DNA of 64,000 nucleotides. It comes from Flavobacteriaceae bacterium PS02337. Lineage in GTDB: Bacteria > Bacteroidota > Bacteroidia > Flavobacteriales > Flavobacteriaceae. Positions 1 to 64,000 of this stretch are shown here, piece after piece. The notes under the pieces were generated by a model. The model ran no database searches and had not been told where the DNA came from. It saw only the letters and a list, made by a program, of their open reading frames with translations. Each line of letters starts with the position of its first letter. Within the stretch, counting starts at the first letter, position 1. The stretch is taken from positions 62,001-126,000 of the forward strand of contig JASCOE010000011.1 of assembly GCA_029959285.1 (NCBI GenBank), written 5' to 3'. A program made the position numbers and the translations under genes.

Positions 1-545
1 TCGATGTTAAAATTCATCGTAACATCATCAGAAACCGTTATCTGTTTTTCCTGATTTTTAGAGCCAACATAACTAATTACGAGAGTATAAGTTCCGTTTG
101 GAATTTCTAAACTGTATTTTCCATTAATGTCTGTTATGGTTCCAGCTTCCAATTCTTTAATAAAAACATTGGCGCCAATAACAGGTTGTCTTTCATCATC
201 AGAAATCTGTCCCTTTAGCTTGCTTTTTTTTTTAGCTGCTTTTTGAGATTGAGATTTTTGTTTTACAAAAATATTGTTGCCTACTATAGAAAATTGTACA
301 GATGCAGTTTTGTTTAATTCCGTAATAAGCTTCTCAACTTCGATTTGCTTAAAAATGCTTTTTTTGGTGAAATATTTTTTGCCAGTATCGAACTGCTCCG
401 TAAAGGCAAACTTATAATCAGATTGATTTTCGATCTGTTTAAAAAACTCTTTTAAAGTTACATTTTGATCTACAGTTACCGTGACCTTTTGCGAGGTCAT
501 AGATAAACTGAGTAAAAAAAAGCATGCTGAAATTATATGCTTCAT
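1..545 (-). CDS. SusC/RagA-type TonB-dependent receptor, N-terminal part (runs off the window)
   Basis: Read on the minus strand from an ATG at 543-545, the frame stays open to base 1. It begins with a hydrophobic signal peptide (MKHIISACFFLLSLS). A region resembling the STN/secretin-TonB short domain follows, then a carboxypeptidase-regulatory-like beta-sandwich (motifs GQISDDERQPVIGANVFIK and TDINGKYSLEIP), which is the usual start of SusC/RagA outer-membrane receptors. The plug and barrel lie outside the window. It is downstream of an ECF sigma and a FecR anti-sigma in the same direction, the classical sigma-FecR-receptor cassette, so it is probably the transducing receptor of that pathway. 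The substrate cannot be told. Confidence 0.85.
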   Translation of the reverse strand, partial: MKHIISACFFLLSLSMTSQKVTVTVDQNVTLKEFFKQIENQSDYKFAFTEQFDTGKKYFTKKSIFKQIEVEKLITELNKTASVQFSIVGNNIFVKQKSQSQKAAKKKSKLKGQISDDERQPVIGANVFIKELEAGTITDINGKYSLEIPNGTYTLVISYVGSKNQEKQITVSDDVTMNFNI

Positions 546-646
546 GAAATTTTGTATTTTTGAATTATTATTAAATGGAATAACCTCGTGTTATCCTGAA
601 TATGAGGAGGATGTGGAGTTTCGCGGCTTACATCCTTTTTTCTTTT

Positions 647-1489
647 CTATTGAAAAGTAATCTGTTTTAAATCTTCATTGATTTCAAAGTTTAGGTTATA
701 CATTTCTGATATTAATTGCACAATTGTTTTTAAATCTTCTTTTTTATTGATTCGAATGGTAATCTTTTGGTTTGAATATTCTTGCGGAATCATCACGCTG
801 TAGCCGTAGTTTTCTTGAATATAATCGCTCACAGCAGTTAGCTTTTCGTTGTCAAAATCTACAAATCGGCTAAACTCTGTTAAAGAAGCTTTTTGATTTC
901 CATAAGTGAATTTTTCACCCGGTTTTAAAATCCATTTTTGGTTTTGACCTTTTACATTCATCTGAACACTTCCTTCAAAAAGTTCAACCGTGATTTCTTC
1001 GTTTTCCGATTCTTTCACTGTAAAAGAAGTTCCTAAAACTGTTGTTGTGGTTTCATCACAAAAAACCTGAAAAGGATGCTGTTTGTCTTTTTTTACTTTA
1101 AAATAAGCTTCACCATCCATTTCAATTTTTCTGTTTAAAGCAAAATTTGCCCCATAAGAAATTTTAGAATTTGGACTCAATTCGACTTTTGAACTATCTG
1201 GTAAAGTCACAAATTTTATTGCTGAAGAGGTATTTTCAATAATTGTTTCTGCAATAACGTTACTTTCGTTTAGAGAATTTCCATTAAAATAAATTCCCGT
1301 TCCGATAAGCACAAAAAGTAAAACTGAAGCTGCGGCATAATAACGCCAAGTTTTAGATTTGGTTTTCTTTTTAGCAAAAGTTGAGGTATGAAATTGTTCC
1401 CAAGAAGCTTCTTTTTCGTTTTCGGAATGTGATGACGGATTTTCATTCCATACTTTTTCAAATTCTTCGTCAAATTTTTCGTTATCCAT
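647..1489 (-). CDS. FecR-family anti-sigma factor
   Basis: About 280 residues. A charged cytoplasmic N-terminus is followed by one membrane segment (YYAAASVLLFVLIGTGIYF) and a periplasmic FecR domain (TLPDSSKVELSPNSKISY, GEAYFKVKKDKQHPFQV, TVLGTSFTV, ELFEGSVQM), ending in a DUF4974-like C-terminus. FecR proteins hold an ECF sigma factor at the membrane and release it when the cognate TonB-dependent receptor is loaded. I chose the ATG at 1489 (MDNEKFDEEF) because it avoids overlap with the preceding gene; an in-frame ATG at 1516 would overlap it by 16 bp. The sigma factor lies upstream and the receptor downstream. Confidence 0.92.
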   Translation of the reverse strand: MDNEKFDEEFEKVWNENPSSHSENEKEASWEQFHTSTFAKKKTKSKTWRYYAAASVLLFVLIGTGIYFNGNSLNESNVIAETIIENTSSAIKFVTLPDSSKVELSPNSKISYGANFALNRKIEMDGEAYFKVKKDKQHPFQVFCDETTTTVLGTSFTVKESENEEITVELFEGSVQMNVKGQNQKWILKPGEKFTYGNQKASLTEFSRFVDFDNEKLTAVSDYIQENYGYSVMIPQEYSNQKITIRINKKEDLKTIVQLISEMYNLNFEINEDLKQITFQ

Positions 1490-1500
1490 TTTTGTTGGTT

Positions 1501-1710
1501 TTAAATGATTTGACAATGAAATCCTTGTTTGGTAAAAACACCATAAACCATTTCCTTGATCTCGCGATTGGTTTCGATTTTCAGAATGTTTTCGTGGCCT
1601 TTTTTATCAAAATTGATGATACAATCGGAAATGATGAACTGTAAATGAGCCACAAGTAAATTTGCTTCTTTTTTAGTTCTAACATTAGTTTTATACGCTT
1701 CAATATGCAT
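1501..1710 (-). CDS. small conserved hypothetical protein
   Basis: About 69 residues if started at the ATG at 1710 (MHIEAYKTNV); an upstream ATG at 1749 adds 13 residues. The sequence alternates short beta strands and helices (EAYKTNVRTKKEANLLVAHL, CIINFDKKGHENILKIE, FTKQGFHCQII), suggesting a small ferredoxin-like fold. It is sandwiched between the ECF sigma and fecR genes on the same strand, so it is probably co-transcribed. I recognise similar small proteins in Flavobacteria but know no function. Confidence 0.7.
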   Translation of the reverse strand: MHIEAYKTNVRTKKEANLLVAHLQFIISDCIINFDKKGHENILKIETNREIKEMVYGVFTKQGFHCQII

Positions 1711-1757
1711 TTTCTGTCCTTGTTTTTTATAGATAACAAACGAGAACAAAAAAGTTC

Positions 1758-2276
1758 CTAATGGTTTTCGATTTTTTTCCGAATAAATTTACTGGCAAGA
1801 TAAATATGATTGGCAATGGTCTTTTCAGAAAGATCTGTAATTTCTGCAATCTCCTTATAGCTAAGGTTTTCCAGTTTGTGTAAAGTAAATATTTTTTGCT
1901 GTTGTTCAGGAAGCTGATTAATAAAACTATGAAGTTTTTCTTTTCTTTCGTCAAAAATGGTAGAATCACTTTCTTCCTGTAAGATATCAACTTGAGGATC
2001 AAGCTGAATTATTTTATTTTCTCTGTTAATGTGGTTCAGGATAATGTTTTTGCAGATCGTAAAGATTTGTTTGTCAAATAAAACATCTTCGTTAAGCAAT
2101 TCTCTTTTGTTATATAATCTAATAAAAGTTTCCTGAACAAAGTCCTCGGGAGTAAATACTGAAGAATTAAATCGTCTCGCAATATTGATAAGTTTGTCGT
2201 AGTAATTGAAGTAAGCTTCCTTGAAAGCTGCTTCATTTCCTTTTTTTAAACTTAAAATAAACTTTTTATTGTCCAT
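1758..2276 (-). CDS. ECF RNA polymerase sigma-70 factor
   Basis: 172 residues, the normal length of a Bacteroidota ECF sigma. Region 2 is visible in YDKLINIARRF and TPEDFVQETFIRLYNKRE. Region 4 has the helix-turn-helix LPEQQQKIFTLHKLENLSY followed by KEIAEITDLSEKTIANHIY. It probably directs transcription of the receptor at the left window edge and is itself held by the FecR protein encoded two genes downstream. Gene order sigma, small protein, fecR, receptor, all minus strand, supports one regulatory cassette. Confidence 0.93.
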   Translation of the reverse strand: MDNKKFILSLKKGNEAAFKEAYFNYYDKLINIARRFNSSVFTPEDFVQETFIRLYNKRELLNEDVLFDKQIFTICKNIILNHINRENKIIQLDPQVDILQEESDSTIFDERKEKLHSFINQLPEQQQKIFTLHKLENLSYKEIAEITDLSEKTIANHIYLASKFIRKKIENH

Positions 2277-2677
2277 AACGAAAATATCGCGACTAGTTTT
2301 AACTAATCTAAACTCATTGGTCTCAATATTATTGTATTCAAAATTTAGAGGATTTCAAATATTGAATGTAATAAGTTACAAAGAACCGTAATTTAATTTA
2401 AGATTTGACGAAGTTATTGAAGAAATGTTACAGAATGCATGGTTGTTTTTTATTTTTAAGGTTAAATAATAAGCTAAGATTTATGCATTAAACTGAGTTA
2501 ACAGCTCTTACTCATTATAATTTAATTTTCATTTATAAAGAATATTATTTGAACTGCAGGTTAAAATGAATTTTTCATTATCCTTCTTTTAATAAAATAA
2601 TTCAGGAAAGAAATTACTTCAGTTTTAAAATATAAAGTAATAAATTAGTGTAATAAATTTAACTAGAGACTTATAAA
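2277..2677. other. intergenic region between divergent sigma and ompA-like genes
   Basis: About 400 bp without a convincing gene. The region separates the minus-strand ECF sigma gene from the plus-strand OmpA-like gene and so should hold both promoters. I see no strong inverted repeat or RNA gene. Confidence 0.5.
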
Positions 2678-3676
2678 ATGAAAAAAACAGTAATTATTAC
2701 CCTATTAGGAATTATAATGTTTTCTTGTGCTAAAGAGAAAAAAAGCGAACAACAATTAGAAGAAACAAAAGTTGAAAATACAAAAGAAGCAAAAGTTGAA
2801 GGAATAAATTGGGATGAGGTTTCTGATTTAAAAGATATCGGAAATTTTCCATTTGTTACAGCTCCAAGCGGTTTAAAAATAAGTAATGAAAAAGAAGGAC
2901 TTTCTGAATTCTTTGATTATGAAACAATGCAGAATTATACAGGTACAAGTGTTTACGAAACAGAAGGTAAACTAGGTATATTAACTTTTGAAGGCGCAGA
3001 TGGAAAAGATTTCAATCAAAAACTTTTTGATAAAAGCGTTTACGATTATTTTGATAAAATAGGCGCTAAAAGTATTTACAAAGGAAATTTTCCTGAGAAT
3101 GAAAGTGATAGAGCAAAACTAGAAAAAAACATGTGGAGCGGAAAAAATCGCACAAGTGGCTTGCTAAGAGAAAGTGATTCTCCGTTTGCGGTTTATATTT
3201 TTAAAAATAAGGGTAAAAAATATGTTGTAAACATTCAGTCAAATTCTGCTCAGGGAAATATTTTTATTATGGAACTTAAAGATTTCGAACAAACGATCGA
3301 AAAATATACGGCAGAACAAATGAAAACGGATATCGACAAGACTGGAAAAGCGGTTTTGCATATTAATTTTGATACAGACAAAGCAACATTACAGCCAGAA
3401 GGAGAGAAAGTTGTAGCAGAAATAGTATTGTTATTAAACGCTAATTCTAAATTAAATTTATCAATAGAAGGACATACAGACAATTCAGGAAACGATGCAA
3501 GAAACCAAATACTTTCTGAACAAAGAGCAAATGCTGTAATGCATGACTTGACTGAAAAAGGAATTGATGCAAAAAGATTAAAAGCGAAAGGCTTTGGTTC
3601 AAAAAAACCTTTGAAAAGCAACGACACAGAACAAGACAAAGCAGAAAATAGAAGAGTAGAGTTGGTTAAGTTTTAA
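2678..3676 (+). CDS. OmpA-family lipoprotein
   Basis: 332 residues. The N-terminus is a lipoprotein signal (MKKTVIITLLGIIMFSC, lipobox Cys17). A linker and a middle domain of unknown fold follow. The C-terminal ~110 residues are an OmpA/MotB peptidoglycan-binding domain: VLHINFDTDKATLQPEG, LSIEGHTDNSGNDARNQ and LSEQRANAVMHDL, then KGFGSKKPLKSNDTE and ENRRVEL, with the canonical Asp and Arg that contact meso-diaminopimelate. It likely tethers the outer membrane to peptidoglycan. A hairpin terminator follows at about 3703. It belongs to the chromosomal backbone left of the island. Confidence 0.92.
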   Translation: MKKTVIITLLGIIMFSCAKEKKSEQQLEETKVENTKEAKVEGINWDEVSDLKDIGNFPFVTAPSGLKISNEKEGLSEFFDYETMQNYTGTSVYETEGKLGILTFEGADGKDFNQKLFDKSVYDYFDKIGAKSIYKGNFPENESDRAKLEKNMWSGKNRTSGLLRESDSPFAVYIFKNKGKKYVVNIQSNSAQGNIFIMELKDFEQTIEKYTAEQMKTDIDKTGKAVLHINFDTDKATLQPEGEKVVAEIVLLLNANSKLNLSIEGHTDNSGNDARNQILSEQRANAVMHDLTEKGIDAKRLKAKGFGSKKPLKSNDTEQDKAENRRVELVKF

Positions 3677-3702
3677 ACTTAAAAACTTATTTTCTCTCAC
3701 AT

Positions 3703-3735
3703 AACCCTTAAGCAGAAATGTTTGAGGGTTTTTCT
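3703..3735 (+). terminator. intrinsic terminator after the OmpA-like gene
   Basis: An imperfect hairpin (AACCCTTAAGC, loop, then TGTTTGAGGGTT) is followed by TTTTCTTTTT, 27 bp after the stop codon. Confidence 0.65.
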
Positions 3736-3753
3736 TTTTATTGAAAATGTATA

Positions 3754-4011
3754 TTATTCCTCGCCATTTAAATCTTCAACAGCAGAGATTTGATCTAATA
3801 TATTCGTTTGATTTGGCGAAATGTAGTTTTTTACTTCGCCAAGATTTTCTTTCTTAAAAAGAAGATCTAATGCATGATATAATTTTAATAAAACATCTTT
3901 GTCTTCTTTTGCAATATCTAATGCAGTATTAAAGTTAAAAACATAATTGTTAGAATTTCTGACTTCTACTTTTATCGTTTTCGATGTGATTTTAAATTTA
4001 ACTATATCCAT
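3754..4011 (-). CDS. small hypothetical protein
   Basis: 85 residues, with a mixed beta/alpha N-terminal half (VKFKITSKTIKVEVRNSNNY) and an acidic C-terminus. It converges with the OmpA-like gene and is the last backbone gene before the island junction. The composition and codon use look coding, but I recognise no family. Confidence 0.6.
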   Translation of the reverse strand: MDIVKFKITSKTIKVEVRNSNNYVFNFNTALDIAKEDKDVLLKLYHALDLLFKKENLGEVKNYISPNQTNILDQISAVEDLNGEE

Positions 4012-4086
4012 ACGTTGGTAAATTACTTGGTTGCAAAGATGCTAATTTAATAAAGTTCTTCGTGAAATAAAGAGCTAATTTAAATA

Positions 4087-4121
4087 AAAAACCCTTAAAC
4101 GTTTCTGTTTAAGGGTTTTGC
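4087..4121. terminator. chromosomal terminator of the displaced tRNA-Met end
   Basis: A near-perfect stem (AAACCCTTAAAC / GTTTAAGGGTTT, loop GTTTCT) is flanked by A-runs and T-runs. It lies just beyond the 43-bp tRNA fragment, at the same spacing as the related hairpin next to the intact tRNA (58742-58770). It is therefore probably the original chromosomal tRNA terminator, moved here by the integration. Confidence 0.75.
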
Positions 4122-4127
4122 CTTTTC

Positions 4128-4170
4128 GTAGCGAGGACGGGAGTTGAACCCGTGACCTCAGGGTTATGAA
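4128..4170 (-). repeat. left attachment site: 3' fragment of tRNA-Met
   Basis: These 43 bp are identical to 58778-58820, which is the 3' half (anticodon through acceptor stem) of the intact tRNA-Met. Identity stops abruptly inside the anticodon arm: AACTG follows here, TCCTG in the intact gene. Direct repeats of a tRNA 3' end on either side of foreign DNA are the mark of site-specific integration. Confidence 0.92.
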
Positions 4171-4264
4171 AACTGTTTTACGGATTTTTAACTTTTGTAA
4201 AATATTGATTTTTAATTACTTGTTGTTTTGTTGAAATTTGGTTTTATGTTGTTTTTTGAGATTT

Positions 4265-4288
4265 CCTCACTGAAGTTCCTCACTTGAG
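4265..4288 (+). repeat. putative left integrase arm-type sites
   Basis: Two adjacent related elements, CCTCACTGAAG (4265-4275) and TTCCTCACTTGAG (4276-4288), lie about 95 bp inside the left junction. The same two words recur inside the right junction at 58664-58689 in the same orientation. In a circularised element they would flank the core on both sides, as arm sites of tyrosine recombinases do. Confidence 0.6.
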
Positions 4289-4431
4289 ATTATTTCGAAT
4301 GTTTCTAAAATTTTAATATAAATAAAATCATTTAATTATAACAGTTATCTAAGTTCATAGAAGAAATTATTATCTATTTTAGCAAATGAAAGCTTATCAA
4401 AATGACAATTTAAATTATCGAAGTAATAATT

Positions 4432-4866
4432 ATGATCGATCCTAATCGACCTTATAGCCGCTTGGTTATAGACTTAGTTTTTAATAGAACTAAAGCATCC
4501 ATGCAAAAAGAAGCCTTGATTAGAGGAGGAGATGGAGTAGCACTTTACGAAGATGTTTATACAGGTAAAGTACTTCGTGGAGGTGATCCATATGATTATG
4601 AGCATATACGTTCTTCTGAAGAACTATTCTCAAAATATAAATCCATCTTAACAGATGAGCAAATTGCGGAAGTTGTCAACTGTCCGGAAAACGTATCTGT
4701 AACACTAAGATGTATAAATCAATCTAAAGGAAAAAGAAAAATGGAAGATTGGTTAAATAATCCTGTGAACATTCTTAACAATAGCATCGATTTAAAGTTA
4801 ACAATAATTAACTTGAAAAAGGCAGATGATGGAATTGATAGAATTGTTAAAACTTTTAGAAAATAA
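4432..4866 (+). CDS. HNH-nuclease-like protein heading the GTPase operon
   Basis: 144 residues. The centre holds what looks like a divergent HNH/beta-beta-alpha-metal core: YDYEHI (His58), then ENVSVTL (Asn87), then INQSKGK (Asn96, Lys99), the spacing and KG ending typical of HNH nucleases with Asn in place of the last His. No signal peptide or membrane segment. Upstream in-frame ATG at 4402 is followed by a stop after three codons, so 4432 is the first usable start. Only 5 bp separate it from the first GTPase gene, so the three genes likely form one operon. A nuclease effector guarded by the GTPases is an inference; the HNH call itself is motif-based and moderate. Confidence 0.6.
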   Translation: MIDPNRPYSRLVIDLVFNRTKASMQKEALIRGGDGVALYEDVYTGKVLRGGDPYDYEHIRSSEELFSKYKSILTDEQIAEVVNCPENVSVTLRCINQSKGKRKMEDWLNNPVNILNNSIDLKLTIINLKKADDGIDRIVKTFRK

Positions 4867-4871
4867 GTTAA

Positions 4872-7298
4872 ATGAAAAAAGAAAAAGATTATAAATCCAT
4901 AATTACATTAATAGCAGCTCATATTATCACTGCTGATAAGGAAATTGATAATAAGGAACTTGATATTATTTACTCTTATAATAAAAACTGTAGTGATATT
5001 GAAAATGAAATAAATAATATTTTTTCTGATGATGATGATAAAATTCTTTTGACTGATTTGGTAAAAGAATTGTCTTGTTTTCCAAACACTATTATTTACG
5101 AGACATACAACTTGTTTCTCGATATTATATATTGTGATGGATTCTATCATATAAAAGAGCAAGAAAAATTAGAAGAGATCAAAAAAATACTGCCCTTTGA
5201 TGAATCAACTCTAGCTATTTTAGAATTATCTTTTCTTGAAAAATCAAAAAAGTCTCTTTACAAAGAAGAAAAGAAGGAAGGTGATACGTTTTGTAAAATG
5301 TCAAGCAATGATTCTGATAAATCAGAGCAGGTAAGGAAAGAAATTTTATTGAACGGTCCTCAATTCGTACAAAAAATAAAACAAATTTCAAAGACAGCAA
5401 AATCTGATCTAAAATTTGTTGAAGAGGTATACTTAGAATCTTCTAATCGAATAGTTAAATTAATAAACAATTTAGAAAATAATAAACTTAAAAATCACAA
5501 TAGGAAAGATGAAGAGTTTGATGGATTTATTAATGAACTACAAAGAAACATAAAAGAGAATTTTACCAGTCATTTACAGGAGAATATTCAAGTCCTGAAT
5601 AAAAAGAAACGATCAGTAGATTATTTTACAATATCTTTTTTAGGAAGGACTAAGGCAGGTAAAAGCACTTTGCATTCTATAATTACTCAAGATGGTGAAG
5701 ATGCCATAGGTGTTGGAAAAGTCAGGACCACTAGATATAATAGAGTATATAACTGGGAAAATTTAAGAATTGTAGATACCCCAGGAATTGGTGCTCCTGG
5801 AGGAATGTCCGATGTTCAAATTGCTGAAAGTATATTGGATGAGTCTGATTTAATTTGCTATTTGGTGACTAATGATGCAATTCAGGAAACGGAATTTCAG
5901 TTTCTGTCGGAAATTAAAAAGAAAAATAAACCTGTAATAATTCTTTTAAATGTAAAAGAAAATCTTGAGGTTGAAAGTCGGAAAAATTTATTCTTGAAAA
6001 ATCCTACTAAATGGAAGGAAAGAAGAGATAACAAAAGTATTCAGGGACATATAGACAGAATTAATGATTATATGATCAAATATTATAGTAGTAATCATTA
6101 TAGGGTCATTCCTGTTATGCTGTTAGCAGCAAAACTATCTGAGATTGAAACAGATAATTCTATAAAAAAGATATTGTATGATGGTTCAAATGTTGAAGAA
6201 TTCTTGATTAGTTTAAAAACTACTGTATTTGAAAATGGACATTTAAGAAAATCTCAGAATATAATTGATGGGACTAATTTTAATTTGAATTCTTTTTACG
6301 AAGATATCAATAATCAGTATTTAAGTTTGTCAGAAATAATTTCTAGATTAAAGAAAGAAAAAATTTCTTTTCGTGATTTCTTAAAAAAGAACAAAGATGT
6401 ATATAAACAAAATTTAAAGGGGGAAGTTGATACCCATGTTTCGAAAATTAAAAAATTTGCTAGAGATTTTGCAATAAATAATTATGAATTAAGCGAAACT
6501 AAATTGACTAAACTTTGGGAGAAAGAATTATTAAGCAGGGGATATAAGCAACAATTAGAAAAAAGGATAAGCCAATACTTTGATATTATTCAAACAGAAA
6601 TACAGTCAAGATTGAATGAGTTTTTGGAAAGTTTTCAATTGTATTTTAATAACCTAAATTTAAACATTAAAAAAAATTCTACTTTTAACACAAGAACTTT
6701 CTTAAAAATTGGAGGATCCTTAATAGGTGTCGTGGGAGCAATTTTTCTTTCGGTTGCTGCACTTTCAACTCCAGTAGGTTGGGCATTAGCAATAGGAGGT
6801 TTTTTGGTCGGATTGTCTAATTATTTATTTAAATCCAAAGCAAACAAAATTAAAGATGCACAAGAGAGCATAGAGAAAAGTTTAATAAAAGGGATAGACG
6901 ATTTCGAAATACATTTGAAAGAAGAAATTTTTCATAGTCTCGACAAGATGTTGTTTGACTATGACAAATTAGTCGATGATAATATGGGGAAATTAATTAA
7001 TGAAGCTGAAGCATTTCAAAAGTTATTAAAAGCAGAATTAGATTTTAGCAATTGTAAAATAGATTTGCTAAATAAAGCTATGATGATTAGAGTTTTTCAG
7101 CATATAAATCATATTGATTTTGATTTTGAAGTAAATAAATTCGTTTCGAAAGACAAAACCATAATTGATATTCAAAGAGATTTTAAGAAAAATCAAATTA
7201 CATTAAAAACTAGTCATCAACTAGAGCGTAAGGACGTAATAGAAATAACAGAATTGCTTCATTGTGATTTCAAAGTATATAGAACTAAAATTAAATAA
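4872..7298 (+). CDS. dynamin-like GTPase with TerB-like N-terminus (Eleos/Leo-like)
   Basis: 808 residues. Residues 1-100 resemble a TerB-like helical domain (IITADKEIDNKELDII; DIIYCDGFYHIKEQEKL). A GTPase domain follows: G1 LGRTKAGKSTLHS (about 256-268), G3 VDTPGIGAPG (about 300) and a G4-like LLNVKE. The C-terminal half is long and helical with a hydrophobic hairpin at about 610-653 (GGSLIGVVGAIFLSVAAL, then VGWALAIGGFLVGLSNYLF), as in bacterial dynamin-like proteins that insert in membranes. It pairs with a second GTPase 14 bp downstream, matching the two-GTPase layout of the Eleos (LeoA/LeoBC) anti-phage system. The family call is strong; the Eleos assignment is an inference. Confidence 0.8.
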   Translation: MKKEKDYKSIITLIAAHIITADKEIDNKELDIIYSYNKNCSDIENEINNIFSDDDDKILLTDLVKELSCFPNTIIYETYNLFLDIIYCDGFYHIKEQEKLEEIKKILPFDESTLAILELSFLEKSKKSLYKEEKKEGDTFCKMSSNDSDKSEQVRKEILLNGPQFVQKIKQISKTAKSDLKFVEEVYLESSNRIVKLINNLENNKLKNHNRKDEEFDGFINELQRNIKENFTSHLQENIQVLNKKKRSVDYFTISFLGRTKAGKSTLHSIITQDGEDAIGVGKVRTTRYNRVYNWENLRIVDTPGIGAPGGMSDVQIAESILDESDLICYLVTNDAIQETEFQFLSEIKKKNKPVIILLNVKENLEVESRKNLFLKNPTKWKERRDNKSIQGHIDRINDYMIKYYSSNHYRVIPVMLLAAKLSEIETDNSIKKILYDGSNVEEFLISLKTTVFENGHLRKSQNIIDGTNFNLNSFYEDINNQYLSLSEIISRLKKEKISFRDFLKKNKDVYKQNLKGEVDTHVSKIKKFARDFAINNYELSETKLTKLWEKELLSRGYKQQLEKRISQYFDIIQTEIQSRLNEFLESFQLYFNNLNLNIKKNSTFNTRTFLKIGGSLIGVVGAIFLSVAALSTPVGWALAIGGFLVGLSNYLFKSKANKIKDAQESIEKSLIKGIDDFEIHLKEEIFHSLDKMLFDYDKLVDDNMGKLINEAEAFQKLLKAELDFSNCKIDLLNKAMMIRVFQHINHIDFDFEVNKFVSKDKTIIDIQRDFKKNQITLKTSHQLERKDVIEITELLHCDFKVYRTKIK

Positions 7299-7312
7299 AT
7301 AAATAAATTAAT

Positions 7313-9016
7313 ATGGAGAACAGTGCAGACCTAAAATTTAATAATTTATCATTGAAACTTAATGGGATTATTCAAAAAACATTTTTACTGTTAAACGAAT
7401 TTGAAAAGATAGGTGCTCTAGAATTGTTAACCTCTAAATTAAATATAACCAAAGAAAGTTCAGAATTAAAAGTTGCATTTGTCGGACAGTATAATGCTGG
7501 GAAATCAACGATAATATCAGCATTGACAGGTAGAAGAGATATAAAAATAGATTCAAATGTAGCAACAGATGTTAGCTGTGATTATAAATGGAACAATATT
7601 AAAATCACTGATACACCGGGAATTTTAGCAGGAAAAGTTGAGAAACATGATGAATTTACTAAAATAACTCTTAATCAAACAGATTTGATTGTGTACGTTT
7701 TAACAAGTCAACTATTTGATGATGTTATTTTTGAAAATTTTATCGATTTGGCATTTAATCAAAAGTTTAAAGAAAAAATGCTTATTGCTATTAATAAAAT
7801 GTCAATGGAAAAAGGAGACGTTGAAATACTTAAAAAGAATTATCATGAGTCTATGCTTGCTGTCTTTAAAGAACGTGGCTATGATTTTGACTTTGAAATA
7901 GTGTTTATTGATGCTGCCGATTATATGGAAGGAATAGATGAAAATGAGGAAGAACTTATACAGTTGAGTAATTTTTCTAATTTTATTGAAACTCTAAACT
8001 CATTTATTGAGGATAAAGGAATAGTTCAAAAGGCATTCGATACACCAATCCGAATAATTAGAGGAGAGTTGAGTCAAATTGCTTTCGACGAAGTAGATCC
8101 AAATTTTAATTTGATATTGAATAAATATCAAAATAGGCTTTTGAAACATAAGACCGAAATAATTAGGGAATCCGAATATTTATTTGAAAACCTAAAATCT
8201 AAAATTATCGAAGAAGGTTATTTTGTGTCATCTTCAATTGATCAAATAAGTCAGGAAGATTTTGATGTCAAGCAAAGTAAGTTTAATCTCTTATTGGAAA
8301 CAGAATCTGCATCAACTATGAATCAAATTGAAAATTTGATCAAGGAAAAAAATAGAGTGTTGCGTGAAGAATTTGAAGAGATAAGCCTAGACGATGACGT
8401 TTCTTTTTACGTAGAGAATTTGAAAAAAGATTCAGAGCGCCAAAAGATAAATCCAGTTTTTAATAGTTCCTCTTTAGAAAGTAAAATAGGACTTCTAAAT
8501 ACTTTAAAACAGAATTCCGATAAATTGACTAGTTTTTCGGGAGCTGATAAAGCTGCCGGCATTTTTGCGAAATCAGGTGAAATCAGTGGATCTGCAGGTC
8601 ATGCACTAGTTAAAAATATAGGTTCTACAATTGGATTTAAATTCAAACCTTGGCAGGCTGTTAAAATAACTAAAAATATTGGAAATGTAGCCAAAATTGC
8701 AGGACCTGTATTAGCTGTTTTTTCTGCGGGTGTTGAGATATATGGTGCTGTGAAAGAAGAAAAAGAACTTAAAGACATGGCCGTTTCTAAAAGCCAAATG
8801 AATGAAAGTTTTTATGTAATTGCTAAAGAAATAGTTTTACAGATAAAAGAAAAGTTTAATGAATATGTTAAAGAAAATATAGATAGTAAGCTTAATGAAT
8901 TCCAAGAAATGAAAATAGAATTTGTAAAAACTAACAAGGCAAATTCAAAATTTCAAGAAGCTATTACGAAACTAGATAGTGAATTTATAGATTTTATCGA
9001 GTTGATAAATAATTAG
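7313..9016 (+). CDS. second dynamin-like GTPase (LeoA-like)
   Basis: 567 residues, about the size of LeoA. GTPase motifs are clear: G1 GQYNAGKSTIISAL (about 57-70), G3 ITDTPGILAG (about 98) and G4 AINKMS (about 161). A helical stalk follows. A hydrophobic stretch near residues 455-475 (IAGPVLAVFSAGVEIYGAV) could be a membrane paddle. It is the last gene of the operon and ends just before a perfect 12-bp hairpin shared with the convergent WYL regulator. Paired bacterial dynamins commonly act as hetero-oligomers on membranes, so both proteins probably work together in response to membrane stress or infection. Confidence 0.82.
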   Translation: MENSADLKFNNLSLKLNGIIQKTFLLLNEFEKIGALELLTSKLNITKESSELKVAFVGQYNAGKSTIISALTGRRDIKIDSNVATDVSCDYKWNNIKITDTPGILAGKVEKHDEFTKITLNQTDLIVYVLTSQLFDDVIFENFIDLAFNQKFKEKMLIAINKMSMEKGDVEILKKNYHESMLAVFKERGYDFDFEIVFIDAADYMEGIDENEEELIQLSNFSNFIETLNSFIEDKGIVQKAFDTPIRIIRGELSQIAFDEVDPNFNLILNKYQNRLLKHKTEIIRESEYLFENLKSKIIEEGYFVSSSIDQISQEDFDVKQSKFNLLLETESASTMNQIENLIKEKNRVLREEFEEISLDDDVSFYVENLKKDSERQKINPVFNSSSLESKIGLLNTLKQNSDKLTSFSGADKAAGIFAKSGEISGSAGHALVKNIGSTIGFKFKPWQAVKITKNIGNVAKIAGPVLAVFSAGVEIYGAVKEEKELKDMAVSKSQMNESFYVIAKEIVLQIKEKFNEYVKENIDSKLNEFQEMKIEFVKTNKANSKFQEAITKLDSEFIDFIELINN

Positions 9017-9024
9017 ATTATTAG

Positions 9025-9054
9025 ATAGGCTTCAACTAAGGAAGTTGAAGCCTA
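9025..9054. terminator. bidirectional hairpin between convergent genes
   Basis: A perfect 12-bp stem (ATAGGCTTCAAC / GTTGAAGCCTAT, 6-nt loop) lies between the stops of the GTPase gene and the WYL gene. The T-run is poor, so it may stabilise 3' ends as much as terminate. Confidence 0.7.
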
Positions 9055-9060
9055 TTGGCT

Positions 9061-9978
9061 TTAAAGATAACCCTCAAAGGCCTTCTTTAGTTCTTCTTTA
9101 ATCTCTTCTGCCAGCCATTTAGGTTTTAATACTTTTACCAAACTCCCATATTTTAAAACCTGCTGTTTAAATTCAAAATTCGGATGAATTTGTATTTCAA
9201 TATCAAAAGTTTTTTTATTATCAATGTTGATTTGTTTTTGAGAGTGATGCAAAGGCAATGACTCAATATAGGGTCTTTGTGAAATATCAAATGAAAGAAC
9301 AACCTTTTGCAGTTCATGATCGACATAGTTGAGTCCGACAACATTCCGAAACTTGTCCATTGCTTCCTCAGTTTTCTGCTTAAATTTTTTGGTGCCAATT
9401 GTTATGTCTTTTAATCGATCGATACCAAAAGTGCGGTAGCCTTTTTCAGTTTCTCCAATAACATACCAACGATTTTGATACTGTTTTAAGAAGTAAGGCT
9501 TTAGAGTATAACTTTCTTCTTTTAAGTGATAAAAACTAAAATGTTGAAAAGTAATAGGCAAAGCTTGATGGATAGCTTCTAAAATAGCCTTGAAATTTGG
9601 CGTAGCTGAAATTGTAGCTTTATTTTCAAATTCAATATATGCTAGGGCATTGTTTGTCTCATTAAAATTGGATCTGATTAATTCTGCCGTCGCAAGAATT
9701 TCCACATGACTTAGAAAAGAATCAATCGTGGCGGATTTCACATCATCTAAAGAATAGTTAGAAGTGTTCCTGTTAAGTTTAATAATAATGCCATAGTTTT
9801 CTTTTAGCAACTTTATATATCTCTGTAAAGTTCGCACAGTTATTTTTGAAGTTTCCTTCGCACATATTTCTTTTATTAATGCATCACGATGTACCGACGA
9901 ATATTTTTTTAAAGTCTCTACTAAAATTTTGGTACGGTAAACCTGAGTTGCATTTAAATGTGTTTGATTTTCTTTCAT
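9061..9978 (-). CDS. WYL-domain transcriptional regulator
   Basis: About 305 residues. An N-terminal winged HTH (SKITVRTLQRYIKLLKENYG) is followed by a WYL domain with LKPYFLKQYQNRWYVIGE and GYRTFGIDRLKDI, and a WCX-like C-terminus (LPLHHSQKQI ... VLKYGSLVKVLKPKWLAEEI). WYL domains bind nucleic-acid ligands and often control defence genes. I chose the ATG at 9978 (MKENQTHLN): an in-frame ATG at 10032 exists, but a TACTTTTG promoter box (9983-9990) and a palindromic operator (10001-10017) lie between the two. The gene is divergent from two small membrane-protein genes and convergent with the GTPase operon. Confidence 0.88.
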   Translation of the reverse strand: MKENQTHLNATQVYRTKILVETLKKYSSVHRDALIKEICAKETSKITVRTLQRYIKLLKENYGIIIKLNRNTSNYSLDDVKSATIDSFLSHVEILATAELIRSNFNETNNALAYIEFENKATISATPNFKAILEAIHQALPITFQHFSFYHLKEESYTLKPYFLKQYQNRWYVIGETEKGYRTFGIDRLKDITIGTKKFKQKTEEAMDKFRNVVGLNYVDHELQKVVLSFDISQRPYIESLPLHHSQKQINIDNKKTFDIEIQIHPNFEFKQQVLKYGSLVKVLKPKWLAEEIKEELKKAFEGYL

Positions 9979-9982
9979 ATAC

Positions 9983-10062
9983 CAAAAGTATAAATCCAAA
10001 ACGACAATATGTGTCGCGATTATTTTTTTCACTTAAAAAAATTTGGCGACAAGAATTGTCGT
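9983..10062. promoter_or_regulatory. WYL promoter with two mirror-image operators
   Basis: Minus strand: a TACTTTTG box (9983-9990) fits the Bacteroidota TAnnTTTG -7 consensus and is so close to the ATG at 9978 that the transcript may be leaderless. Two 17-bp inverted repeats follow: ACGACA-N5-TGTCGC (10001-10017) and GCGACA-N5-TGTCGT (10046-10062). The second is the reverse complement of the first outside the spacer. They are spaced to control both the WYL gene and the divergent gene at 10104. Confidence 0.65.
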
Positions 10063-10103
10063 GATGACGAAATACCTTAGCATCCAATTTTAAAACTGAA
10101 CTT

Positions 10104-10316
10104 ATGAAAAAATTATTCAAAAAATCAAAATCAGAACTTGACTTCAGCAATTTAAGTTCTATTCTAAACACTAGCGTTGCGGCTGGAGTAGCAATTGCAA
10201 ATTATTCTAATAAAAATCCTAAGACTATCGGAATGATTACGGCGGGATTATCTTTATTAGCAACTGGACTAATAATTGCTGCCGACGATAATCCTGATAA
10301 TATGCAGACAAGGTAG
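10104..10316 (+). CDS. small protein with one hydrophobic segment
   Basis: 70 residues: a basic N-terminus (MKKLFKKSKSELD), a serine/asparagine-rich part and one C-terminal hydrophobic stretch (MITAGLSLLATGLIIAADD). No known family. It is divergent from the WYL gene, with a WYL-type operator 41 bp upstream, so it is a candidate target of that repressor. It is followed by a second small membrane protein. Confidence 0.6.
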   Translation: MKKLFKKSKSELDFSNLSSILNTSVAAGVAIANYSNKNPKTIGMITAGLSLLATGLIIAADDNPDNMQTR

Positions 10317-10365
10317 CACAATAATTTAAATTTTTAACTAGACTAGCGTCATAAAAATCAAACAT

Positions 10366-10617
10366 ATGTTATTTCAATTTTTATTAAACATTATAGCATT
10401 TCTTATAAAATGCATAGCTTGGATAGTTGTAGCATTTTTGGCAATTCCATTTGGAGTTTATTATTTTCTTATGAGTTACTTTCCAGAATTTACATTAGCC
10501 TATGATTTCTCTTTTTGGGCAGTATTTTCAATATTGTCCATTATTGGTTTTGTTATACTATGGAAACCTATTATTTGGACAGTGGGAATTATTCAGACGC
10601 TGGGAGCAGGGGCATAA
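10366..10617 (+). CDS. small membrane protein
   Basis: 83 residues, almost entirely hydrophobic, with two to three likely membrane helices (LLNIIAFLIKCIAWIVVAFL, PFGVYYFLMSYF, FWAVFSILSIIGFVILW). No motif that identifies a transporter or enzyme. It is 49 bp after the 70-aa gene on the same strand and is followed by a good terminator, so the two form a short operon. Membrane toxin or effector roles are possible but not shown. Confidence 0.6.
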   Translation: MLFQFLLNIIAFLIKCIAWIVVAFLAIPFGVYYFLMSYFPEFTLAYDFSFWAVFSILSIIGFVILWKPIIWTVGIIQTLGAGA

Positions 10618-10628
10618 TTTTCTAGAAG

Positions 10629-10658
10629 AGGTTTCGGTTTAATCCGAAACCTTTTATT
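10629..10658 (+). terminator. intrinsic terminator after small membrane protein genes
   Basis: A perfect 9-bp stem (AGGTTTCGG / CCGAAACCT) is followed by TTTATTTT. It also lies after the convergent gene at 10671. Confidence 0.8.
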
Positions 10659-10670
10659 TTGAATTTTGAG

Positions 10671-11756
10671 TTATTTTGCATCTAATATTTTATCTTGTTT
10701 ATTTACTAATGGATCTAGCCAATCAGCTTTATCATTTGCCCAATTAAGCCATTCTAACTTTTCAGCTGTTAAATTGTTATTAGAAATTGCGTTTTGATGT
10801 TCCGCTTTGATATATTCTCGAATTAATAATGCCTGATTGTACTGTTTGGAAAGTTCAACAAGTTTGTTGAATTTTTGAATTTCTTCTTCTTTTCTTTTTT
10901 TGATTTGTTCTTTACGCTCTTTCTCTTCTTCGTATTTAAGCCAGTAAATTCGAGATTCTTCTTTTTGAATTAGTTCTTTGTCAGCCTCAATTTCAAGTTT
11001 TGCCACTATTTTTGCAAGCTGATTCTCTAGCTTTATAGTCCCATCTTTCCATTCTAAAGCCCTGAAATTTGGTCCAATCTTTAAAACCAAAATTCCAGTA
11101 GGAAGGTATGTTGATCCGTACGAGCCTTCTTCAGGTGGAATTCTCTTTTGTGCTTCTCGCATGCTAAAAGGAAAGGAAATTTCTTTGATCATAATATGGG
11201 GGCCATCACCGTTAATATCCCTCTTGAATGAATGCCCTCTATACCGAAGCAACTTTACGAACATATCCATAATTATTAGTGCACGGTTGAAATTTTCTTT
11301 TTCAACTCCGTAAATGGATAATCTGTCTATTTTGCTTTTTCTGTAATCGTAATGATTGTAATTTCCGTTTGATTTATAATCTTTTGTTTGCGTTATTAAG
11401 ATATCTGGTTTGGTTAGCTTTTCAGGAACCTGTAAAGGCGCGTTCTTGTCGCTTAAGATTTGTTTGGTTAAGATGGTAAGTGGACTTTGGTCAATATTTA
11501 CATTGCTGCCATTTGTGCGGACTGTAAATTCAATTTCATTGCTGCCTGTGAAATCTAGATTTAAACTTTCTTTTATAAAAGGTTTGTTGTGCTTCAACTT
11601 TGACCAATACCCATTTGATGGAAGGGGAATTTCATGTTCTTTGCATATTTTCTTAAAGCCATCATGTGATAAAGCAAATCGCTCCAGTATTTTTGAAATT
11701 GCGGTTGACCAAACTAAATCATATAATTCTTTTCTTGTCAGTGTAGTAGTTTCCAT
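10671..11756 (-). CDS. HTH-containing conserved hypothetical protein
   Basis: 361 residues. The N-terminus matches a widespread uncharacterised family that starts with an LY-x-VW motif followed by an HTH-like segment and a PxPxxGYW motif: here LTRKELYDLVWSTAISKI and HEIPLPSNGYWSKL. A middle domain of mixed secondary structure follows, then a highly charged coiled coil at about 250-300 (YEEEKERKEQIKKRKEEEI) and a C-terminal WLNWANDKADWLDPL segment. It probably binds DNA. No enzymatic motif is visible. The gene stands alone between two convergent or unrelated genes. Confidence 0.75.
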   Translation of the reverse strand: METTTLTRKELYDLVWSTAISKILERFALSHDGFKKICKEHEIPLPSNGYWSKLKHNKPFIKESLNLDFTGSNEIEFTVRTNGSNVNIDQSPLTILTKQILSDKNAPLQVPEKLTKPDILITQTKDYKSNGNYNHYDYRKSKIDRLSIYGVEKENFNRALIIMDMFVKLLRYRGHSFKRDINGDGPHIMIKEISFPFSMREAQKRIPPEEGSYGSTYLPTGILVLKIGPNFRALEWKDGTIKLENQLAKIVAKLEIEADKELIQKEESRIYWLKYEEEKERKEQIKKRKEEEIQKFNKLVELSKQYNQALLIREYIKAEHQNAISNNNLTAEKLEWLNWANDKADWLDPLVNKQDKILDAK

Positions 11757-11868
11757 ATTTCAATGTTTTCCATTAAAATTACCAATAAATTTAATGATTG
11801 AGGAATGGACTATTTCAAACCCTTAAATTTAAACACATGTCAAAATAAATTTTAAAATGAATGTGTAT

Positions 11869-12594
11869 TTAGGTAATAATATATTCCCATTTAATTTGGT
11901 CTATAAATTTTAAATTGTTTTTGGTGTAATGAATTGCTTCAAGTTCCATTCTTTTGGTTTTTATTTCTTTCCTAATTGATTTTGCTAGCTTAAAATTGAG
12001 AAATGCTTTGAACGATTTTAATTCCATTTGTTTTGAGCTCAATTCTTTTTCGATATTAGTTAGTTTCGAATTATAATATTCTTGAAAAAAGATTACATAC
12101 GAATTAAAATCCTTGACTTGATTGTCGTCAATATTTGAGTGTGGAAGAAGGATTATTCGAGATAATTCCAGAAAAATTTCTTCCATATGTGAAGTATGAT
12201 TTTTTATTTTTCCCTTTATTGCATCTAAATCCTTTAGTTTATTTAATTTGTAAAAATGTTTTAGGTCTTTTAATAGATCATTATATTCAGCCGTCAATTC
12301 CTTTAAACAGACAAAAAAAACATTAGTGTTTGTTTTTGGCTGATAGTTTTCTTTTAAGTCACGTAGTTTATTACTGTAAATTTTGCTTTCTAAGTGGTTG
12401 CTTTTTATTTTCTCCTGATAATAAGTGATATAATTTAGAATTTGAAGTTCCAGAAGTTGTTGTTGGGCAAATATTTGCCTTGTCTTAGAAAAGTTAAGAT
12501 TATGAATATGGTTACGTTGTTCAAATTTAAGATCAGAAATTTGTTTTTCTATCCTTTTTACACAAATCAATAGTTCATTATAATTCAAAATCAT
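11869..12594 (-). CDS. coiled-coil hypothetical protein
   Basis: 241 residues, nearly all predicted helix with heptad-like spacing and many Lys, Glu and Asn residues (KRIEKQISDLKFEQRNHIHN; ELSSKQMELKSFKAFLNF). No signal peptide, membrane helix or recognisable catalytic motif. It lies downstream of a terminator, so it is probably transcribed on its own. I do not recognise a family. Confidence 0.6.
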   Translation of the reverse strand: MILNYNELLICVKRIEKQISDLKFEQRNHIHNLNFSKTRQIFAQQQLLELQILNYITYYQEKIKSNHLESKIYSNKLRDLKENYQPKTNTNVFFVCLKELTAEYNDLLKDLKHFYKLNKLKDLDAIKGKIKNHTSHMEEIFLELSRIILLPHSNIDDNQVKDFNSYVIFFQEYYNSKLTNIEKELSSKQMELKSFKAFLNFKLAKSIRKEIKTKRMELEAIHYTKNNLKFIDQIKWEYIIT

Positions 12595-12623
12595 AGATTG
12601 CTATTTTTTACTGAGTAAAAATA

Positions 12624-12652
12624 AAACGACACACTGTCAAAGTGTGTCGTTT
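12624..12652 (-). terminator. terminator after the BNR-like small gene
   Basis: An 11-bp perfect stem (AAACGACACAC / GTGTGTCGTTT) is followed on the minus strand by TTTTATTTTTA. Confidence 0.75.
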
Positions 12653-12673
12653 ACAATAATTAGATGTTATATT

Positions 12674-12904
12674 TTAATTTCGTTTATGCCAGCTTCTTCC
12701 ATTTGTAGTTGAATAGTAAAGACCTTTTGAAGTAGTTGCTAGTATTTCTTTGCCATTGTCTGTTAAATCTTGAAAACTCCCGTAAGAAGAGCCAGAATAT
12801 CTAACGTGCCAAGATCTTCCGGAAGTAGTCGAATATTCTATTTTGTTACTATTGCTAGGGTTAATTCTAATCAATTCATTGTCTTTGGTAATCATTTGTG
12901 ACAT
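12674..12904 (-). CDS. small protein with two BNR-like repeats
   Basis: 76 residues. Two copies of a short motif, STTSGRSWHVR and STTNGRSWHKR, resemble the Asp-box/BNR signature SxDxGxxW of beta-propeller proteins, with the intervening segment LTDNGKEILATTSKGLYY matching a propeller blade. It encodes only about one and a half blades, so it must oligomerise, be a fragment, or have a different role. No signal peptide. It stands alone with its own terminator. Confidence 0.6.
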   Translation of the reverse strand: MSQMITKDNELIRINPSNSNKIEYSTTSGRSWHVRYSGSSYGSFQDLTDNGKEILATTSKGLYYSTTNGRSWHKRN

Positions 12905-13012
12905 AGTTTTTCTTTTTTAGTTGATGCCTACTCTAGATTGGTTTTCGGCTTTTCCATATAACAAAGAAACTAGACTACTATGTCAGAATATGACGTGAAG
13001 AAAAGTATATGT

Positions 13013-13036
13013 AAAAAAAAGAGGCAGTAAGCCTCT
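13013..13036 (-). terminator. terminator of the PDDEXK operon
   Basis: A short stem (AGAGGC / GCCTCT) just after the last gene is followed by an eight-T run on the minus strand; the stem overlaps the stop codon region. Confidence 0.7.
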
Positions 13037-14339
13037 ATGATTTTTCAATCTCAATAATTTCTTCAATAGTAGATATTATTTCTTTATATGTATCGCCATT
13101 TTTTCCTTTGGCAACATCTTCCCAGATTTGTGGGTTATTAGCCCAATCTCGGTTTGTGGCATCTCTCCAAATATTGGCATGGTTGCCATGGAACTCTGGA
13201 ATAATTTTGCTGAACTTTTCTTTAATCGATATTTTTTCAATATCAGAAATATTATCATTAAAACTTAGAGAAATATATAAACCTGAATAATCGTAACCGT
13301 GTTCTGTATCAAATATGACAGCAATTGTATATGGTTTCGAATTCCATTCTTTTGGAATTAGGTATAATCCAAAATGAGCACTACTTTTAAGATTGCTTGA
13401 ATCGACTGAAATTTCTTTTTTATTAGCATATTCTACAATATCTTCAAAAAAGTCATAATATAACTTAGATTTTAAAGGTCCAATACTTCTTGATATTTCA
13501 AAACTTTGTTGTATGTTATTTTTTAAGATTTCCAGGATTTCCATAGTCTTAACGTTGTTTGTAGTTTGGTTTGTTAGTTTTTTAATTAAATTTAAATACT
13601 GGATTAATGTTTCTCTAATTGTGGGTAAAGAGTGTGTTTTTTCAAGACATCTTTCAATCCAGATCTTTATGTCTATTTCAAACGAGATAGGATAATATAA
13701 ACAGTGATGAATATTGCTTATTCCATTATTTTCTATTCTGTAATTTTCATATTCTGTCTTTTTATTAAATTTAAAATTTGAACCAATTATTTCGACATTA
13801 TCTGGTGTATGGTATGGATCCTCTTTTTCTTTTAGATCTTTACCGTCTAATGTTAAGTAAAATAAAAAAGCTTTTTTAGAGCGTTTTGTTTCTGCATAAT
13901 TCTTGTATCTTATTAATTGGTAAGGTTGATCAAGAGCGTATATTTTATTTTCTATAAGTATAATTTGTTTGTTATCTTCTACAATAATATCAATTCTTCC
14001 ACCAGTTACATTCTCCCAGTTATTCTCGATACTTATGGTTCTTTCGCAAATTTTATCATTTACCAATTTACCAAAGTAATCCAGTTCTACTTTATGTTCT
14101 TCAGTGTTAAAACATTCTTTAATATAGTCCACAAATAAATTTAAAAAAATTGCCCCTTGGCCGTGAGAACCATTAGAATTGAGTAATTCACCAATAATTG
14201 CAGAATGTGTATATACTTCATTGTGTTCCATGTTCATTACTGAAAAAATATTAAAATTTTCTCCAGTCAATTTTGCGATTTGATCATATTTTTTTGAAAT
14301 GATTGAGACCTGCTGTAATAGGTTTTTGATTTTGTCCAT
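13035..14339 (-). CDS. PDDEXK_4-type nuclease-like protein, copy A
   Basis: 434 residues. The core motif is GGRIDIIVED (Asp117) followed by LIENKIYALDQPYQLIRY (Glu130, Lys132, then Q-L-x-R-Y), the D...ExK layout of the PD-(D/E)XK_4 family. The N-terminus has a conserved helical module (FNIFSV, THSAIIGELLN, GSHGQGA). The C-terminus is an alpha/beta domain ending in a tryptophan-rich part (HANIWRDATNRDWANNPQIW). It is clearly paralogous to the gene just upstream. Nuclease activity is inferred from the intact catalytic triad. Position downstream of a WYL regulator suggests an inducible or repressed defence operon. Confidence 0.8.
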   Translation of the reverse strand: MDKIKNLLQQVSIISKKYDQIAKLTGENFNIFSVMNMEHNEVYTHSAIIGELLNSNGSHGQGAIFLNLFVDYIKECFNTEEHKVELDYFGKLVNDKICERTISIENNWENVTGGRIDIIVEDNKQIILIENKIYALDQPYQLIRYKNYAETKRSKKAFLFYLTLDGKDLKEKEDPYHTPDNVEIIGSNFKFNKKTEYENYRIENNGISNIHHCLYYPISFEIDIKIWIERCLEKTHSLPTIRETLIQYLNLIKKLTNQTTNNVKTMEILEILKNNIQQSFEISRSIGPLKSKLYYDFFEDIVEYANKKEISVDSSNLKSSAHFGLYLIPKEWNSKPYTIAVIFDTEHGYDYSGLYISLSFNDNISDIEKISIKEKFSKIIPEFHGNHANIWRDATNRDWANNPQIWEDVAKGKNGDTYKEIISTIEEIIEIEKS

Positions 14340-14448
14340 AAACTTTATTATATTTTTTTTCTCATATTCAATGTTCTTTTATCTAAACATCAATTAGTGC
14401 TAATTAGAATACGATAATTTTATTGAATAGAAGAGAAATAAAAAGCTA

Positions 14449-15765
14449 TTAATTATTGTTCTTTGAGATAACTTCTTTACAGACATTTATTAAAGAGTTC
14501 TCTTTGTAATTTATGAAGTCGATCATTCTTTTAGAAATTTTTTCAACGAGTTCGTCCTGTCTTGTCTGATCTTTCCCTAAAAAGTTTATAAATTCTGAGT
14601 CATTAAAATTAATTCGGTTATTCTTGAAATCTTCATGGTTTTCAAAAAAGTCTACATCTCTCCACCATCTTGTACACTTAAAATTATGATTCTCAAAAAT
14701 GGTTTTATCCTTATCATTTAAGTTTAAAACACCAAAAAATAATTCGTTGCGGACATTTCCTTTCCCGCTGAAAGGTTCTATTCCAAAATAGATTCCTAAA
14801 TTTTGATATTCTTTTAATTCTAGCCATATTCCAGAATTTGTGTCACCTACATTATTACGCTTCGTCACGATATATTTCGAACCCAGTCCTAAAATTAAAT
14901 TGTCAGCTATTCTAGTTCTAATACTTCCTGAAATTTTGTATTTTATTTTTTCAAACTCTTTGACGATTTGTTCAGCAGATAAAAAATTTTTTAGAATTAA
15001 ATCTTGTATTTCTTCCCCCATTTTTTTGTTTAGTGTTTGTCCGGTTAATTTTTTAATCAAATAAATATATTGTTTTATGGCCTCTCTGAGCATTGGTTTG
15101 TCAGATGCTTCTTTTACGCAAAGTTCTAACCAGTTTATAATATCCTCTTTATAAGAAATATTAAAATAATGTTGTTTTTCAATGAGACCTAATCCAGAAG
15201 TCGGCAAGCTTCCATTCAATGTTAAGTACAAAATAGGCACTTCTTTCGAGAAATTTTCCTTACAATAATTGTGATACCTAATCAATTGATTTTCCTGCTC
15301 TCGTGCATAAATTTTATTTTCAATGACAAGACCATTTGTCTTATTCTTGTCTTGAATGATTATATCAATACGCCCACCTTCGGTTTTGTCTTCATTTAAT
15401 CTACTGATGTTCTTTTCAACTGTTGTGAGGGCTGTTTCAGTAATAAGATTAAACCTTTCTGCGCCAATCGAAGTTTCAGATTCATCGACTTTCGGTGGTG
15501 AAAATTTTTCTTCAAGTATTTTTATAAAAAGCTTTAAAGGAACATCTTTTAATCCATGTGATCCTTTGACATTTAAAAGTTCTCCAATAAATGCAGAGTG
15601 AGTCCTTACTTCATTGCTTGTTAAATTCAATACCGAAAAAATATTAAATTTTTCTCCAGTAATTTCAGCTATATCATCATACTTGTTTTGAATGATATTC
15701 ACATTTTCAAGTAGGTTTTTTATTGTTGATATATTTGTTTTTTCTTCAATTGTACTTTTGATCAT
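14449..15765 (-). CDS. PDDEXK_4-type nuclease-like protein, copy B
   Basis: 438 residues, paralogous to the next gene along the whole length: FNIFSVLNLTSNEVRTHSAF and ELLNVKGSHGLKDVPL align with copy A. The catalytic core is GGRIDIIIQD (Asp134) and LVIENKIYAREQENQLIRY (Glu149, Lys151). The C-terminal domain (GIWLELKEYQNLGIYFGIEP; RWWRDVDFFENHED) has diverged more than the nuclease half. The gene is 40 bp downstream of the WYL gene and 110 bp upstream of copy A on the same strand, so one transcript is likely. Keeping both copies with intact triads suggests two specificities or a heteromer. Confidence 0.8.
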   Translation of the reverse strand: MIKSTIEEKTNISTIKNLLENVNIIQNKYDDIAEITGEKFNIFSVLNLTSNEVRTHSAFIGELLNVKGSHGLKDVPLKLFIKILEEKFSPPKVDESETSIGAERFNLITETALTTVEKNISRLNEDKTEGGRIDIIIQDKNKTNGLVIENKIYAREQENQLIRYHNYCKENFSKEVPILYLTLNGSLPTSGLGLIEKQHYFNISYKEDIINWLELCVKEASDKPMLREAIKQYIYLIKKLTGQTLNKKMGEEIQDLILKNFLSAEQIVKEFEKIKYKISGSIRTRIADNLILGLGSKYIVTKRNNVGDTNSGIWLELKEYQNLGIYFGIEPFSGKGNVRNELFFGVLNLNDKDKTIFENHNFKCTRWWRDVDFFENHEDFKNNRINFNDSEFINFLGKDQTRQDELVEKISKRMIDFINYKENSLINVCKEVISKNNN

Positions 15766-15804
15766 ATATGTTTTGTGTAATGATATTTTAAAGGATAAGC
15801 AAAT

Positions 15805-16710
15805 TTAAATTATATCGTATAGATTCTTCATTTGTAAAATTCTATTTTTCATTTCTTTTTGAAGTGCAATAGGCGAGACGACTTTTACATCTGCACCGTA
15901 TTTCAATAGTTCCATTACAATATCATTAGTGGTATGTATGTAAATTTCTATAAGTAGCGTATCATCATTTTCTGTTATAATCTTTTGAGAATCATGAAGA
16001 GGAAAGGTTTTAATGTAATTTCCTTGCTTATTGACAAATTCGAGAACTACTTTTTCCGCTGGAGAATAAGTTTCTACACCGAAGGCGTGCTGAAATTCTT
16101 TTTCCACATTATATTTAATGGGCTTAAACTTAGTGTCTGTAATATTTAAATTTGAAATTCGATCAAGTCCGAAAGTTTTCACTTTATTGTCTTTTTTATC
16201 TAAAGCAATTAAATACCATCTCTGATGGGATTCTTTTATAGCAGTAGGATAAACTTCACGATTAGTGCTGAAGTCATCCCAATGCTTCTTGTGTGTGAAT
16301 TTTATAATATAATGATTCTGTATGGCATGAATAATACCGTGAATGTTTTCCGTGCCGGATGATTTTCTCTTTTCTAGAAAAACACTAGGGGACAACTTGT
16401 TTCCTTCTTGCAAGGCATGATGAATAGAAAAAGCATCCATTATTCGCGTAACCGATTGATCTTCTATTTCTTCTTCATCAATACTATAGGTTTTGTCTTT
16501 TCGGTTGTAATCAATTACAATTCCGAAAATATCCAGAATATCCTTTTTGTCACGTTCAAATGTTCGAACAGAATATTCAAAATTAGTGTCAATGTCTTCA
16601 TTTTCTAATTTACGAATAATATGTTTTTGTAAATCTTTAAAATTACAGTTGTGGCTTCTTAGGCGATCTATGATATACAGGTATCTTTTGAAATATATTA
16701 ATTTGGACAT
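15805..16710 (-). CDS. WYL-domain transcriptional regulator
   Basis: 301 residues. The N-terminus is a wHTH (LQKHIIRKLENEDIDTNFEY; SVRTFERDKKDILDIFGIVI). The WYL domain shows VYPTAIKESHQRWYLIALD and VKTFGLDRISNLNI, followed by a WCX-like end (FPLHDSQKII ... LLKYGADVKVVSPIAL). It resembles the regulator at 9061 in order and motifs but is clearly a separate gene. It is the first gene of an apparent operon with two PDDEXK-type proteins. A promoter box and palindrome directly upstream suggest autoregulation. Confidence 0.88.
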   Translation of the reverse strand: MSKLIYFKRYLYIIDRLRSHNCNFKDLQKHIIRKLENEDIDTNFEYSVRTFERDKKDILDIFGIVIDYNRKDKTYSIDEEEIEDQSVTRIMDAFSIHHALQEGNKLSPSVFLEKRKSSGTENIHGIIHAIQNHYIIKFTHKKHWDDFSTNREVYPTAIKESHQRWYLIALDKKDNKVKTFGLDRISNLNITDTKFKPIKYNVEKEFQHAFGVETYSPAEKVVLEFVNKQGNYIKTFPLHDSQKIITENDDTLLIEIYIHTTNDIVMELLKYGADVKVVSPIALQKEMKNRILQMKNLYDII

Positions 16711-16730
16711 AGTTTATAGGTTTTATTTTT

Positions 16731-16765
16731 CAAAAGTAAATCACTTGTCTGTCATTTTGTGGCAG
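16731..16765 (-). promoter_or_regulatory. promoter box and operator of the WYL/PDDEXK operon
   Basis: On the minus strand a TACTTTTG box (16731-16738), identical to the one of the other WYL gene, lies about 20 bp before the ATG. Immediately upstream is CTGTCA-N5-TGGCAG (16749-16765), with outer TCACT/AGTGA arms that lengthen the dyad. The position over the spacer region suits a repressor site. Confidence 0.6.
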
Positions 16766-16899
16766 AGTGATATAGATGTGAAAATAAGAAACAAGATACT
16801 GAGTAAAAAACGGTTTTCCGTAAAACAACACTTTTTTTATAATAAACCCTGTAATCGTACTGCTACCATATTTCGCCAAACCTCTTCTAGGCTAGATTT

Positions 16900-17160
16900 T
16901 TACTCGAATATGCTATAAAGTTCATTAATCTTCTCTTGTATATCGCATAAATCTGTAAAGTTAGGCTGGTCATTCCAAGACCATGGATCTTCAATTTTTG
17001 CAATTTCCGTTTTGATTTTTCTCACCACACTTTTTCCATATTTTGTCAAAAGTTTGCTTTTAATAATTTCATCACAAAGATTTAACGCATTATTTCTTAT
17101 CTGACGATTTTGATAATAAGATATTGAGTCAATTTTGTTTTTAATTTCTTGCGGATTCAT
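16900..17160 (-). CDS. small helical hypothetical protein
   Basis: 86 residues, helix-rich and charged (LNLCDEIIKSKLLTKYGKSV), with a tryptophan motif near the end (DPWSWNDQPNFTDL). No known family. It lies about 190 bp upstream of the WYL regulator on the same strand but with that regulator's promoter between them, so it is probably not part of the nuclease operon. Confidence 0.55.
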   Translation of the reverse strand: MNPQEIKNKIDSISYYQNRQIRNNALNLCDEIIKSKLLTKYGKSVVRKIKTEIAKIEDPWSWNDQPNFTDLCDIQEKINELYSIFE

Positions 17161-17259
17161 ATATTTTATGTTTTTATATGTTAATTAAGCAAAGTTCAAA
17201 AATTGACTTTTACTAAAAAAGGACATAAAATTTGAATGATATAAACACGTGTGAAACTT

Positions 17260-17289
17260 CTACATTTTTAAAATGTAGTATTTTTTTAC
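17260..17289 (+). terminator. isolated hairpin with T-run
   Basis: CTACATTTT / AAAATGTAG (single-base loop) is followed by a TATTTTTTT tract on the plus strand. No plus-strand gene ends just upstream, so it may end an unseen short transcript or be a relic. Confidence 0.4.
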
Positions 17290-17394
17290 TTAGAATTTAA
17301 ATGCCACGAAGAAATTGAAATTTATCATGTAATTTGTAAATCTACTCATATAATAAAATTGGAGCTGACAATTAAAACGTCATTAGATTAAACA

Positions 17395-17919
17395 ATGTCG
17401 TTTTTGATATATTCAAAAATTTTGCAACGACGCGTCATGGCAGTATGCATTGCTTTATTTGCATTATTAGTTTTTATTAAAATCATTAAAGTTATAAGTA
17501 TGGCTGATTTAGTTTATGAGATAAAAGAACATCAGACATTGCATTGGTTACTTCAAAGTGATGAGTTTGCTTCGTCTTTAGTCTATTTAGTTTGCGGTAT
17601 ACAATATGACAATTTGTATGTAATTAGCGGTCTTAATTCAATAGAAATTTTCAATGACGAATTAAAGGTCGTTATTCTTTTATCAGTTGGTTATGTAAAT
17701 AAAAATTACCTTAAAATTAAGGATGTACGACGCGTATATTATATTATTTTTTCACCTCTCTTTAAATATGAATCTTTGCTTAATGGTTTAGATATTATTA
17801 TGATAAGTCTGAAAGAATGGTTTTATTTAATTAGTCGTTCTAGAAACGAAGATACTAATAGATTGCACCAACTTAGTAATTTGAAAATTAAAGTGATAGT
17901 GGAGGACCTACCCTGTTGA
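17395..17919 (+). CDS. hypothetical protein, possible membrane anchor
   Basis: 174 residues. The N-terminus has a hydrophobic stretch after two arginines (VMAVCIALFALLVFIKII). The rest is unusually rich in Ile, Leu, Val and Tyr without a recognisable domain. A second possible start is the ATG at 17503 (MADLVYEIKEHQ), which would remove the hydrophobic segment. I recognise no family; it could be a degraded gene in the relic-rich stretch 17.2-19.2 kb. Support is only an open frame of coding-like composition. Confidence 0.4.
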   Translation: MSFLIYSKILQRRVMAVCIALFALLVFIKIIKVISMADLVYEIKEHQTLHWLLQSDEFASSLVYLVCGIQYDNLYVISGLNSIEIFNDELKVVILLSVGYVNKNYLKIKDVRRVYYIIFSPLFKYESLLNGLDIIMISLKEWFYLISRSRNEDTNRLHQLSNLKIKVIVEDLPC

Positions 17920-18215
17920 GGAAATTAATGTGATAATTATTTAGATGTAAATTACCATTACCGTAACCTAAATAAATATAATTAAATATTGTGCAACTTC
18001 ATGATATCTGTCTTTGTAAAATGGTGAGTCTAAGTATAGAAGATTGTATAGTACGCGACCTTTGAGCAGATTTAGATTATAGTTATACGCTTCACGCTTA
18101 ATTCTATTATAAATCTATGTAACAATAGTTTTATTTTTGTGCAAAATACACAACCCTATAATTGCTCGATAATTTATTTTTTTGTATGTTTGTATTGTAC
18201 CAATAATTCAGTCAA
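17920..18215. other. intergenic region upstream of the serine recombinase
   Basis: About 300 bp with no gene. A TATGTTTG box (18185-18192) 24 bp before the recombinase ATG fits the TAnnTTTG promoter consensus. Nothing else stands out. Confidence 0.5.
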
Positions 18216-18851
18216 ATGTTAAAAGCACGTTATATTCGCCAAAGTACACAAGCACAGTCAAATTTCCGTCAATTGGCTAAAGCCCATCCAGACGAAAAAT
18301 TATTTATAGATACAATAAGCGGTTCAATTCCATTCAATGAAAGACCACAAGGTAAACTACTTATTAATGCCGTTAATAATGAAGAAGTAAATTATGTGAG
18401 TTTCCATGCCATTGATCGAGCTGGAAGAAATACTATAAACGTATTACAAACTCTACAATTTTTTTATGATAAGAAGGTAATTGTTAAGATTGATAATTTA
18501 GGTCTTGAATCTATGATAGACGGAAAAGCCAATCCTGTATTCAATCTTATAACAACTATTTTAAGTGAGTTAAGTTCACTCGAAAAATCATCTTTGCTTG
18601 AAAGACAGGCAGAGGGAATAATTCAAGCTCGCTTACGTGGAGTTTACAAGGGGCGTGTGAAAGATACCAAAGACACTCCAGAAGAAACGCTATCAAAACA
18701 TAATCGAGTGGTTAAAGTTGTTAAATCTAATCCTAGAATGTCACTTAGAGATTTAGCAAAATTAGCAACTGATAGAGACAAAAATTATAATGTTTCTCCG
18801 AACACAGTAAAAAAAGTAAAAGAAATAATGGTTAATCTAGTTATGATTTAA
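18216..18851 (+). CDS. small serine recombinase (resolvase/invertase family)
   Basis: 211 residues, the size of a resolvase/invertase. The catalytic N-terminus is ARYIRQSTQAQS (Arg8, Ser10), and the conserved AIDRAGRNTINVL (Asp67, Arg68, Arg71) is present. The long helix E region contains LSSLEKSSLLERQAEGI and a basic GVYKGRVKD hinge. A C-terminal HTH follows (MSLRDLAKLATDRDKNYNVS, then PNTVKKVKEI). It would resolve or invert DNA at short sites rather than integrate into a tRNA gene. It has an intact active site and its own promoter box. Confidence 0.85.
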   Translation: MLKARYIRQSTQAQSNFRQLAKAHPDEKLFIDTISGSIPFNERPQGKLLINAVNNEEVNYVSFHAIDRAGRNTINVLQTLQFFYDKKVIVKIDNLGLESMIDGKANPVFNLITTILSELSSLEKSSLLERQAEGIIQARLRGVYKGRVKDTKDTPEETLSKHNRVVKVVKSNPRMSLRDLAKLATDRDKNYNVSPNTVKKVKEIMVNLVMI

Positions 18852-19260
18852 CCATATTATTACTTAATTTAGTTGCTGAGACCATGAAGGAGGGGAGAGT
18901 TATATTAGTACAGATGGGGTACGATGTTGTTCTCGAAAATTTTATTACCAATTTTTTTCAAGATTAATATTTCAAAAGACTAATTCTTTTTTTTTTTTTT
19001 TGGGAATTTTACATAAAAAATGTATTTGCTAATTTGTCTAAAATCTTTCTAATTTATCTGGAAAAAAAAGACTTTGTCATCAGTGATTTGGATGACAGAT
19101 AGTAACAGAGAGATTGTTCTAAATTATATGATGTGTCTCTAGGGACGGTTGCAAAGGTTAAGAAAATAGGGAATTTGTGATTTATTTCTTAGCTTTCTGT
19201 GAAGGCTAAGTTAGCATGTCAAATAAGTATATCTTATTATGATAATCATGTATTCTTACA
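18852..19260. other. gene-poor stretch with relics
   Basis: About 400 bp with no intact gene. It contains a run of 15 T at 18987-19001 and, at its end, a frame resembling a resolvase HTH tail (separate entry). It looks like eroded mobile-element DNA. Confidence 0.5.
19121..19180 (+). pseudogene. possible relic of a second serine-recombinase C-terminus
   Basis: The plus-strand frame reads KLYDVSLGTVAKVKKIGNL then stop. VSLGTVAKVKK is the kind of recognition helix found at the end of resolvases. Two stop codons lie close upstream in this frame, so no intact protein is possible. The assignment rests on about 20 residues. Confidence 0.35.
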
Positions 19261-20934
19261 TCAATCATTCTTTGAATAATATTTAATATTTCGGTTTATA
19301 GTATAAGTTTTGGATTTACATTTTTCACATTTAAGTATTTTTTTTATCCAATTACCAATTTCATCATATTCATATGTAGTAACCTCTTCCCCGTTTATTA
19401 TATTAATTTCTTTTTCCTCAATAAGAAAGTCGTTTTCATCATAATTATAATATGTAAAACGAGTTGTTTTATCAGAAACATTTTTATCAATACCTTCAAC
19501 TAACTGCCCTTTATCATTATACTTATATATGGTTTCAAAACTTCTTCCTTTATAATATTCAATTCTTTTAAATATTAATTTTTTATTCTCGTCATATTTA
19601 TAAAAATTCTTTATACTATAATCGCCTTCCTCTACTAATAAATCATTTTCGTACTTATATATTTTTATAAAAGTATTATAAGGTTCATCATTTTTAATCC
19701 TCTGAGACTGTGTTTCTGAGATTAATCTTCCTTTGTCATCATAAATGGATTTAATTACTATATTATCAGCACTTAGTACATTATCATGTTCGTCCATTGT
19801 ACTTGTTTTCTTAGTCACACTATTCCCATCATTATAATATTTTGTATTCCATATATAATTTTTTTCCGCTTTACCGCTTTCTCGACGACAGGTGATTTTT
19901 TTTTCTTCAATCTTATTATTATTTGTATCTCGAATAATTTCAGTTTTATCAATTACATTAAGATAGCCGTAATTATAGTCATCTTCTATATAAATTTTGT
20001 AACCATCAGTATTATATTTTATTAAACATGAGTGTTCATCGGTATTACCTTCAAAGAAATTGCTGAAGGTTAATGATGATACATTTCCTTTTAAACCTTC
20101 TTCAGTTAAATCATTTTTAATTGTCTTTTTTTGCTTTTCTAATATTTTTATTCTTTCTAGTACAGCTGGCAGATATTTAGAAAGTGGATATTTTTCAGTA
20201 TATGCACTTAACTCTTTAATAGAGGCATTTTCACTAGGAAGTGCTAATTTGTCTCTTAGTTCAACTGCTAAATTTGTTAATTTATGACTTGGATAAATAC
20301 TAATAAATGAATTTAACAATTCAATATTACCTGATTTTTTTGCATTTTCAAACTCAATTTCTATTATCAATTCTTTAATCTCGGTATCATACTTAGAGTT
20401 TCTATAGCGGTCTAAAAAATCTTTATAATTTTGAATATTATTTCTTGATTTAGCATTATTATATGCTAAATCTGTTTGTGATGAAATAATCTGTTCACTA
20501 TATGCACATAAACCACAAGCTTCCAGAGCTTTAGTATAAGAGTATTCAGTATTGTTTGTTTTTGCTTCAATATAAATACCTTTATAAATTAAATCTGAAA
20601 CCTTAAATAAATCTAAATTATAATCTTTTAAAAAATCTAATACAGATTCTCTATCTGACTCAGTAATAATAATGTTTTTAAATAAATTATTACTCTCCAT
20701 TGGGTTAAACATTGGACTTTTTTCACTAGCATATAGTATACAAGTAGCTATTTGAAATAATGCATTTTTTTTTGAATTATAATTTTTTTCTTTTTTAACA
20801 TCCTTCAATTCAATAAGTAAATTATCTATGTTTTCATTTCGAACCTCGGTGTATATTTTCTTCAAGTTCTGTCCATTAGCGGAGAAGTTGATACACAAAT
20901 AAGCAAGCAAACTATATTTAAAGAGATTAATCAT
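19261..20934 (-). CDS. secreted protein with YD-like repeats
   Basis: 557 residues. A signal peptide (MINLFKYSLLAYLCINFSANGQ) is followed by a helical region of about 240 residues that looks TPR/HEAT-like (KDFLDRYRNSKYDTEIKELI; LAVELRDKLALPSENA). The C-terminal half has repeated YD-like strands: DDKGRLISETQS, YKYENDLLVEEG, YKYNDKGQLVEG, YNYDENDFLIEE and YEYDEIGNWIKK, as in RHS-type or cell-surface YD-repeat proteins. The far C-terminus has a cysteine pair (KCEKCKS). It ends a run of five minus-strand genes for exported proteins. Confidence 0.7.
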   Translation of the reverse strand: MINLFKYSLLAYLCINFSANGQNLKKIYTEVRNENIDNLLIELKDVKKEKNYNSKKNALFQIATCILYASEKSPMFNPMESNNLFKNIIITESDRESVLDFLKDYNLDLFKVSDLIYKGIYIEAKTNNTEYSYTKALEACGLCAYSEQIISSQTDLAYNNAKSRNNIQNYKDFLDRYRNSKYDTEIKELIIEIEFENAKKSGNIELLNSFISIYPSHKLTNLAVELRDKLALPSENASIKELSAYTEKYPLSKYLPAVLERIKILEKQKKTIKNDLTEEGLKGNVSSLTFSNFFEGNTDEHSCLIKYNTDGYKIYIEDDYNYGYLNVIDKTEIIRDTNNNKIEEKKITCRRESGKAEKNYIWNTKYYNDGNSVTKKTSTMDEHDNVLSADNIVIKSIYDDKGRLISETQSQRIKNDEPYNTFIKIYKYENDLLVEEGDYSIKNFYKYDENKKLIFKRIEYYKGRSFETIYKYNDKGQLVEGIDKNVSDKTTRFTYYNYDENDFLIEEKEINIINGEEVTTYEYDEIGNWIKKILKCEKCKSKTYTINRNIKYYSKND

Positions 20935-21140
20935 ATATATATTTATTTATTTATGAATTTAGAAGTTTACTTATAATTTTATTTTTTTCCATTATAGGAG
21001 TAATATTCTCAAGATAAAGTTTCACCATTCATATCTTTAGTGGTTTTGGAGGTCATTTTAGCATCCCTGTTATATTCAATTATTTCTATTTCGCCATTGG
21101 AATTTATATAATTATCTTTGATACAGATAACTTTATTCTC
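20935..21140 (-). other. in-frame extension of the FISUMP/MORN gene and spacer
   Basis: After the stop of the gene at 21141-22424, the same frame continues for 43 codons to a TGA at 21009-21011 with coding-like sequence (NYINSNGEIEIIEYNRD). It could be a 3' end cut off by a recent nonsense mutation. The rest of the gap is AT-rich spacer. Confidence 0.45.
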
Positions 21141-22424
21141 TTAATATTCAAACCTATTAATTTTGATGCCTTTTTCATAATTTTCTTTAATACGAAGCCT
21201 TCCTTCTTCATCATACTCAAGTAATTCCCCATCAAGGACACCATTTTTATAAAACTCTTTACGACCTATTATCAATCCTGTATCGTTACGATTTAAGCTA
21301 TATTTCCTAATATATTTAATCCATTCACCAACTTTTTTCCCGTTATGATAATTTCCTGATTCAGTAATTTCACCGTAAGCATTAACCTCGTTGCTTTCTC
21401 CATTTAGTATGCCATCTTTGTACATTTGACGAGATAATAATTTATCGTATCTATCATATGTTAATCTAATCCCATTTTCTACACCATTGACAAATGTTTT
21501 AGTTACCGAGCCACCAACACCATGACTACTATCATCAAAAGTCCATGTCCCTTCTCTTGGTTTTCCGTCTTTATCTAATTCTAAGACTTCATTTTCCAAT
21601 ATTGGGATTTTAGTAGTTCTATTTATTTCTCCTTTGATACATCTTACGGAAAGTCCTGTACCAGCATGAAAAGTTCCAGCTCCAACTCTCGATACCCAGT
21701 AGTCAATATGTAGGCAACTTGGGGGTAATTTGAATGAATTTATTTGGTTGTAATTTGGTTGCCAAATATTTTCAGATGTCCACCAAAAACCGTCTTCATT
21801 AATGGAACTAAAAGCTCCACTACTTTCGTCATGTCTTACGCCACCAGGTAAAGCACTAAAACCACTACTGTTTGTTGCAGTTTGATTATTTCTATCCATT
21901 ACAGACGACCACAACTTACTTGTAGATTGTAACATCGTAGCTATATTGTGCTTAATTTTTTGACCATAGTAAGGGTCATCTCTCAATCCAAGATGTGAAA
22001 GGAGCAAATTGTATTCCTCATTGTTTGGGATATGAAAACCCAATGGTGCCAAACCTCGTTCATCCATGACAGCATACCAATTATAAAGACGTCCATACTT
22101 CCTTCCGTTTTCACTATCATTATCATAGTAGCACCATGCAGGAATATGAAGTTTTGAAGCTTTCTTCCAATCTTCTTCCGATTTTGCTTCAAAAATAGTG
22201 TCACCATTTCTAAAAGTAATCGCATCTAAATTTTTCGTCATCCAAATTTGATTGCCAATTATGACAGTTGAAATTGAACTTATCTTATTTTCCTGGGCAA
22301 GGGTATCAATATTGCTCAAATTAGGTTGATTAGATTCATCTATTATCTCCTCTCTTTTTTTGCAAGAAAAAAACAGAATTGCAAAAAAAAGTAAACAATA
22401 TAATATTGGATTATTTATTTTCAT
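21141..22424 (-). CDS. lipoprotein with FISUMP domain and MORN-like repeats
   Basis: 427 residues. A lipoprotein signal (ILYCLLFFAILFFSC) is followed by the Fibrobacter succinogenes major paralogous (FISUMP) domain at about 50-265: IGNQIWMTKNLD, PAWCYYDND, YGRLYNWYAV, GFHIPNNEEYNLLLS, PGGVRH and GFWWTSEN, ending LSVRCIKGE. The C-terminus has MORN_2/YwqK-like strands (FVNGVENGIRLTYD, YKDGILNGES, NYHNGKKVGEWIKY, YKNGVLDGELLEYDEEGR). It is a surface-exposed protein of unknown ligand. Its start overlaps the previous gene by 4 bp, so they are translationally coupled. The stop codon may be a recent truncation. Confidence 0.8.
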   Translation of the reverse strand: MKINNPILYCLLFFAILFFSCKKREEIIDESNQPNLSNIDTLAQENKISSISTVIIGNQIWMTKNLDAITFRNGDTIFEAKSEEDWKKASKLHIPAWCYYDNDSENGRKYGRLYNWYAVMDERGLAPLGFHIPNNEEYNLLLSHLGLRDDPYYGQKIKHNIATMLQSTSKLWSSVMDRNNQTATNSSGFSALPGGVRHDESSGAFSSINEDGFWWTSENIWQPNYNQINSFKLPPSCLHIDYWVSRVGAGTFHAGTGLSVRCIKGEINRTTKIPILENEVLELDKDGKPREGTWTFDDSSHGVGGSVTKTFVNGVENGIRLTYDRYDKLLSRQMYKDGILNGESNEVNAYGEITESGNYHNGKKVGEWIKYIRKYSLNRNDTGLIIGRKEFYKNGVLDGELLEYDEEGRLRIKENYEKGIKINRFEY

Positions 22425-22666
22425 TTGGATTTTTTTATTGAAGTTTTATTCCCTTGTTTGTTATAAAATGTTGTTGTACGAGTTTTTGATTCTTTAGAAA
22501 TACCAATTTTATTATGTGATTTATCATAATAAATTGTTTTATTGCCTGTTTGCTTTGAATATCCAACAGGATTGCCACTTTTGTTTTTATAAGTGGTTTT
22601 TTTTGTTTGGGAAACTGCTGGTAGCAACAAAAACAGAAAAATTATTATTACTATTAATTTGTTCAT
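22421..22666 (-). CDS. small secreted protein with YD/MORN-like strands
   Basis: 81 residues: a signal peptide (LIVIIIFLFLLLPAVSQ) followed by short repeated strands, YKNKSGNPVGYSKQ, YYDKSHNKIGISKE and FYNKQGNKTSIKK, each about 20 residues. These are similar in kind to those in its neighbours. It overlaps the FISUMP/MORN gene by 4 bp and probably shares its transcript. Confidence 0.7.
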   Translation of the reverse strand: MNKLIVIIIFLFLLLPAVSQTKKTTYKNKSGNPVGYSKQTGNKTIYYDKSHNKIGISKESKTRTTTFYNKQGNKTSIKKSK

Positions 22667-22681
22667 ATTGTTTTTTTAGAT

Positions 22682-23185
22682 TTAATAACTCCTAGCACCT
22701 CTGCCTTCACACATAGGACAAATTCTATTTTCGGTTTCCCCAGTAGCTATATTGCGTCCTGTTTCAATTCCAGTTCCTTGGCATAATGAACACTTATTTT
22801 GTTCATAAACCCTACCATCATTTCCCATTTTATACTGAGCTTCATTACTAGGATTTGTTTCAGAATCTTCTATATCAACACCATATTTTTTTGCAACATC
22901 ATTAAATTGCTGATTATGTCTTCTACCACAAGATGGACTGCAAATTTGACCTTGATTCCCTTCTTTCAACTCTCTCCAAACTCCTTCTGAAACTTCTTCG
23001 TAACCTCTATTATTAAATTCCTTGCCACAAATTGCACAAATATTAGAAGTTGATTCAATTGAATTGCTCACAGAATCAACAGTAGTAGTAAATTCTTCAG
23101 ATTTTTGACTCTTGTATTTTGAAACACCATCATTACAAGAAATAAGTGAAATGCAAATTATAAAAGTGTAGGTAATGTTTTTCAT
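22682..23185 (-). CDS. lipoprotein with zinc-ribbon and DnaJ-type cysteine motifs
   Basis: 167 residues. The lipobox is FIICISLISCND. Two cysteine clusters follow: CAICGKEF ... QICSPSCGRRH, which looks like a treble-clef/ribbon, and KCSLCQGTGIETG ... RICPMCEGRG, which has the CxxCxGxG form of the DnaJ zinc finger. An exported protein with four CxxC-like pairs is unusual; the cysteines may bind zinc or form disulfides outside. It sits 16 bp upstream of the small secreted gene, in the same operon. Confidence 0.72.
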   Translation of the reverse strand: MKNITYTFIICISLISCNDGVSKYKSQKSEEFTTTVDSVSNSIESTSNICAICGKEFNNRGYEEVSEGVWRELKEGNQGQICSPSCGRRHNQQFNDVAKKYGVDIEDSETNPSNEAQYKMGNDGRVYEQNKCSLCQGTGIETGRNIATGETENRICPMCEGRGARSY

Positions 23186-23224
23186 TGTGTTTTTGAGGGG
23201 TAAATACTTTGTTTTTGTATTCTT

Positions 23225-24055
23225 CTAGTCTTTAACAAATCTTAGAGAAAATCCAGACGCCATTCTATAAGGACTGTTACATAAGCAATGCGTAGAACCA
23301 CTTGATAAACTTATAGGATAAGCAAATTTATTTTCTTCTCCCTCAGCTCCTATTATTATATTAGGTTCTCCAGAACTAGTAGTGTTAATAAAATTTGTTT
23401 TACTCCACCAGTATCCATCGGAATTAATTGTTGCATAATAACTTGAACTAAAACGACCCTCATCATCTCTATAACCTCCAGGGAATCCATTAAAGCTCGA
23501 ATTATTTGTGCCATTACCATTTTCTCCCATAGCGGATTTGTCCCAAGATGTTTTGGATTTAAGTTGTAAGCCTGATGTTTCCAATCCCCCAAATTCGTTT
23601 ATCAACAATTTAAATTCATCCAAACTTGGAATATGCCAGCCTTTGGGAGCAATACCTCTTGAATCTTTTAATACGTACCAATTATAGAGTTTTCCATGTT
23701 TTTTTCCATTAACTGGGTCGTTATCATAATAACACCAAGCAGGTTTGCCTTCTTCTCCAGCTTTTTTCCATTCTTCATTAGTTTTAGCTTCAGGGATTTT
23801 TTCACCATTATTAAAATAGGTTGTATTTAGGTTTTCTTCTGTCCAAATTTGATTTCCCACATTGACAATTCTATATTTGTTGCCCTCAAAATCTTTAATT
23901 ACTTCTTCGTTTTCTGTTTTAACATCTTTATTCAAAAAGGTTTTGTCTTTATCAGAAGAATATTTTAAATGTTCATCCTTTTTGTTGTTACAACCAATCG
24001 CAATAAATAAGAATACACTTGTCTTTATAATTATTTTCAGATTTATATTTTTCAT
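23225..24055 (-). CDS. FISUMP-domain lipoprotein
   Basis: 276 residues. A lipoprotein signal (TSVFLFIAIGC) is followed by a complete FISUMP domain: VGNQIWTEENLNTTYFNNG, PAWCYYDNDPVNG, KLYNWYVLKDSRG, GWHIPSLDEFKLLINEFGG, GFPGGYRDDEGRF and DGYWWSKT, ending FSLRFVKD. It is paralogous to the domain in the gene at 21141. It opens a tight minus-strand run of exported proteins directly after the sensor kinase gene, so that two-component system could control it. Confidence 0.85.
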   Translation of the reverse strand: MKNINLKIIIKTSVFLFIAIGCNNKKDEHLKYSSDKDKTFLNKDVKTENEEVIKDFEGNKYRIVNVGNQIWTEENLNTTYFNNGEKIPEAKTNEEWKKAGEEGKPAWCYYDNDPVNGKKHGKLYNWYVLKDSRGIAPKGWHIPSLDEFKLLINEFGGLETSGLQLKSKTSWDKSAMGENGNGTNNSSFNGFPGGYRDDEGRFSSSYYATINSDGYWWSKTNFINTTSSGEPNIIIGAEGEENKFAYPISLSSGSTHCLCNSPYRMASGFSLRFVKD

Positions 24056-24156
24056 TTATTGTTTATTTTATTAAAATCAATCAAAAATATAGGAAACTAA
24101 TATTTTGAAAATAATGAATTAGTTCCCGTATAGATTTCTTACTTAAGCGTTAAAAA

Positions 24157-27100
24157 TCAAAAGATTTTAAGTTTCAAGACAACAGTTGTTCCTTCATTTA
24201 TTACTGAACTTATTAAGATGGGATTCGAATTTTCAAATTGGAATAATGCAATACGTTCTTTGGCTAAATCAATTCCTCTTGAAGTATGGAGTTTATTTAG
24301 ATTTTCTGATTGCATCCCTTTTCCATTATCGATAATCTCACAAAAAAGATAATTATCTTGCTGTTTAAATGAAAGTATTAATTTTGGATTTACAGAGCGA
24401 GAATCAAAAGCATGAACAAATACGTTTTCAATGAATGGCTGAATAAGCATTGGAGGGATTTCATTTTCAAACAAATCAAGTTTGTTGTCAAGAATAAGTT
24501 CAAATGCAACATGATTTTTAAATCGCATATTCTCTAGCTTAATATAAGATTGTAAATATTCAATTTCATCAGCTAATGCAATTCTTTGAACAGATGAATT
24601 GTTAAGCGTTTGGCGAATTATTTTAGAAAACTCTCCCATGTACATTAATGCATCATCGGTATTGTTATCAATAATATAATTCTGGATAGAGTTCATCGCA
24701 TTGAAAATAAAATGTGGGTTCATTTGACTTTGTAATGCTTCCATTTTGGTTTCGGCTAAACGTTTCTGAACGTCTGCTTTTGCTCTTTCCTGACTTTTCA
24801 CTGTGCGAATTCGATTCTTGTAGATTAAATAAATAGTAAGACAAATAAGAGAAAAGCTCCCTATTAAAAACCACCATGTCTTCCAGAAAGGAGGTGTTAT
24901 TTGAATTTTTAAAATATCAGTTGAAGTTATAATTCCTGAAAATAAATCCTTAGTCTGTATCCTAATTTTATAATTACCATTAGGTAAATACGTAAGATTG
25001 ATATTTTTATCTTTTGTCCATTTACTCCAGCCCGAATTTGTTACACCGAAAACTTGATATCGATAATTTAATTTATTAGGATATTGAGCATTTTGAGGTT
25101 CAAAATTAATTGATATTGTATTCTGGTTATAAGGAAGTGTAATACCGTCATAATTATAGTTAAACCATTTAAAATGATTTCGATTAATAGTTTCAAAGTT
25201 GACTTCTATTCCCGTAATTTTTATTTCTCTGGCAGCATTTTCTTTTGAGATATAATTTTTAAAATCAAACTCAAAATAACCGTTTTGAGTTCCCATTGTC
25301 AAAATTGTTCCATCGATATTTGAAGAAGTAAAAGCCTTAGTAGTCAACCCTTGCTCTTCATCAACAAGGCGAATGGTTCCGTTTCTGTATATATTCAATC
25401 CTTTTTCTGTTCCTATAAACAGATAATCTTTATAACATTCCAAAAATGAAATAGAATTGCCAATTAATTGTGTACGGTCAATTTTCTTAATTATTCTAAA
25501 GTTCTTTGAAACATCAATAATAAAAACATCTCCAAATGAATTTGCTATTACAAGCTCTTTCTTATCATTGATTTTGGCTTGGACTAATTCATTTTCTTTC
25601 CAAATATTATTGAAATAGTACGAATAAAATTTTCCGTTTTTATAGTTATATAGTCCATTAGATGATGAAACTATATAATATTTGTCTCCTAAAGGTAAAA
25701 TCGAAAAAGCCTCTTTAGGATTATTCAAATTATTAGGTAGATATTCTGTAAAAGAGGTATTATCTTTAAAATTATCTACAGTACAAAATCTACCATAAGC
25801 AACTTGATAAAGGATTTTGTTTACTTTTTCAAAATCAAAAGCACTTACTGAATAAGGATAATATCCCAAAATTACTCCATCACTGTTTATTTCAAATAAA
25901 CCAATTGTTGAATTTACCCAAACCACTGAATTAATAATTTTAATTCCTTTTAATTCAAATGCTTCTAAACTAGTTTTCGAAAAAGAGGAGAAATATTCAT
26001 ATTCTCGTAATTGCGATTTTGTGCGAAAACTGTACTGAGCAAAAGCAAAAAACTTTGAATTGTTAATGTCAGTTCTAATTTTACTTCTATTTAAGAAAGC
26101 CAATCCTTTTTTATATAAGATTAACTTGGTATTTTGAATATTTGCAATAGATACAATATCTAATTTTGATTTATTATAAAATGACGGAGGATAATATTTA
26201 ATTTGCTGTTTTAAATCTACTTTAAATAAACCTTTATTGATTGTGCCAACATATAGATAATCTGTTTTCGAATCATAATACAAACTCCAGACCTCAAAAC
26301 TATCGACTCCAAAAGCATCATTAAAATTAATAATTTGATTATTAGCAATTTTATAAATTCCGCCTGTAGAAAAGTTAATTCCATTGCCTGCAACATAAGT
26401 ATGACCTCGTTTATCAGTTGCAAAATTCCAGAAAACACTACTGCCAAAATGAATATTAGATTCTTTATTTGCTAAATAATCTTTTACACTAATTTTATTT
26501 ATAGCATTATTTATAGTGTCATTATGACAAATATATAGACTGTCATTTTTTTGATGAATTGAAAATATATCAGATCGTTTATGATTTACCAACGTTATGT
26601 TTTTTGTTGTTAAATCAATACGCCAAAAACCATCATTAAAAGTCCCAAAATAGATTTTTGAATTTATTTCAATAAAATCCATCACTTGAAATAAGTTTCT
26701 GCAACCAACAATTTTCTTGTTCAGAATGATTTTATGGTTTTTAATATCTATGACTGAGATTCCAAATTCGGTTCCAACGTAAAGAAGATTTTTATGGATG
26801 AATAATCGTCTGATTTTATCATGGATTAATCCTTTTTTTTGATTTATGATTACAAATTTTTTACCGTTATAGAATGTCAATCCTCCTCCATGACTACCAA
26901 ACCACATATTATGATTACTATCTTCTACAATAGCCCAACAGCTATTATGAGCTAATCCATCTGAAGTATAATAGTTTTTTACTTCTCCATTTTGGATAGC
27001 AGATAATCCATTTGCTGTTCCTACCCAAAGAATTCCCCGACTGTCTTTAAATATTGAATAAACACTATTATTGGGCAGTCCATCAGTTGTAGAAAAATTC

Positions 27101-27183
27101 TTTGATGGAAATTGTTGTGAAAAAGCTATTTCAACAACAAAAAGCAGAACAAATAATAGATTACTTTTTTTGAATGATAGCAT
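24157..27183 (-). CDS. LytS-type sensor histidine kinase with beta-propeller and Y_Y_Y domain
   Basis: 1008 residues. A signal peptide is followed by a large periplasmic sensor of two-component-regulator propeller repeats (NNSVYSIFKDSRGILWVGTA; NSCWAIVEDSNHNMWFGSHG), then a Y_Y_Y domain (LNYRYQVFGVTNSGWSKWT). One membrane helix (WFLIGSFSLICLTIYLI) leads to a His_kinase domain: LQSQMNPHFIFNAMNSIQNY (His about 820), with an ATPase region ENVFVHAF and GKGMQSENL. This is the LytS/YehU class, which lacks a HisKA domain. It overlaps the response-regulator gene by 23 bp, so the pair is coupled. The signal is unknown; carbohydrate or surface cues are usual for this architecture. Confidence 0.92.
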   Translation of the reverse strand: MLSFKKSNLLFVLLFVVEIAFSQQFPSKNFSTTDGLPNNSVYSIFKDSRGILWVGTANGLSAIQNGEVKNYYTSDGLAHNSCWAIVEDSNHNMWFGSHGGGLTFYNGKKFVIINQKKGLIHDKIRRLFIHKNLLYVGTEFGISVIDIKNHKIILNKKIVGCRNLFQVMDFIEINSKIYFGTFNDGFWRIDLTTKNITLVNHKRSDIFSIHQKNDSLYICHNDTINNAINKISVKDYLANKESNIHFGSSVFWNFATDKRGHTYVAGNGINFSTGGIYKIANNQIINFNDAFGVDSFEVWSLYYDSKTDYLYVGTINKGLFKVDLKQQIKYYPPSFYNKSKLDIVSIANIQNTKLILYKKGLAFLNRSKIRTDINNSKFFAFAQYSFRTKSQLREYEYFSSFSKTSLEAFELKGIKIINSVVWVNSTIGLFEINSDGVILGYYPYSVSAFDFEKVNKILYQVAYGRFCTVDNFKDNTSFTEYLPNNLNNPKEAFSILPLGDKYYIVSSSNGLYNYKNGKFYSYYFNNIWKENELVQAKINDKKELVIANSFGDVFIIDVSKNFRIIKKIDRTQLIGNSISFLECYKDYLFIGTEKGLNIYRNGTIRLVDEEQGLTTKAFTSSNIDGTILTMGTQNGYFEFDFKNYISKENAAREIKITGIEVNFETINRNHFKWFNYNYDGITLPYNQNTISINFEPQNAQYPNKLNYRYQVFGVTNSGWSKWTKDKNINLTYLPNGNYKIRIQTKDLFSGIITSTDILKIQITPPFWKTWWFLIGSFSLICLTIYLIYKNRIRTVKSQERAKADVQKRLAETKMEALQSQMNPHFIFNAMNSIQNYIIDNNTDDALMYMGEFSKIIRQTLNNSSVQRIALADEIEYLQSYIKLENMRFKNHVAFELILDNKLDLFENEIPPMLIQPFIENVFVHAFDSRSVNPKLILSFKQQDNYLFCEIIDNGKGMQSENLNKLHTSRGIDLAKERIALFQFENSNPILISSVINEGTTVVLKLKIF

Positions 27184-27916
27184 TTATAAAGTCTTCTTTT
27201 TTTCTAACAGATACGGGCAAAGTTTCTCCATTGCTAAGTTCCACAAGGAGTTCATTTGTTTTATTGAATCGAGTAATGTAATTAAGATTCACTAAATATG
27301 ATTTGTGAATTCTTTGAAAAATAGAAGTTGGAAGAAGTTCCTCAATATATTTCAACGTTTTAGACAAGACAATATTTCTTCCGTCAAGACAAACAATTTT
27401 ACAATAGTTACTATCAGCTTCACAGTACAGAATTGCGTTAGTTTTAATTAATTCAAATCCGTTTTCTGTTGGTAGTGCTATTCTGTTGAATTCTGAGCCT
27501 CCAGTATCAATGTTTTCTAAAAGCAATCTTAGTTTTTCTTCTTGTGACGCCTTGTTTTGTTTGTCATCGTATCTTTTGATGGTCTCCAACAAATCTATGT
27601 AATTGATTGGCTTTAATAAATAATCCAACGCACTACATTTTATCGCATCAATTGCAAACTCTGAATGAGCCGTTGTAAAAATGACTTCGAATTTCACTTT
27701 ATTTAATTCTTTAAAAAGTTGAAAACCATTTTTATTAGGCATTTGTACATCGAGAAAAATTAATTCTGGATTATATTTTTCAATAGAGACAACGGCTTCA
27801 TTAACGCTTTCACATTTATCAAGAATTAGAAATTTATCAGGAAAGTACCGTGTCAAGAGTTTTTCAAGAAACTCTCTAGCATTGTATTCATCGTCAATAA
27901 TAATGGCCTTAATCAT
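27161..27916 (-). CDS. LytTR-family response regulator
   Basis: 251 residues. The receiver domain has IIIDDEYNAREF, phospho-acceptor LIFLDVQMPNKNGF (Asp about 56), FTTAHSEFAIDAI and the DYLLKPINY lysine. The C-terminal LytTR DNA-binding domain follows from about 145 (IALPTENGFELIKTNAILYC; RIHKSYLVNLNYITRF). It is upstream of, and overlaps, the LytS-type kinase gene. LytTR proteins bind paired direct repeats, so targets could include the neighbouring lipoprotein operon. Confidence 0.93.
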   Translation of the reverse strand: MIKAIIIDDEYNAREFLEKLLTRYFPDKFLILDKCESVNEAVVSIEKYNPELIFLDVQMPNKNGFQLFKELNKVKFEVIFTTAHSEFAIDAIKCSALDYLLKPINYIDLLETIKRYDDKQNKASQEEKLRLLLENIDTGGSEFNRIALPTENGFELIKTNAILYCEADSNYCKIVCLDGRNIVLSKTLKYIEELLPTSIFQRIHKSYLVNLNYITRFNKTNELLVELSNGETLPVSVRKKEDFINAIIQKK

Positions 27917-28230
27917 TTTATAAATGTAATAAAACCTAAGGTAATTTATATTACTGAATTAGTAAACGTTCTAAAATTGTTGGTAATCGTAGATATGCTT
28001 TAAAATAGAATTTTTAAAAAGACTTGTATCTGAAAGTTGATCGCAATTTGATTCCATTATATTTTGAGTTTCAATATAACCTTTGACTATTTGAACAGAG
28101 TGGAAGTTGCTAATTAAGCTTTTATATTACAAAGATACATAAAGTGTACTTTAAAAAATCTGTTTTGTAAATTAAAATGATACACTTTTAGCTTTGATAC
28201 AAAAAATAAACTTTAAGGATAAATATTGAA
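27917..28230. other. intergenic region
   Basis: About 310 bp. It holds the upstream region of the response-regulator gene and the end of the LRR gene at 28231. AAAGTGTA (28141-28148) and TACACTTT (28181-28188) form a loose inverted repeat that could be a weak terminator. No gene is seen. Confidence 0.45.
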
Positions 28231-28908
28231 TTATGAATGATATAAGATATCTGTCAATGTTTTTTTTCTTTTAAGTTCTTCTAACTTTTCTTTAGAAAAT
28301 CCCCAGTAAATATTTTTGAGTTCAATTTTAGGATAATATTTATTGTTTTTTAATTTATTATTGCTACAATCAAAATCCCAAAAGATTACTTTTGGACATC
28401 CTCTAAGTGTTGTTAACTGATTGTCATTACAGTGAAAAGTGCCAGCAATTTTTTTTGTGCAAAACATTAGAGATTTCAATTTGTTGTGAGTGCAACTAAA
28501 ATTATCTTTGATCTCTCTAGGGCTATATCTTAGAGTAGTTAATAAATTATGACTACAATTAAAAATATGACCGATATGTTGAGGGCAATGTTTTAATGAG
28601 GTTAATTTGTTTTTGTAACATAAAAACGCATCTTTAATTTTGCCAGGACATCCTTCTAGTGAGCTTAATCTATTATTACTACAATTAAAAGTACCATTTA
28701 CAATTTTTGGGCAGCCTTCTAAAGAAGTTAATTGATTATTTTCACAATTAAAGCTACCATAAATTATTCCAAATTTTAAAGGCAATTCTTTTAATTGCAT
28801 GTCAGCTAAATATACATCTTCATGAGCATTAATGGTTCTATCATCATTTATTGTATAATATATTATTTTGTAATATTCGCATAACTTTATTATATCTTCT
28901 GTATCCAC
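28231..28908 (-). CDS. leucine-rich-repeat protein, copy 1
   Basis: 225 residues. An N-terminal module (IIKLCEYYKIIYYTINDDRT, then EDVYLADMQLKELPLKFG) is followed by about seven repeats of 20-21 residues of the form NxLTSLEGCPxxIxGxFNCSN. The regular Cys in CP and FNC may stack inside the solenoid. No signal peptide. The same repeat type occurs in three other proteins of this window, so this is a local paralogous family. The function is unknown; LRR proteins usually bind other proteins. Confidence 0.8.
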   Translation of the reverse strand: MDTEDIIKLCEYYKIIYYTINDDRTINAHEDVYLADMQLKELPLKFGIIYGSFNCENNQLTSLEGCPKIVNGTFNCSNNRLSSLEGCPGKIKDAFLCYKNKLTSLKHCPQHIGHIFNCSHNLLTTLRYSPREIKDNFSCTHNKLKSLMFCTKKIAGTFHCNDNQLTTLRGCPKVIFWDFDCSNNKLKNNKYYPKIELKNIYWGFSKEKLEELKRKKTLTDILYHS

Positions 28909-28972
28909 AATTTAAATTTATTTATGTTATATATTAAAAAATGTTGAGTTCTCTCCTGTTTTTATGATTATA

Positions 28973-29007
28973 AAAAAGTTTCACTACTATCAATAGTGAA
29001 ACTTTTT
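28973..29007. terminator. bidirectional terminator between two LRR genes
   Basis: A 14-bp perfect stem (AAAAAGTTTCACTA / TAGTGAAACTTTTT) with T-runs on both strands lies after the LRR gene that ends at 29066. Confidence 0.85.
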
Positions 29008-29065
29008 TTCATCAAATTAGGCAAGGAAAAAAGAAATGAATTTTAGATATGGATGATTGCTTACA

Positions 29066-29767
29066 TTAGTTAACATTATTTATAATTTGATGGATTGTAA
29101 ATTGTCGCTCTAGATTTTGATAATTAAGATCAGATATCTGAATTTTGTTTAATATCGTAAGACTATTATGTTCAATCATTAGATTTAGAACAGTTTCCTC
29201 TTGAAATTCACCTGTGGCATCATTTGGATTTTTTCGACAATTAAATAAACCATTTAAAATTTTCGGAAAAAAAGCTAAAGATGTTATTTTGTTATCTGAA
29301 CAGTTAAAATTACCTCCAATGTAATTAGGACAGTGTTCTAAAGAAGTTAATTGGTTTTGGTTAAAAACAACCTGCTTGCCTATGTATTTAGGCCCTCCTT
29401 TTAATGAAGTTAATTTGTTATCACTAAAGTTAGCACTGCCTCCAATTATTACTGGAGAACCTTGTAATGAGGTAAGTTCGTTTTTGCAACAAATAAAGTT
29501 GCCACTTACATTATTAAACTTTAACGGGAAGTTTTTAAGGTTTTGATTTGCAATTGAAACATCGCCTTTTACATCAATACTCATGTCTTTATTGATAGTG
29601 TAATTGGTAATGTAAAATTTTTCACATACTTTATCTATGTCTTGTTCGGATATATTTTTTTCAAATATTTTGAAGCAGCTAATTTTTAAAAGTAATTGTT
29701 TTAAAATAGATTTATTTTTTAGTGTTAAAATTCTATATCCAATTTTGGAAGTATGTCTTTTTTCCAT
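29066..29767 (-). CDS. leucine-rich-repeat protein, copy 2
   Basis: 233 residues. A basic, hydrophobic-spaced N-terminus precedes the same module as copy 1 (DKVCEKFYITNYTINKDMSI; DVSIANQNLKNFPLKFNNVSG). About five LRR units follow (NELTSLQGSPVIIGG, NKLTSLKGGPKYIGK, NQLTSLEHCPNYIGGNFNC). The C-terminus is a short helical tail without repeats. It has its own terminator and is probably monocistronic. Confidence 0.8.
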   Translation of the reverse strand: MEKRHTSKIGYRILTLKNKSILKQLLLKISCFKIFEKNISEQDIDKVCEKFYITNYTINKDMSIDVKGDVSIANQNLKNFPLKFNNVSGNFICCKNELTSLQGSPVIIGGSANFSDNKLTSLKGGPKYIGKQVVFNQNQLTSLEHCPNYIGGNFNCSDNKITSLAFFPKILNGLFNCRKNPNDATGEFQEETVLNLMIEHNSLTILNKIQISDLNYQNLERQFTIHQIINNVN

Positions 29768-29978
29768 ATGTTAATAGTAGTTTTTAAAATTTTTAAAAGT
29801 TGATTTTTTTACAAAAGGCGTTTTGAATTTCTTTGAAGTGATGATTTACTTTGCGAATTCTTTAATAAGAAATCATTAAAAATACTTTACCTTTTGTTGA
29901 TTTGTTTAATAAGTGAAGTTTACAAATAAATGCTCAAAGTAGATTTAAGTTTTATTAATAAAAAAAGGTAATAGTGGA

Positions 29979-30470
29979 TTACATGAATTCTATAAGCAGG
30001 AAATTGAAAAATTCAATATTTTCTTTATTCACGCTGTAAATGTCTCCTTCTTGGTCCTTTATTTGTGTAAATGTGACCTCTGGATGATTTTTTAGTATCG
30101 TTGCTTCAAAGATTAAAAATTCAAATAATGATTCTGTATCATGAATTAAAATATAATTTTCATCATTATCTGATATTTCAAGAGTTATGCTAAAAGACTT
30201 GAAATCTCTATAATTTTTTATTTCTGCTTCTATTGGGCTTGAAAAGTCTATTTTAGGATGATTAAGAAAAAAATTACTTTGATCTAAGTAATATTCGATC
30301 GCGTCTCTTCTATTTTCTAATATATTAGTTGAATTAAATATTTTGTTAAATGATTGATGATCCATTTTACCTTCATCATTAACTATATTAATATGTATAT
30401 GTACTATATATTCAAGAATTAAAAGATTTGATTTAGTGTTTTCTTTTTTTTGAGTTGAATTTTCGTTCAT
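29979..30470 (-). CDS. hypothetical protein
   Basis: 163 residues: a Lys/Glu/Asn-rich start, a hydrophobic beta region (LLILEYIVHIHINIV), then a mixed acidic domain (DFSSPIEAEIKNYRDFKSFS; FLIFEATILKNHPEVTFTQI). No known motif. It has the same strand and similar composition to the surrounding genes, and no signal peptide. Confidence 0.55.
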   Translation of the reverse strand: MNENSTQKKENTKSNLLILEYIVHIHINIVNDEGKMDHQSFNKIFNSTNILENRRDAIEYYLDQSNFFLNHPKIDFSSPIEAEIKNYRDFKSFSITLEISDNDENYILIHDTESLFEFLIFEATILKNHPEVTFTQIKDQEGDIYSVNKENIEFFNFLLIEFM

Positions 30471-30560
30471 TATGACTGATTTAATGCGTTATTAAAATTG
30501 AAATGTTTAGTTGTTATTATATATGTTGCTATTATTACAATAACTTGGATGTGTGAAAAT

Positions 30561-30596
30561 AAACAATATAGGCCTTTTTTCAGGCCTATATTGTTT
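30561..30596. terminator. strong hairpin after the 186-aa gene
   Basis: A perfect 15-bp stem (AAACAATATAGGCCT / AGGCCTATATTGTTT, 6-nt loop) is followed on the minus strand by ATTTTC. It is probably the terminator of the gene ending at 30609. Confidence 0.75.
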
Positions 30597-30608
30597 AGCA
30601 AGAAATAT

Positions 30609-31169
30609 TTAAGCCCTAAATCCGTGTAAGATTGCGTCATTAAGCCTTAGAATATTACAGAATTGATGACCTTTCGATAAAGATAATATGAAGTCATGTA
30701 GAAAATATCTCGAAACCCCCCAAGTATATTTATTTTCACCAGTTGTGTCTTGTGAGTGTATAATGAAATCTAAATCTAATTGTTGACAATCAAGATAAAA
30801 AAGATCAACAGGGTGTATGCCTGGCCATTGTACAAGTTGCGACCTTTTTGGATCGGACAGTATTTCATCTATTTTTTTTCTTGGAGATAGTATATTTAAA
30901 CTTTCGTAAATAGAATCATCAGTTTTCCAAAACTTTTGGATTTCGATCAATAGTTCCAATGTATTTAGCGAAGAAAGAGCATTTACCTTTTTCAATAGAT
31001 TTTTTGAATTTACTTTCCATTTTGATTTTAATAAATGAATGTCATTGTCTGGAAAAAGACTATCTCGCCAATTTATTGTATCAAGACTGGTGAAAAATCC
31101 ACCATTATAAAGATCACATAATAGATTAAACTCATTTGTAGTCAAGATTGAATTTGTTTTTTTTTTCAT
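30609..31169 (-). CDS. hypothetical protein
   Basis: 186 residues, soluble and helix-rich (KKVNALSSLNTLELLIEIQK), with a conserved-looking centre (LVQWPGIHPVDLFYLDCQQLDLDFII) and C-terminus (FLHDFILSLSKGHQFCNILR). No family recognised. Its position is at the edge of the repeat-containing intergenic region, with its own terminator. Confidence 0.6.
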   Translation of the reverse strand: MKKKTNSILTTNEFNLLCDLYNGGFFTSLDTINWRDSLFPDNDIHLLKSKWKVNSKNLLKKVNALSSLNTLELLIEIQKFWKTDDSIYESLNILSPRKKIDEILSDPKRSQLVQWPGIHPVDLFYLDCQQLDLDFIIHSQDTTGENKYTWGVSRYFLHDFILSLSKGHQFCNILRLNDAILHGFRA

Positions 31170-31478
31170 AGGTGTATTGTTTTAATATTTATTAAATTAT
31201 TTATTCGATTTATTATTGGATTTACTTTTAATTAGGAGAATAATGAGCATTTGATCTATTGAGATATATTCTCATGCCATTAAAAATTATTATTTATGGA
31301 CTCGATTTTTTGATTACATTAATGCATGTTCTACACAAATTTTTATATTGATTTCGATCGTTATAGATCTTGTTGTTTTACATAGTAAAATTTCATTCAC
31401 TTATGTGATTAATTTTTTGAATGGACATTTTTTGATATTCTGTATTGTTTTAAGTTGATGTATACTAACTAATAGCTG

Positions 31479-31797
31479 GAATTTTAAAAGTCACCTTATA
31501 TTTCATTTTTTTAACATTTATATTCTTTTTGAATTGACTGTCTATTTGATAATACTTTGAAATTTGAAAAATCACCCATTAATAGATTTTTTTAACATTT
31601 ATAATGTTTTTGAATTGACAGTCTATTTACTAATACCTTGGAATTTGAAAAATCACCCATTATTTGAGTTTTTTAACATTTAGAATATTTTTGAATTGAT
31701 TATATATTTACTAATACTTTGAAATTTGAAAAATCACCTAATCTGATTTTTTTTAAACAATTGGATTTTCCAGTACTTCAAATCTGAAAATCATTCA
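31479..31797. repeat. tandem repeat, about 80-81 bp period
   Basis: The word GAAATTTGAAAAATCACC (or close variants) recurs at 31479, 31559, 31640 and 31721, with a degenerate copy near 31779. Between copies the units share TTTTTTAACATTTA, TTTTTGAATTGA and CTATTTACTAATA. Three units are good and the flanking ones decayed. Spacers are as conserved as the words, so this is a satellite-like or iteron-like array, not CRISPR. Confidence 0.85.
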
Positions 31798-31868
31798 AAG
31801 CGTTATTTTTAATATTTAGAATGTTATATATCAATTTTAGACATAGAAATATTTCCTACATGAGGTGC

Positions 31869-31906
31869 AAAAAAAATAGGGTACAGATTTGTATTGCTGT
31901 ACCCTA
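31869..31906 (-). terminator. terminator of the XRE/sigma-like operon
   Basis: A 10-bp perfect stem (TAGGGTACAG / CTGTACCCTA) is followed by an eight-T run on the minus strand, 45 bp after the last gene of the operon. Confidence 0.85.
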
Positions 31907-31951
31907 ATTTTCTATTGAGGATTATTGTTTTAATTAATCTTTTAAGACTAT

Positions 31952-32395
31952 TTAAATTTCGTTATCTAAATATTTTTTTTGAAGTTTTTCAAACATGTTT
32001 GGAAGTTCTAATTTTAAGAGATTTCTCTCTACCATGCTTATTGCTTGGGGTAATGTCGAATAAAAAGATACTTTTTCTTTAAATTTATTCCCTTTAGAAT
32101 TTAATAATAAGTTTATTGCTTCAGAAGTATTTCCTTTGACGTACTCTTCAGCTAATTCGAAAATTAAAACTGAAAATGTTCCTGGTATTTTGGAAATTAT
32201 TTTGTCTTTAATTTTTGGACTAATATTTAGACTAATTACTAAATGATACAAAGATTTCGGATCCGTTTCAAAATAAAGAAGTGAATTTGTGAAATTTTCC
32301 CAAAATGCTTGATCAAGGTCTTTTATGTCGAGCTCGGTAGCATTCGTTAATTTAGGGACTAAATAGAGTTGAACAATTTCGATTGCCTTTTTCAT
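31952..32395 (-). CDS. hypothetical protein of the XRE/sigma-like operon
   Basis: 147 residues, helical and soluble (IEIVQLYLVPKLTNATELDI; LIFELAEEYVKGNTSEAINL). No known domain. It begins one base after the stop of the sigma-like gene, so it is almost certainly translated from the same message. Given that coupling it could be an anti-sigma or partner protein, but this is speculation. Confidence 0.6.
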   Translation of the reverse strand: MKKAIEIVQLYLVPKLTNATELDIKDLDQAFWENFTNSLLYFETDPKSLYHLVISLNISPKIKDKIISKIPGTFSVLIFELAEEYVKGNTSEAINLLLNSKGNKFKEKVSFYSTLPQAISMVERNLLKLELPNMFEKLQKKYLDNEI

Positions 32396-32396
32396 T

Positions 32397-33074
32397 TTAT
32401 GCTAATTGAAAATTATTATACATTGCTTCTAAACGCATCAAACATTTATGCTTTTGACTTATAGTAGTGTGATTGTTTTTGTAATTAAAAAGTTCTCTAA
32501 GATCAGATACTCGATAATTATATTCTGAAGATAGTGATAATAAAATCAAAGAATAGCATTTGCCTCCTGCTCTTTTCATCATCTCTAAAACTTCATACTG
32601 TATGAGGGTTTGGTTATATAAGTGTTCTTGTTCACTTGTTAACTCTTCATAATCTTTGTCGTTATGAATTTGGTCCGAATCAACGTTGTAAAAATCTTCA
32701 TAATTTGAGTGTTCAAAATCGATGTTAGAAAATCTATCGATGTGCATTCTCTTTAGGTTTAGGATTCTTTTTTTACAAATCCCCATAAGATAACCTGCGA
32801 TTGAGGAGTTTTTCTTTTTCAATAGTTTTAGTCCAAATCTCAAAATGACATCCTTAAAAATACATACTGATTCAGTAAAAATATCTTCAAGAGTGGGATA
32901 ATCAATCGCAGGGAATATTTTTCTGAGTTTTTTAGGAAAATCATCCTTATATTTTTCAAAAATAACACTGAGATACAGATTATCTTCAATAATTTTATTT
33001 ATCAATTCTGCATCACTAAGGTTAAAAACTAATGTTCGATTTTCTAAGTATTCTTTTTGTTTATTTAAGTCCAT
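32397..33074 (-). CDS. divergent sigma-70-like factor
   Basis: 225 residues. The N-terminal half resembles ECF region 2 (LSVIFEKYKDDFPKKLRKIF; YPTLEDIFTESVCIFKDVI), followed by a basic YLMGICKKRILNLKR segment. The C-terminus resembles region 4 (RAGGKCYSLILLSLSSEY, RVSDLRELFNYKNNHTTIS, QKHKCLMRLEAMY). It overlaps the previous gene by 14 bp. An element-borne sigma factor could drive accessory or mobile-element genes. The similarity is at motif level, so I rate it as probable. Confidence 0.6.
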   Translation of the reverse strand: MDLNKQKEYLENRTLVFNLSDAELINKIIEDNLYLSVIFEKYKDDFPKKLRKIFPAIDYPTLEDIFTESVCIFKDVILRFGLKLLKKKNSSIAGYLMGICKKRILNLKRMHIDRFSNIDFEHSNYEDFYNVDSDQIHNDKDYEELTSEQEHLYNQTLIQYEVLEMMKRAGGKCYSLILLSLSSEYNYRVSDLRELFNYKNNHTTISQKHKCLMRLEAMYNNFQLA

Positions 33075-33378
33075 CTATTATCTCATGTAATAAGTTAAAA
33101 AAACTATCCAAATTAATTTCTCCTGTGTTGTTATATACATCATAATATTTTTCATACTTAAGAAAAATATTCAACCATTCATTTTCAATTTCGTTTAGTT
33201 TTTCAATGAAAATTTGATGTCCATTGTCTTGTTTCAAACCTAAAATCTTTATAATTTCTTCACTTGGAATTACTCTTAGATCTTGATCTGATTCAATCTG
33301 CAATATTTTGTCGTTGATGAATTTTATTTTATACTGTTCTAAAATTCCTGCTATTTCAGTGCGTTGATGAATAGTCAT
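33061..33378 (-). CDS. LRR-less relative of the LRR family
   Basis: 105 residues. The C-terminus (IFLKYEKYYDVYNN ... NLDSFFNLLHEIIDGLK) closely matches the tails of the LRR proteins at 37249 and 38047. The N-terminus (ILEQYKIKFINDKILQIE) resembles their leading helix. The LRR solenoid between them is absent, so this is either a minimal version or a deletion derivative. It lies between XRE and sigma-like genes, overlapping the latter by 14 bp. Confidence 0.65.
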   Translation of the reverse strand: MTIHQRTEIAGILEQYKIKFINDKILQIESDQDLRVIPSEEIIKILGLKQDNGHQIFIEKLNEIENEWLNIFLKYEKYYDVYNNTGEINLDSFFNLLHEIIDGLK

Positions 33379-33427
33379 AGTAATATAAGGCTATTAAGCC
33401 GTCATTAAAGTAAATGATAATGCGTTG

Positions 33428-33670
33428 CTATTTTTCCTGAATTTTTAAATCTTTCATCAGGTCACTGACTGTCGTATCAAGTGCCTGAGTCATCCGTAAA
33501 AGGAGATTTATTGTAATACCTTGTTTATTTCGTAAAATTCTACGAATAGTAGTTTCCGAGCATTCAGCATTTTTTGCAAAAGCAGACTTATTTCCGTCAT
33601 ACTTTTCTTGAAAGAGTTTGTATATTCTTTCAATAATTTGAGCTTCAATTTTATCAATTTCCTTTTGCAT
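33428..33670 (-). CDS. XRE-family HTH regulator
   Basis: 80 residues with a clear lambda-repressor-like HTH: DGNKSAFAKNAECSETTIRR, ILRNKQGITINLLLRMTQAL, TTVSDLM. It heads a minus-strand operon with a small LRR-relative, a sigma-like factor and a helical protein, and may repress it. The intergenic region to the divergent lipoprotein gene at 33783 contains GACTTATAAGTC, a perfect 12-bp palindrome that could be its operator. Confidence 0.82.
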   Translation of the reverse strand: MQKEIDKIEAQIIERIYKLFQEKYDGNKSAFAKNAECSETTIRRILRNKQGITINLLLRMTQALDTTVSDLMKDLKIQEK

Positions 33671-33716
33671 CTCACAAAGAAAAAAAACTGAGACTATGAA
33701 TTTTACAATTCAATTC

Positions 33717-33728
33717 GACTTATAAGTC
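33717..33728. promoter_or_regulatory. palindrome upstream of the XRE gene
   Basis: GACTTATAAGTC is a perfect 12-bp palindrome, extended to TTCGACTTATAAGTCGAA. It lies 47 bp before the XRE start and 55 bp before the divergent lipoprotein gene, a typical XRE operator position. Confidence 0.6.
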
Positions 33729-33782
33729 GAATTTTATTTTAAATTTGTTTGATGAATATATGAACAATTTAAAACCAAAAAA

Positions 33783-34793
33783 ATGTATAAGAACAACCTC
33801 AGATTACTTAAAAAGATTTCAATCATTATTGTTTTTTTAAACGTTATAAGTTGCAGTAGTGAAAAGTCCAATGAAGAAATGCCCGAAATAACTCCGACGA
33901 TATTGGTTCAACCTACGTCACCCGATAGAATTTGCGCTGGATCAGGCACACAAATTATGTCTGTTTCAGTGACTTCAGTTGAGGGAGTGAGTTTTAAATA
34001 TGTATGGCGAAAAAATGGTGTTGAAATTTCAAATAACCAAATTATACAAGGCCAGGGAACTGCAACTTTAACTCTGATTAATACAACCATTTCTGATGCC
34101 GGAAACTACGATGTCGTTATTTCAAATGGCAAAAAAGAAGTTGTTTCTACTCCTGTAGTTGTTAGTGTTAGAGACAGTGGTGTTATCGCCACGGTCGTTG
34201 GAGCTGCAGGAAAAACATGGATGGCATACAATTTAGGAGCTTCCAAAATTGCAACTTCTGCAAATGATAAGGATGCATATGGAAATAATTTTCAATGGGG
34301 AAGATCAAATGATGGTCATGAAGAAATAAGATGGATGTCTAACATAGATGGTTCTTCAAAATACATTGCTACAAATGTATTAGCGAATAATGATATTCCA
34401 AGTAGTCCATCCTTTATAATTACTAAAGATTCTAATGTTTCGACTGATTGGCGACAACCTGGAAATGATAATCTTTGGCAAGGCGTGAACGGCATTAATA
34501 ATCCCTGCCCTTGCGGATTTCGACTTCCAACAGAGGCGGAATTTGATGCCGAAGTAAAAGCTGCAGGAATAACCAATGCGATTACAGCTTTTAACTCGCC
34601 TTTAAAACTTGTTACGGCTGGTATGAGAGATGGTCGAAATGGGATTCTTGATTTTGAAGGGAGAAATGGATACTATTGGACAAGCTCTGTAGATGGTAGC
34701 TTAGCAAAGATGCGATATTTCTTAAACACTTCAACGGCTAATAACGTAAGTAAAAGAAGTTTTGGCTACTCGATTAGATGTATAAAAAACTAG
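33783..34793 (+). CDS. Ig-like/FISUMP lipoprotein
   Basis: 336 residues. A lipoprotein signal (IIIVFLNVISCSS) is followed by an immunoglobulin-like domain at about 40-130 (SVTSVEGVSFKYVWRKNGVE; TLTLINTTISDAGNYDVVIS). The C-terminal FISUMP-like domain has KTWMAYNLGA, NNFQWGRSNDGHE, NPCPCGFRLPTEAEFDAEV and GYYWTSSVDG, ending FGYSIRCIKN. It is a probable surface adhesin or binding protein. It is divergent from the XRE regulator, with the palindrome between them. Confidence 0.85.
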   Translation: MYKNNLRLLKKISIIIVFLNVISCSSEKSNEEMPEITPTILVQPTSPDRICAGSGTQIMSVSVTSVEGVSFKYVWRKNGVEISNNQIIQGQGTATLTLINTTISDAGNYDVVISNGKKEVVSTPVVVSVRDSGVIATVVGAAGKTWMAYNLGASKIATSANDKDAYGNNFQWGRSNDGHEEIRWMSNIDGSSKYIATNVLANNDIPSSPSFIITKDSNVSTDWRQPGNDNLWQGVNGINNPCPCGFRLPTEAEFDAEVKAAGITNAITAFNSPLKLVTAGMRDGRNGILDFEGRNGYYWTSSVDGSLAKMRYFLNTSTANNVSKRSFGYSIRCIKN

Positions 34794-34891
34794 CACATTT
34801 ATATAATTTTAGAAAATAGAGTCTAGAAACTTTTTAAACGGGGCGGAACTTGAAAAGCCAAATGAGTAGGGATAATTAAATAAAGCAAAAT

Positions 34892-35101
34892 ATGGGATTC
34901 GAAAGCAAATTTATTAATTATGGAATAATTAAAATCGAGGGACAAAAAGTAAAATTGTATTCAACAGCAAGCAATCACATTTATATTAATATTGGAAAAG
35001 ATGTTGCTAACGCGGTTTGGTCAGGCGATGTACTAAATGTTTACTTATCCGATGGCAAAGTCCGAAGCTATACTTCTCCCTCTAATTATACAAATATATA
35101 G
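34892..35101 (+). CDS. small beta-rich hypothetical protein
   Basis: 69 residues, with alternating beta strands: GIIKIEGQKVKLYSTASNHI, then AVWSGDVLNVYLSDGKVRSY and a final YTNI. The W-x-GD-x-L-x-V-x-L-x-DGKVR-x-Y pattern recurs in small proteins of Bacteroidota mobile DNA as far as I recall, without known function. It is 3 bp upstream of the next gene, so the two are co-translated. Confidence 0.65.
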   Translation: MGFESKFINYGIIKIEGQKVKLYSTASNHIYINIGKDVANAVWSGDVLNVYLSDGKVRSYTSPSNYTNI

Positions 35102-35104
35102 GCC

Positions 35105-35491
35105 ATGGTTGAGCTTATTGATTTTTTGCAGGGGCGTAGAATATCAATTCTTACCCCTAAACTGAAATCATTTTCGGGAGATTTGAAAAAAGTATATCAA
35201 GAAATCGAAGATTACGGTTTTTTAAAAGTAAGAGTCAATGGAAAGATGATTGATCTTAATCAAATGAATACAATAAAAACTAGTAATAATTTCGTATTTG
35301 ACATTGATGTTGTAGTGGACAGGCTTACTTTAAATAAGGATAATAACATAATATCGCAATTTTTAAAGTCGTTATCAATAGCGTTAAGACACGGCGACGG
35401 AAGTAAGATTGTTGTTTTTTTAGATTTTGACACTAAAGAGGAATTTAGATTTCAAATGAGCGAAGATATACTCAAAAACATTCAATTGTAA
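35105..35491 (+). CDS. hypothetical protein partnered with the 69-aa gene
   Basis: 128 residues, alpha/beta and soluble (FSGDLKKVYQEIEDYGFLKV; FVFDIDVVVDRLTLNKDNN). LRHGDGSKIVVFLDFDTKEE is the most distinctive stretch. No catalytic motif is evident and no family recognised. It starts three bases after the 69-aa gene and ends at a terminator shared with the convergent polymerase-like gene. Confidence 0.6.
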   Translation: MVELIDFLQGRRISILTPKLKSFSGDLKKVYQEIEDYGFLKVRVNGKMIDLNQMNTIKTSNNFVFDIDVVVDRLTLNKDNNIISQFLKSLSIALRHGDGSKIVVFLDFDTKEEFRFQMSEDILKNIQL

Positions 35492-35517
35492 TATGGATTA
35501 GTTTTCTATTATATTAT

Positions 35518-35545
35518 AAGAAAGCCATTGTAAGATGGCTTTCTT
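35518..35545. terminator. bidirectional terminator between convergent genes
   Basis: A perfect 11-bp stem (AAGAAAGCCAT / ATGGCTTTCTT, 6-nt loop) lies between the 128-aa gene and the polymerase-like gene. Confidence 0.75.
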
Positions 35546-35562
35546 ACGTTTAGAATATTTAT

Positions 35563-36822
35563 TTATTCTTTTCGGTTACCAATTTCTTTTGAGTCTAATT
35601 TTGGTTTTGTTCCGTGTGTTTTCATAAAACAATTTTCAATAATATGTATAGTAGCATTTACATATTCTTGTGAGACCAGCCATGCATCGTGTATTGTATA
35701 ATATTTAATTTTTTGCATGTCTAATTCATTGCATATTTTATCGATACAAATTTCACTTTCAAACTTTTGCATTTTTATGGCCAATGTATTATGATTTTGT
35801 AATTTTTGTTGTTGAATCCAATGCGAAATTGTTGGGAAAATATTTTTAAATATTCCTTTTTGTTTTACGTAGCTTTCATTTTTTGAATAAAATATACAGA
35901 ACATCAATTCCTTTATCTCTTTTCTGGAGATTTTGCAATTGTATTTTTTTATGTATTCCTCTGTGAATTTTTCATAAAATAATCCCTTTCTTGTCCAATT
36001 TGTATATTTTATCAGTTCCTTTCGATCAATACTTGAATTTTTTTCTTCCTTTAGAATTATTGATAATAAAAAAGGTTGAGAATTTATTATGTCAATTTGT
36101 ACGAGATTGGACGAACTAATGATAAACTGCTTTAATTCACTTTTGAGGCTGGTGAGATTGGTGTCTATTCTGTTATTTGTGTCGTTTTGATTGAAAAATA
36201 ACTGACCATCCTTAATAGCGTGTATACTCATATAAAGATAATTGAACTGACTCGTTATTTTATTGAATTCTTTCAGAAAATCAGTTATGTCATTATTTGC
36301 ATGTTTTAATCCCAATTCTGATATCCTTTTATAAAATAGAGCGTTAATATAGTCTAAAGCAGCATCTGTGTCAATTTTGAATGTATCCAAAAAATGATTT
36401 TTGTATTCTTTGTATTTAGAATTCACAAGATTATTTCTTTTTTGGCGATTATTAATTATTTGTTTTTTTAACGTTTCTTTTTTTATTTCTACAGGAATTA
36501 GTTTAGAAATAACATCGCTTCTAAATCTGTATCCTAGTGCTTTGCCATTTTTTTTGCTAGAATGATTGTCACATTCAATTATTCCTTCTGAAATTAAGTA
36601 ATCTTTGGCTTTTGTAATGCTAGGACTAAAAGTAATAATGTCCCTAAAATAAGAATATGGTATATCCACATATGTATTTGAGTAATATTGATCTTCTTTT
36701 CTAAAAATTCCAACACGGTAGATCATATCACAAATTATGTATAGGTGTTCTTTTAATCTGTAGCTGTCTTTTTGGATTTTGTTATTCACTTCTTCAGGGA
36801 TGTATCTGTATAATTTATTCAT
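35563..36822 (-). CDS. protein with family-A DNA-polymerase-like palm motifs
   Basis: 419 residues. Three blocks resemble family-A polymerase motifs in the right order: motif A VQIDIINSQPFLL (Asp244, with NSQP in place of the usual SQIE), motif B ISRKEIKELMFCIFYSKN (about 298-315, R-x-x-K...Y), and motif C KYYTIHDAWLV (His378, Asp379). A conserved NRIDTNLTSLKSEL lies before motif A and IKMQKFESEICIDKI before motif C. There is no exonuclease or primase domain. The N-terminal 100 residues look like a winged-helix or replication-initiator-like domain. It may replicate or prime an element. It lies alone on the minus strand, and related proteins are usually annotated hypothetical. Confidence 0.6.
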   Translation of the reverse strand: MNKLYRYIPEEVNNKIQKDSYRLKEHLYIICDMIYRVGIFRKEDQYYSNTYVDIPYSYFRDIITFSPSITKAKDYLISEGIIECDNHSSKKNGKALGYRFRSDVISKLIPVEIKKETLKKQIINNRQKRNNLVNSKYKEYKNHFLDTFKIDTDAALDYINALFYKRISELGLKHANNDITDFLKEFNKITSQFNYLYMSIHAIKDGQLFFNQNDTNNRIDTNLTSLKSELKQFIISSSNLVQIDIINSQPFLLSIILKEEKNSSIDRKELIKYTNWTRKGLFYEKFTEEYIKKYNCKISRKEIKELMFCIFYSKNESYVKQKGIFKNIFPTISHWIQQQKLQNHNTLAIKMQKFESEICIDKICNELDMQKIKYYTIHDAWLVSQEYVNATIHIIENCFMKTHGTKPKLDSKEIGNRKE

Positions 36823-37248
36823 TTTGATAGATATTTTAAATTATACAGGATTGAAGGGTAAAAGTTTTTGGATTTTAAAAATATTTTGTTGATTATTGTT
36901 ATTTGCTTGATTTTCAGTTGTTTTTTTGTTTTGGATTTTAATGAAGTAATTGCTTAACAAGTGACTTTGATATCGATTATAAATCCTTTGTTTTTTCTCT
37001 AATATTTGGATTTTAAGAGTTATAATATTATTGAATATATAACCCTCTTATGTCGTATGTTTTATATAGTTAACCTAATAATTGAATTAATTCTTTAGAT
37101 TATATTATAGCCTCTTATGTGGTATGTTTTTGTTTTGATAGTGACGGCTAAGTACAATAATTAGCAAAATAATTACCGTAAAGCTGGCGGATATGATTCC
37201 AGCGGTATATATTAGCGGTTATTTGAAACATATGAGTAAAAAAGTTAG
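36823..37248. other. intergenic region with a repeated 20-mer
   Basis: About 425 bp between divergent genes. It contains CCTCTTATGTCGTATGTTTT (37044-37063) and the 19/20 identical CCTCTTATGTGGTATGTTTT (37111-37130), 67 bp apart in direct orientation. Otherwise AT-rich, with no gene seen. Confidence 0.7.
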
Positions 37249-38043
37249 ATGATAAAAAGACAAGTTTACCATATCATTAAAAAGTATAACATCAGAATAG
37301 GTCTATTCTCTATTGATAAAAGTGGGTTTATCAATGTGACAGGAGATGTTTACATCACCAATACAGTATTGAAGAAATTACCGTTACGTTTTAAAAAGGT
37401 AAGTGGTAATTTTTATTGTAGTTCAAACATGCTGGTTACACTAAAAGGTTGTCCTGATTTCGTGGGTGGCATTTTTAATTGTTATGGCAATCAATTAAAG
37501 TCTTTGGAATTTGGTCCAATTTGCGTTGGTGCAGATTATTTTTGTCATGAGAATAAACTCGAAAGTTTAGAAGGTGCTCCTAAAATAATTAATGGCAATT
37601 TTAACTGTTTCATTAATCAGTTAGAAACGCTTGAATACGGACCTGAAATTGTTTTTGGAAACTATTATGCCAATAATAATTTACTGAGAAATTTACTAGG
37701 TGCCCCAAAACAAGTGAAATCTTTTTTTATAACATCAAACTTTATAAAAGATCTAGAAAATTGCCCTATAAAGATTGATAAACTTGTTATCGATAATACT
37801 GTTCAACTTTTTTTGGGTATGCAGAATTGCAATGTGAATACAGTTGAAATTGAAATGAGAAAACCTGAGTCTAAATCTACCCTTCCTAAGATCGTAATTG
37901 ATCAGATAAAATATTTGCCGATTTTATTTAAGTACGGCAAATATATGTGTATGTATCAATTGGATCCAAACTCGGATTTTAAAGTATTTGATATGAAGTT
38001 ATTCAATGATTTTATGTTAGATATTAAAGAGGGTTTAAGATGA
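37249..38043 (+). CDS. leucine-rich-repeat protein, copy 3
   Basis: 264 residues. The N-terminal module (YHIIKKYNIRIGLFSIDKSG; GDVYITNTVLKKLPLRFKK) matches copies 1, 2 and 4. About six LRR units follow (NMLVTLKGCPDFVGGIFNC, NQLKSLEFGPICVGADYFC, NKLESLEGAPKIINGNFNC). The C-terminal module ILFKYGKYMCMYQL ... FDMKLFNDFMLDIKEGLR is shared with copy 4 and with the small protein at 33061. It is three bases upstream of copy 4, so the two are co-translated. Confidence 0.8.
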   Translation: MIKRQVYHIIKKYNIRIGLFSIDKSGFINVTGDVYITNTVLKKLPLRFKKVSGNFYCSSNMLVTLKGCPDFVGGIFNCYGNQLKSLEFGPICVGADYFCHENKLESLEGAPKIINGNFNCFINQLETLEYGPEIVFGNYYANNNLLRNLLGAPKQVKSFFITSNFIKDLENCPIKIDKLVIDNTVQLFLGMQNCNVNTVEIEMRKPESKSTLPKIVIDQIKYLPILFKYGKYMCMYQLDPNSDFKVFDMKLFNDFMLDIKEGLR

Positions 38044-38046
38044 TTC

Positions 38047-38631
38047 ATGTCTAAAAATTTTAAAAAAATGGATTTTGGTAATGTCTTTCCTGATTACGGG
38101 AGTGAGGTAGGAAAAATAATTAGAGACTATTGGATTATAATTGATTCATACAACATTAATTGCGATGGAAGTATTAGTGTTGACGGGAGTGTGAAATTCG
38201 CAGAATGCATGGATTATCTCACTGAATTGCCTCTCAAATTTGATAAAGTTATTGGGGATTTTGACTGTTCAAAATTGAGTTTAACGTCGCTACATGGATC
38301 ACCTAATTACGTTGGAGGAACATTTAATTGCTCTTTTAATAATTTGAATTCTCTGGAATATTTACCGAAGAAGGCAAAGCGTTTTATTTTTGATAATCAG
38401 ACAAAATCAATGTATACAGGTGATATTAATAGTGATTTTGAAGAAGTTATTTTGCTGCAACTTACAGATCAAAGAGATGAAATTCTTCCAAAACAAATTT
38501 CTCAAAATGCCAATCACCTAGATGTGATTTTCAAGTACCAAAACTTTTTTACAGTATGGAACGATAGTAACACCTTTGATCTAGAGGCTTTTAATTCTTT
38601 AATAACTGAGATAGAAGATGGTTTAAAATAA
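38047..38631 (+). CDS. leucine-rich-repeat protein, copy 4
   Basis: 194 residues, with the family N-terminus (KIIRDYWIIIDSYNINCDGS; LTELPLKFDKVIGDFDC) but only two LRR units (LSLTSLHGSPNYVGGTFNC, NNLNSLEYLPKKAKRF). The shared C-terminal module VIFKYQNFFTVWNDSNTFDL, AFNSLITEIEDGLK closes the protein. Start choice: the first ATG (MSKNFKKMDF) gives 194 residues; MDFGNVF seven codons later is also possible. It forms a pair with copy 3. Confidence 0.78.
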   Translation: MSKNFKKMDFGNVFPDYGSEVGKIIRDYWIIIDSYNINCDGSISVDGSVKFAECMDYLTELPLKFDKVIGDFDCSKLSLTSLHGSPNYVGGTFNCSFNNLNSLEYLPKKAKRFIFDNQTKSMYTGDINSDFEEVILLQLTDQRDEILPKQISQNANHLDVIFKYQNFFTVWNDSNTFDLEAFNSLITEIEDGLK

Positions 38632-38940
38632 AATTTTAGGAATAAAAAATTCCCAAATGATCTTTTTGAGAGAAAAAAATCGAAATACACTTTTTTTAGA
38701 ATAAAGATGGTTTTAATTGTTGATTATCAATGTTTTGTGATGGAAGTATCAGAAAAAGTTTTAAGATTAAAAAAGAATAAAACATCCAAAAATATCTGAT
38801 AATATCCAAAAAGAAATTAATGTGCAAAATGCTGATTGTTAGTTGATTGTTTTTTAGTTTGAAATTTTCTTCAATTTATTTTCATAATTGTCAAAACTTT
38901 TTGCTTTTCAAGTGATATAATATCTATACACAAAAGAATA
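38632..38940. other. intergenic region upstream of the excisionase-like gene
   Basis: About 310 bp. The words CATCCAAAAATATC and ATATCCAAAAAG lie close together near 38790-38815 and may be protein-binding sites of the Xis/Int module. No gene is seen. Confidence 0.4.
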
Positions 38941-39321
38941 ATGACAAATATAGATGTTGAAAAAGAGTGGAGTTGCGGTGCAATTATGAACTTAAAAGAA
39001 GTTGGAATTCAAATTGGGAGAAAAGACAAAGAATGTATAATTAATTGGTTAAAAGAAAATTCGGTAACTATTCATAGATTAAAAAAAATGGTTTTTGTTT
39101 ATGAAAATGATTTCAGGTGTGCAATCTTATTGCCGCAAATCAAAGATTATCAGAAAAAATTTCCAAGACATTGGCAAGGCTATTATCAAAAAACGATCAA
39201 AGATGAAGCGTTGTTTAACCTGATAATGCTACAATTGGATGAGAATAAAAAGTATCAGCCAACGACTAAAGTTAAGAAAAGTAAAAAGGATGAGGAGTTG
39301 TATAAAAAGTTATTGTCATGA
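38941..39321 (+). CDS. excisionase-like DNA-binding protein
   Basis: 126 residues, with a helix-turn-helix-like segment (LKEVGIQIGRKDKECIINWL) followed by a short wing (VTIHRLKKMVFVYEND) and a basic C-terminus (KVKKSKKDEELYKKLL). It overlaps the tyrosine recombinase gene by 4 bp, the usual arrangement of an excisionase or directionality factor with its integrase in Bacteroidota elements. Assignment rests mainly on position and fold resemblance. Confidence 0.6.
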   Translation: MTNIDVEKEWSCGAIMNLKEVGIQIGRKDKECIINWLKENSVTIHRLKKMVFVYENDFRCAILLPQIKDYQKKFPRHWQGYYQKTIKDEALFNLIMLQLDENKKYQPTTKVKKSKKDEELYKKLLS

Positions 39322-40589
39322 GTAAGTTAAAGCTTTCTAAAAATCCACATAAGGGATTGAAAATATATTGCAGAAAATGCAATAAAGATAATAGTAACTG
39401 TAAGCACTTTGAAAGTCAGGTTTATAGGGTAAGGATACATGTTCCTGGAACTCAAAATGAAGTGAGGGCTAAACAGTTAGAATCTACCAATTATAATGAT
39501 GCTGTCATTGAAGCAATTGCTTTTGAGAAAGAATTAATTTCTAATGGTTTTATTAGAATTGGAGAAAGAATAACGGAAAATTCCAATGCTATTTATCGAG
39601 GAAATGATTATTCACTCGCTGATGCTGTTGTTAGGTATGGTCAATTTTTGGATGGTGAAAGCGGTTTTGCACACCTTAAAAAAAACGTTAGTGCTGCACA
39701 TAAGCAAGAACTATTGCGCTATTGTACTTATTTCTCTCATAACGTTCGTAAAAGTAAAGATATTACAGTGTTTAGGGCTAAGGATGTAAGTAAAGAGGAA
39801 GTTTCTAGTTTCTATCTATGGGCTGAGGGAAAGTATAAAACAAAGACTTTAAAAAAGATTATGAGTACTTTGAAAGGGTTCTTTGAGTTTTTAATAGATA
39901 TAGAGGAAATCGAAATGAGAAATCCCTACAGAAATTATATAATTAAGGGGCCGACTAGTTCTATAGTTGAAACAATTACAAAGAGCGAATTCGAGGAAGT
40001 CTTAAAAGCTGTTGATAAGGATAAGGATCAACCAGGTGGAAGAGGGATAAAAAAGCATTTGTATGGTAAATATTTGAGGCAGGCGTTCGAATTATTTTTA
40101 TTGACGGGATGTAGGCGAGAAGAATTAGTGGTTATGAAATGGAGTGACATATATGAAACCGCTACAAATATTAAATTTATTTATATTGATAATATTAAAG
40201 TTCAGAGGATTAGAAACAAGACAAATGTTCTTAGGCCAATTCCAATTACGTCTCAATTAATGGATTTACTTATTGAGATGGGATATAATGAAAAATATAT
40301 GTCGGAAGATTATATTTTGTGTCCGATACGAGATATGAGCTTACAATCGTTGATGGATTTTTTATCCAAATCTTTTACTGATTATTGGAAAAGCACAAAA
40401 AACAATAAAGAATGTAGTTTGAAAAATCTGAGAAAGACATACTTTACTTGGGTCAATAGGGTCATGGGGGATGATACTAAAATTCTTTCATCACATTCAT
40501 CAAATGAAGTTTTGAAGAAATTTTATCTTGATCCGAAGCTTTCACCTATTATTGCAAAAGGTGCAGCGGAGATTAGAATATTTGATTGA
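39318..40589 (+). CDS. tyrosine recombinase/integrase
   Basis: 423 residues. An N-terminal cysteine-containing segment (YCRKCNKDNSNCKH: Cys18, Cys21, Cys28, His30) may bind zinc. A SAM-like core-binding domain follows at about 95-205. The catalytic domain has LTGCRREELVVMKW (Arg266), LKNLRKTYFTW (Arg372, with Lys369 where His is usual), LSSHSS (His393) and the nucleophile LKKFYLD (Tyr403). It is coupled to an excisionase-like gene. It is the only tyrosine recombinase in the island and so the best candidate for integration at tRNA-Met, although it is 18 kb from the right end. Confidence 0.88.
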   Translation: MSKLKLSKNPHKGLKIYCRKCNKDNSNCKHFESQVYRVRIHVPGTQNEVRAKQLESTNYNDAVIEAIAFEKELISNGFIRIGERITENSNAIYRGNDYSLADAVVRYGQFLDGESGFAHLKKNVSAAHKQELLRYCTYFSHNVRKSKDITVFRAKDVSKEEVSSFYLWAEGKYKTKTLKKIMSTLKGFFEFLIDIEEIEMRNPYRNYIIKGPTSSIVETITKSEFEEVLKAVDKDKDQPGGRGIKKHLYGKYLRQAFELFLLTGCRREELVVMKWSDIYETATNIKFIYIDNIKVQRIRNKTNVLRPIPITSQLMDLLIEMGYNEKYMSEDYILCPIRDMSLQSLMDFLSKSFTDYWKSTKNNKECSLKNLRKTYFTWVNRVMGDDTKILSSHSSNEVLKKFYLDPKLSPIIAKGAAEIRIFD

Positions 40590-40596
40590 AAACAAT

Positions 40597-40629
40597 AGCC
40601 TTTGACAAAAGTGTCAAAGGTTGCTTTTA
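40597..40629 (+). terminator. terminator after the integrase gene
   Basis: A 9-bp stem (CCTTTGACA / TGTCAAAGG, 4-nt loop) is followed by TTGCTTTTAT. Confidence 0.7.
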
Positions 40630-40728
40630 TGATGCTATTATTAAAACTTCAAAAGAAGATAGATTAATTAATTATTTATGAAACACATAACAGATACTTT
40701 ACTATGAGATTATGCTAATATTCTTAAG

Positions 40729-41382
40729 TTATATTAACTGAAAATTATTTAAGTAAGAGATTATTCCTAACAATCTGCCTTGACCAATGCTTTTTAGAGT
40801 TTCGTATGATTCTTTATGACAATGCCTATACTTTCGATCAGCTCCGCAAAAACATTTTGAGGTACGTGGTGGCTTACTATTTTCATAAATATATACAAGT
40901 ATGGAATAAACTTTGATTAAATCATTAATTTGTAAAATATCGTATAGAGATTCTAAGATTCCCATTGAGCCATGAGACCTTTCATTTAGGAAATAACCTT
41001 CTTTCTCTCTAAAACTTTGGTTGTGCAAATAAGGAAGAACTTGATTTTTGATGAAACTTTTAAGCATAAATCCTTTTGCACAGTAAATGTATTCTTCAAT
41101 TGGTGTGCAGATACAAAAATGACCATTTGCATAAATATGCCAGTCAATATTATGCGGTAATCTTTGGTTTGTTTCATAAACTAAAGGAAAACTATTTGGG
41201 TAGTCATTCGGACATTCTATTCTTATAGAATATTTATCATACATGACATCGTTTTCATCAAAAAGAACGAGATCGCCAGTAAGGTATGGAAGAGAATCTT
41301 CCCGAATACATAATTGTAAATCGGGAAAACTACTCATCGCTTCACGAGCTTCTTCAGCGAATCTATCATACAGCTTATTCAT
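40729..41382 (-). CDS. CBASS E2-like protein (E2-only type II short CBASS)
   Basis: 217 residues. The N-terminal ~120 residues have a ubiquitin-conjugating E2-like layout: SIRIECPNDYPNSFPLVYET, then WHIYANGHFCICTPIEEY with candidate catalytic Cys90 or Cys92. A C-terminal SEC-C-like cluster (KCFCGADRKYRHCHK: Cys177, Cys179, Cys188, His189) probably binds zinc. No E1 or JAB protease gene is present, so this fits the short type II CBASS with an E2 alone, which acts on the CD-NTase. Its start overlaps the CD-NTase gene by 8 bp, supporting coupled translation. Confidence 0.8.
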   Translation of the reverse strand: MNKLYDRFAEEAREAMSSFPDLQLCIREDSLPYLTGDLVLFDENDVMYDKYSIRIECPNDYPNSFPLVYETNQRLPHNIDWHIYANGHFCICTPIEEYIYCAKGFMLKSFIKNQVLPYLHNQSFREKEGYFLNERSHGSMGILESLYDILQINDLIKVYSILVYIYENSKPPRTSKCFCGADRKYRHCHKESYETLKSIGQGRLLGIISYLNNFQLI

Positions 41383-42310
41383 AACAAAATGGATATGAAG
41401 TCATTGCGCCAGTAGCCGCTGCTGTATTACGAGAGACATCTTCTTTGTCCTCACCAACAGGGAATCTATAACCTAAATTCTTACGCCATAATTTACTGGC
41501 TTCTTTTTGATTAGTATTACGAATTGCAGAGTCCGCATCCACTATAAATTTGTCCAGTGCTTCTAAAAACTTTTCTTTGTTTGCATAATTTTCTAGCAAA
41601 TTATCATTTGGTACGGCTGGAACTATACATTTGAAATCTTTATTAAGTTCTTTTTTTATTTCCTTAAGAATATCACGTGTTGTGATATCATCACGTTCAT
41701 TTAAAACAATTAATTCTTTAGCATTAGTAGCTAAGATTGTCAGAGCTAAACCACTAGGCATTTTAAAATTTTGATTGTCAGCCCATCCTTTAAGATATTT
41801 GATGTTTCGTAATAATCGACCGTCCTTATCTTTTTTAGACACAAACCAATCTACAACGGCTTTTGGGTCGCTGTTTTCAAAGCCAACATTTTTGACAGCG
41901 ATTTTATATTCCTGCCCATCTACTTTGTAATAAACTGGATGGTCAATTTCATAATCATTAGCAAAGATGGAGCGCACACATTTTTTACGATTTTCAGGTG
42001 CTGTCGTCGTGTAGCCATCGACGGCTTGCGCTACCCACTCTTTGAGAGTTGAGGCAGAAACATCGGGTTCCCGAAAAAAGTAGATACCATCATCGAGGTC
42101 ACAGATGTCTTCTGTTGTACGGATACCGTTTTTCATTTTATAAGACCCTTGTATATAGAAATAGGGTACATAATCCGCATGATTTTCTTTAAACCAAGCA
42201 GTGATTCTTTTACGAAGTCCTTCTTTCGAATTCTTCATTCTTTCGTTCTTTTTTGAACCTATTGATATATCATTGTGATATTCCTGAAATAAATTTTGAC
42301 AGTTTGCCAT
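41375..42310 (-). CDS. CBASS CD-NTase (cGAS/DncV-like nucleotidyltransferase)
   Basis: 311 residues. The active site reads YIQGSYKMKNG (Gly55, Ser56) followed by ICDLDDGIYF (Asp71, Asp73), the GSYKxxT...DxD signature of CD-NTases, with a probable third Asp in DYEIDHPVYYK. It makes a cyclic oligonucleotide on phage infection, which activates the neighbouring patatin. Preference for cGAMP is likely for a patatin partner but not provable here. The C-terminus ends SYPFCYE, not in glycine, which matters because E2-type conjugation normally uses a C-terminal glycine. Confidence 0.9.
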   Translation of the reverse strand: MANCQNLFQEYHNDISIGSKKNERMKNSKEGLRKRITAWFKENHADYVPYFYIQGSYKMKNGIRTTEDICDLDDGIYFFREPDVSASTLKEWVAQAVDGYTTTAPENRKKCVRSIFANDYEIDHPVYYKVDGQEYKIAVKNVGFENSDPKAVVDWFVSKKDKDGRLLRNIKYLKGWADNQNFKMPSGLALTILATNAKELIVLNERDDITTRDILKEIKKELNKDFKCIVPAVPNDNLLENYANKEKFLEALDKFIVDADSAIRNTNQKEASKLWRKNLGYRFPVGEDKEDVSRNTAAATGAMTSYPFCYE

Positions 42311-42314
42311 TTTG

Positions 42315-43331
42315 TTATTGTTTTAAAAATTTTAAAATTTCTGTTAATCTGTTTTTTGCTATTTCTTCACCGATAGCCTTCATGCGGTCTATGTGTTTTT
42401 GTTTAGAGGAATTGAGTTCGATGCTGTCGCCTTTCATATCGTGCTGAATACGTAAATGACTAAATGTATTGCCTATTTTACCTAATGCTCGCTGTAGAAA
42501 GAGTAAATATTGCTCCGTAATCTGTGCTTGTGTATCCAATACTAAGTCTACCAGCTTAGGATTGGGAAAGAGCCAGTCGAATACATTCTTTGGACGCCAT
42601 GTGCGTTTTATTATTTGTTTTCCTTGGCCTGTACCCAGCGATAAAAGTGCTATATCCCCGATCGGTATATCTAGTTTGTCGGTTGCTTCAAATACGCCTA
42701 TCAAAGCGGGATTGTTGGCAAATATTCCACCATCGATCATGTTAATATTGGTTCCTTCTCCAAATTCATTCTTAAATGAAAAGGTATGGGGCGGAAAATA
42801 TACTGGTGCAGAGGCACTAGACATTGCAACATGGTATGCCGGGAGTTTATAATCTCTCCTGTATCCTGGATGATGTTTGGTTTTAAGCACATTTATAGCA
42901 CCGTCGTTTCCATTAAATGCTGGTATGCAAACTTTGCTTTTAAGATCGTTCATGAGGGGATCCTGACCTCCATTTGCTTCTGCATAGACTTCTCTTAGTT
43001 TTTTTAGCAATTGCTTGTTGCTGTAGATGGCATTAAAGAAAGCTCTGCTTTTACGAGGTAGAAAACGAAAGACAAATCTTGGAAAGATGATTTTTGCATG
43101 ATCTTCATAGAATTTTGCAAGCTCTTTTGCTGGTATACCTAAAGCAAGACCTATTGCCAGGATAGCTCCTGTTGAGGTGCCACAGATAAGATCGAAATGT
43201 TCATGTAGCGACTTGTTGGGTTCTTCCTTTTGCAATTCTTCTTCTAATTCGGCCAGGACTTTGGCAGGGATAAGACCTCTTATCCCGCCTCCATCAATAG
43301 AGAGTATTTTGAATTTTTTATTTTTCTCCAT
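42315..43331 (-). CDS. capV: CBASS patatin-like phospholipase effector
   Basis: 338 residues. Patatin motifs are complete: oxyanion loop IDGGGIRGLIP (12-22), nucleophile elbow CGTSTGA (Ser53) and catalytic dyad Asp in IDGGIFANNP (Asp200). The 'SSASAPVYFPP' segment after the elbow is also typical. CapV-type phospholipases are activated by the cyclic dinucleotide made by the adjacent CD-NTase and degrade the inner membrane, killing the infected cell. It is 4 bp upstream of the CD-NTase gene and preceded by a small gene in the same operon. Confidence 0.92.
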   Translation of the reverse strand: MEKNKKFKILSIDGGGIRGLIPAKVLAELEEELQKEEPNKSLHEHFDLICGTSTGAILAIGLALGIPAKELAKFYEDHAKIIFPRFVFRFLPRKSRAFFNAIYSNKQLLKKLREVYAEANGGQDPLMNDLKSKVCIPAFNGNDGAINVLKTKHHPGYRRDYKLPAYHVAMSSASAPVYFPPHTFSFKNEFGEGTNINMIDGGIFANNPALIGVFEATDKLDIPIGDIALLSLGTGQGKQIIKRTWRPKNVFDWLFPNPKLVDLVLDTQAQITEQYLLFLQRALGKIGNTFSHLRIQHDMKGDSIELNSSKQKHIDRMKAIGEEIAKNRLTEILKFLKQ

Positions 43332-43338
43332 ATAGCTG

Positions 43339-43611
43339 TTATTTTAATGGTGTTCCATAAATAGCAGCCCAATCTTGGTCAAACTGACTCGATATGCATC
43401 TTTCAAGCGAGATACTTAAGATTAAACATATTCTTTTGGCATCGTCTCTTGCTTCTGGTGCCGTCTTTGTCTGATGTAAAAGAGTTGTGTTGGGTAAATG
43501 TACATCAAGTCCTTTTTGGTCTTTGAAAACCTGTTTGTAGCCTAATTCAAACATCTTTTCTTTGAATTCCCGATGTTTAGAAGGAATGTCGTAAGTGATT
43601 ATTATTGCCAT
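43339..43611 (-). CDS. small CBASS-operon protein, possibly Cas2/VapD-like fold
   Basis: 90 residues. The N-terminus IIITYDIPSKHREFKEKMFE has the beta1-Asp-alpha1 start of Cas2/VapD ferredoxin-like proteins (Asp8 at the end of the first strand), and the second half (RDDAKRICLILSISLERC) fits a second helix. The family resemblance is only at this level. It lies 7 bp upstream of capV, the first annotated-size gene after the sigma-54 promoter. It might be an accessory regulator or ribonuclease. The Cys in the C-terminus and the conserved-looking LLHQTKTAPEARDD are other handles. Confidence 0.65.
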   Translation of the reverse strand: MAIIITYDIPSKHREFKEKMFELGYKQVFKDQKGLDVHLPNTTLLHQTKTAPEARDDAKRICLILSISLERCISSQFDQDWAAIYGTPLK

Positions 43612-43678
43612 ATTCTAAAAAATTATTATTTAAAAGATTTAATGTCTTCAGCGGATTACAGTTATTATTTGGATTTTT

Positions 43679-43777
43679 TCACTGTTTCCTTAACAGTTGT
43701 TTTGGGATGTTTTCTCCGCATAATGCTACAAACTTTCCTATTCCTGCATTTCTCTGTACTGATTTTTTCTTTGTCAT
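43679..43777 (-). CDS. unannotated 32-residue ORF at the start of the CBASS operon
   Basis: Minus-strand ATG at 43775-43777, stop TGA at 43679-43681. The start MTKKKSVQRNAGIG is basic and the end IPKQLLRKQ too. A perfect Shine-Dalgarno AAAGGAGGTG (43785-43794) lies 7 nt upstream, unusual because Bacteroidota mostly do not use one. The predicted sigma-54 start (about 43813) gives a leader of about 36 nt. It could be a leader peptide, a small regulator or a true operon member. Too short for composition tests; confidence rests on the SD and position. Confidence 0.5.
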   Translation of the reverse strand: MTKKKSVQRNAGIGKFVALCGENIPKQLLRKQ

Positions 43778-43822
43778 TTTTATACACCTCCTTTCTTCTT
43801 TCTGATTTTAACTACCCATATA

Positions 43823-43839
43823 TGGCTAATAGCATGCCA
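43823..43839. promoter_or_regulatory. palindromic bidirectional -24/-12 (sigma-54) promoter
   Basis: Plus strand TGGCTAATAGCATGCCA, minus strand TGGCATGCTATTAGCCA. Both strands show the GG at -24 and GC at -12 separated by exactly 10 nt. The minus-strand copy matches TGGCAYG-N4-TTGC better and would drive the CBASS operon; the plus-strand copy would drive the RtcR-like gene. A sigma-54 activator encoded next door supports it. Confidence 0.65.
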
Positions 43840-43870
43840 GACGATATTTTATGGATTTTTATTTGTTTTT

Positions 43871-43908
43871 ATCAATAATTATATCAATATTTGATTTTTA
43901 ATTATCAA
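43871..43908. promoter_or_regulatory. possible activator-binding repeats between CBASS and RtcR
   Basis: ATCAA/TTGAT half-sites occur four times: 43871-43875, 43883-43887, 43891-43895 (inverted) and 43904-43908. ATCAA-N3-TTGAT (43883-43895) forms an inverted repeat. They lie 30-90 bp from the -24/-12 element, as upstream activating sites of a sigma-54 enhancer-binding protein could. Confidence 0.45.
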
Positions 43909-43916
43909 AAAATGAT

Positions 43917-45392
43917 ATGAAAACATTGATTTCATGGGTTGCTACCATGCATGATTTTACCAGAAATCCAGAAACAAGACAAATTATCGGGGTCGATGAA
44001 AATGGCCCTAATTTTAATTTTCATAATGATTTCTTTGATCATGACAGACATGTGATTTTATCTTCTGAGAAAGGAGACAAACCCGATATCTATATTGAAA
44101 AACTAAGGACTGAGCTAAATAAAAAATTTCCTAATCGTACTATTGAGACTCAGTACCTAGATATTGCCGATGTTATTAACATACCGCAAATAAAAAGCAA
44201 GGTAGACGGTTTGCTGATGAGGGAGTTTAAGGAAGATGAGATTAGTATTTTCTTTTCTCCTGGTACTTCTGCGATGCAGATTTCATGGTATCTGATTCAT
44301 GAGTCTGGAATGTTTAATACAAAAATGTTTCAGGTTCGACCTCGAAAGTATTCCAAAACGGATAAGGCAGAGTTGCTGGATATGAAAATAGTAAAGTCTA
44401 CTATTCCAGGCGGAAGTATAATTAAAGAAGACAGTGTTGTAGACCATAAAGAGGATTATCTTATAACTAATTCACTGAAACCTATTTATAGAAAAGCAGA
44501 GATGATTGCTAAAGCTGATCAGGTGACTACTTTAATTTATGGCGAAAGCGGTTCGGGTAAGGAGCATCTAGCCAATTATATACATAGAAATTCAGCAAGA
44601 TATGAAAAGCCATTTATTGCCATCAATTGCTCTGCCTTTACAGATGAACTCCTAGAATCGAGATTATTTGGTCATACGAAAGGGGCCTTTACTGGTGCAG
44701 TAGCTGACCATAAAGGTTTGCTTGAAGAAGCACAGGGTGGCACAGTTTTTTTGGATGAAATTGGAGATATTTCACCTTATATGCAACAATTGCTGCTAAG
44801 GGTTATTCAGGAAAAAAAGATACTTAGGATAGGAGATACTAAGGAGAAGAAGATTGATCTAAGGATTATAGCTGCCACAAACAGAGATCTTCCTCAGCGA
44901 TGTGTGGAAGGGAATTTTCGATGGGATTTATTCTATCGACTCGCAATAACTGAGCTTACTTTACCTCCTTTACGAGATAGAGGCATGATTGAAAAGAAAG
45001 AATTAATTGATTTTTTTATAGAATCTAAAAGAAAGTTATTTAAAAGATCTAAAAAATTGCGATTAGGAAAAGATATAGAGCAATTTATATTAAATTATCT
45101 ATTTCCCGGAAATGTTCGTGAAATGGAAAACTTAATTGAAAATCTTTATGTTTTTAATAATGATATTGTTTTACGGGATACCTTACCAGCAAGATTACTA
45201 AATCCTTCGGATGAATTTAAGTTAGATTTAAAAACGGCTGAAAAATTGCATATAATAAAGGTTCTTAAAATAGCAAAAAGTAAGCAGCAGGCTTCTAAGT
45301 TGTTGGGCTGTGTAATAAATACTCTGGAGAAGAAAATTAGGGATTATGAAATAAAAACAGATGTCTTTTTGGATTTAGATAGCGTCAAATAA
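43917..45392 (+). CDS. RtcR-like sigma-54-dependent activator
   Basis: 491 residues. The N-terminal ~170 residues are RtcR/CARF-like, with FFSPGTSAMQ (113-121), the loop that in RtcR-type CARF domains contacts a nucleic-acid ligand. The AAA+ domain is complete: Walker A YGESGSGKEHLA (208-219), GHTKGAFTGAV with the sigma-54 contact loop GAFTGA (256-261), Walker B TVFLDEIGDI (276-285) and RVIQEKKILRIGDTKEKKID. A Fis-like HTH closes it (KSKQQASKLLGCVINTLEKKI). It is divergent from the CBASS operon with a palindromic -24/-12 element between, so it most likely activates CBASS when it senses RNA or oligonucleotide ligands. Confidence 0.85.
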   Translation: MKTLISWVATMHDFTRNPETRQIIGVDENGPNFNFHNDFFDHDRHVILSSEKGDKPDIYIEKLRTELNKKFPNRTIETQYLDIADVINIPQIKSKVDGLLMREFKEDEISIFFSPGTSAMQISWYLIHESGMFNTKMFQVRPRKYSKTDKAELLDMKIVKSTIPGGSIIKEDSVVDHKEDYLITNSLKPIYRKAEMIAKADQVTTLIYGESGSGKEHLANYIHRNSARYEKPFIAINCSAFTDELLESRLFGHTKGAFTGAVADHKGLLEEAQGGTVFLDEIGDISPYMQQLLLRVIQEKKILRIGDTKEKKIDLRIIAATNRDLPQRCVEGNFRWDLFYRLAITELTLPPLRDRGMIEKKELIDFFIESKRKLFKRSKKLRLGKDIEQFILNYLFPGNVREMENLIENLYVFNNDIVLRDTLPARLLNPSDEFKLDLKTAEKLHIIKVLKIAKSKQQASKLLGCVINTLEKKIRDYEIKTDVFLDLDSVK

Positions 45393-45462
45393 AATATGTA
45401 AAGCATTAAAAGGTTATTAAGGTTTAGGCAAATCGTAATAACCTTTTAATGCTTTACATATT
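45393..45462. terminator. 27-bp perfect inverted repeat between RtcR and brxL
   Basis: The left arm (45393-45419) and right arm (45436-45462) are perfect complements with a 16-nt loop. It starts directly after the RtcR stop codon and lies 28 bp from the convergent brxL stop, so it should act as a bidirectional terminator. Confidence 0.75.
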
Positions 45463-45489
45463 CTTACTGGATTTAATTTAAATAATTAA

Positions 45490-47502
45490 TTAAAGTTTTA
45501 AGTAGGTTATTTCACATGACTTGCATTTTCTTTTAGTTTGATCTAAATCAGCAACGTTAAATCGACCTTCAATTTTTTCAAATATGTCTAATCCTCTGCC
45601 TAAAGTTATTTTCCAACCATTGCTTGCGGCTATAAAACGATCGTGATGATTTTCCATTCTGTAGGTTAAATTTATACCAAGATCACTTATGCTTTCTTGA
45701 AGTTCCTCAAAATAGCTTATGGAATCACTTAAATGAGTTTCGTCATTCCATGTAACAATTTCGAGGTTGATTTCATCTTCTAAAGCTTTATTATTTGCTA
45801 GCATCATACAGAATTCTAATAAATTTTTGAACTGATATGGCATTCTTATGTAGGGATCTTGAATAGTAATATTTTGTGCCCCTTTTAAATAATCTCCAAA
45901 TAATTTTTTGTAGGAAATTCCAGTTTGATTGTCTTTCAAAATGGTTTGATGCGGTTTTAAATCTAATATCGGTTTGGTAGTTGAACTACTATCCGTTTCC
46001 TCTAAATCATTGTCCTCTTTGACTTGAACGGCAGCTTTGTAATTTAAGTTCTCTAAAGTTTCCGGAAAAAACTCTTTTCCTGTGGTTCGTATTGTGTATT
46101 TAAACTCTACAGGTTCTGATTTGAAAGTTTCGTCAATGATATACAATTGATCTTTTACTCTTTTTCTTCCTTCAATGCAGAAATCTAGTATTTCAAGTAA
46201 TTCTTCGTCAGTTATAACTTGATTAGGATATAGTAGTTTAACCATTCCAGAAACTGATTTCCTAATAGCCGTTTTATCTCTGGTTGTTAAAGAACCATCT
46301 AAAGTAATTTTACTATCAAGTACAGAAGAGAAATCAAACTTTCTTAACTCTCTTAATAATTCGGCCAAATAATCTACTATAAAACCATATTCTTTAGAAA
46401 ACACAGATGATTTTAAAATACGAACTTCCCAGCCAGGAATATACATGTGCATCCTATCTAAGAATGCTCCTTTTATATATCCGTCAGGAATGGATTCAAA
46501 TAGATGGGAGTTCTTTAGCATGTATGGTACATTATGTTTTGTATTACCAACAAAAGCCATCGATGCAGTAGCTTGATAAGTTTCTTTTCCTCTATTAAAA
46601 CTTTGATTTGCCATGTAGTTTTGCATGATCTTGACTAAATCACCATCAGTGCGTTTACCTCCCTTTTCTTGCTCAAATTCATCCAAAGCCACTACATCCC
46701 AATAGCCAACTAATCCAATTTTGTCCCCGTTATTGCTTACGAAAAGTCTCGCTTTGGAAACGTCTCCACCAGAAACTAAAACACCATGTGGAGATAGTTC
46801 GGAAAAGATATGTGATTTACCTGTTCCTTTAGGGCCTAGTTCTATAAAGTTATAGTTGTTTTCTACATGCGGAATTAAGCGAGATAATTGAATGAATTTA
46901 TCACGTTTGTTAAAAGATTCCGGATTTAAGCCTATGCTGTGCATTAATAAATCTAACCATTCTTCTGAAGTGAATTCTTTACGTAAATCGATATATTCGT
47001 TTAAATTTACATTTGAAACCTGAATTGGTTTTAGATCAGCAATTATCCACCTCATGTCAATGTCGTCTTCATGGGAATAAGCTAGAGTTACTATAGACCA
47101 GACGCCACCGCCACTTAATAATTTTGGATTATCAATAACCATTTTATCTGATATAGGCACTTTGCGTAATCCTAAATTAGCAAAGTCGGCTTCATACATA
47201 TTAGCTGATCTATCATTTAAAGTAACATTGATTTTATCAATTATCTTATGGCTACCTGAATTTCTAATTTTTGCTTTTACAATTTCAGCATCAGAACGAT
47301 GGACATAATTATCACGAATGACATTTCTAACTTTTTCGATTCCAGATTGAATGATTTCTTCATCATCAATTGCACAATACTGACCTAATAAATATTCCAA
47401 GACATATACTGGTACTGGATTGTTACCTTTTACCAAAGCTGTTAAATCTTTACGAACTACTTTACCTTCGAAATGTTTTATTATTTTATTTTTTAATTCC
47501 AT
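45490..47502 (-). CDS. brxL: BREX Lon-like AAA+ protein BrxL
   Basis: 670 residues. The AAA+ core has Walker A ELGPKGTGKSHIFSEL (about 217-230) followed by HGVLVSGGDVSKARLFVSNN and the Walker B VALDEFEQEKGG. The N-terminus includes the conserved RKEFTSEEWLDLLMHSIGL region and the C-terminus carries a CKSC pair. BrxL forms MCM-like rings on DNA and is the last gene of type 1 BREX. It starts at the base where pglZ stops (TAATG overlap). Its product is needed for phage exclusion. Confidence 0.93.
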   Translation of the reverse strand: MELKNKIIKHFEGKVVRKDLTALVKGNNPVPVYVLEYLLGQYCAIDDEEIIQSGIEKVRNVIRDNYVHRSDAEIVKAKIRNSGSHKIIDKINVTLNDRSANMYEADFANLGLRKVPISDKMVIDNPKLLSGGGVWSIVTLAYSHEDDIDMRWIIADLKPIQVSNVNLNEYIDLRKEFTSEEWLDLLMHSIGLNPESFNKRDKFIQLSRLIPHVENNYNFIELGPKGTGKSHIFSELSPHGVLVSGGDVSKARLFVSNNGDKIGLVGYWDVVALDEFEQEKGGKRTDGDLVKIMQNYMANQSFNRGKETYQATASMAFVGNTKHNVPYMLKNSHLFESIPDGYIKGAFLDRMHMYIPGWEVRILKSSVFSKEYGFIVDYLAELLRELRKFDFSSVLDSKITLDGSLTTRDKTAIRKSVSGMVKLLYPNQVITDEELLEILDFCIEGRKRVKDQLYIIDETFKSEPVEFKYTIRTTGKEFFPETLENLNYKAAVQVKEDNDLEETDSSSTTKPILDLKPHQTILKDNQTGISYKKLFGDYLKGAQNITIQDPYIRMPYQFKNLLEFCMMLANNKALEDEINLEIVTWNDETHLSDSISYFEELQESISDLGINLTYRMENHHDRFIAASNGWKITLGRGLDIFEKIEGRFNVADLDQTKRKCKSCEITYLKL

Positions 47503-50042
47503 TAAAAATCCGTTTGAATTAAGGTGTTGTTTTGGATGAGTTCTTCAATTAATGGGTTTAATTTATCTTCGTTGTCAAATATTTTGAGTTTTAGAAATGC
47601 TTCGGATGCAGCTTCGGATGTTAATAGTAATTCAACTCTTAGCATTCTTTCACTAGGTGCTTCGGATGTATAGTTTAAAACAATGTTTTCCTCATTACTA
47701 ACTAATGATAGATTATTATACAAACCAATACTTAACAATCGTTCTTTATGTGTTCTTGAAACTTCTTGTTCTTGTAGTAGGTTTAATTTCAAAATATTTG
47801 AGACTATTTTTAAAGCCCCTTTATTGATTATAAGTGGTGAAACTTTTTGAGTCACAGCTTCTAATTTTCTGGAACTTTCAATTAATGGAATTATCAATTC
47901 TTGTAAACTACCTCCACAATGTACAAATTGATGACCTACACCTTGTTTACGATACCTATTTACTGAAAATGGAACCGTAACATGAAGATCATCTTCAAAA
48001 ATTGTTGTTGCCTTTAGAGGAAAGGAATATCCTAAATCCCTTAATGAATTATCTATTGTTAAGAAATATCTATTGTGTGACTGTACGATGTCAATACTTG
48101 GTAACTGTTCTAATGATTTCTCTTCAATTTCGCGGTCATTATATAAAAATCCATGATCTGCAGTAACTATGACTTTGGTAACTGCATGAGTTGCATGAAG
48201 ATTTTTAACCATGATTTTTAATTCATTAATAGCTTCTTTTACTGCTTCGAATGTTCTCCTTTCTGAAGGTTTTTTATCCCCTGTTGCATCAATAACATCA
48301 TGGTATATGTACACCACAGGTTTCTTGAATATCTCCCTTTTAGCACTTTGATTTAGCTTTTCGATATCTGAATATTGATATGCGTGTGCGTCTTTGTTTT
48401 GTAGTTGTAATATCTTTGTTCTGTTGTCTGTTCCTGATATAGAAATACCTTCACTAAGAATATCTCCGTTATTGAATTTTTTATTTTTACCTGGTAACAA
48501 TTGAGCCATTCCTACGTTTGTTTTGGATGGAATGGAAGCTAACATATATCTTATTTCAGCAGTATTCTTGGAATCACTGTGCATTTCGGACAGCAATTCG
48601 TAAGCTACTTCATAACGTAAAGCATCAGAAATAATTACCACGACTTTTACCTTTGTTGGTTCTATTTCTGTGTTGTAAAAATCATACTGTTTTGGAGCCT
48701 TTATTTTGGAATAATCAAAATTAAAATGGTTTAAACATTTTAACCATTCTCTGTTTAAAACATCGGTATGTTTTTCATATGTTGTATTTAGTTCTTCATG
48801 TATTTTATCTAAATTGATTTGTATGGGAATTTCAGCAAAATTTAAATTTTTATAGATTGCAATGGCTTTTCTATAGTTGGAATCAATTTTATACCATTCA
48901 CTGGTGTAAGACAATATATAATCTTCTGGGGTGTCTAAAATATAAGTCGCAATAACATTGATTCGCAGTTGCATTTTGGCAATTTGCACGATGTATTTCA
49001 GCGTGTTTTTAACTTCAGCATCTATATTGGATTGCAAACTGATTAGCTCTATTTTTTTAATAATTTCGGCTGGAGCACTTGCTAGATGATCTTGTATTTT
49101 ATTTACTACAGCCCAAATCATTTCGGTATTGAATTCGGAAAACTCTCCTTCATCACCATAGACTTCGATTAACTTTGCTCCTCGAATATCATTACTAACG
49201 GATTCGAGTAATTCTTCAAAACTTGATTTTAGTGTTGCATTTTTTTCCACTTCTTGCAACATTTGATTTAATCTTGTAAGTTGTGTGCTATCCGTAATTT
49301 TAAAATTACCGTAAGGATCTGTATTTTTTGCAGTTGGAATAGTTTGGGTGAGTTTGTTGTATAAAATACTACGAGCCACATCTAATAGACTTTCTTTATT
49401 GATTTTTTGAATAGCAACTCCAGTAGCTTCTTTTAGATGCCTAATTACTTCGTTTTCAAAGTTTAGATTGGTTACTTTATTGATAACTCTTTGTAATTCA
49501 CTTTGATCTGAATAATTGGCAAGTGTTAATAATTTAGCTACTTGTAACCACCAAGATTCTATATTTTTAAATTTTAAAAACGCGGAGAATAATGCTTTTT
49601 GCAATGCAGCTTCTGTTAAAGTACTAGGATTTAAAATTGGCTTACAGACTTCTTGAACGCCAGCATATTTGAGTTCAGATATATAATGCGCGATCAAAGC
49701 TTTTTGATGTCTTTGTAAATTGTAGTCTTCCATAAAAGTCCCTACATTGTCTAACTGCAATTCTTTATTTGCTAATAATAATCCCATTAGTGGAAAATTT
49801 TGAGAACTTTCTTTATCGACTGGTAATGGCAAAGGCAAGTGTAATAATACTTTTTTATTGACCAGTTCTTCTGTGAGTTTGCATTTGAGCGAAAAAGGAT
49901 TGTTTTCCCAAAACTCTTTGTGAATGCCAGATAGGTTTAGTTTTTGAACTTCTTCCAAATGTTCGTTGTTTTCATCAAAAAAGAACAAAATACGTAGTTG
50001 TGGAAAACGGTTGAAATAGCTGATTACTTTTTCTTCGATCAT
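47502..50042 (-). CDS. pglZ: BREX alkaline-phosphatase-like protein PglZ (BrxZ)
   Basis: 846 residues. The PglZ domain has VVVIISDALRYEVAYELLSE (about 470-490) with the metal-binding Asp, and VIVTADHGFLYND (about 625-635), the two diagnostic motifs of the alkaline-phosphatase superfamily. PglZ is the only gene present in all BREX types. It is 1 bp from pglX and overlaps brxL by one base, so all are in one operon. Confidence 0.95.
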   Translation of the reverse strand: MIEEKVISYFNRFPQLRILFFFDENNEHLEEVQKLNLSGIHKEFWENNPFSLKCKLTEELVNKKVLLHLPLPLPVDKESSQNFPLMGLLLANKELQLDNVGTFMEDYNLQRHQKALIAHYISELKYAGVQEVCKPILNPSTLTEAALQKALFSAFLKFKNIESWWLQVAKLLTLANYSDQSELQRVINKVTNLNFENEVIRHLKEATGVAIQKINKESLLDVARSILYNKLTQTIPTAKNTDPYGNFKITDSTQLTRLNQMLQEVEKNATLKSSFEELLESVSNDIRGAKLIEVYGDEGEFSEFNTEMIWAVVNKIQDHLASAPAEIIKKIELISLQSNIDAEVKNTLKYIVQIAKMQLRINVIATYILDTPEDYILSYTSEWYKIDSNYRKAIAIYKNLNFAEIPIQINLDKIHEELNTTYEKHTDVLNREWLKCLNHFNFDYSKIKAPKQYDFYNTEIEPTKVKVVVIISDALRYEVAYELLSEMHSDSKNTAEIRYMLASIPSKTNVGMAQLLPGKNKKFNNGDILSEGISISGTDNRTKILQLQNKDAHAYQYSDIEKLNQSAKREIFKKPVVYIYHDVIDATGDKKPSERRTFEAVKEAINELKIMVKNLHATHAVTKVIVTADHGFLYNDREIEEKSLEQLPSIDIVQSHNRYFLTIDNSLRDLGYSFPLKATTIFEDDLHVTVPFSVNRYRKQGVGHQFVHCGGSLQELIIPLIESSRKLEAVTQKVSPLIINKGALKIVSNILKLNLLQEQEVSRTHKERLLSIGLYNNLSLVSNEENIVLNYTSEAPSERMLRVELLLTSEAASEAFLKLKIFDNEDKLNPLIEELIQNNTLIQTDF

Positions 50043-50043
50043 T

Positions 50044-53000
50044 TTATTTAATTTTTGCTAAAACACTTTCAAACTTGGCATAATTAACTGTTACTCCATC
50101 ATCTAAGTCAAAAGTTATTTGTTGATCGGCAACATTTTTTAATTCCATATCGTATACTTCACATTCTATAATATCTTTACTAATTTGATCTAAACGTTTT
50201 GCTTCCTGTGTGTTTAAGTTGGATGTATTTGCTTTTAGCATACTTTCTTCGGAGCGTAGATTTTTTAAATGTTCTAACATATAATTAGCTCGTATTTTTT
50301 CTACTGTAAAAGCGTTCATACGATGCATATATACCAATACCTGAAAAGCGCCTGTTTTAGAACTGAACAACCAATAGATTGGTTTTTTTTTGTACATCCA
50401 GCAATGGAATTTATAGAAATCTTTTACTAAGAATTTCTCTAAATCTTTATTTAAACATTCTTGTATAAAATTGATATTTTCTGTTCTGGTTTCGTGCCCC
50501 CAAATGGTATCAAGCAATTGATTTATTTGTTGCAAGACATCGTCGGCGAAATTACAGTTTTTGCCCATTAGTGGAATAATGGCATCATCATCAATAGTTA
50601 CCGTCACATCAATGTACTTATAACTGGTTAACTCTTCTGTTGTCGGATCAGGATGGGCAATGTTTAGACCTGGTTTGTCTAAACGATAACGTCCCATAAA
50701 CACCCCAATAGCATAAGAAATAAATTGTATAATTATTATGTCATTTCTGAAAGGCAGTTGGAGATTATTTTCACCTTTACGAAATTGATTATCTAAAAGT
50801 GTCCAAATCGAATTTGTAGCCTCTTCTATTTCTCCCTTTTTTTTCTTTTTATTTCGGGATACTAATTCATCTTGCAAAATGCTAATATTTTTTAATGCTA
50901 CGTCACTTTTAAGTTCGTTTTGTAGACCATAAATATTTATAAAAATACGGTTTAGATCTTCTTCGTTGGCTTGTAATTGAAAAAAAACATTGGTAACGTC
51001 TTTTTTCCACTTATTAAAAGCTTCTTTTATATTATTGCTGTTATTTAATAATGGTGATTTCTTAAAATCCCAAGAGGTTTCCCTTGAATGCCAATCAATT
51101 CTAGAATATTCAATGTTGTCATTAATAATATTATTATAAGGAAAATTGCTATCCCATTTAATTGGAATTCTTGCTATATCCCCTACTTGAAAAGCAAGTG
51201 TAGGATTTAATATGGTAAGTATTTTTTCAGAAACAATAGAATTAAGGCTGCCTAAAATAAAATTTATATCTTTTGTGGGAAAAACAGAAGATCCATTATT
51301 GTCAAAAACACAATTAGAAGGAATGTATCTAGATCCAAAGCCATTACTAGCTAACAATGACCAAGTTATTGCCTGCTTTTTGATAAAATCTTTATTCCTG
51401 ATTGTTGAGCCTTTAAAATTCTTTATTTCTCTTCCATCGCTTTCCCAATTTACAACTAAATCTACGTTACCATACCATTTCCTGTAAGTACCACCTTTTA
51501 TATAAATAAACCATTTTTTATCACCATCTAAACAAGAAAATTTTAAATTTGAAATTTCATGCCAAAAACGAACAAATTTGTCATTCTTTCCTGTATCAAT
51601 TCCTTTCTTAACAGGAACAAAATCGGATAGTTTTCCTGATTTAAATATTTGTCTGATGTTTTTACTGACCCAATAAGCAATGGGAGTTCCAGGAATATTC
51701 AAAAAATTGATTTGTGATATACTTGGATAATATATTTTGGATCCATCAATGGAATTTTCAATTTTTGGGTCTTCTTTTGAATAATTTGAAAATTTAAATT
51801 TAAAATTTTGATTTCCATTTGAAATAAGAAATAGCTCTTTTAAGTGTTCTTGATTAAACTCTTGAAAAGTACGTTCCACTAGTCTTAAATATGTTCCTTT
51901 TGAATTTTCTACAGGTAATCTGTTGCTGATAACTGTAGCCATTGAACCGAAATCAGGGCCAAAAACACCTCTGCTTAAATGAAGTAATGAATCTATTTTT
52001 TGTTTATTTACAATTTGACTTCTAAGTGTTTCAAAAGAACTTAAAAACATCCAAGAAGGAGGAACTATGAAACCATATTTTCCATTTTCCACAGTAAAAC
52101 TTGGTAAAACTTCAATAAAAACAGTGCACAAGTCTGATTTTGTTGCAGGGTATAAATTATCAATATAATCTATTAAATTACTATTCATATTTGCCCTGCC
52201 CATATATGGTGGATTTGCCACAACTGAAGTATATTTGTTTGTTAATAACAATAAAACAGGAATATAGGATTTGATACTTTGGTAAACTCCTTCAATATTA
52301 ATATCTCGATATTCTGTCTTGCTTAAGTCTTTAAAACGCGTTTCTATAAATTTTCGAGCTTCATCATTTAAACAAATTTTCATCACTGATCCTAAGTTTT
52401 TAGCTTGTTTCATTAAGCTTAAAGCTGCATCTAATTCTTCGGCAAAATCAAGTCCATCATTGCCTAAAAAGTCTTTTATTTCTTGCAAACTAAAATCTTT
52501 CTTTTCAGGCATGGCAAATACATTTGGTATCCATCCTTTTGAAAAAACATCACGATAGTATTTCGCTGCTTTTAACAAAATCGCAAAGGTGGCTAATTGT
52601 GCCGCTCTATCGTCAATGTCTAAGCCAAATAAGTTATTTTTTAAGATGGATTCTACTGCCTCTTCTGGAGTGTAGTATTCTTCTTTGTACATTTGATACA
52701 GAATGTCAAAACCTTCTACTAATATGTGACCTGATCCAGCTGCCGGATCAATTAATGTGAGTTCTGAAACATCTTTTATAATAGGTGTGGCCAAAGAGTC
52801 ACTCTCGTTTTCTACTAAATACTTCATAGCACTTTTTAAGGGAGAATTTGGATGTTTGTCTAACCAAATTTTACCCGCGGTGTTCTGTATCATGTATTTT
52901 ACAATCCAATTTGGTGTAAAAATTTGAGTTGCTGCTGGAATGTCTTTGGCTTCCGCTTTTTTTCCTTTGTTGAAAGAAGCGAAAACTTGATCCTTTCGTT

Positions 53001-53655
53001 CAGAAATATAAAACTGGTATAGCCAACCGATTAACTCTACTTCTTTGTATTCAGAATCTGAAATGGCATCAGTGGTATTTAGCAGATGTAAAAATCCACT
53101 GTCCTGAAGCATGTTATCTGGTAATAATAACTCTGTATAATCGTTAATTTTTCCAAAAATGTTATTCAGCATATTATTACTATGACAATAACCGACCAAT
53201 AATATAGAAAATGTTTCTTGGTCTTTGCTGTAATCGCCTATTATTTTTTTTAATCGTTCCTGTTCTTTACTGTTTAGGAAATTGTATTGTCCTTGTCTTG
53301 CTTTTTGTAACAAGATAGGTGTATGTTCTAAACCTTCGGCATTTACTAATAATGCTGGTTCGTAGCCATTTTTTGCCATGATTCGCAACGCCATAATTCT
53401 GTTAAACCAAGTGTAGGCAGCTTCTTCTATAATAACTTCAATTGTTTTGTGTTTTACTGCTGCTTGTAATGATGCCCATAGGCGCAAAACATTTGGGTCA
53501 TCAAAAACTTCTCCACGAAAACTATAACCACCACTTACTTTTTGTGGTGCTTCTACAGTGTTTCCTTTGGTGTCAAAACCCCAATACAATAATTTTTTAG
53601 CGACACCATCGATTAATAATCTTCTGGATTGTTGTGCGAATGTTTTGGTATTCAT
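50044..53655 (-). CDS. pglX: BREX adenine-specific DNA methyltransferase PglX (BrxX)
   Basis: 1203 residues. Motif I LIDPAAGSGHILVEG (about 300) binds S-adenosylmethionine, and motif IV SVVANPPYMGRA (about 480) is the NPPY of N6-adenine methyltransferases. The large flanking regions are the target-recognition part. PglX methylates a non-palindromic site on host DNA, and BREX blocks replication of unmethylated phage DNA. The reading frame is intact throughout. It starts directly after the brxC stop codon. Confidence 0.95.
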   Translation of the reverse strand: MNTKTFAQQSRRLLIDGVAKKLLYWGFDTKGNTVEAPQKVSGGYSFRGEVFDDPNVLRLWASLQAAVKHKTIEVIIEEAAYTWFNRIMALRIMAKNGYEPALLVNAEGLEHTPILLQKARQGQYNFLNSKEQERLKKIIGDYSKDQETFSILLVGYCHSNNMLNNIFGKINDYTELLLPDNMLQDSGFLHLLNTTDAISDSEYKEVELIGWLYQFYISERKDQVFASFNKGKKAEAKDIPAATQIFTPNWIVKYMIQNTAGKIWLDKHPNSPLKSAMKYLVENESDSLATPIIKDVSELTLIDPAAGSGHILVEGFDILYQMYKEEYYTPEEAVESILKNNLFGLDIDDRAAQLATFAILLKAAKYYRDVFSKGWIPNVFAMPEKKDFSLQEIKDFLGNDGLDFAEELDAALSLMKQAKNLGSVMKICLNDEARKFIETRFKDLSKTEYRDINIEGVYQSIKSYIPVLLLLTNKYTSVVANPPYMGRANMNSNLIDYIDNLYPATKSDLCTVFIEVLPSFTVENGKYGFIVPPSWMFLSSFETLRSQIVNKQKIDSLLHLSRGVFGPDFGSMATVISNRLPVENSKGTYLRLVERTFQEFNQEHLKELFLISNGNQNFKFKFSNYSKEDPKIENSIDGSKIYYPSISQINFLNIPGTPIAYWVSKNIRQIFKSGKLSDFVPVKKGIDTGKNDKFVRFWHEISNLKFSCLDGDKKWFIYIKGGTYRKWYGNVDLVVNWESDGREIKNFKGSTIRNKDFIKKQAITWSLLASNGFGSRYIPSNCVFDNNGSSVFPTKDINFILGSLNSIVSEKILTILNPTLAFQVGDIARIPIKWDSNFPYNNIINDNIEYSRIDWHSRETSWDFKKSPLLNNSNNIKEAFNKWKKDVTNVFFQLQANEEDLNRIFINIYGLQNELKSDVALKNISILQDELVSRNKKKKKGEIEEATNSIWTLLDNQFRKGENNLQLPFRNDIIIIQFISYAIGVFMGRYRLDKPGLNIAHPDPTTEELTSYKYIDVTVTIDDDAIIPLMGKNCNFADDVLQQINQLLDTIWGHETRTENINFIQECLNKDLEKFLVKDFYKFHCWMYKKKPIYWLFSSKTGAFQVLVYMHRMNAFTVEKIRANYMLEHLKNLRSEESMLKANTSNLNTQEAKRLDQISKDIIECEVYDMELKNVADQQITFDLDDGVTVNYAKFESVLAKIK

Positions 53656-56600
53656 CTATTTTAGAATTATTGTTTTGTTGTCGTTTAATATTTTCAACAT
53701 TTCCTCTCTGACAGCGCTTAAATACGCTTCCATTTCTTCCACATTTGTTATTGTAGAAACTCCTTTTGTTATGTAATAGGAAGCGGATTCAGCTACTTTC
53801 CCTCCATCTGAAACAGGAGTTGCTGTTATGATTTTTTGTAATTCTGCAGACTTAAAATTAGATGCGTTTAAATTTTTGTTTTTTAATAGCGCTATCGAAT
53901 TTATATTGTCAATGCCATTTATAATATATTCTTTATTGGCATATTTATCGGCTTCTACTTTTCGTTTTTTTGCTTCTTTATCAAGCTCGACAAATATGGC
54001 CTCATGAACTTTTTTTACTTCTTTTTTAAGTTCTATAGTATATGTTTTTAAAGCCTCTGACAGTTCATCATATGCTTTTTTAGCATGACGAAATTCTCTT
54101 CGAGGGTCGTTTAGTTTGGTAAACTCATCGATGCTTTGTGCTTTTAGTTGATCGTCGTTGCTTAACTCTTTAAAGTTTTCTTTATTGTCATTTACAAATG
54201 ATCTTAGCTGTTTGAAATCTCTAAGATTTGAATTAACAAAATCATCCATTCCTTTAGCCAAATCAAATAATTCCTTAGAATCGTCTTGACTTTCAGTAAA
54301 GGATTTAAACAATTTTTTGGGATCTCTATTACTGATCCAAGTATTTAACTCATGAATTGCTTTTTGAAAACAATTTCCAAAAGGATAGGAGCCGTAATAA
54401 TCATTTTCTAATGGTTCAAAGAATTTTAATTTTTTACTCAACGCAGCGATTAAATTGTCGTATAGCTCATTTTTGTCTGTTGAACCGGGAAGTGCTTCAT
54501 TAAAAATGATCTTATATGAGTTGACCACTTCATCCAATAGAATTTGATCAATTTCTTCTCCTGTCACGATTTCGCACGATAGTCTCTCAGAAGTTGTTAC
54601 TGCTTTGTTAATAAAATCTATAATAGGATAACGTTGTTGTCCTTTGTAAACAAACTCTCTCTTTTTCTTTTTTACTAAACTTACTAATACATCCAAGACT
54701 GCTTCGAAACGCCAACCAAAAGGTTCTTGATCAAATTTATTAATTAAGTCGTAAACTGTTATTTGATTATTATTTGCAGTGATAAAATCATTTACCATTT
54801 GCTCAGCGGGAGATAGAGTAGGTATTAGAAGTTGATTGCTTGCTGCTGATCTTTTTAAGGCTTCTTGATTTCGGGCATAGTCTTCCGAAAGATTGTGCAT
54901 CTTATAAATGCCAGACAAATGGTAATCAATAAGATTTTTAACTCTGTCTTGAGGTGCAACACCATTTATGGCATCACTTTCTAAAACTGTGTTTTGAGAA
55001 ATAAAACGGGTATCTTGAAATTTTTGTTTTATTACATTCTCAATTCGTTCTTTGAGCTGGCTGTTTCTGATTTTGAAATTTTCGTTGGTTCTAGAACGGT
55101 CTCCGGAGCCACCGCCTGAATTGTTGCTGAAATATTTGTTTGTTTTGCAATACCATTCAAAATCTCTACGTAACTGATCTTCTTTATTGAACCATTCGTT
55201 AATACAAATAACCAAGTCTTTCTTGTTAAGATCAAGTGCTTTTTGAACAAGCGATGTATTGTCTAACAGTAAGACGGTTAGATTAAAATCCCCACCTCTG
55301 AAAATTTCTTTTCCTTCAATAAAATAACTCATCTTGAAATCATTTTGACCGAAAGCTACTTTTTGACCAATTTTGACCAGTGGTCGGAAAAATTCGTCGA
55401 ATGTTGTTAAACGATCTTCAAGAATTATGGTTTGATTTTTTATGAGATTTTGAACATCCATTTCATCTTCATTAAAAAAGAAATAACTTCCTTTTTCTTC
55501 TCTAATGATGCTCTCTTCTATCAATTTACTTAACACTTCTCCAATTTCCTTTTGAAGCTGCATCTTATTTTGATCTAACTTATTCATTAGTAATACTCCT
55601 AGATTTTCAATATTAGAAGGAAAGGTTTGTCGCTGGCTTTCTAATAAATTGGAAATCATGAATAATACTTTCACTACTCTTTGTGCAAATTGATTATTTT
55701 GCACATAAGGTAATTCTAATGCATTCGCAATTGCTTTCGCTCCACGATTAGTTAAATTGGTATTGAATTGCTTGTTGTAGAAGGCATCAAATGGCATAAA
55801 GCCACCTAATTCATCATTAGCGTGCTCTTTGGCTGTAAAGTGTGTGATTCCTAAAATACTTCTTTCGTTGTCCTTTACTTGTTTGATTACAAATTGTAAT
55901 TGCTGAAAAGCTTCAAAAACATGAGCAATTAATTTGAATTGATATGGTATAAACGGATATCCTATTATAAATTCTTCCTCAGTTTTATAGCCTTTGTATA
56001 AATCGTGATTGATTTTGAATTGATTTTCGATGTAATCTTTGTGCTTGGTATACATTGTAGTTAATGCTTTTATACCTTCGCTATTTTTCTCTAAAACTCT
56101 ACGTTGCGTGATATAAGAAGCATCGCTACTTTGGAGGGAGATACGTGTGTCAAAACGCCCTAAGATTTTGCCAAATTCGTCTTGAACATCTTGTACACCA
56201 TCTGCGCCAATTGATACTTCATCAAGAGTTTGTTGTGCTGTACATGCAATCCACACTTGATTGTTGCAATCATCACTTATCCGTTCGATAATGTTCTGAA
56301 AATTCAATAGGATTTCTTTATTTGAGCCTACATATTGTGATACTTCATCAACTAAAAATAATAATCGATAATCCTTATTTTTGTCTTTTAAAAATGCCTG
56401 TAGTTCAGGAATTAGCGTTGCTGCAATACCTACTTTAAAATTATCAGGATTTGACAATTTGTTATGTAAGGAAACAATGTCAATTTCGGGGCATAAATTC
56501 TTAGCAATTTCCAGAACGCTTTGTAGTTGAAATGAAGCAACAGTTGCTGCATCGGTATCCCAATTAAAACCAAGTTCTACTTCTATTAGAGTTTTGAATT

Positions 56601-57159
56601 CTTCAAATTTTCCTTTGTGATCTAATTGTTTTTCCAATAAAATAGCCAACGAAACATCGTTTGAGTTGTAACCTCTAAACTTGTTGAACATATTTAAAAA
56701 GATTCGAGTCAATCTTTCTTGACTACCATCATCCGTTTCGTCTTCTACATTGAATAATATATTGTCAGAATTTGAAGCACTAACTCTTTTTTTAAGAATT
56801 CTTAAATTACTTATTGTGATACTATCATTACTACCCGGTTTTGTAGTATCGTATTTTTCTACACCTTTTTCAAAAGCTTCAAAAGCCAGATCAGATGTTT
56901 CGGAATTTAACAGATAATGAACAAATTTGATAAAGTGCGATTTACCAGAACCATAATATCCATTGATCCAAATTCCAGTTTTACCGATTTTTTTATTCAG
57001 AACTGTATCTACAATTAAGAATAATTTTTCGATCAATTCTTCGGTAAAAACGTACTCTTTTATTTCGGCTTTGATTGTTTCTTTCTTTTTATCACTAACA
57101 ACAACTGCAGGATTGATTTCTCTAAAGATATCTCTGTCGTAAATTTCTTTTAATAACAT
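53656..57159 (-). CDS. brxC: BREX P-loop protein BrxC
   Basis: 1167 residues. Walker A is INGYYGSGKSHFIKF (about 63-77), followed by Walker B LLFLVDEVSQYVG. Long helical regions make up the C-terminal half, including a charged coiled coil (KTYTIELKKEVKKVHEAIFV). BrxC is the large ATPase of type 1 BREX and may load onto DNA with BrxB and PglZ. It lies 9 bp after brxB. Confidence 0.94.
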   Translation of the reverse strand: MLLKEIYDRDIFREINPAVVVSDKKKETIKAEIKEYVFTEELIEKLFLIVDTVLNKKIGKTGIWINGYYGSGKSHFIKFVHYLLNSETSDLAFEAFEKGVEKYDTTKPGSNDSITISNLRILKKRVSASNSDNILFNVEDETDDGSQERLTRIFLNMFNKFRGYNSNDVSLAILLEKQLDHKGKFEEFKTLIEVELGFNWDTDAATVASFQLQSVLEIAKNLCPEIDIVSLHNKLSNPDNFKVGIAATLIPELQAFLKDKNKDYRLLFLVDEVSQYVGSNKEILLNFQNIIERISDDCNNQVWIACTAQQTLDEVSIGADGVQDVQDEFGKILGRFDTRISLQSSDASYITQRRVLEKNSEGIKALTTMYTKHKDYIENQFKINHDLYKGYKTEEEFIIGYPFIPYQFKLIAHVFEAFQQLQFVIKQVKDNERSILGITHFTAKEHANDELGGFMPFDAFYNKQFNTNLTNRGAKAIANALELPYVQNNQFAQRVVKVLFMISNLLESQRQTFPSNIENLGVLLMNKLDQNKMQLQKEIGEVLSKLIEESIIREEKGSYFFFNEDEMDVQNLIKNQTIILEDRLTTFDEFFRPLVKIGQKVAFGQNDFKMSYFIEGKEIFRGGDFNLTVLLLDNTSLVQKALDLNKKDLVICINEWFNKEDQLRRDFEWYCKTNKYFSNNSGGGSGDRSRTNENFKIRNSQLKERIENVIKQKFQDTRFISQNTVLESDAINGVAPQDRVKNLIDYHLSGIYKMHNLSEDYARNQEALKRSAASNQLLIPTLSPAEQMVNDFITANNNQITVYDLINKFDQEPFGWRFEAVLDVLVSLVKKKKREFVYKGQQRYPIIDFINKAVTTSERLSCEIVTGEEIDQILLDEVVNSYKIIFNEALPGSTDKNELYDNLIAALSKKLKFFEPLENDYYGSYPFGNCFQKAIHELNTWISNRDPKKLFKSFTESQDDSKELFDLAKGMDDFVNSNLRDFKQLRSFVNDNKENFKELSNDDQLKAQSIDEFTKLNDPRREFRHAKKAYDELSEALKTYTIELKKEVKKVHEAIFVELDKEAKKRKVEADKYANKEYIINGIDNINSIALLKNKNLNASNFKSAELQKIITATPVSDGGKVAESASYYITKGVSTITNVEEMEAYLSAVREEMLKILNDNKTIILK

Positions 57160-57168
57160 AATTCTATA

Positions 57169-57759
57169 TTATTCATTAATTAATTTAATGGCTCTGTATA
57201 AGTTTTCGTCTTTTAGTAATCCAAAAAGACTGTAATAATTTTTTGCTTCACCTGGATAAAACATTATTAATTTGTATCCTTTGATATATCCTTCAAAATT
57301 ACTCATGAATCTACTTGCACGTAGGTAAGGAAAAGCATTACCAAAACCTTTCATGAATACATACGCTACTTCATAGTTGTTTGCATTTTCAAAATGTAGC
57401 TTAATTTTGTTGTCCAGAAAATTTAAAAACCGTTTATCGTAAGCGTCTTGTTTTAAAGCTTTGTCAACCGCTTCGAATTTTTCTTTTTCATGCTCGGAAT
57501 AAAATTCATATTTGGTTAGTTTGCCGAATTTTTCTTGTTTTAAATACTCTACGAAGACTTCGAAAATATCCAACACCATTACATCCAAATAATTGTTTGG
57601 TCTGTGTAATCGGTTTTTTATGTCTAATATTTCACTGTCAATTTCATATTCCTTTGTAGCATCGTACATATACATGTATGCAGGAAAAAAAAGATTTCCT
57701 GTTTGATGATCTTGAAAATCTTTATCGCTTAGTTGTTTGTATAATTCTATTATTGTCAT
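57169..57759 (-). CDS. brxB: BREX protein BrxB (DUF1788 family)
   Basis: 196 residues, the usual length of BrxB. The N-terminus has the family-like LSDKDFQDHQTGNLFFPAYM, the middle NYLDVMVLDIFEVFVEYLKQ, and the C-terminus LIMFYPGEAKNYYSLFGLLK (YPGxY-type ending). No catalytic motif is known in this family. The 6-bp gap from brxA and 9-bp gap to brxC support one transcript. Confidence 0.9.
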   Translation of the reverse strand: MTIIELYKQLSDKDFQDHQTGNLFFPAYMYMYDATKEYEIDSEILDIKNRLHRPNNYLDVMVLDIFEVFVEYLKQEKFGKLTKYEFYSEHEKEKFEAVDKALKQDAYDKRFLNFLDNKIKLHFENANNYEVAYVFMKGFGNAFPYLRASRFMSNFEGYIKGYKLIMFYPGEAKNYYSLFGLLKDENLYRAIKLINE

Positions 57760-57765
57760 TTTATA

Positions 57766-58365
57766 CTATAAGTTCCTAAAACAGGCTTCTAAAAACCAAG
57801 ATTCGTTATTGTTTTTAAAATAATCCCAAAAAAATGATGTGGCTTTGGACTCTCTTTTCAAAAAAGTGCCATTATACAAGTTTACATCCTTTATTGCTTT
57901 TCTGTATTGTACGTTGATTTTTTTTAAAGTTGTTTCAGACCATTTTGAAACTTCGGGGTTATTAGAAGCAATTTCATCCATTCGCATTTGAATATCGTAA
58001 GCTTCTAATTTGTTACCTGTTCTAAATTTTTTTAAAGCAACCTCAAAATGAATATCGAAAATTAACGGGTAAGTTTTAAGGCAAAGAAAAAACAAAGCTA
58101 GCTTTTGTTCTGTCTCATTCCATTCAAAAAAAATATGCCAAAAATCTAAAGAAGTTTTATCGTATCTTCTTTTTATTTCGGAAATGATTCTTTTTCGGGC
58201 AGCTTTTGTAGCTATTCCGATATAATAGTTATGTTCTTCTTCAATTTTGATCATATCATCAAAATTTTTGCTTAATAAAATTTGTTTTAAAGCAAAAAAC
58301 TCATGATGCAATAAGCCACCTGCAGTGAAATTGGCGTCGTATTTATTTAAGTTATTTATTGGCAT
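57766..58365 (-). CDS. brxA: BREX protein BrxA (DUF1819 family)
   Basis: 199 residues, with the BrxA pattern: start YDANFTAGGLLHHEFFALK, middle RYDKTSLDFWHIFFEWNETE and end NESWFLEACFRNL. BrxA is a small DNA-binding protein of the NusB-like fold that opens most type 1 BREX operons. It is the first gene here; its upstream region also holds the integrase arm-like repeats. No BREX-specific WYL repressor (BrxR) is adjacent. Confidence 0.9.
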   Translation of the reverse strand: MPINNLNKYDANFTAGGLLHHEFFALKQILLSKNFDDMIKIEEEHNYYIGIATKAARKRIISEIKRRYDKTSLDFWHIFFEWNETEQKLALFFLCLKTYPLIFDIHFEVALKKFRTGNKLEAYDIQMRMDEIASNNPEVSKWSETTLKKINVQYRKAIKDVNLYNGTFLKRESKATSFFWDYFKNNNESWFLEACFRNL

Positions 58366-58663
58366 TATATTAATTAAGTATCATTGTATTTCACAATAAG
58401 AATGATTTAGTAAAAAAGTAAAATTCACTTATTTGATGCTCATTTTATTCCGTAAATATATGGAAATACAATCAAAATAAAATGATAGAAATGATTCATT
58501 GTATATACTGAAGAAGAATTTAAACTAATTAATATGGTTGTCTAATTGCTATGTATTTATAACGATTGGAGATTTTAATAGTTAAATTAAAAACAAAAAA
58601 TAGTTTAGTGGATATTCTGTTTTGTAATCAATAACTATAATCGTTCTATAAGTATTTATTTGA

Positions 58664-58702
58664 TTCCTCACTTGAGCACCTCACTGAAGGCTTCACTTGG
58701 GC
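58664..58702 (+). repeat. putative right integrase arm-type sites
   Basis: TTCCTCACTTGAG (58664-58676), CCTCACTGAAG (58679-58689) and a weaker GCTTCACTTGGGC (58690-58702) lie in direct order 76-114 bp inside the right junction. The first two are exact copies of the elements at 4265-4288. Confidence 0.6.
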
Positions 58703-58741
58703 TATTTAGGTCGACAATTTTCGAAATAAAATCCCAAAAAA

Positions 58742-58770
58742 AAACCTTAAACATTTCTGTTTAAGGTTTT
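58742..58770 (-). terminator. element-borne tRNA terminator
   Basis: AAAACCTTAAAC / GTTTAAGGTTTT with an ATTTCT loop. It is similar but not identical to the hairpin at 4087-4121, so the homology between attP and the chromosome extends beyond the 43-bp core. Confidence 0.75.
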
Positions 58771-58777
58771 TACTTTT

Positions 58778-58820
58778 GTAGCGAGGACGGGAGTTGAACC
58801 CGTGACCTCAGGGTTATGAA
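58778..58820 (-). repeat. right attachment site in tRNA-Met
   Basis: The identical 43-bp copy of 4128-4170, here inside the functional tRNA. The element supplied this 3' half, restoring the gene. Confidence 0.92.
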
Positions 58821-58852
58821 TCCTGCGCTCTAACCAACTGAGCTACCTCGCC
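58779..58852 (-). tRNA. tRNA-Met (CAT anticodon)
   Basis: 74 nt without encoded CCA. Acceptor stem GGCGAGG / CCTCGCT with discriminator A, D-arm GCTC/GAGC, T-arm ACGGG-TTCAACT-CCCGT. The anticodon CAT is at 58816-58818. The anticodon stem is CAGGA/CCCTG, so the top pair (31-39) is A-C rather than Watson-Crick. Lacking the three G-C pairs of the initiator, it is elongator Met; a CAT tRNA-Ile2 cannot be excluded. Confidence 0.92.
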
Positions 58853-59002
58853 TGGACTGCTATCATGAATTCCTGATTGCGGGTGCAAAGATAGAAATAA
58901 TATTAAAGCGTACAAGAATATTTTGAAGAAAAAAAAATATTTTTAATTATGCATTGTTTTTGGACATATATTCTTATATTTCGAAAAAATTAAAAGTAGC
59001 AC

Positions 59003-59395
59003 ATGGATTCAAAAATACGTTACGAAATCGAGTTTCCGATCAATTCTTCGCCGCAATTATTGTATCAATATATATCAACACCGTCAGGTTTATCAGAATG
59101 GTTTGCTGACAATGTTAATTCAAGAGGTGAGTTTTTTACCTTTATTTGGAATGATTCACAAGAAAAAGCAAGACTTGCTTCAAAAAAATCTGGAGAAAAA
59201 GTAAAATTCAAATGGGTTGATGACAGCAGTAAGGATACAGAATATTTTTTCGAACTACATATTTTAGTTGATGAATTGACTAAAGATGTATCATTAATGG
59301 TAGTCGATTTTGCTGAAAAAGAAGAAATTGGCGAAGCTAAACAATTGTGGGAGAATCAGATCTCAGATCTAAAACATCTTATAGGTTCTGTTTAG
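59003..59395 (+). CDS. SRPBCC/START-like domain protein
   Basis: 130 residues with the helix-grip pattern of the START/AHSA1 superfamily: YEIEFPINSSPQLLYQYIST, GLSEWFADNV, FTFIWNDSQEKARL and WENQISDLKHLIG. Such proteins bind hydrophobic ligands or act as chaperone co-factors. It is the first backbone gene right of the tRNA. The family fit is good; the role is unknown. Confidence 0.8.
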   Translation: MDSKIRYEIEFPINSSPQLLYQYISTPSGLSEWFADNVNSRGEFFTFIWNDSQEKARLASKKSGEKVKFKWVDDSSKDTEYFFELHILVDELTKDVSLMVVDFAEKEEIGEAKQLWENQISDLKHLIGSV

Positions 59396-59449
59396 TAAAA
59401 GTCTATTTTATGCCTTATATTTGCCCTGAACAAAATTCAGGGTTTTTTT

Positions 59450-60286
59450 ATGATTAATTTTAACGGAAACATAGCACAAGAAGAAAATATATTAACTCAA
59501 AATCGTGCTTTTTTATACGGTGACGGAATATTTGAAACGGTAAAAATTATCAACGGAAAAATCTTGTTCCTTGAAGATCATTATTTTAGATTAATGGCTT
59601 CAATGCGTGTCGTTAGAATGCAGATTCCGATGAATTTTACAATGGAATATTTTGAAGAGCAAATTCTGAATTTAGTTAATAAACTAAATATTGCGTCTTC
59701 TGCAAGAGCACGAATTACCGTTTTTAGAAATGATGGAGGTTTATATCTTCCAAAAAGCAATGAAATTTCTTTTTTAATCAACGCTATTGTCCTTGGAAAT
59801 ACTTCTTATTCCTTAAATACAAAAGAATACGAAGTAGATTTGTACAAAGATTTCTATGTAGCCAAACAATTATTGTCGTCTCTTAAAACGACTAATAAGA
59901 TGATTAATATTACGGGAAGTATTTTCGCTCACGAAAATGATTTGGCCAATTGCATTTTGCTAAATGATAGCAAAAATATAGTAGAAGGGCTTCAAGGAAA
60001 TCTTTTTATGGTTGTTGGAAAAAAACTAATCACGCCGCCAGTTTCAGAAGGAGCTTTGAACGGAATAATGCGTAAACAAATTTTGGCTTTAGCTAAAAAA
60101 ATAGAAGGTATAGAAGTTTCAGAAGAAGTAATATCGCCTTTTGATCTTCAAAAAGCACACGAATTATTTCTGACTAATGTAATCACAGGAATACAGCCGA
60201 TAACTAAATATCGAAAAAAGGAGTTTGTAACAAATCTGGCTCATCTTTTAGTGCAGAAACTAAATGAATCCATTTCTGAAAATTAA
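59450..60286 (+). CDS. class IV PLP-dependent aminotransferase
   Basis: 278 residues. Class IV features: QNRAFLYGDGIFETVKIING near the start, the PLP lysine region SSLKTTNKMINITGS, EGLQGNLFMVVGKKLITPP and LNGIMRKQIL. Members include aminodeoxychorismate lyase (PabC), branched-chain and D-amino acid aminotransferases; the sequence alone does not settle which, and folate biosynthesis (pabC-like) is plausible. It overlaps the convergent yqgE gene end by a few bases. Confidence 0.85.
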   Translation: MINFNGNIAQEENILTQNRAFLYGDGIFETVKIINGKILFLEDHYFRLMASMRVVRMQIPMNFTMEYFEEQILNLVNKLNIASSARARITVFRNDGGLYLPKSNEISFLINAIVLGNTSYSLNTKEYEVDLYKDFYVAKQLLSSLKTTNKMINITGSIFAHENDLANCILLNDSKNIVEGLQGNLFMVVGKKLITPPVSEGALNGIMRKQILALAKKIEGIEVSEEVISPFDLQKAHELFLTNVITGIQPITKYRKKEFVTNLAHLLVQKLNESISEN

Positions 60287-60843
60287 TTCAGATATGGATT
60301 TTCTGGTGCGTTAGACCAAATAAGATAATCTCCACCAAGCTCAATAATTTGTTCCTTCCAAAAATGAGTGGTAGATTTTCCAATAATTTTATTCTTGTAA
60401 TTATTATCGGCAATGATCCAGGAGTTTCCCTGCATTTCACTTTCAAGCTGATTCTCGTCCCAACCCGTATAACCTAAGAAAAAGCGAATGTTATTTTTGC
60501 TAATAGCGCCGCTGTTTATTAAGTCTTTAGTGGACTCAAAATCTCCTCCCCAGTAAATTCCGTTTGAAATCTCAACACTATTTGGAATTAAATCTGGAAT
60601 ATTGTGAATGAAATAAAGGTTGTCTTGTTCTACAGGTCCTCCGTTATATATCTTAAAGTTGGCCTCAATTTCAGGTATTAAGTCATTAATAGTGTATTTT
60701 AATGGCTTATTAATGATAAAACCTATTGATCCTTCTTTGTTATGGTCTGCTAATAAAATTACCGATCTGTTAAAAGATAAATCTCCAATTATTGAAGGCT
60801 CGGCAATAAGCAGGTGTCCTTTTTTTAATTTTTCTGAAATCAT
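60283..60843 (-). CDS. YqgE/AlgH family protein
   Basis: About 186 residues, with the family signature KGHLLIAEPSIIGDLSFNRS, VILLADHNKEGSIGFIINKP, NGGPVEQDNLYFIHN, GIYWGGDFE and FFLGYTGWDENQLE. The true start is the ATG at 60843 (MISEKLKKGH); an open frame from 60912 would add 23 low-complexity residues and run into the hup terminator. The function of YqgE is not settled. Confidence 0.9.
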   Translation of the reverse strand: MISEKLKKGHLLIAEPSIIGDLSFNRSVILLADHNKEGSIGFIINKPLKYTINDLIPEIEANFKIYNGGPVEQDNLYFIHNIPDLIPNSVEISNGIYWGGDFESTKDLINSGAISKNNIRFFLGYTGWDENQLESEMQGNSWIIADNNYKNKIIGKSTTHFWKEQIIELGGDYLIWSNAPENPYLN

Positions 60844-60912
60844 ACGGTTACAATTTTTATTAAATTTAATCATAAAAAAATTAAAATCACAAAAAAAATC
60901 GTTAAACCGCAT

Positions 60913-60939
60913 AAAAAAACCTTCCGAAGGGAAGGTTTT
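60913..60939 (-). terminator. terminator of the HU gene
   Basis: AAAACCTTCC / GGAAGGTTTT with a GAAG loop, followed by a seven-T run on the minus strand. Confidence 0.85.
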
Positions 60940-60971
60940 AATTATATTATAAGTTTAGAGAACTTTCTTAC

Positions 60972-61244
60972 TTAGTTCACTGCACCTTCTAATTCAGCTC
61001 CAGCTTTGAATTTTACAACGTTTTTAGCTGCGATCTTAATAGTTTTTCCTGTTTGTGGGTTTCTACCATCTCTAGCAGCTCTTGAAGATACTGACCAAGA
61101 TCCAAATCCTACTAATGAAACTCTTCCACCTTTTTTCAAAGTAGTTCCTACATTACCTAAAAATGACTCTAAAGCTAATTTCGCCGCAGCTTTTGTGATT
61201 CCTGCATCAGCAGCGATAGCATCGATTAATTCTGATTTGTTCAT
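60972..61244 (-). CDS. hup: HU-family nucleoid protein
   Basis: 90 residues, the canonical HU length: MNKSELIDAIAADAGITKAA, GRVSLVGFGSWSVSSRAARD, GRNPQTGKTIKIAAKNVVKF. The beta-arm motif GRNPQTGKxI is intact. It bends and compacts DNA and also assists site-specific recombination. Confidence 0.96.
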   Translation of the reverse strand: MNKSELIDAIAADAGITKAAAKLALESFLGNVGTTLKKGGRVSLVGFGSWSVSSRAARDGRNPQTGKTIKIAAKNVVKFKAGAELEGAVN

Positions 61245-61424
61245 AATAATTAGTTATTAATTGTTGGTTAAAAAAAATTGTTAATACACAAATTTAGTAG
61301 GAAATCCGTTGCGTGCAAGTGTTTTCTTTAATTTTAGCAAAAATTGTTAATAACTTGCTTTTTTTGTTCATAAAGGATGTAATTCATCGATTTTACTTAC
61401 GTATAAACCCTTGTTTTACTGACC

Positions 61425-62372
61425 TTAATAGACTTTTGCAACATCTGAAAAGCTAACTCCATTTAATAATTCGGAGGCAAGTATTCTCTTTTTTCCCGGA
61501 AATTGTAGACTTAATAACTGAATAAAGCCCTCTTTTATTGCAATCTTGATTTCTTTTTTATTACTAATTAGCTTTCCTATCTCATAAGAATGTGATTCTG
61601 AGACTAGTTTTGCTTCATAAATTTTGATGTTTAATTCTTCGCCTTGATCTTTCAAAAAACACCAAGAAGCAGGATATGGACTTAAGCCTCGAATTAGATT
61701 ATTGATTTCTTCTCCAGATTTTGTCCAATCGATTTTGCAGTTTTCTTTATTTAGTTTGTAAGCCGTTTTTATCTCTTCATTATCTTCTTGAATAGTTGTT
61801 GTTACGTTTCCGTTTTCAATAACGTTCAAAGTGTCAATTACAGTTGTGCTTCCTAGTTTCATTAAACGATCGTGCAATTGTCCAGCAGTTTCTTCTTTTT
61901 CAATTGCGATTTCAGAATTTAAAATCATCGCGCCTGTATCAATTTTATCATCAATAAAGAAAGTAGTAACTCCGGTTTTAGTTTCTCCATTTATAATTGC
62001 CCAATTAATTGGCGCCGCACCACGATAATTTGGTAGTAATGAAGCATGAAGATTAAAAGTTCCTAAACTCGGCATTTCCCAAACTACTTTTGGTAACATT
62101 CTAAAAGCAACTACGATTTGTAAATTGGCGTTTAAAGCTTTTAATTCTGCTAAGAAATTTTCGTCTTTTAAATTGGTTGGCTGTAATAAAGTAAGATTGT
62201 TGGCAAGCGCATATTCTTTTACTGCCGAATATTTTATTTTTTGTCCGCGCCCTGCAGGTTTATCTGCAGCAGTAATTACGCCGACAACTTCATAGTTGTT
62301 TTTAATAATGGTATCCAAAATGCCGACAGCAAATTCTGGTGTTCCCATAAAAATAATTCTCAATTTCTCCAT
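61425..62372 (-). CDS. fmt: methionyl-tRNA formyltransferase
   Basis: 315 residues. Start RIIFMGTPEFAVGILD, folate-binding loop FNLHASLLPNYRGAAPINWA (with the catalytic HxSLLP...RG) and ITGVTTFFID-like GVTTFFIDDKIDTGAMI are all present. It formylates initiator Met-tRNA. The start codon overlaps the recQ stop (TAATG). Confidence 0.96.
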   Translation of the reverse strand: MEKLRIIFMGTPEFAVGILDTIIKNNYEVVGVITAADKPAGRGQKIKYSAVKEYALANNLTLLQPTNLKDENFLAELKALNANLQIVVAFRMLPKVVWEMPSLGTFNLHASLLPNYRGAAPINWAIINGETKTGVTTFFIDDKIDTGAMILNSEIAIEKEETAGQLHDRLMKLGSTTVIDTLNVIENGNVTTTIQEDNEEIKTAYKLNKENCKIDWTKSGEEINNLIRGLSPYPASWCFLKDQGEELNIKIYEAKLVSESHSYEIGKLISNKKEIKIAIKEGFIQLLSLQFPGKKRILASELLNGVSFSDVAKVY

Positions 62373-64000
62373 TATGATTTTAAAGTGTATTTATTATTCG
62401 CTTGTATAATAATATGATTGTTTTCGAGTAATTCCTGAAGAACCGAAATAATGTCTTTTGTGTCCATTTTGATTTGGTTTTCAATTTCTCTCGAAGTCAA
62501 AGAAGCTGTTTTTAGAAGTGATAAAATTTTATCAGCAATCGAATCTACTTCGGTAATTTTTCCTTTTTGTGTAATGCAGTACGAACAAATACCGCAATTT
62601 TCTTTGGTTTCTTCTCCAAAATAATCCAAAACCAATCTGTTTTTACAAGTTTTGGTGTCTTTTATATAATGTAAAACAGACAAAAGCTGTTCTTTTTTAA
62701 CTAGATTTTGTTTTTCTAAATATTTCGAAACTCTATTAATCGTGTGATCGTCTTCGCGGACTTCATTAAATAATATAGTTGCGTCGTTGTTTTTAGATTT
62801 GTATTCTATAATTTCTTTTTCTTTCAGTTTTTCTAAAAGAGCCACAATTTGTTCTTCTGTTCGATTCGATTTTTTAGCGATTAAGCCCAAGTTTAAATTT
62901 GCTTTCACTTCATAAACACCCGGATACGTTCTTAAAATCGCCAGAATAATTTCTTCATCATTCGGATTCAAACTCATGTAACGAATTACTTCTTTAGATT
63001 CAAGAAGAAATTGAACACTGATTTTTTCTGAAAATTCCTGAGATAACGTGATAATTCCCTGTTGGTTTAAAAACTGCAAAGCATTATACGTTTTTAGAGT
63101 AGGGAAGTCGTACTTATTACAGAAATGATTTAATTTAAAAGAAAAACTTTCATCTAAACCCTCACCGTAAGCAATCTGAAAATAATTACACAATTTGTTA
63201 TATACCGTTTTCAGGAATTTCTTATCAGGAAGAATGTTCAAAAATTGCTCTTCGGTCTGTATAGCGTCTGAATTATTATAAAGTAAAACCGAAAAAGCTT
63301 TTGCGCCATTTCTTCCCGCGCGTCCAGATTCCTGATAATAGTTTTCTAGATTTTCTGGAAGTTGCGTATGAATTACGGTTTTTACATTGTCTTTATCAAT
63401 TCCCATTCCGAAAGCATTTGTAGCTACAATAACTTGTGCTTGCTCCGACATCCACAATTGCATGTTTTTGTCTTTTTCTTTTGCGGAAAGTCCACCGTGA
63501 TAATAAGTCGCCGTAAAACCTAAAGATTGTAATTGCGAAGATATATTCAAACACGATTTTCTATTTCGCACATATATAATAGAAGGATTCGGATTTTTTT
63601 TAAGAATTTGTTCAGTACGATATAATTTGTCTTCCACTTCAAAAACCATATAAGCAATATTTTTTCGCTCAAACGATTGCTGAAAATGATTCGGATTTTT
63701 TAATTCTAACTGCGTTCTAATATCTTCAATAACTCTAGGAGTTGCTGTAGCGGTCAAAGCCAAAAACGGAATCTTCGGAAAATACTTTTTAAGTTCCGCA
63801 ATTTTAAGATACGCAGGTCTAAAATCGTGTCCCCATTGCGAAACACAATGCGCTTCGTCAATAGCAATTAAATTTATGGGAAGATTTTTAATGCGCTCCA
63901 AAATCCAATCCGATTGTAAACGCTCTGGAGAAAGGTATAAGAATTTATAATTTCCGTGCTGGCAATTATCTAGAAGGTCAATTAATTCTTCGGTGTGAAT
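62372..64000 (-). CDS. recQ: RecQ-type ATP-dependent DNA helicase (5' part outside the window)
   Basis: 543 codons to the window edge, still open at base 64000. Visible motifs are LYLSPERL, IDEAHCVSQWGHDFRP (motif II, DEAH), LTATATPRV (III), SIIYVRNRKSC (IV), YHGGLSAKEKD, VATNAFGMGIDKDNVKTVIH (V) and QESGRAGRNG (VI), then the zinc-binding CGICSYC and a winged-helix C-terminus. The Walker A segment lies beyond the window. A TTG at 63901 is internal and not a start. Confidence 0.93.
   Translation of the reverse strand: MHTEELIDLLDNCQHGNYKFLYLSPERLQSDWILERIKNLPINLIAIDEAHCVSQWGHDFRPAYLKIAELKKYFPKIPFLALTATATPRVIEDIRTQLELKNPNHFQQSFERKNIAYMVFEVEDKLYRTEQILKKNPNPSIIYVRNRKSCLNISSQLQSLGFTATYYHGGLSAKEKDKNMQLWMSEQAQVIVATNAFGMGIDKDNVKTVIHTQLPENLENYYQESGRAGRNGAKAFSVLLYNNSDAIQTEEQFLNILPDKKFLKTVYNKLCNYFQIAYGEGLDESFSFKLNHFCNKYDFPTLKTYNALQFLNQQGIITLSQEFSEKISVQFLLESKEVIRYMSLNPNDEEIILAILRTYPGVYEVKANLNLGLIAKKSNRTEEQIVALLEKLKEKEIIEYKSKNNDATILFNEVREDDHTINRVSKYLEKQNLVKKEQLLSVLHYIKDTKTCKNRLVLDYFGEETKENCGICSYCITQKGKITEVDSIADKILSLLKTASLTSREIENQIKMDTKDIISVLQELLENNHIIIQANNKYTLKS

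Follow-up and report, generated by a model that had tools for sequence, protein, structure and literature searches.

RtcR of E. coli and Salmonella is described as a sigma-54 activator made of CARF, AAA+ and HTH domains (PMC7790460). In E. coli K-12, the rtcR gene is divergent from the rtcBA operon under its control. As presented in the sections of PMC9650030 and PMC7790460 concerned with the ligand, RNA ends with a 2′,3′-cyclic phosphate are favoured over cyclic oligoadenylates for these proteins, and E. coli RtcR is described as requiring RtcA and RtcB (PMC9650030). RtcR-like activators were predicted near restriction systems by Makarova et al. 2014 (PMC4012209), and RtcR-like CARF-NtrC AAA+-HTH proteins were reported near CoCoNuTs (PMC11090510). 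Their architecture is that of the regulator studied here, and sigma-54 activation by an infection or damage ligand is likewise predicted for them; however, where these two papers treat them, the targets are restriction systems and CoCoNuTs, not CBASS, and an enhancer motif is not given. Our literature search found no paper pairing RtcR-like activators with CBASS.

For CBASS and other immune operons, regulators acting on transcription have been published, namely CapW/BrxR, CapH+CapP and CapK+CapS (PMC13373217). They contradict the view, held in the initial annotation of this DNA, that CBASS normally acts at the enzyme level. As in the present locus, the regulator gene stands beside the immune operon, and damage induces the operon, as is predicted here. 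However, as described in that paper, these regulators rely on repressors and respond to single-stranded DNA, whereas the protein predicted here is a sigma-54 activator whose sensor is a CARF domain.

The CBASS cassette and its inheritance

The locus lies in a window of 64 kb, which is the whole stretch of DNA analysed. A four-gene operon (43611-40729, - strand) encoding p90, CapV, a CD-NTase and an E2 protein is divergent from the activator gene (43917-45392, + strand); reading frames, strands and coordinates agree with the initial annotation. The 90-aa gene and the promoter elements were absent from that annotation. The features are as follows.

40745-45353, no strand: extent of the cassette, from DNA homology to locus L049 (82%, 40745-45353) and to locus L048 (82%, 40771-45352)
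43917-45392, + strand: RtcR-like sigma-54 activator of the RtcR_PspF2 subfamily (rtcR), 491 aa; CARF at about residues 1-165, AAA+ with GAFTGA at 186-431, short C-terminal HTH (sub-threshold)
43904-43916, - strand: enhancer-like palindrome 1, ATCATTTTTTGAT, abutting the rtcR start codon; no mismatch to ATCAN5TGAT in 6/6 cassettes
43883-43895, - strand: enhancer-like palindrome 2, ATCAAATATTGAT, 21 nt from palindrome 1; at most one mismatch in 5/6 cassettes (L048 falls outside)
43825-43839, - strand: sigma-54 type -24/-12 element, TGGCATGCTATTAGC, pointing towards CBASS; sole match of the strict pattern in 64 kb, same position in 6/6 cassettes
43679-43777, - strand: small ORF of 32 aa with which the predicted transcript opens; AAAGGAGG precedes it; its homologues in L048, L050 and L052 have 37-38 aa
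43339-43611, - strand: p90, conserved orphan protein of 90 aa, first long gene of the operon
42315-43331, - strand: CapV-type patatin phospholipase effector (NF041079, 249.8 bits, cut-off 200)
41375-42310, - strand: DncV-like CD-NTase (CBASS cyclase) with GS...DLDDG (NCBIfam CBASS cGAMP synthase, 175.8 bits, cut-off 150)
40729-41382, - strand: E2-like conjugating protein (PADLOC, 1.3e-70) with a cysteine motif, HxxxxGxFC, and a SEC-C match below threshold

The nearest solved chain to the CD-NTase is 7ljo (E 1.5e-75), and the E2 protein is matched, too, by a model labelled E1-E2 that is about as long. CD-NTase, effector and E2 are present without separate E1 and JAB genes, an arrangement whose name we take to be short type II CBASS. 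Pfam (E up to 0.01) and PADLOC scans of nine neighbouring proteins detected no separate E1 or JAB protein, and no WYL repressor, HTH repressor with peptidase, or STAS-wHTH protein with kinase, the types to which CapW, CapH+CapP and CapK+CapS respectively belong. The core genes are those of short type II systems with CapV, CD-NTase and E2; the present cassette differs by the addition of p90, the small ORF and the activator. Neither an RtcR-like gene nor p90 was detected among the listed neighbours of 12 other relatives of the cyclase.

p90 has no relative among solved structures. Its window copy has no match in Pfam, where only one of the six members gave a match, a weak one (E 0.11). Weak matches to phrog_8894 were obtained with five of the six members (best E 0.013), and the copy of L052 weakly matches NCBIfam YmfI (E 0.0076). 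From its first residues, a Cas2-like fold is our guess. Outside the cassettes, p90 relatives occur in 3 of 394 other genomes of the class, with no CBASS gene among their listed neighbours. The small ORF is intact in L048, L050 and L052; in the window its second half is out of frame with these homologues, L049 lacks the ATG and L051 carries a stop. Because it is broken in three of the six cassettes, the mechanism proposed below is not rested on it. Relatives of the small ORF are found on five plasmids, with no common neighbour among the three examined.

The six cassettes, i.e. the window and the five homologous loci L048, L049, L050, L051 and L052, all show the same layout and the same sigma-54 site, which rules out a chance juxtaposition. 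The CD-NTase clade and the regulator clade contain the identical six members, both at 100/100. CBASS genes are present in all five sister loci (16.5 kb), and DNA homology starts and stops close to the edges of the cassette. A search for close DNA relatives on plasmids found none. We consider it likely that the locus is a mobile short type II CBASS cassette, probably moving horizontally, which carries its own sigma-54 activator.

The regulator and its candidate ligand

The initial annotation had proposed that an RtcR-like protein with an SPGTSAM motif and an AAA+ domain with GAFTGA faces CBASS. This was confirmed by a full-length match to the PADLOC model RtcR_PspF2 CARF_AAA_HTH (PDLC01995; E 6.9e-135, profile positions 1-481 of 481), together with matches to Pfam Sigma54_activat (3.5e-62) and Pfam RtcR (27.3 bits, above the cut-off of 23.1). 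SPGTSAM, GESGSGKE, GAFTGA and FLDEIGD are all found in the sequence, GESGSGKE and FLDEIGD being the Walker A and Walker B motifs. The C-terminal Fis-type HTH gave 17.4 bits with HTH_8, below the Pfam cut-off of 22. The protein is not RtcR proper, as shown by its score of 260 bits with the NCBIfam RtcR equivalog against a cut-off of 650. The name RtcR_PspF2 reportedly originates from the CARF classification of Makarova et al. 2020. By its sequence, the N-terminal domain is assigned to the CARF type; sequence search found no solved-structure relative of this domain.

The CARF and AAA+ domains, followed by an HTH that is sub-threshold here, are shared with RtcR of E. coli and Salmonella, and the divergent placement with rtcR/rtcBA of E. 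coli K-12. Profile comparison aligned the CARF region of the window regulator with that of E. coli RtcR over 103 columns (hhalign probability 92.9, E 3.6e-7). However, identity between the two proteins is 26% overall, and the window regulator faces CBASS whereas RtcR faces RNA repair genes. The genome encodes two RtcB proteins, both on other contigs, and gave no match to RtcA. Since E. coli RtcR needs both RtcA and RtcB, the route to the ligand must differ here. By inference from the E. coli and Salmonella proteins, which belong to a different subfamily, we favour an RNA end as the ligand of the window regulator.

Alternatively, the CARF domain would sense a cyclic nucleotide made by the CD-NTase of the cassette, so that basal CBASS triggered by phage would boost its own transcription by positive feedback. 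Such a loop would be in line with the response of CRISPR-system CARF domains to cyclic oligoadenylates, as described in PMC9650030. Moreover, cyclase systems (E2-CBASS, TIR-STING CBASS and type III CRISPR) recur beside relatives of the regulator. However, other relatives neighbour type I restriction genes, and CARF residues including D13, H45, S114-P115-G116, M120, W124, H128 and Q139 are invariant in 32/32 alignment rows, type I restriction loci included. To our knowledge, type I restriction genes make no cyclic nucleotide. In addition, the charged residue after strand 4, tied to nucleotide binding in PMC4012209, reads as Ser in the alignment, and cyclic oligoadenylates are reported in PMC9650030 not to activate E. 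coli RtcR. Weighing both sides, we consider positive feedback unlikely.

Promoter elements between the regulator gene and CBASS

The strict sigma-54 pattern gave a single match in the window as compared to 0.07 expected. Transcription would start near 43814, 12 nt after the GC of the -24/-12 element, in which the -12 part is TAGC, not TTGC. In 6/6 E2-CBASS cassettes, the site is located 77 nt from the rtcR start. A looser consensus allowing three mismatches gave no excess in the window (24 matches, 21.9 expected from shuffles). Across the regulator family, a TGGYA -24 element whose distance to the start of the regulator gene is 74-80 nt was observed at 14/40 regulator loci as compared to 3/325 control genes, and still at 8/34 loci when the six cassettes were left out. 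The genome contains a single copy of rpoN; a GG-N10-GC -24/-12 element, upstream repeats and rpoN, the parts of a sigma-54 promoter unit, are all present.

The palindromes keep a fixed distance to the rtcR start codon, 1-35 nt before it. At least one palindrome precedes 23/40 regulator genes (7/325 control genes) and two precede 10/40 (0/325). At the threshold used, the palindrome is missing from 17/40 regulator loci, 11 of which belong to the Hymenobacter/Pontibacter branch. Among the six cassettes, 25 of 35 columns are invariant in the palindrome block and 7 of 41 in the spacer; this conservation partly reflects shared ancestry, since the cassettes are homologous. The -24/-12 site, the enhancer-like repeats, rpoN and the co-inheritance of regulator and CBASS support the reading in the initial annotation that a sigma-54 activator faces the operon.

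CBASS could instead be constitutive, expressed from an ordinary Bacteroidota promoter with the sigma-54 element only topping up. A sigma-70-like match (43875-43846) lies just upstream of the sigma-54 site in the same direction, and the listed neighbours of the 12 other cyclase relatives include no RtcR-like gene. However, sigma-70-like matches are not in excess (18 as compared to 21.4 expected from shuffles, in a scan that does not model Bacteroidota promoters), and conservation in the intergenic DNA falls on the palindromes and on part of the -24/-12 site rather than on the spacer that holds the sigma-70-like match. We regard constitutive expression as quite improbable. It is very unlikely that the palindromes mainly serve autoregulation of rtcR, with CBASS controlled by something else: their fixed position close to the rtcR start codon would suit such a role, but the divergent -24 element, also at a fixed distance in 14/40 loci, points away from rtcR. 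Finally, the idea that the activator is an island bystander whose main target lies elsewhere, for instance in the BREX operon that flanks it on the side away from CBASS, is highly improbable: the next gene after rtcR is indeed BrxL (45490-47502) and the relative L045, on a Hymenobacter plasmid, adjoins BREX genes, but BREX runs convergent to rtcR and begins with brxA at a distance of 13 kb, the palindrome pair without mismatch occurs once in the 5.7-Mb genome, between rtcR and CBASS, and the five sister loci (16.5 kb), all of which carry CBASS genes, gave no match to BrxL or PglZ.

A proposed sigma-54 switch and its distribution

The arrangement suggests a sigma-54 switch placed opposite CBASS, by which the defence would be made only when the cell senses trouble. 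The RtcR-like protein would bind the two palindromes beside its own start codon. With the CARF domain unliganded, the AAA+ domain would be held inactive and the sigma-54 polymerase would wait at the -24/-12 site. Binding of a ligand derived from infection or damage, for which the likeliest candidate is an RNA end, for example that of a tRNA fragment carrying a 2′,3′-cyclic phosphate, would cause the protein to oligomerize and the promoter to open, driving expression of the small ORF, p90, CapV, the CD-NTase and E2. CBASS would thereby be locked twice, once at the level of making its components and once at the enzymatic activation of the cyclase. As the palindromes abut the rtcR start codon, the activator may in addition restrict its own production. 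The logic would differ from that of the repressor-based CBASS regulators, in that a closed polymerase would be fired by an RNA-damage ligand. Such a switch would give a tight off state to a suicidal system, as well as a promoter code searchable in genomes. The cassette, compact and transferable, would serve to find the ligand of this CARF branch.

The palindrome is also seen upstream of regulator relatives facing type I restriction or TIR-STING CBASS. It is conceivable, though we hold it only tentatively, that a single family of sigma-54 activators, reading a common enhancer word (paired ATCAN5TGAT) and responding to a single general signal of RNA damage, forms a portable on-switch for unlike immune systems of Bacteroidota and Balneolota (two CBASS kinds, type I restriction, perhaps type III CRISPR). 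If so, RNA cleavage by one defence or by a phage would induce the next, and the sigma-54 polymerase would run immunity as a layered programme.

CARF relatives were found neither in phage records nor in viral contigs, where none of 23 pattern matches was confirmed. A phylum scan with the PADLOC profile mostly returned other AAA+ activators; among the matches listed, the first profile position was reached in at least 4 of 395 genomes. A second, differently drawn sample comprised nine regulator loci, from a class scan of 395 genomes, of which 10, our own included, were positive at an E value of at most 1e-8. The palindrome was observed in five of these nine loci and a -24/-12 element, at 78 nt, in one (L127), showing that the shared code belongs to one part of this family. 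The neighbours in this sample are mixed, with one Cmr6-like gene, one HsdR-like gene several kb off and the rest unclassified. Two neighbours in the same sample appear Cas1-like by eye.

The activator, the operon and the promoter between them

Nine proteins encoded between 38941 and 50042 were picked from the ORF list and scanned with Pfam, PADLOC and NCBIfam profiles. Those scans, with features beside them, describe the following arrangement.

Features of the cassette and its surroundings
38941-40589 (+): tyrosine recombinase and small upstream gene, adjoining the E2 end of the cassette
43611-40729 (-): CBASS operon facing the regulator, encoding a 90-aa protein (p90), a CapV-type phospholipase, a DncV-like CD-NTase and an E2-like protein
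43917-45392 (+): regulator (rtcR), full-length match to PADLOC RtcR_PspF2 CARF_AAA_HTH, E 6.9e-135
45490-58365 (-): BREX type 1 operon of six genes (brxA, brxB, brxC, pglX, pglZ, brxL), beside the cassette
58778-58852: tRNA-Met

The regulator also contains a Pfam sigma-54 interaction domain (E 3.5e-62), and its Pfam RtcR domain is slightly over the cut-off. E. coli RtcR could be aligned with it, GAFTGA lying within the alignment. In the operon proteins we found the signatures GS...DLDDG, GTSTG with DGG, and HxxxxGxFC, which we take to be the catalytic signatures of cyclase, lipase and E2, respectively. The initial annotation, which had placed an RtcR-like activator opposite CBASS, is thus borne out as to the genes; p90 and the promoter were missing from it.

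A strict sigma-54 pattern has one match in the 64 kb, at 43839-43825 (-), for a chance expectation of 0.07; a looser consensus with three mismatches gave 24 matches versus 21.9 expected and is uninformative. Two palindromes of the ATCAN5TGAT type, ATCATTTTTTGAT and ATCAAATATTGAT, spaced 21 nt, abut the rtcR start codon upstream of the sigma-54 site. If transcription of CBASS begins 12 nt past the GC of the -12 element, its start would lie near 43814 and the palindrome centres at about -96 and -75, a usual distance for enhancers. The host genome (5.7 Mb, 56 contigs) has a single rpoN and one occurrence of the perfect palindrome pair. With up to two mismatches, four extra sites were found, as compared to one for a reversed control pattern.

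Sister cassettes and conservation of the control region

Relatives of the regulator were sought with a profile from a CARF-domain-only alignment. The search of genome contigs gave 37 loci, from Bacteroidota and Balneolota, five of which carry the same operon opposite the regulator.

Sister cassettes and their DNA homology to the window
L048, Sphingobacterium humi: 82%, 40771-45352; p90 uncalled by the gene caller, yet its reading frame present
L049, Dysgonomonas MAG: 82%, 40745-45353
L050, S. micropteri: 72%, over nearly the same span
L051, Pedobacter namyangjuensis: in two pieces
L052, Sphingobacterium sp.: 71%, over nearly the same span

Neither BrxL and PglZ nor the recombinase and its small upstream gene have a match in these five loci; the recombinase pair may therefore belong to another element. 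In three of the five, E2 is adjoined by a gene of similar size, about 1,477 aa. As homology is confined to the cassette and the flanks differ, the comparison suggests a horizontally moving unit. Of 397 genomes from the host family, two gave a CARF-domain match: the genome of the window itself and another, where the match is weak (E 9.6e-4).

The 110 nt directly upstream of rtcR align without gaps across all six cassettes, the sigma-54 site being at the identical position in each. Invariant columns number 25/35 in the palindrome block, 7/41 in the spacer, 8/18 in the -24/-12 block and 1/16 in the next block. We then considered 40 regulator loci: the window, 36 of the 37 CARF-search loci (L083 was omitted because the regulator start is missing) and three plasmid loci. 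At least one palindrome (one mismatch at most) stands inside about 70 nt of the start at 23/40, two at 10/40 and a perfect one at 17/40, versus 7/325, 0/325 and 0/325 for control genes of at least 150 aa from the same loci. Among regulator loci, 14/40 (8/34 with the six cassettes excluded) have a TGGYA -24 element at 74-80 nt from the start, versus 3/325 control genes; related loci being counted as independent, p-values of the regulator-control comparison are underestimated. The Hymenobacter/Pontibacter branch accounts for 11 of the 17 palindrome-less loci. In a second nine-locus sample, drawn by a different route and with mixed neighbours, the palindrome was present at 5/9 and -24/-12 at 78 nt at 1/9. 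The latter, L127 (G1103, upstream of 4399, -), has a same-family regulator facing a 115-aa gene, with a good element TGGTAC-N5-TTGCC 78 nt from the start.

The six E2-CBASS regulators group in one clade (100/100) of a 40-regulator tree; the sister of this clade, the regulator of a STING-CBASS (L061) with L056, is not strongly supported (89/83). The cyclases of the same cassettes likewise form one clade (100/100) among 18 CD-NTases, although, the cassettes having been found via the regulator, regulator-less cyclases of this clade were possibly missed. Branching within the two clades is partly different. The 12 other CD-NTases came from nine further matches in 395 phylum genomes and from 3 of 27 plasmid records. 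Among about five genes on each side of them, no RtcR or p90 was matched, though the gene caller can miss p90; tblastn with p90 gave no match in the plasmid records. A second CBASS of the host (G000:C56:1500-15500) has CapV and a CD-NTase sharing 49% identity with that of the cassette, with no RtcR-like regulator among the neighbouring genes inspected. By eye, it sits among genes resembling type I restriction subunits.

Judged from sequence, the unit is real, conserved and regulatory, and there is good support for the predicted sigma-54 control of CBASS.

A small ORF (43679-43777, -) with a strong Shine-Dalgarno heads the predicted transcript. Three of the six cassettes have it intact; the copy of the window is frame-shifted, that of L049 lacks an ATG and that of L051 is interrupted by a stop. 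The ORF may be decaying, or the RNA rather than the protein may be of importance.

Systems facing related regulators and the ligand of the CARF domain

A neighbouring system was assigned at 18 of the 37 loci, the five cassettes included.

Other systems beside related regulators
L061:5923-9452: TIR-STING CBASS (CD-NTase and TIR-STING effector) opposite the activator
L057, L058, L059, L060, L066, L067, L071: type I restriction genes opposite the regulator (L041 and L042 duplicate regions L058 and L066)
L076: type I restriction genes downstream of the regulator
L072: Csm1- and Csm3-type genes
L080: BrxC and PglX
L055, L073: helicase, methylase or PtuA-like genes
Plasmids, three CARF relatives: one divergent from a Cmr (type III-B CRISPR) operon (L046:778-10443, Aureispira plasmid); one adjoining a GajB-like helicase and BREX genes; one upstream of type I restriction

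At L061, palindromes and a TGGCA element are spaced as in the cassettes, and a second CBASS type is predicted to be governed by a switch of this kind. At the other 19 loci some contigs are short and few genes were scanned; some ATPase, helicase or methylase matches are defence-like (e.g. L056, L062, L068, L069).

Salmonella RtcR is described, in the relevant part of PMC7790460, as binding 5' tRNA halves with a 2',3'-cyclic phosphate end and then oligomerizing. For E. coli RtcR, the corresponding passages of PMC9650030 report that cyclic oligoadenylates do not activate it, that RtcA and RtcB are required, and that its CARF domain bound tRNA fragments, insufficient for activation in vitro. Ten CARF columns are invariant in 32/32 of our rows, regardless of the facing system, which argues for a common ligand rather than each system's own product; here, as in all that concerns the ligand, we infer. 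According to Makarova et al. 2014 (PMC4012209), a charged residue following strand 4 is missing from most RtcR-type CARF domains, whose ligands may be distinct. As we read our alignment, this position is Ser in the window. Two RtcB and no RtcA were matched in the host genome; cyclic phosphate ends would therefore need a direct RNase origin.

The general idea of such control is already known: the CoCoNuT paper (PMC11090510) carries the prediction of Makarova et al., made for RtcR-like activators near restriction systems, over to another defence, and names CBASS once, in a different context. RtcR is absent from the main text of PMC7159879. The literature searched, lying mostly outside subscription papers, held no description of an RtcR or sigma-54 activator paired with CBASS. 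Within the reach of these searches, the pairing with CBASS and the common enhancer word appear to be new.

Other features of the window

BrxL carries an additional C-terminal phospholipase-D-like MIT_C domain. By eye, a long inverted repeat (45393-45462), possibly a two-way terminator, lies where rtcR and brxL converge, and two adjacent proteins of similar look are encoded at 37249-38631 (+). The product of 13035-14339 (-) matches the PADLOC candidate defence family PDC-S26 (E 3.8e-90).
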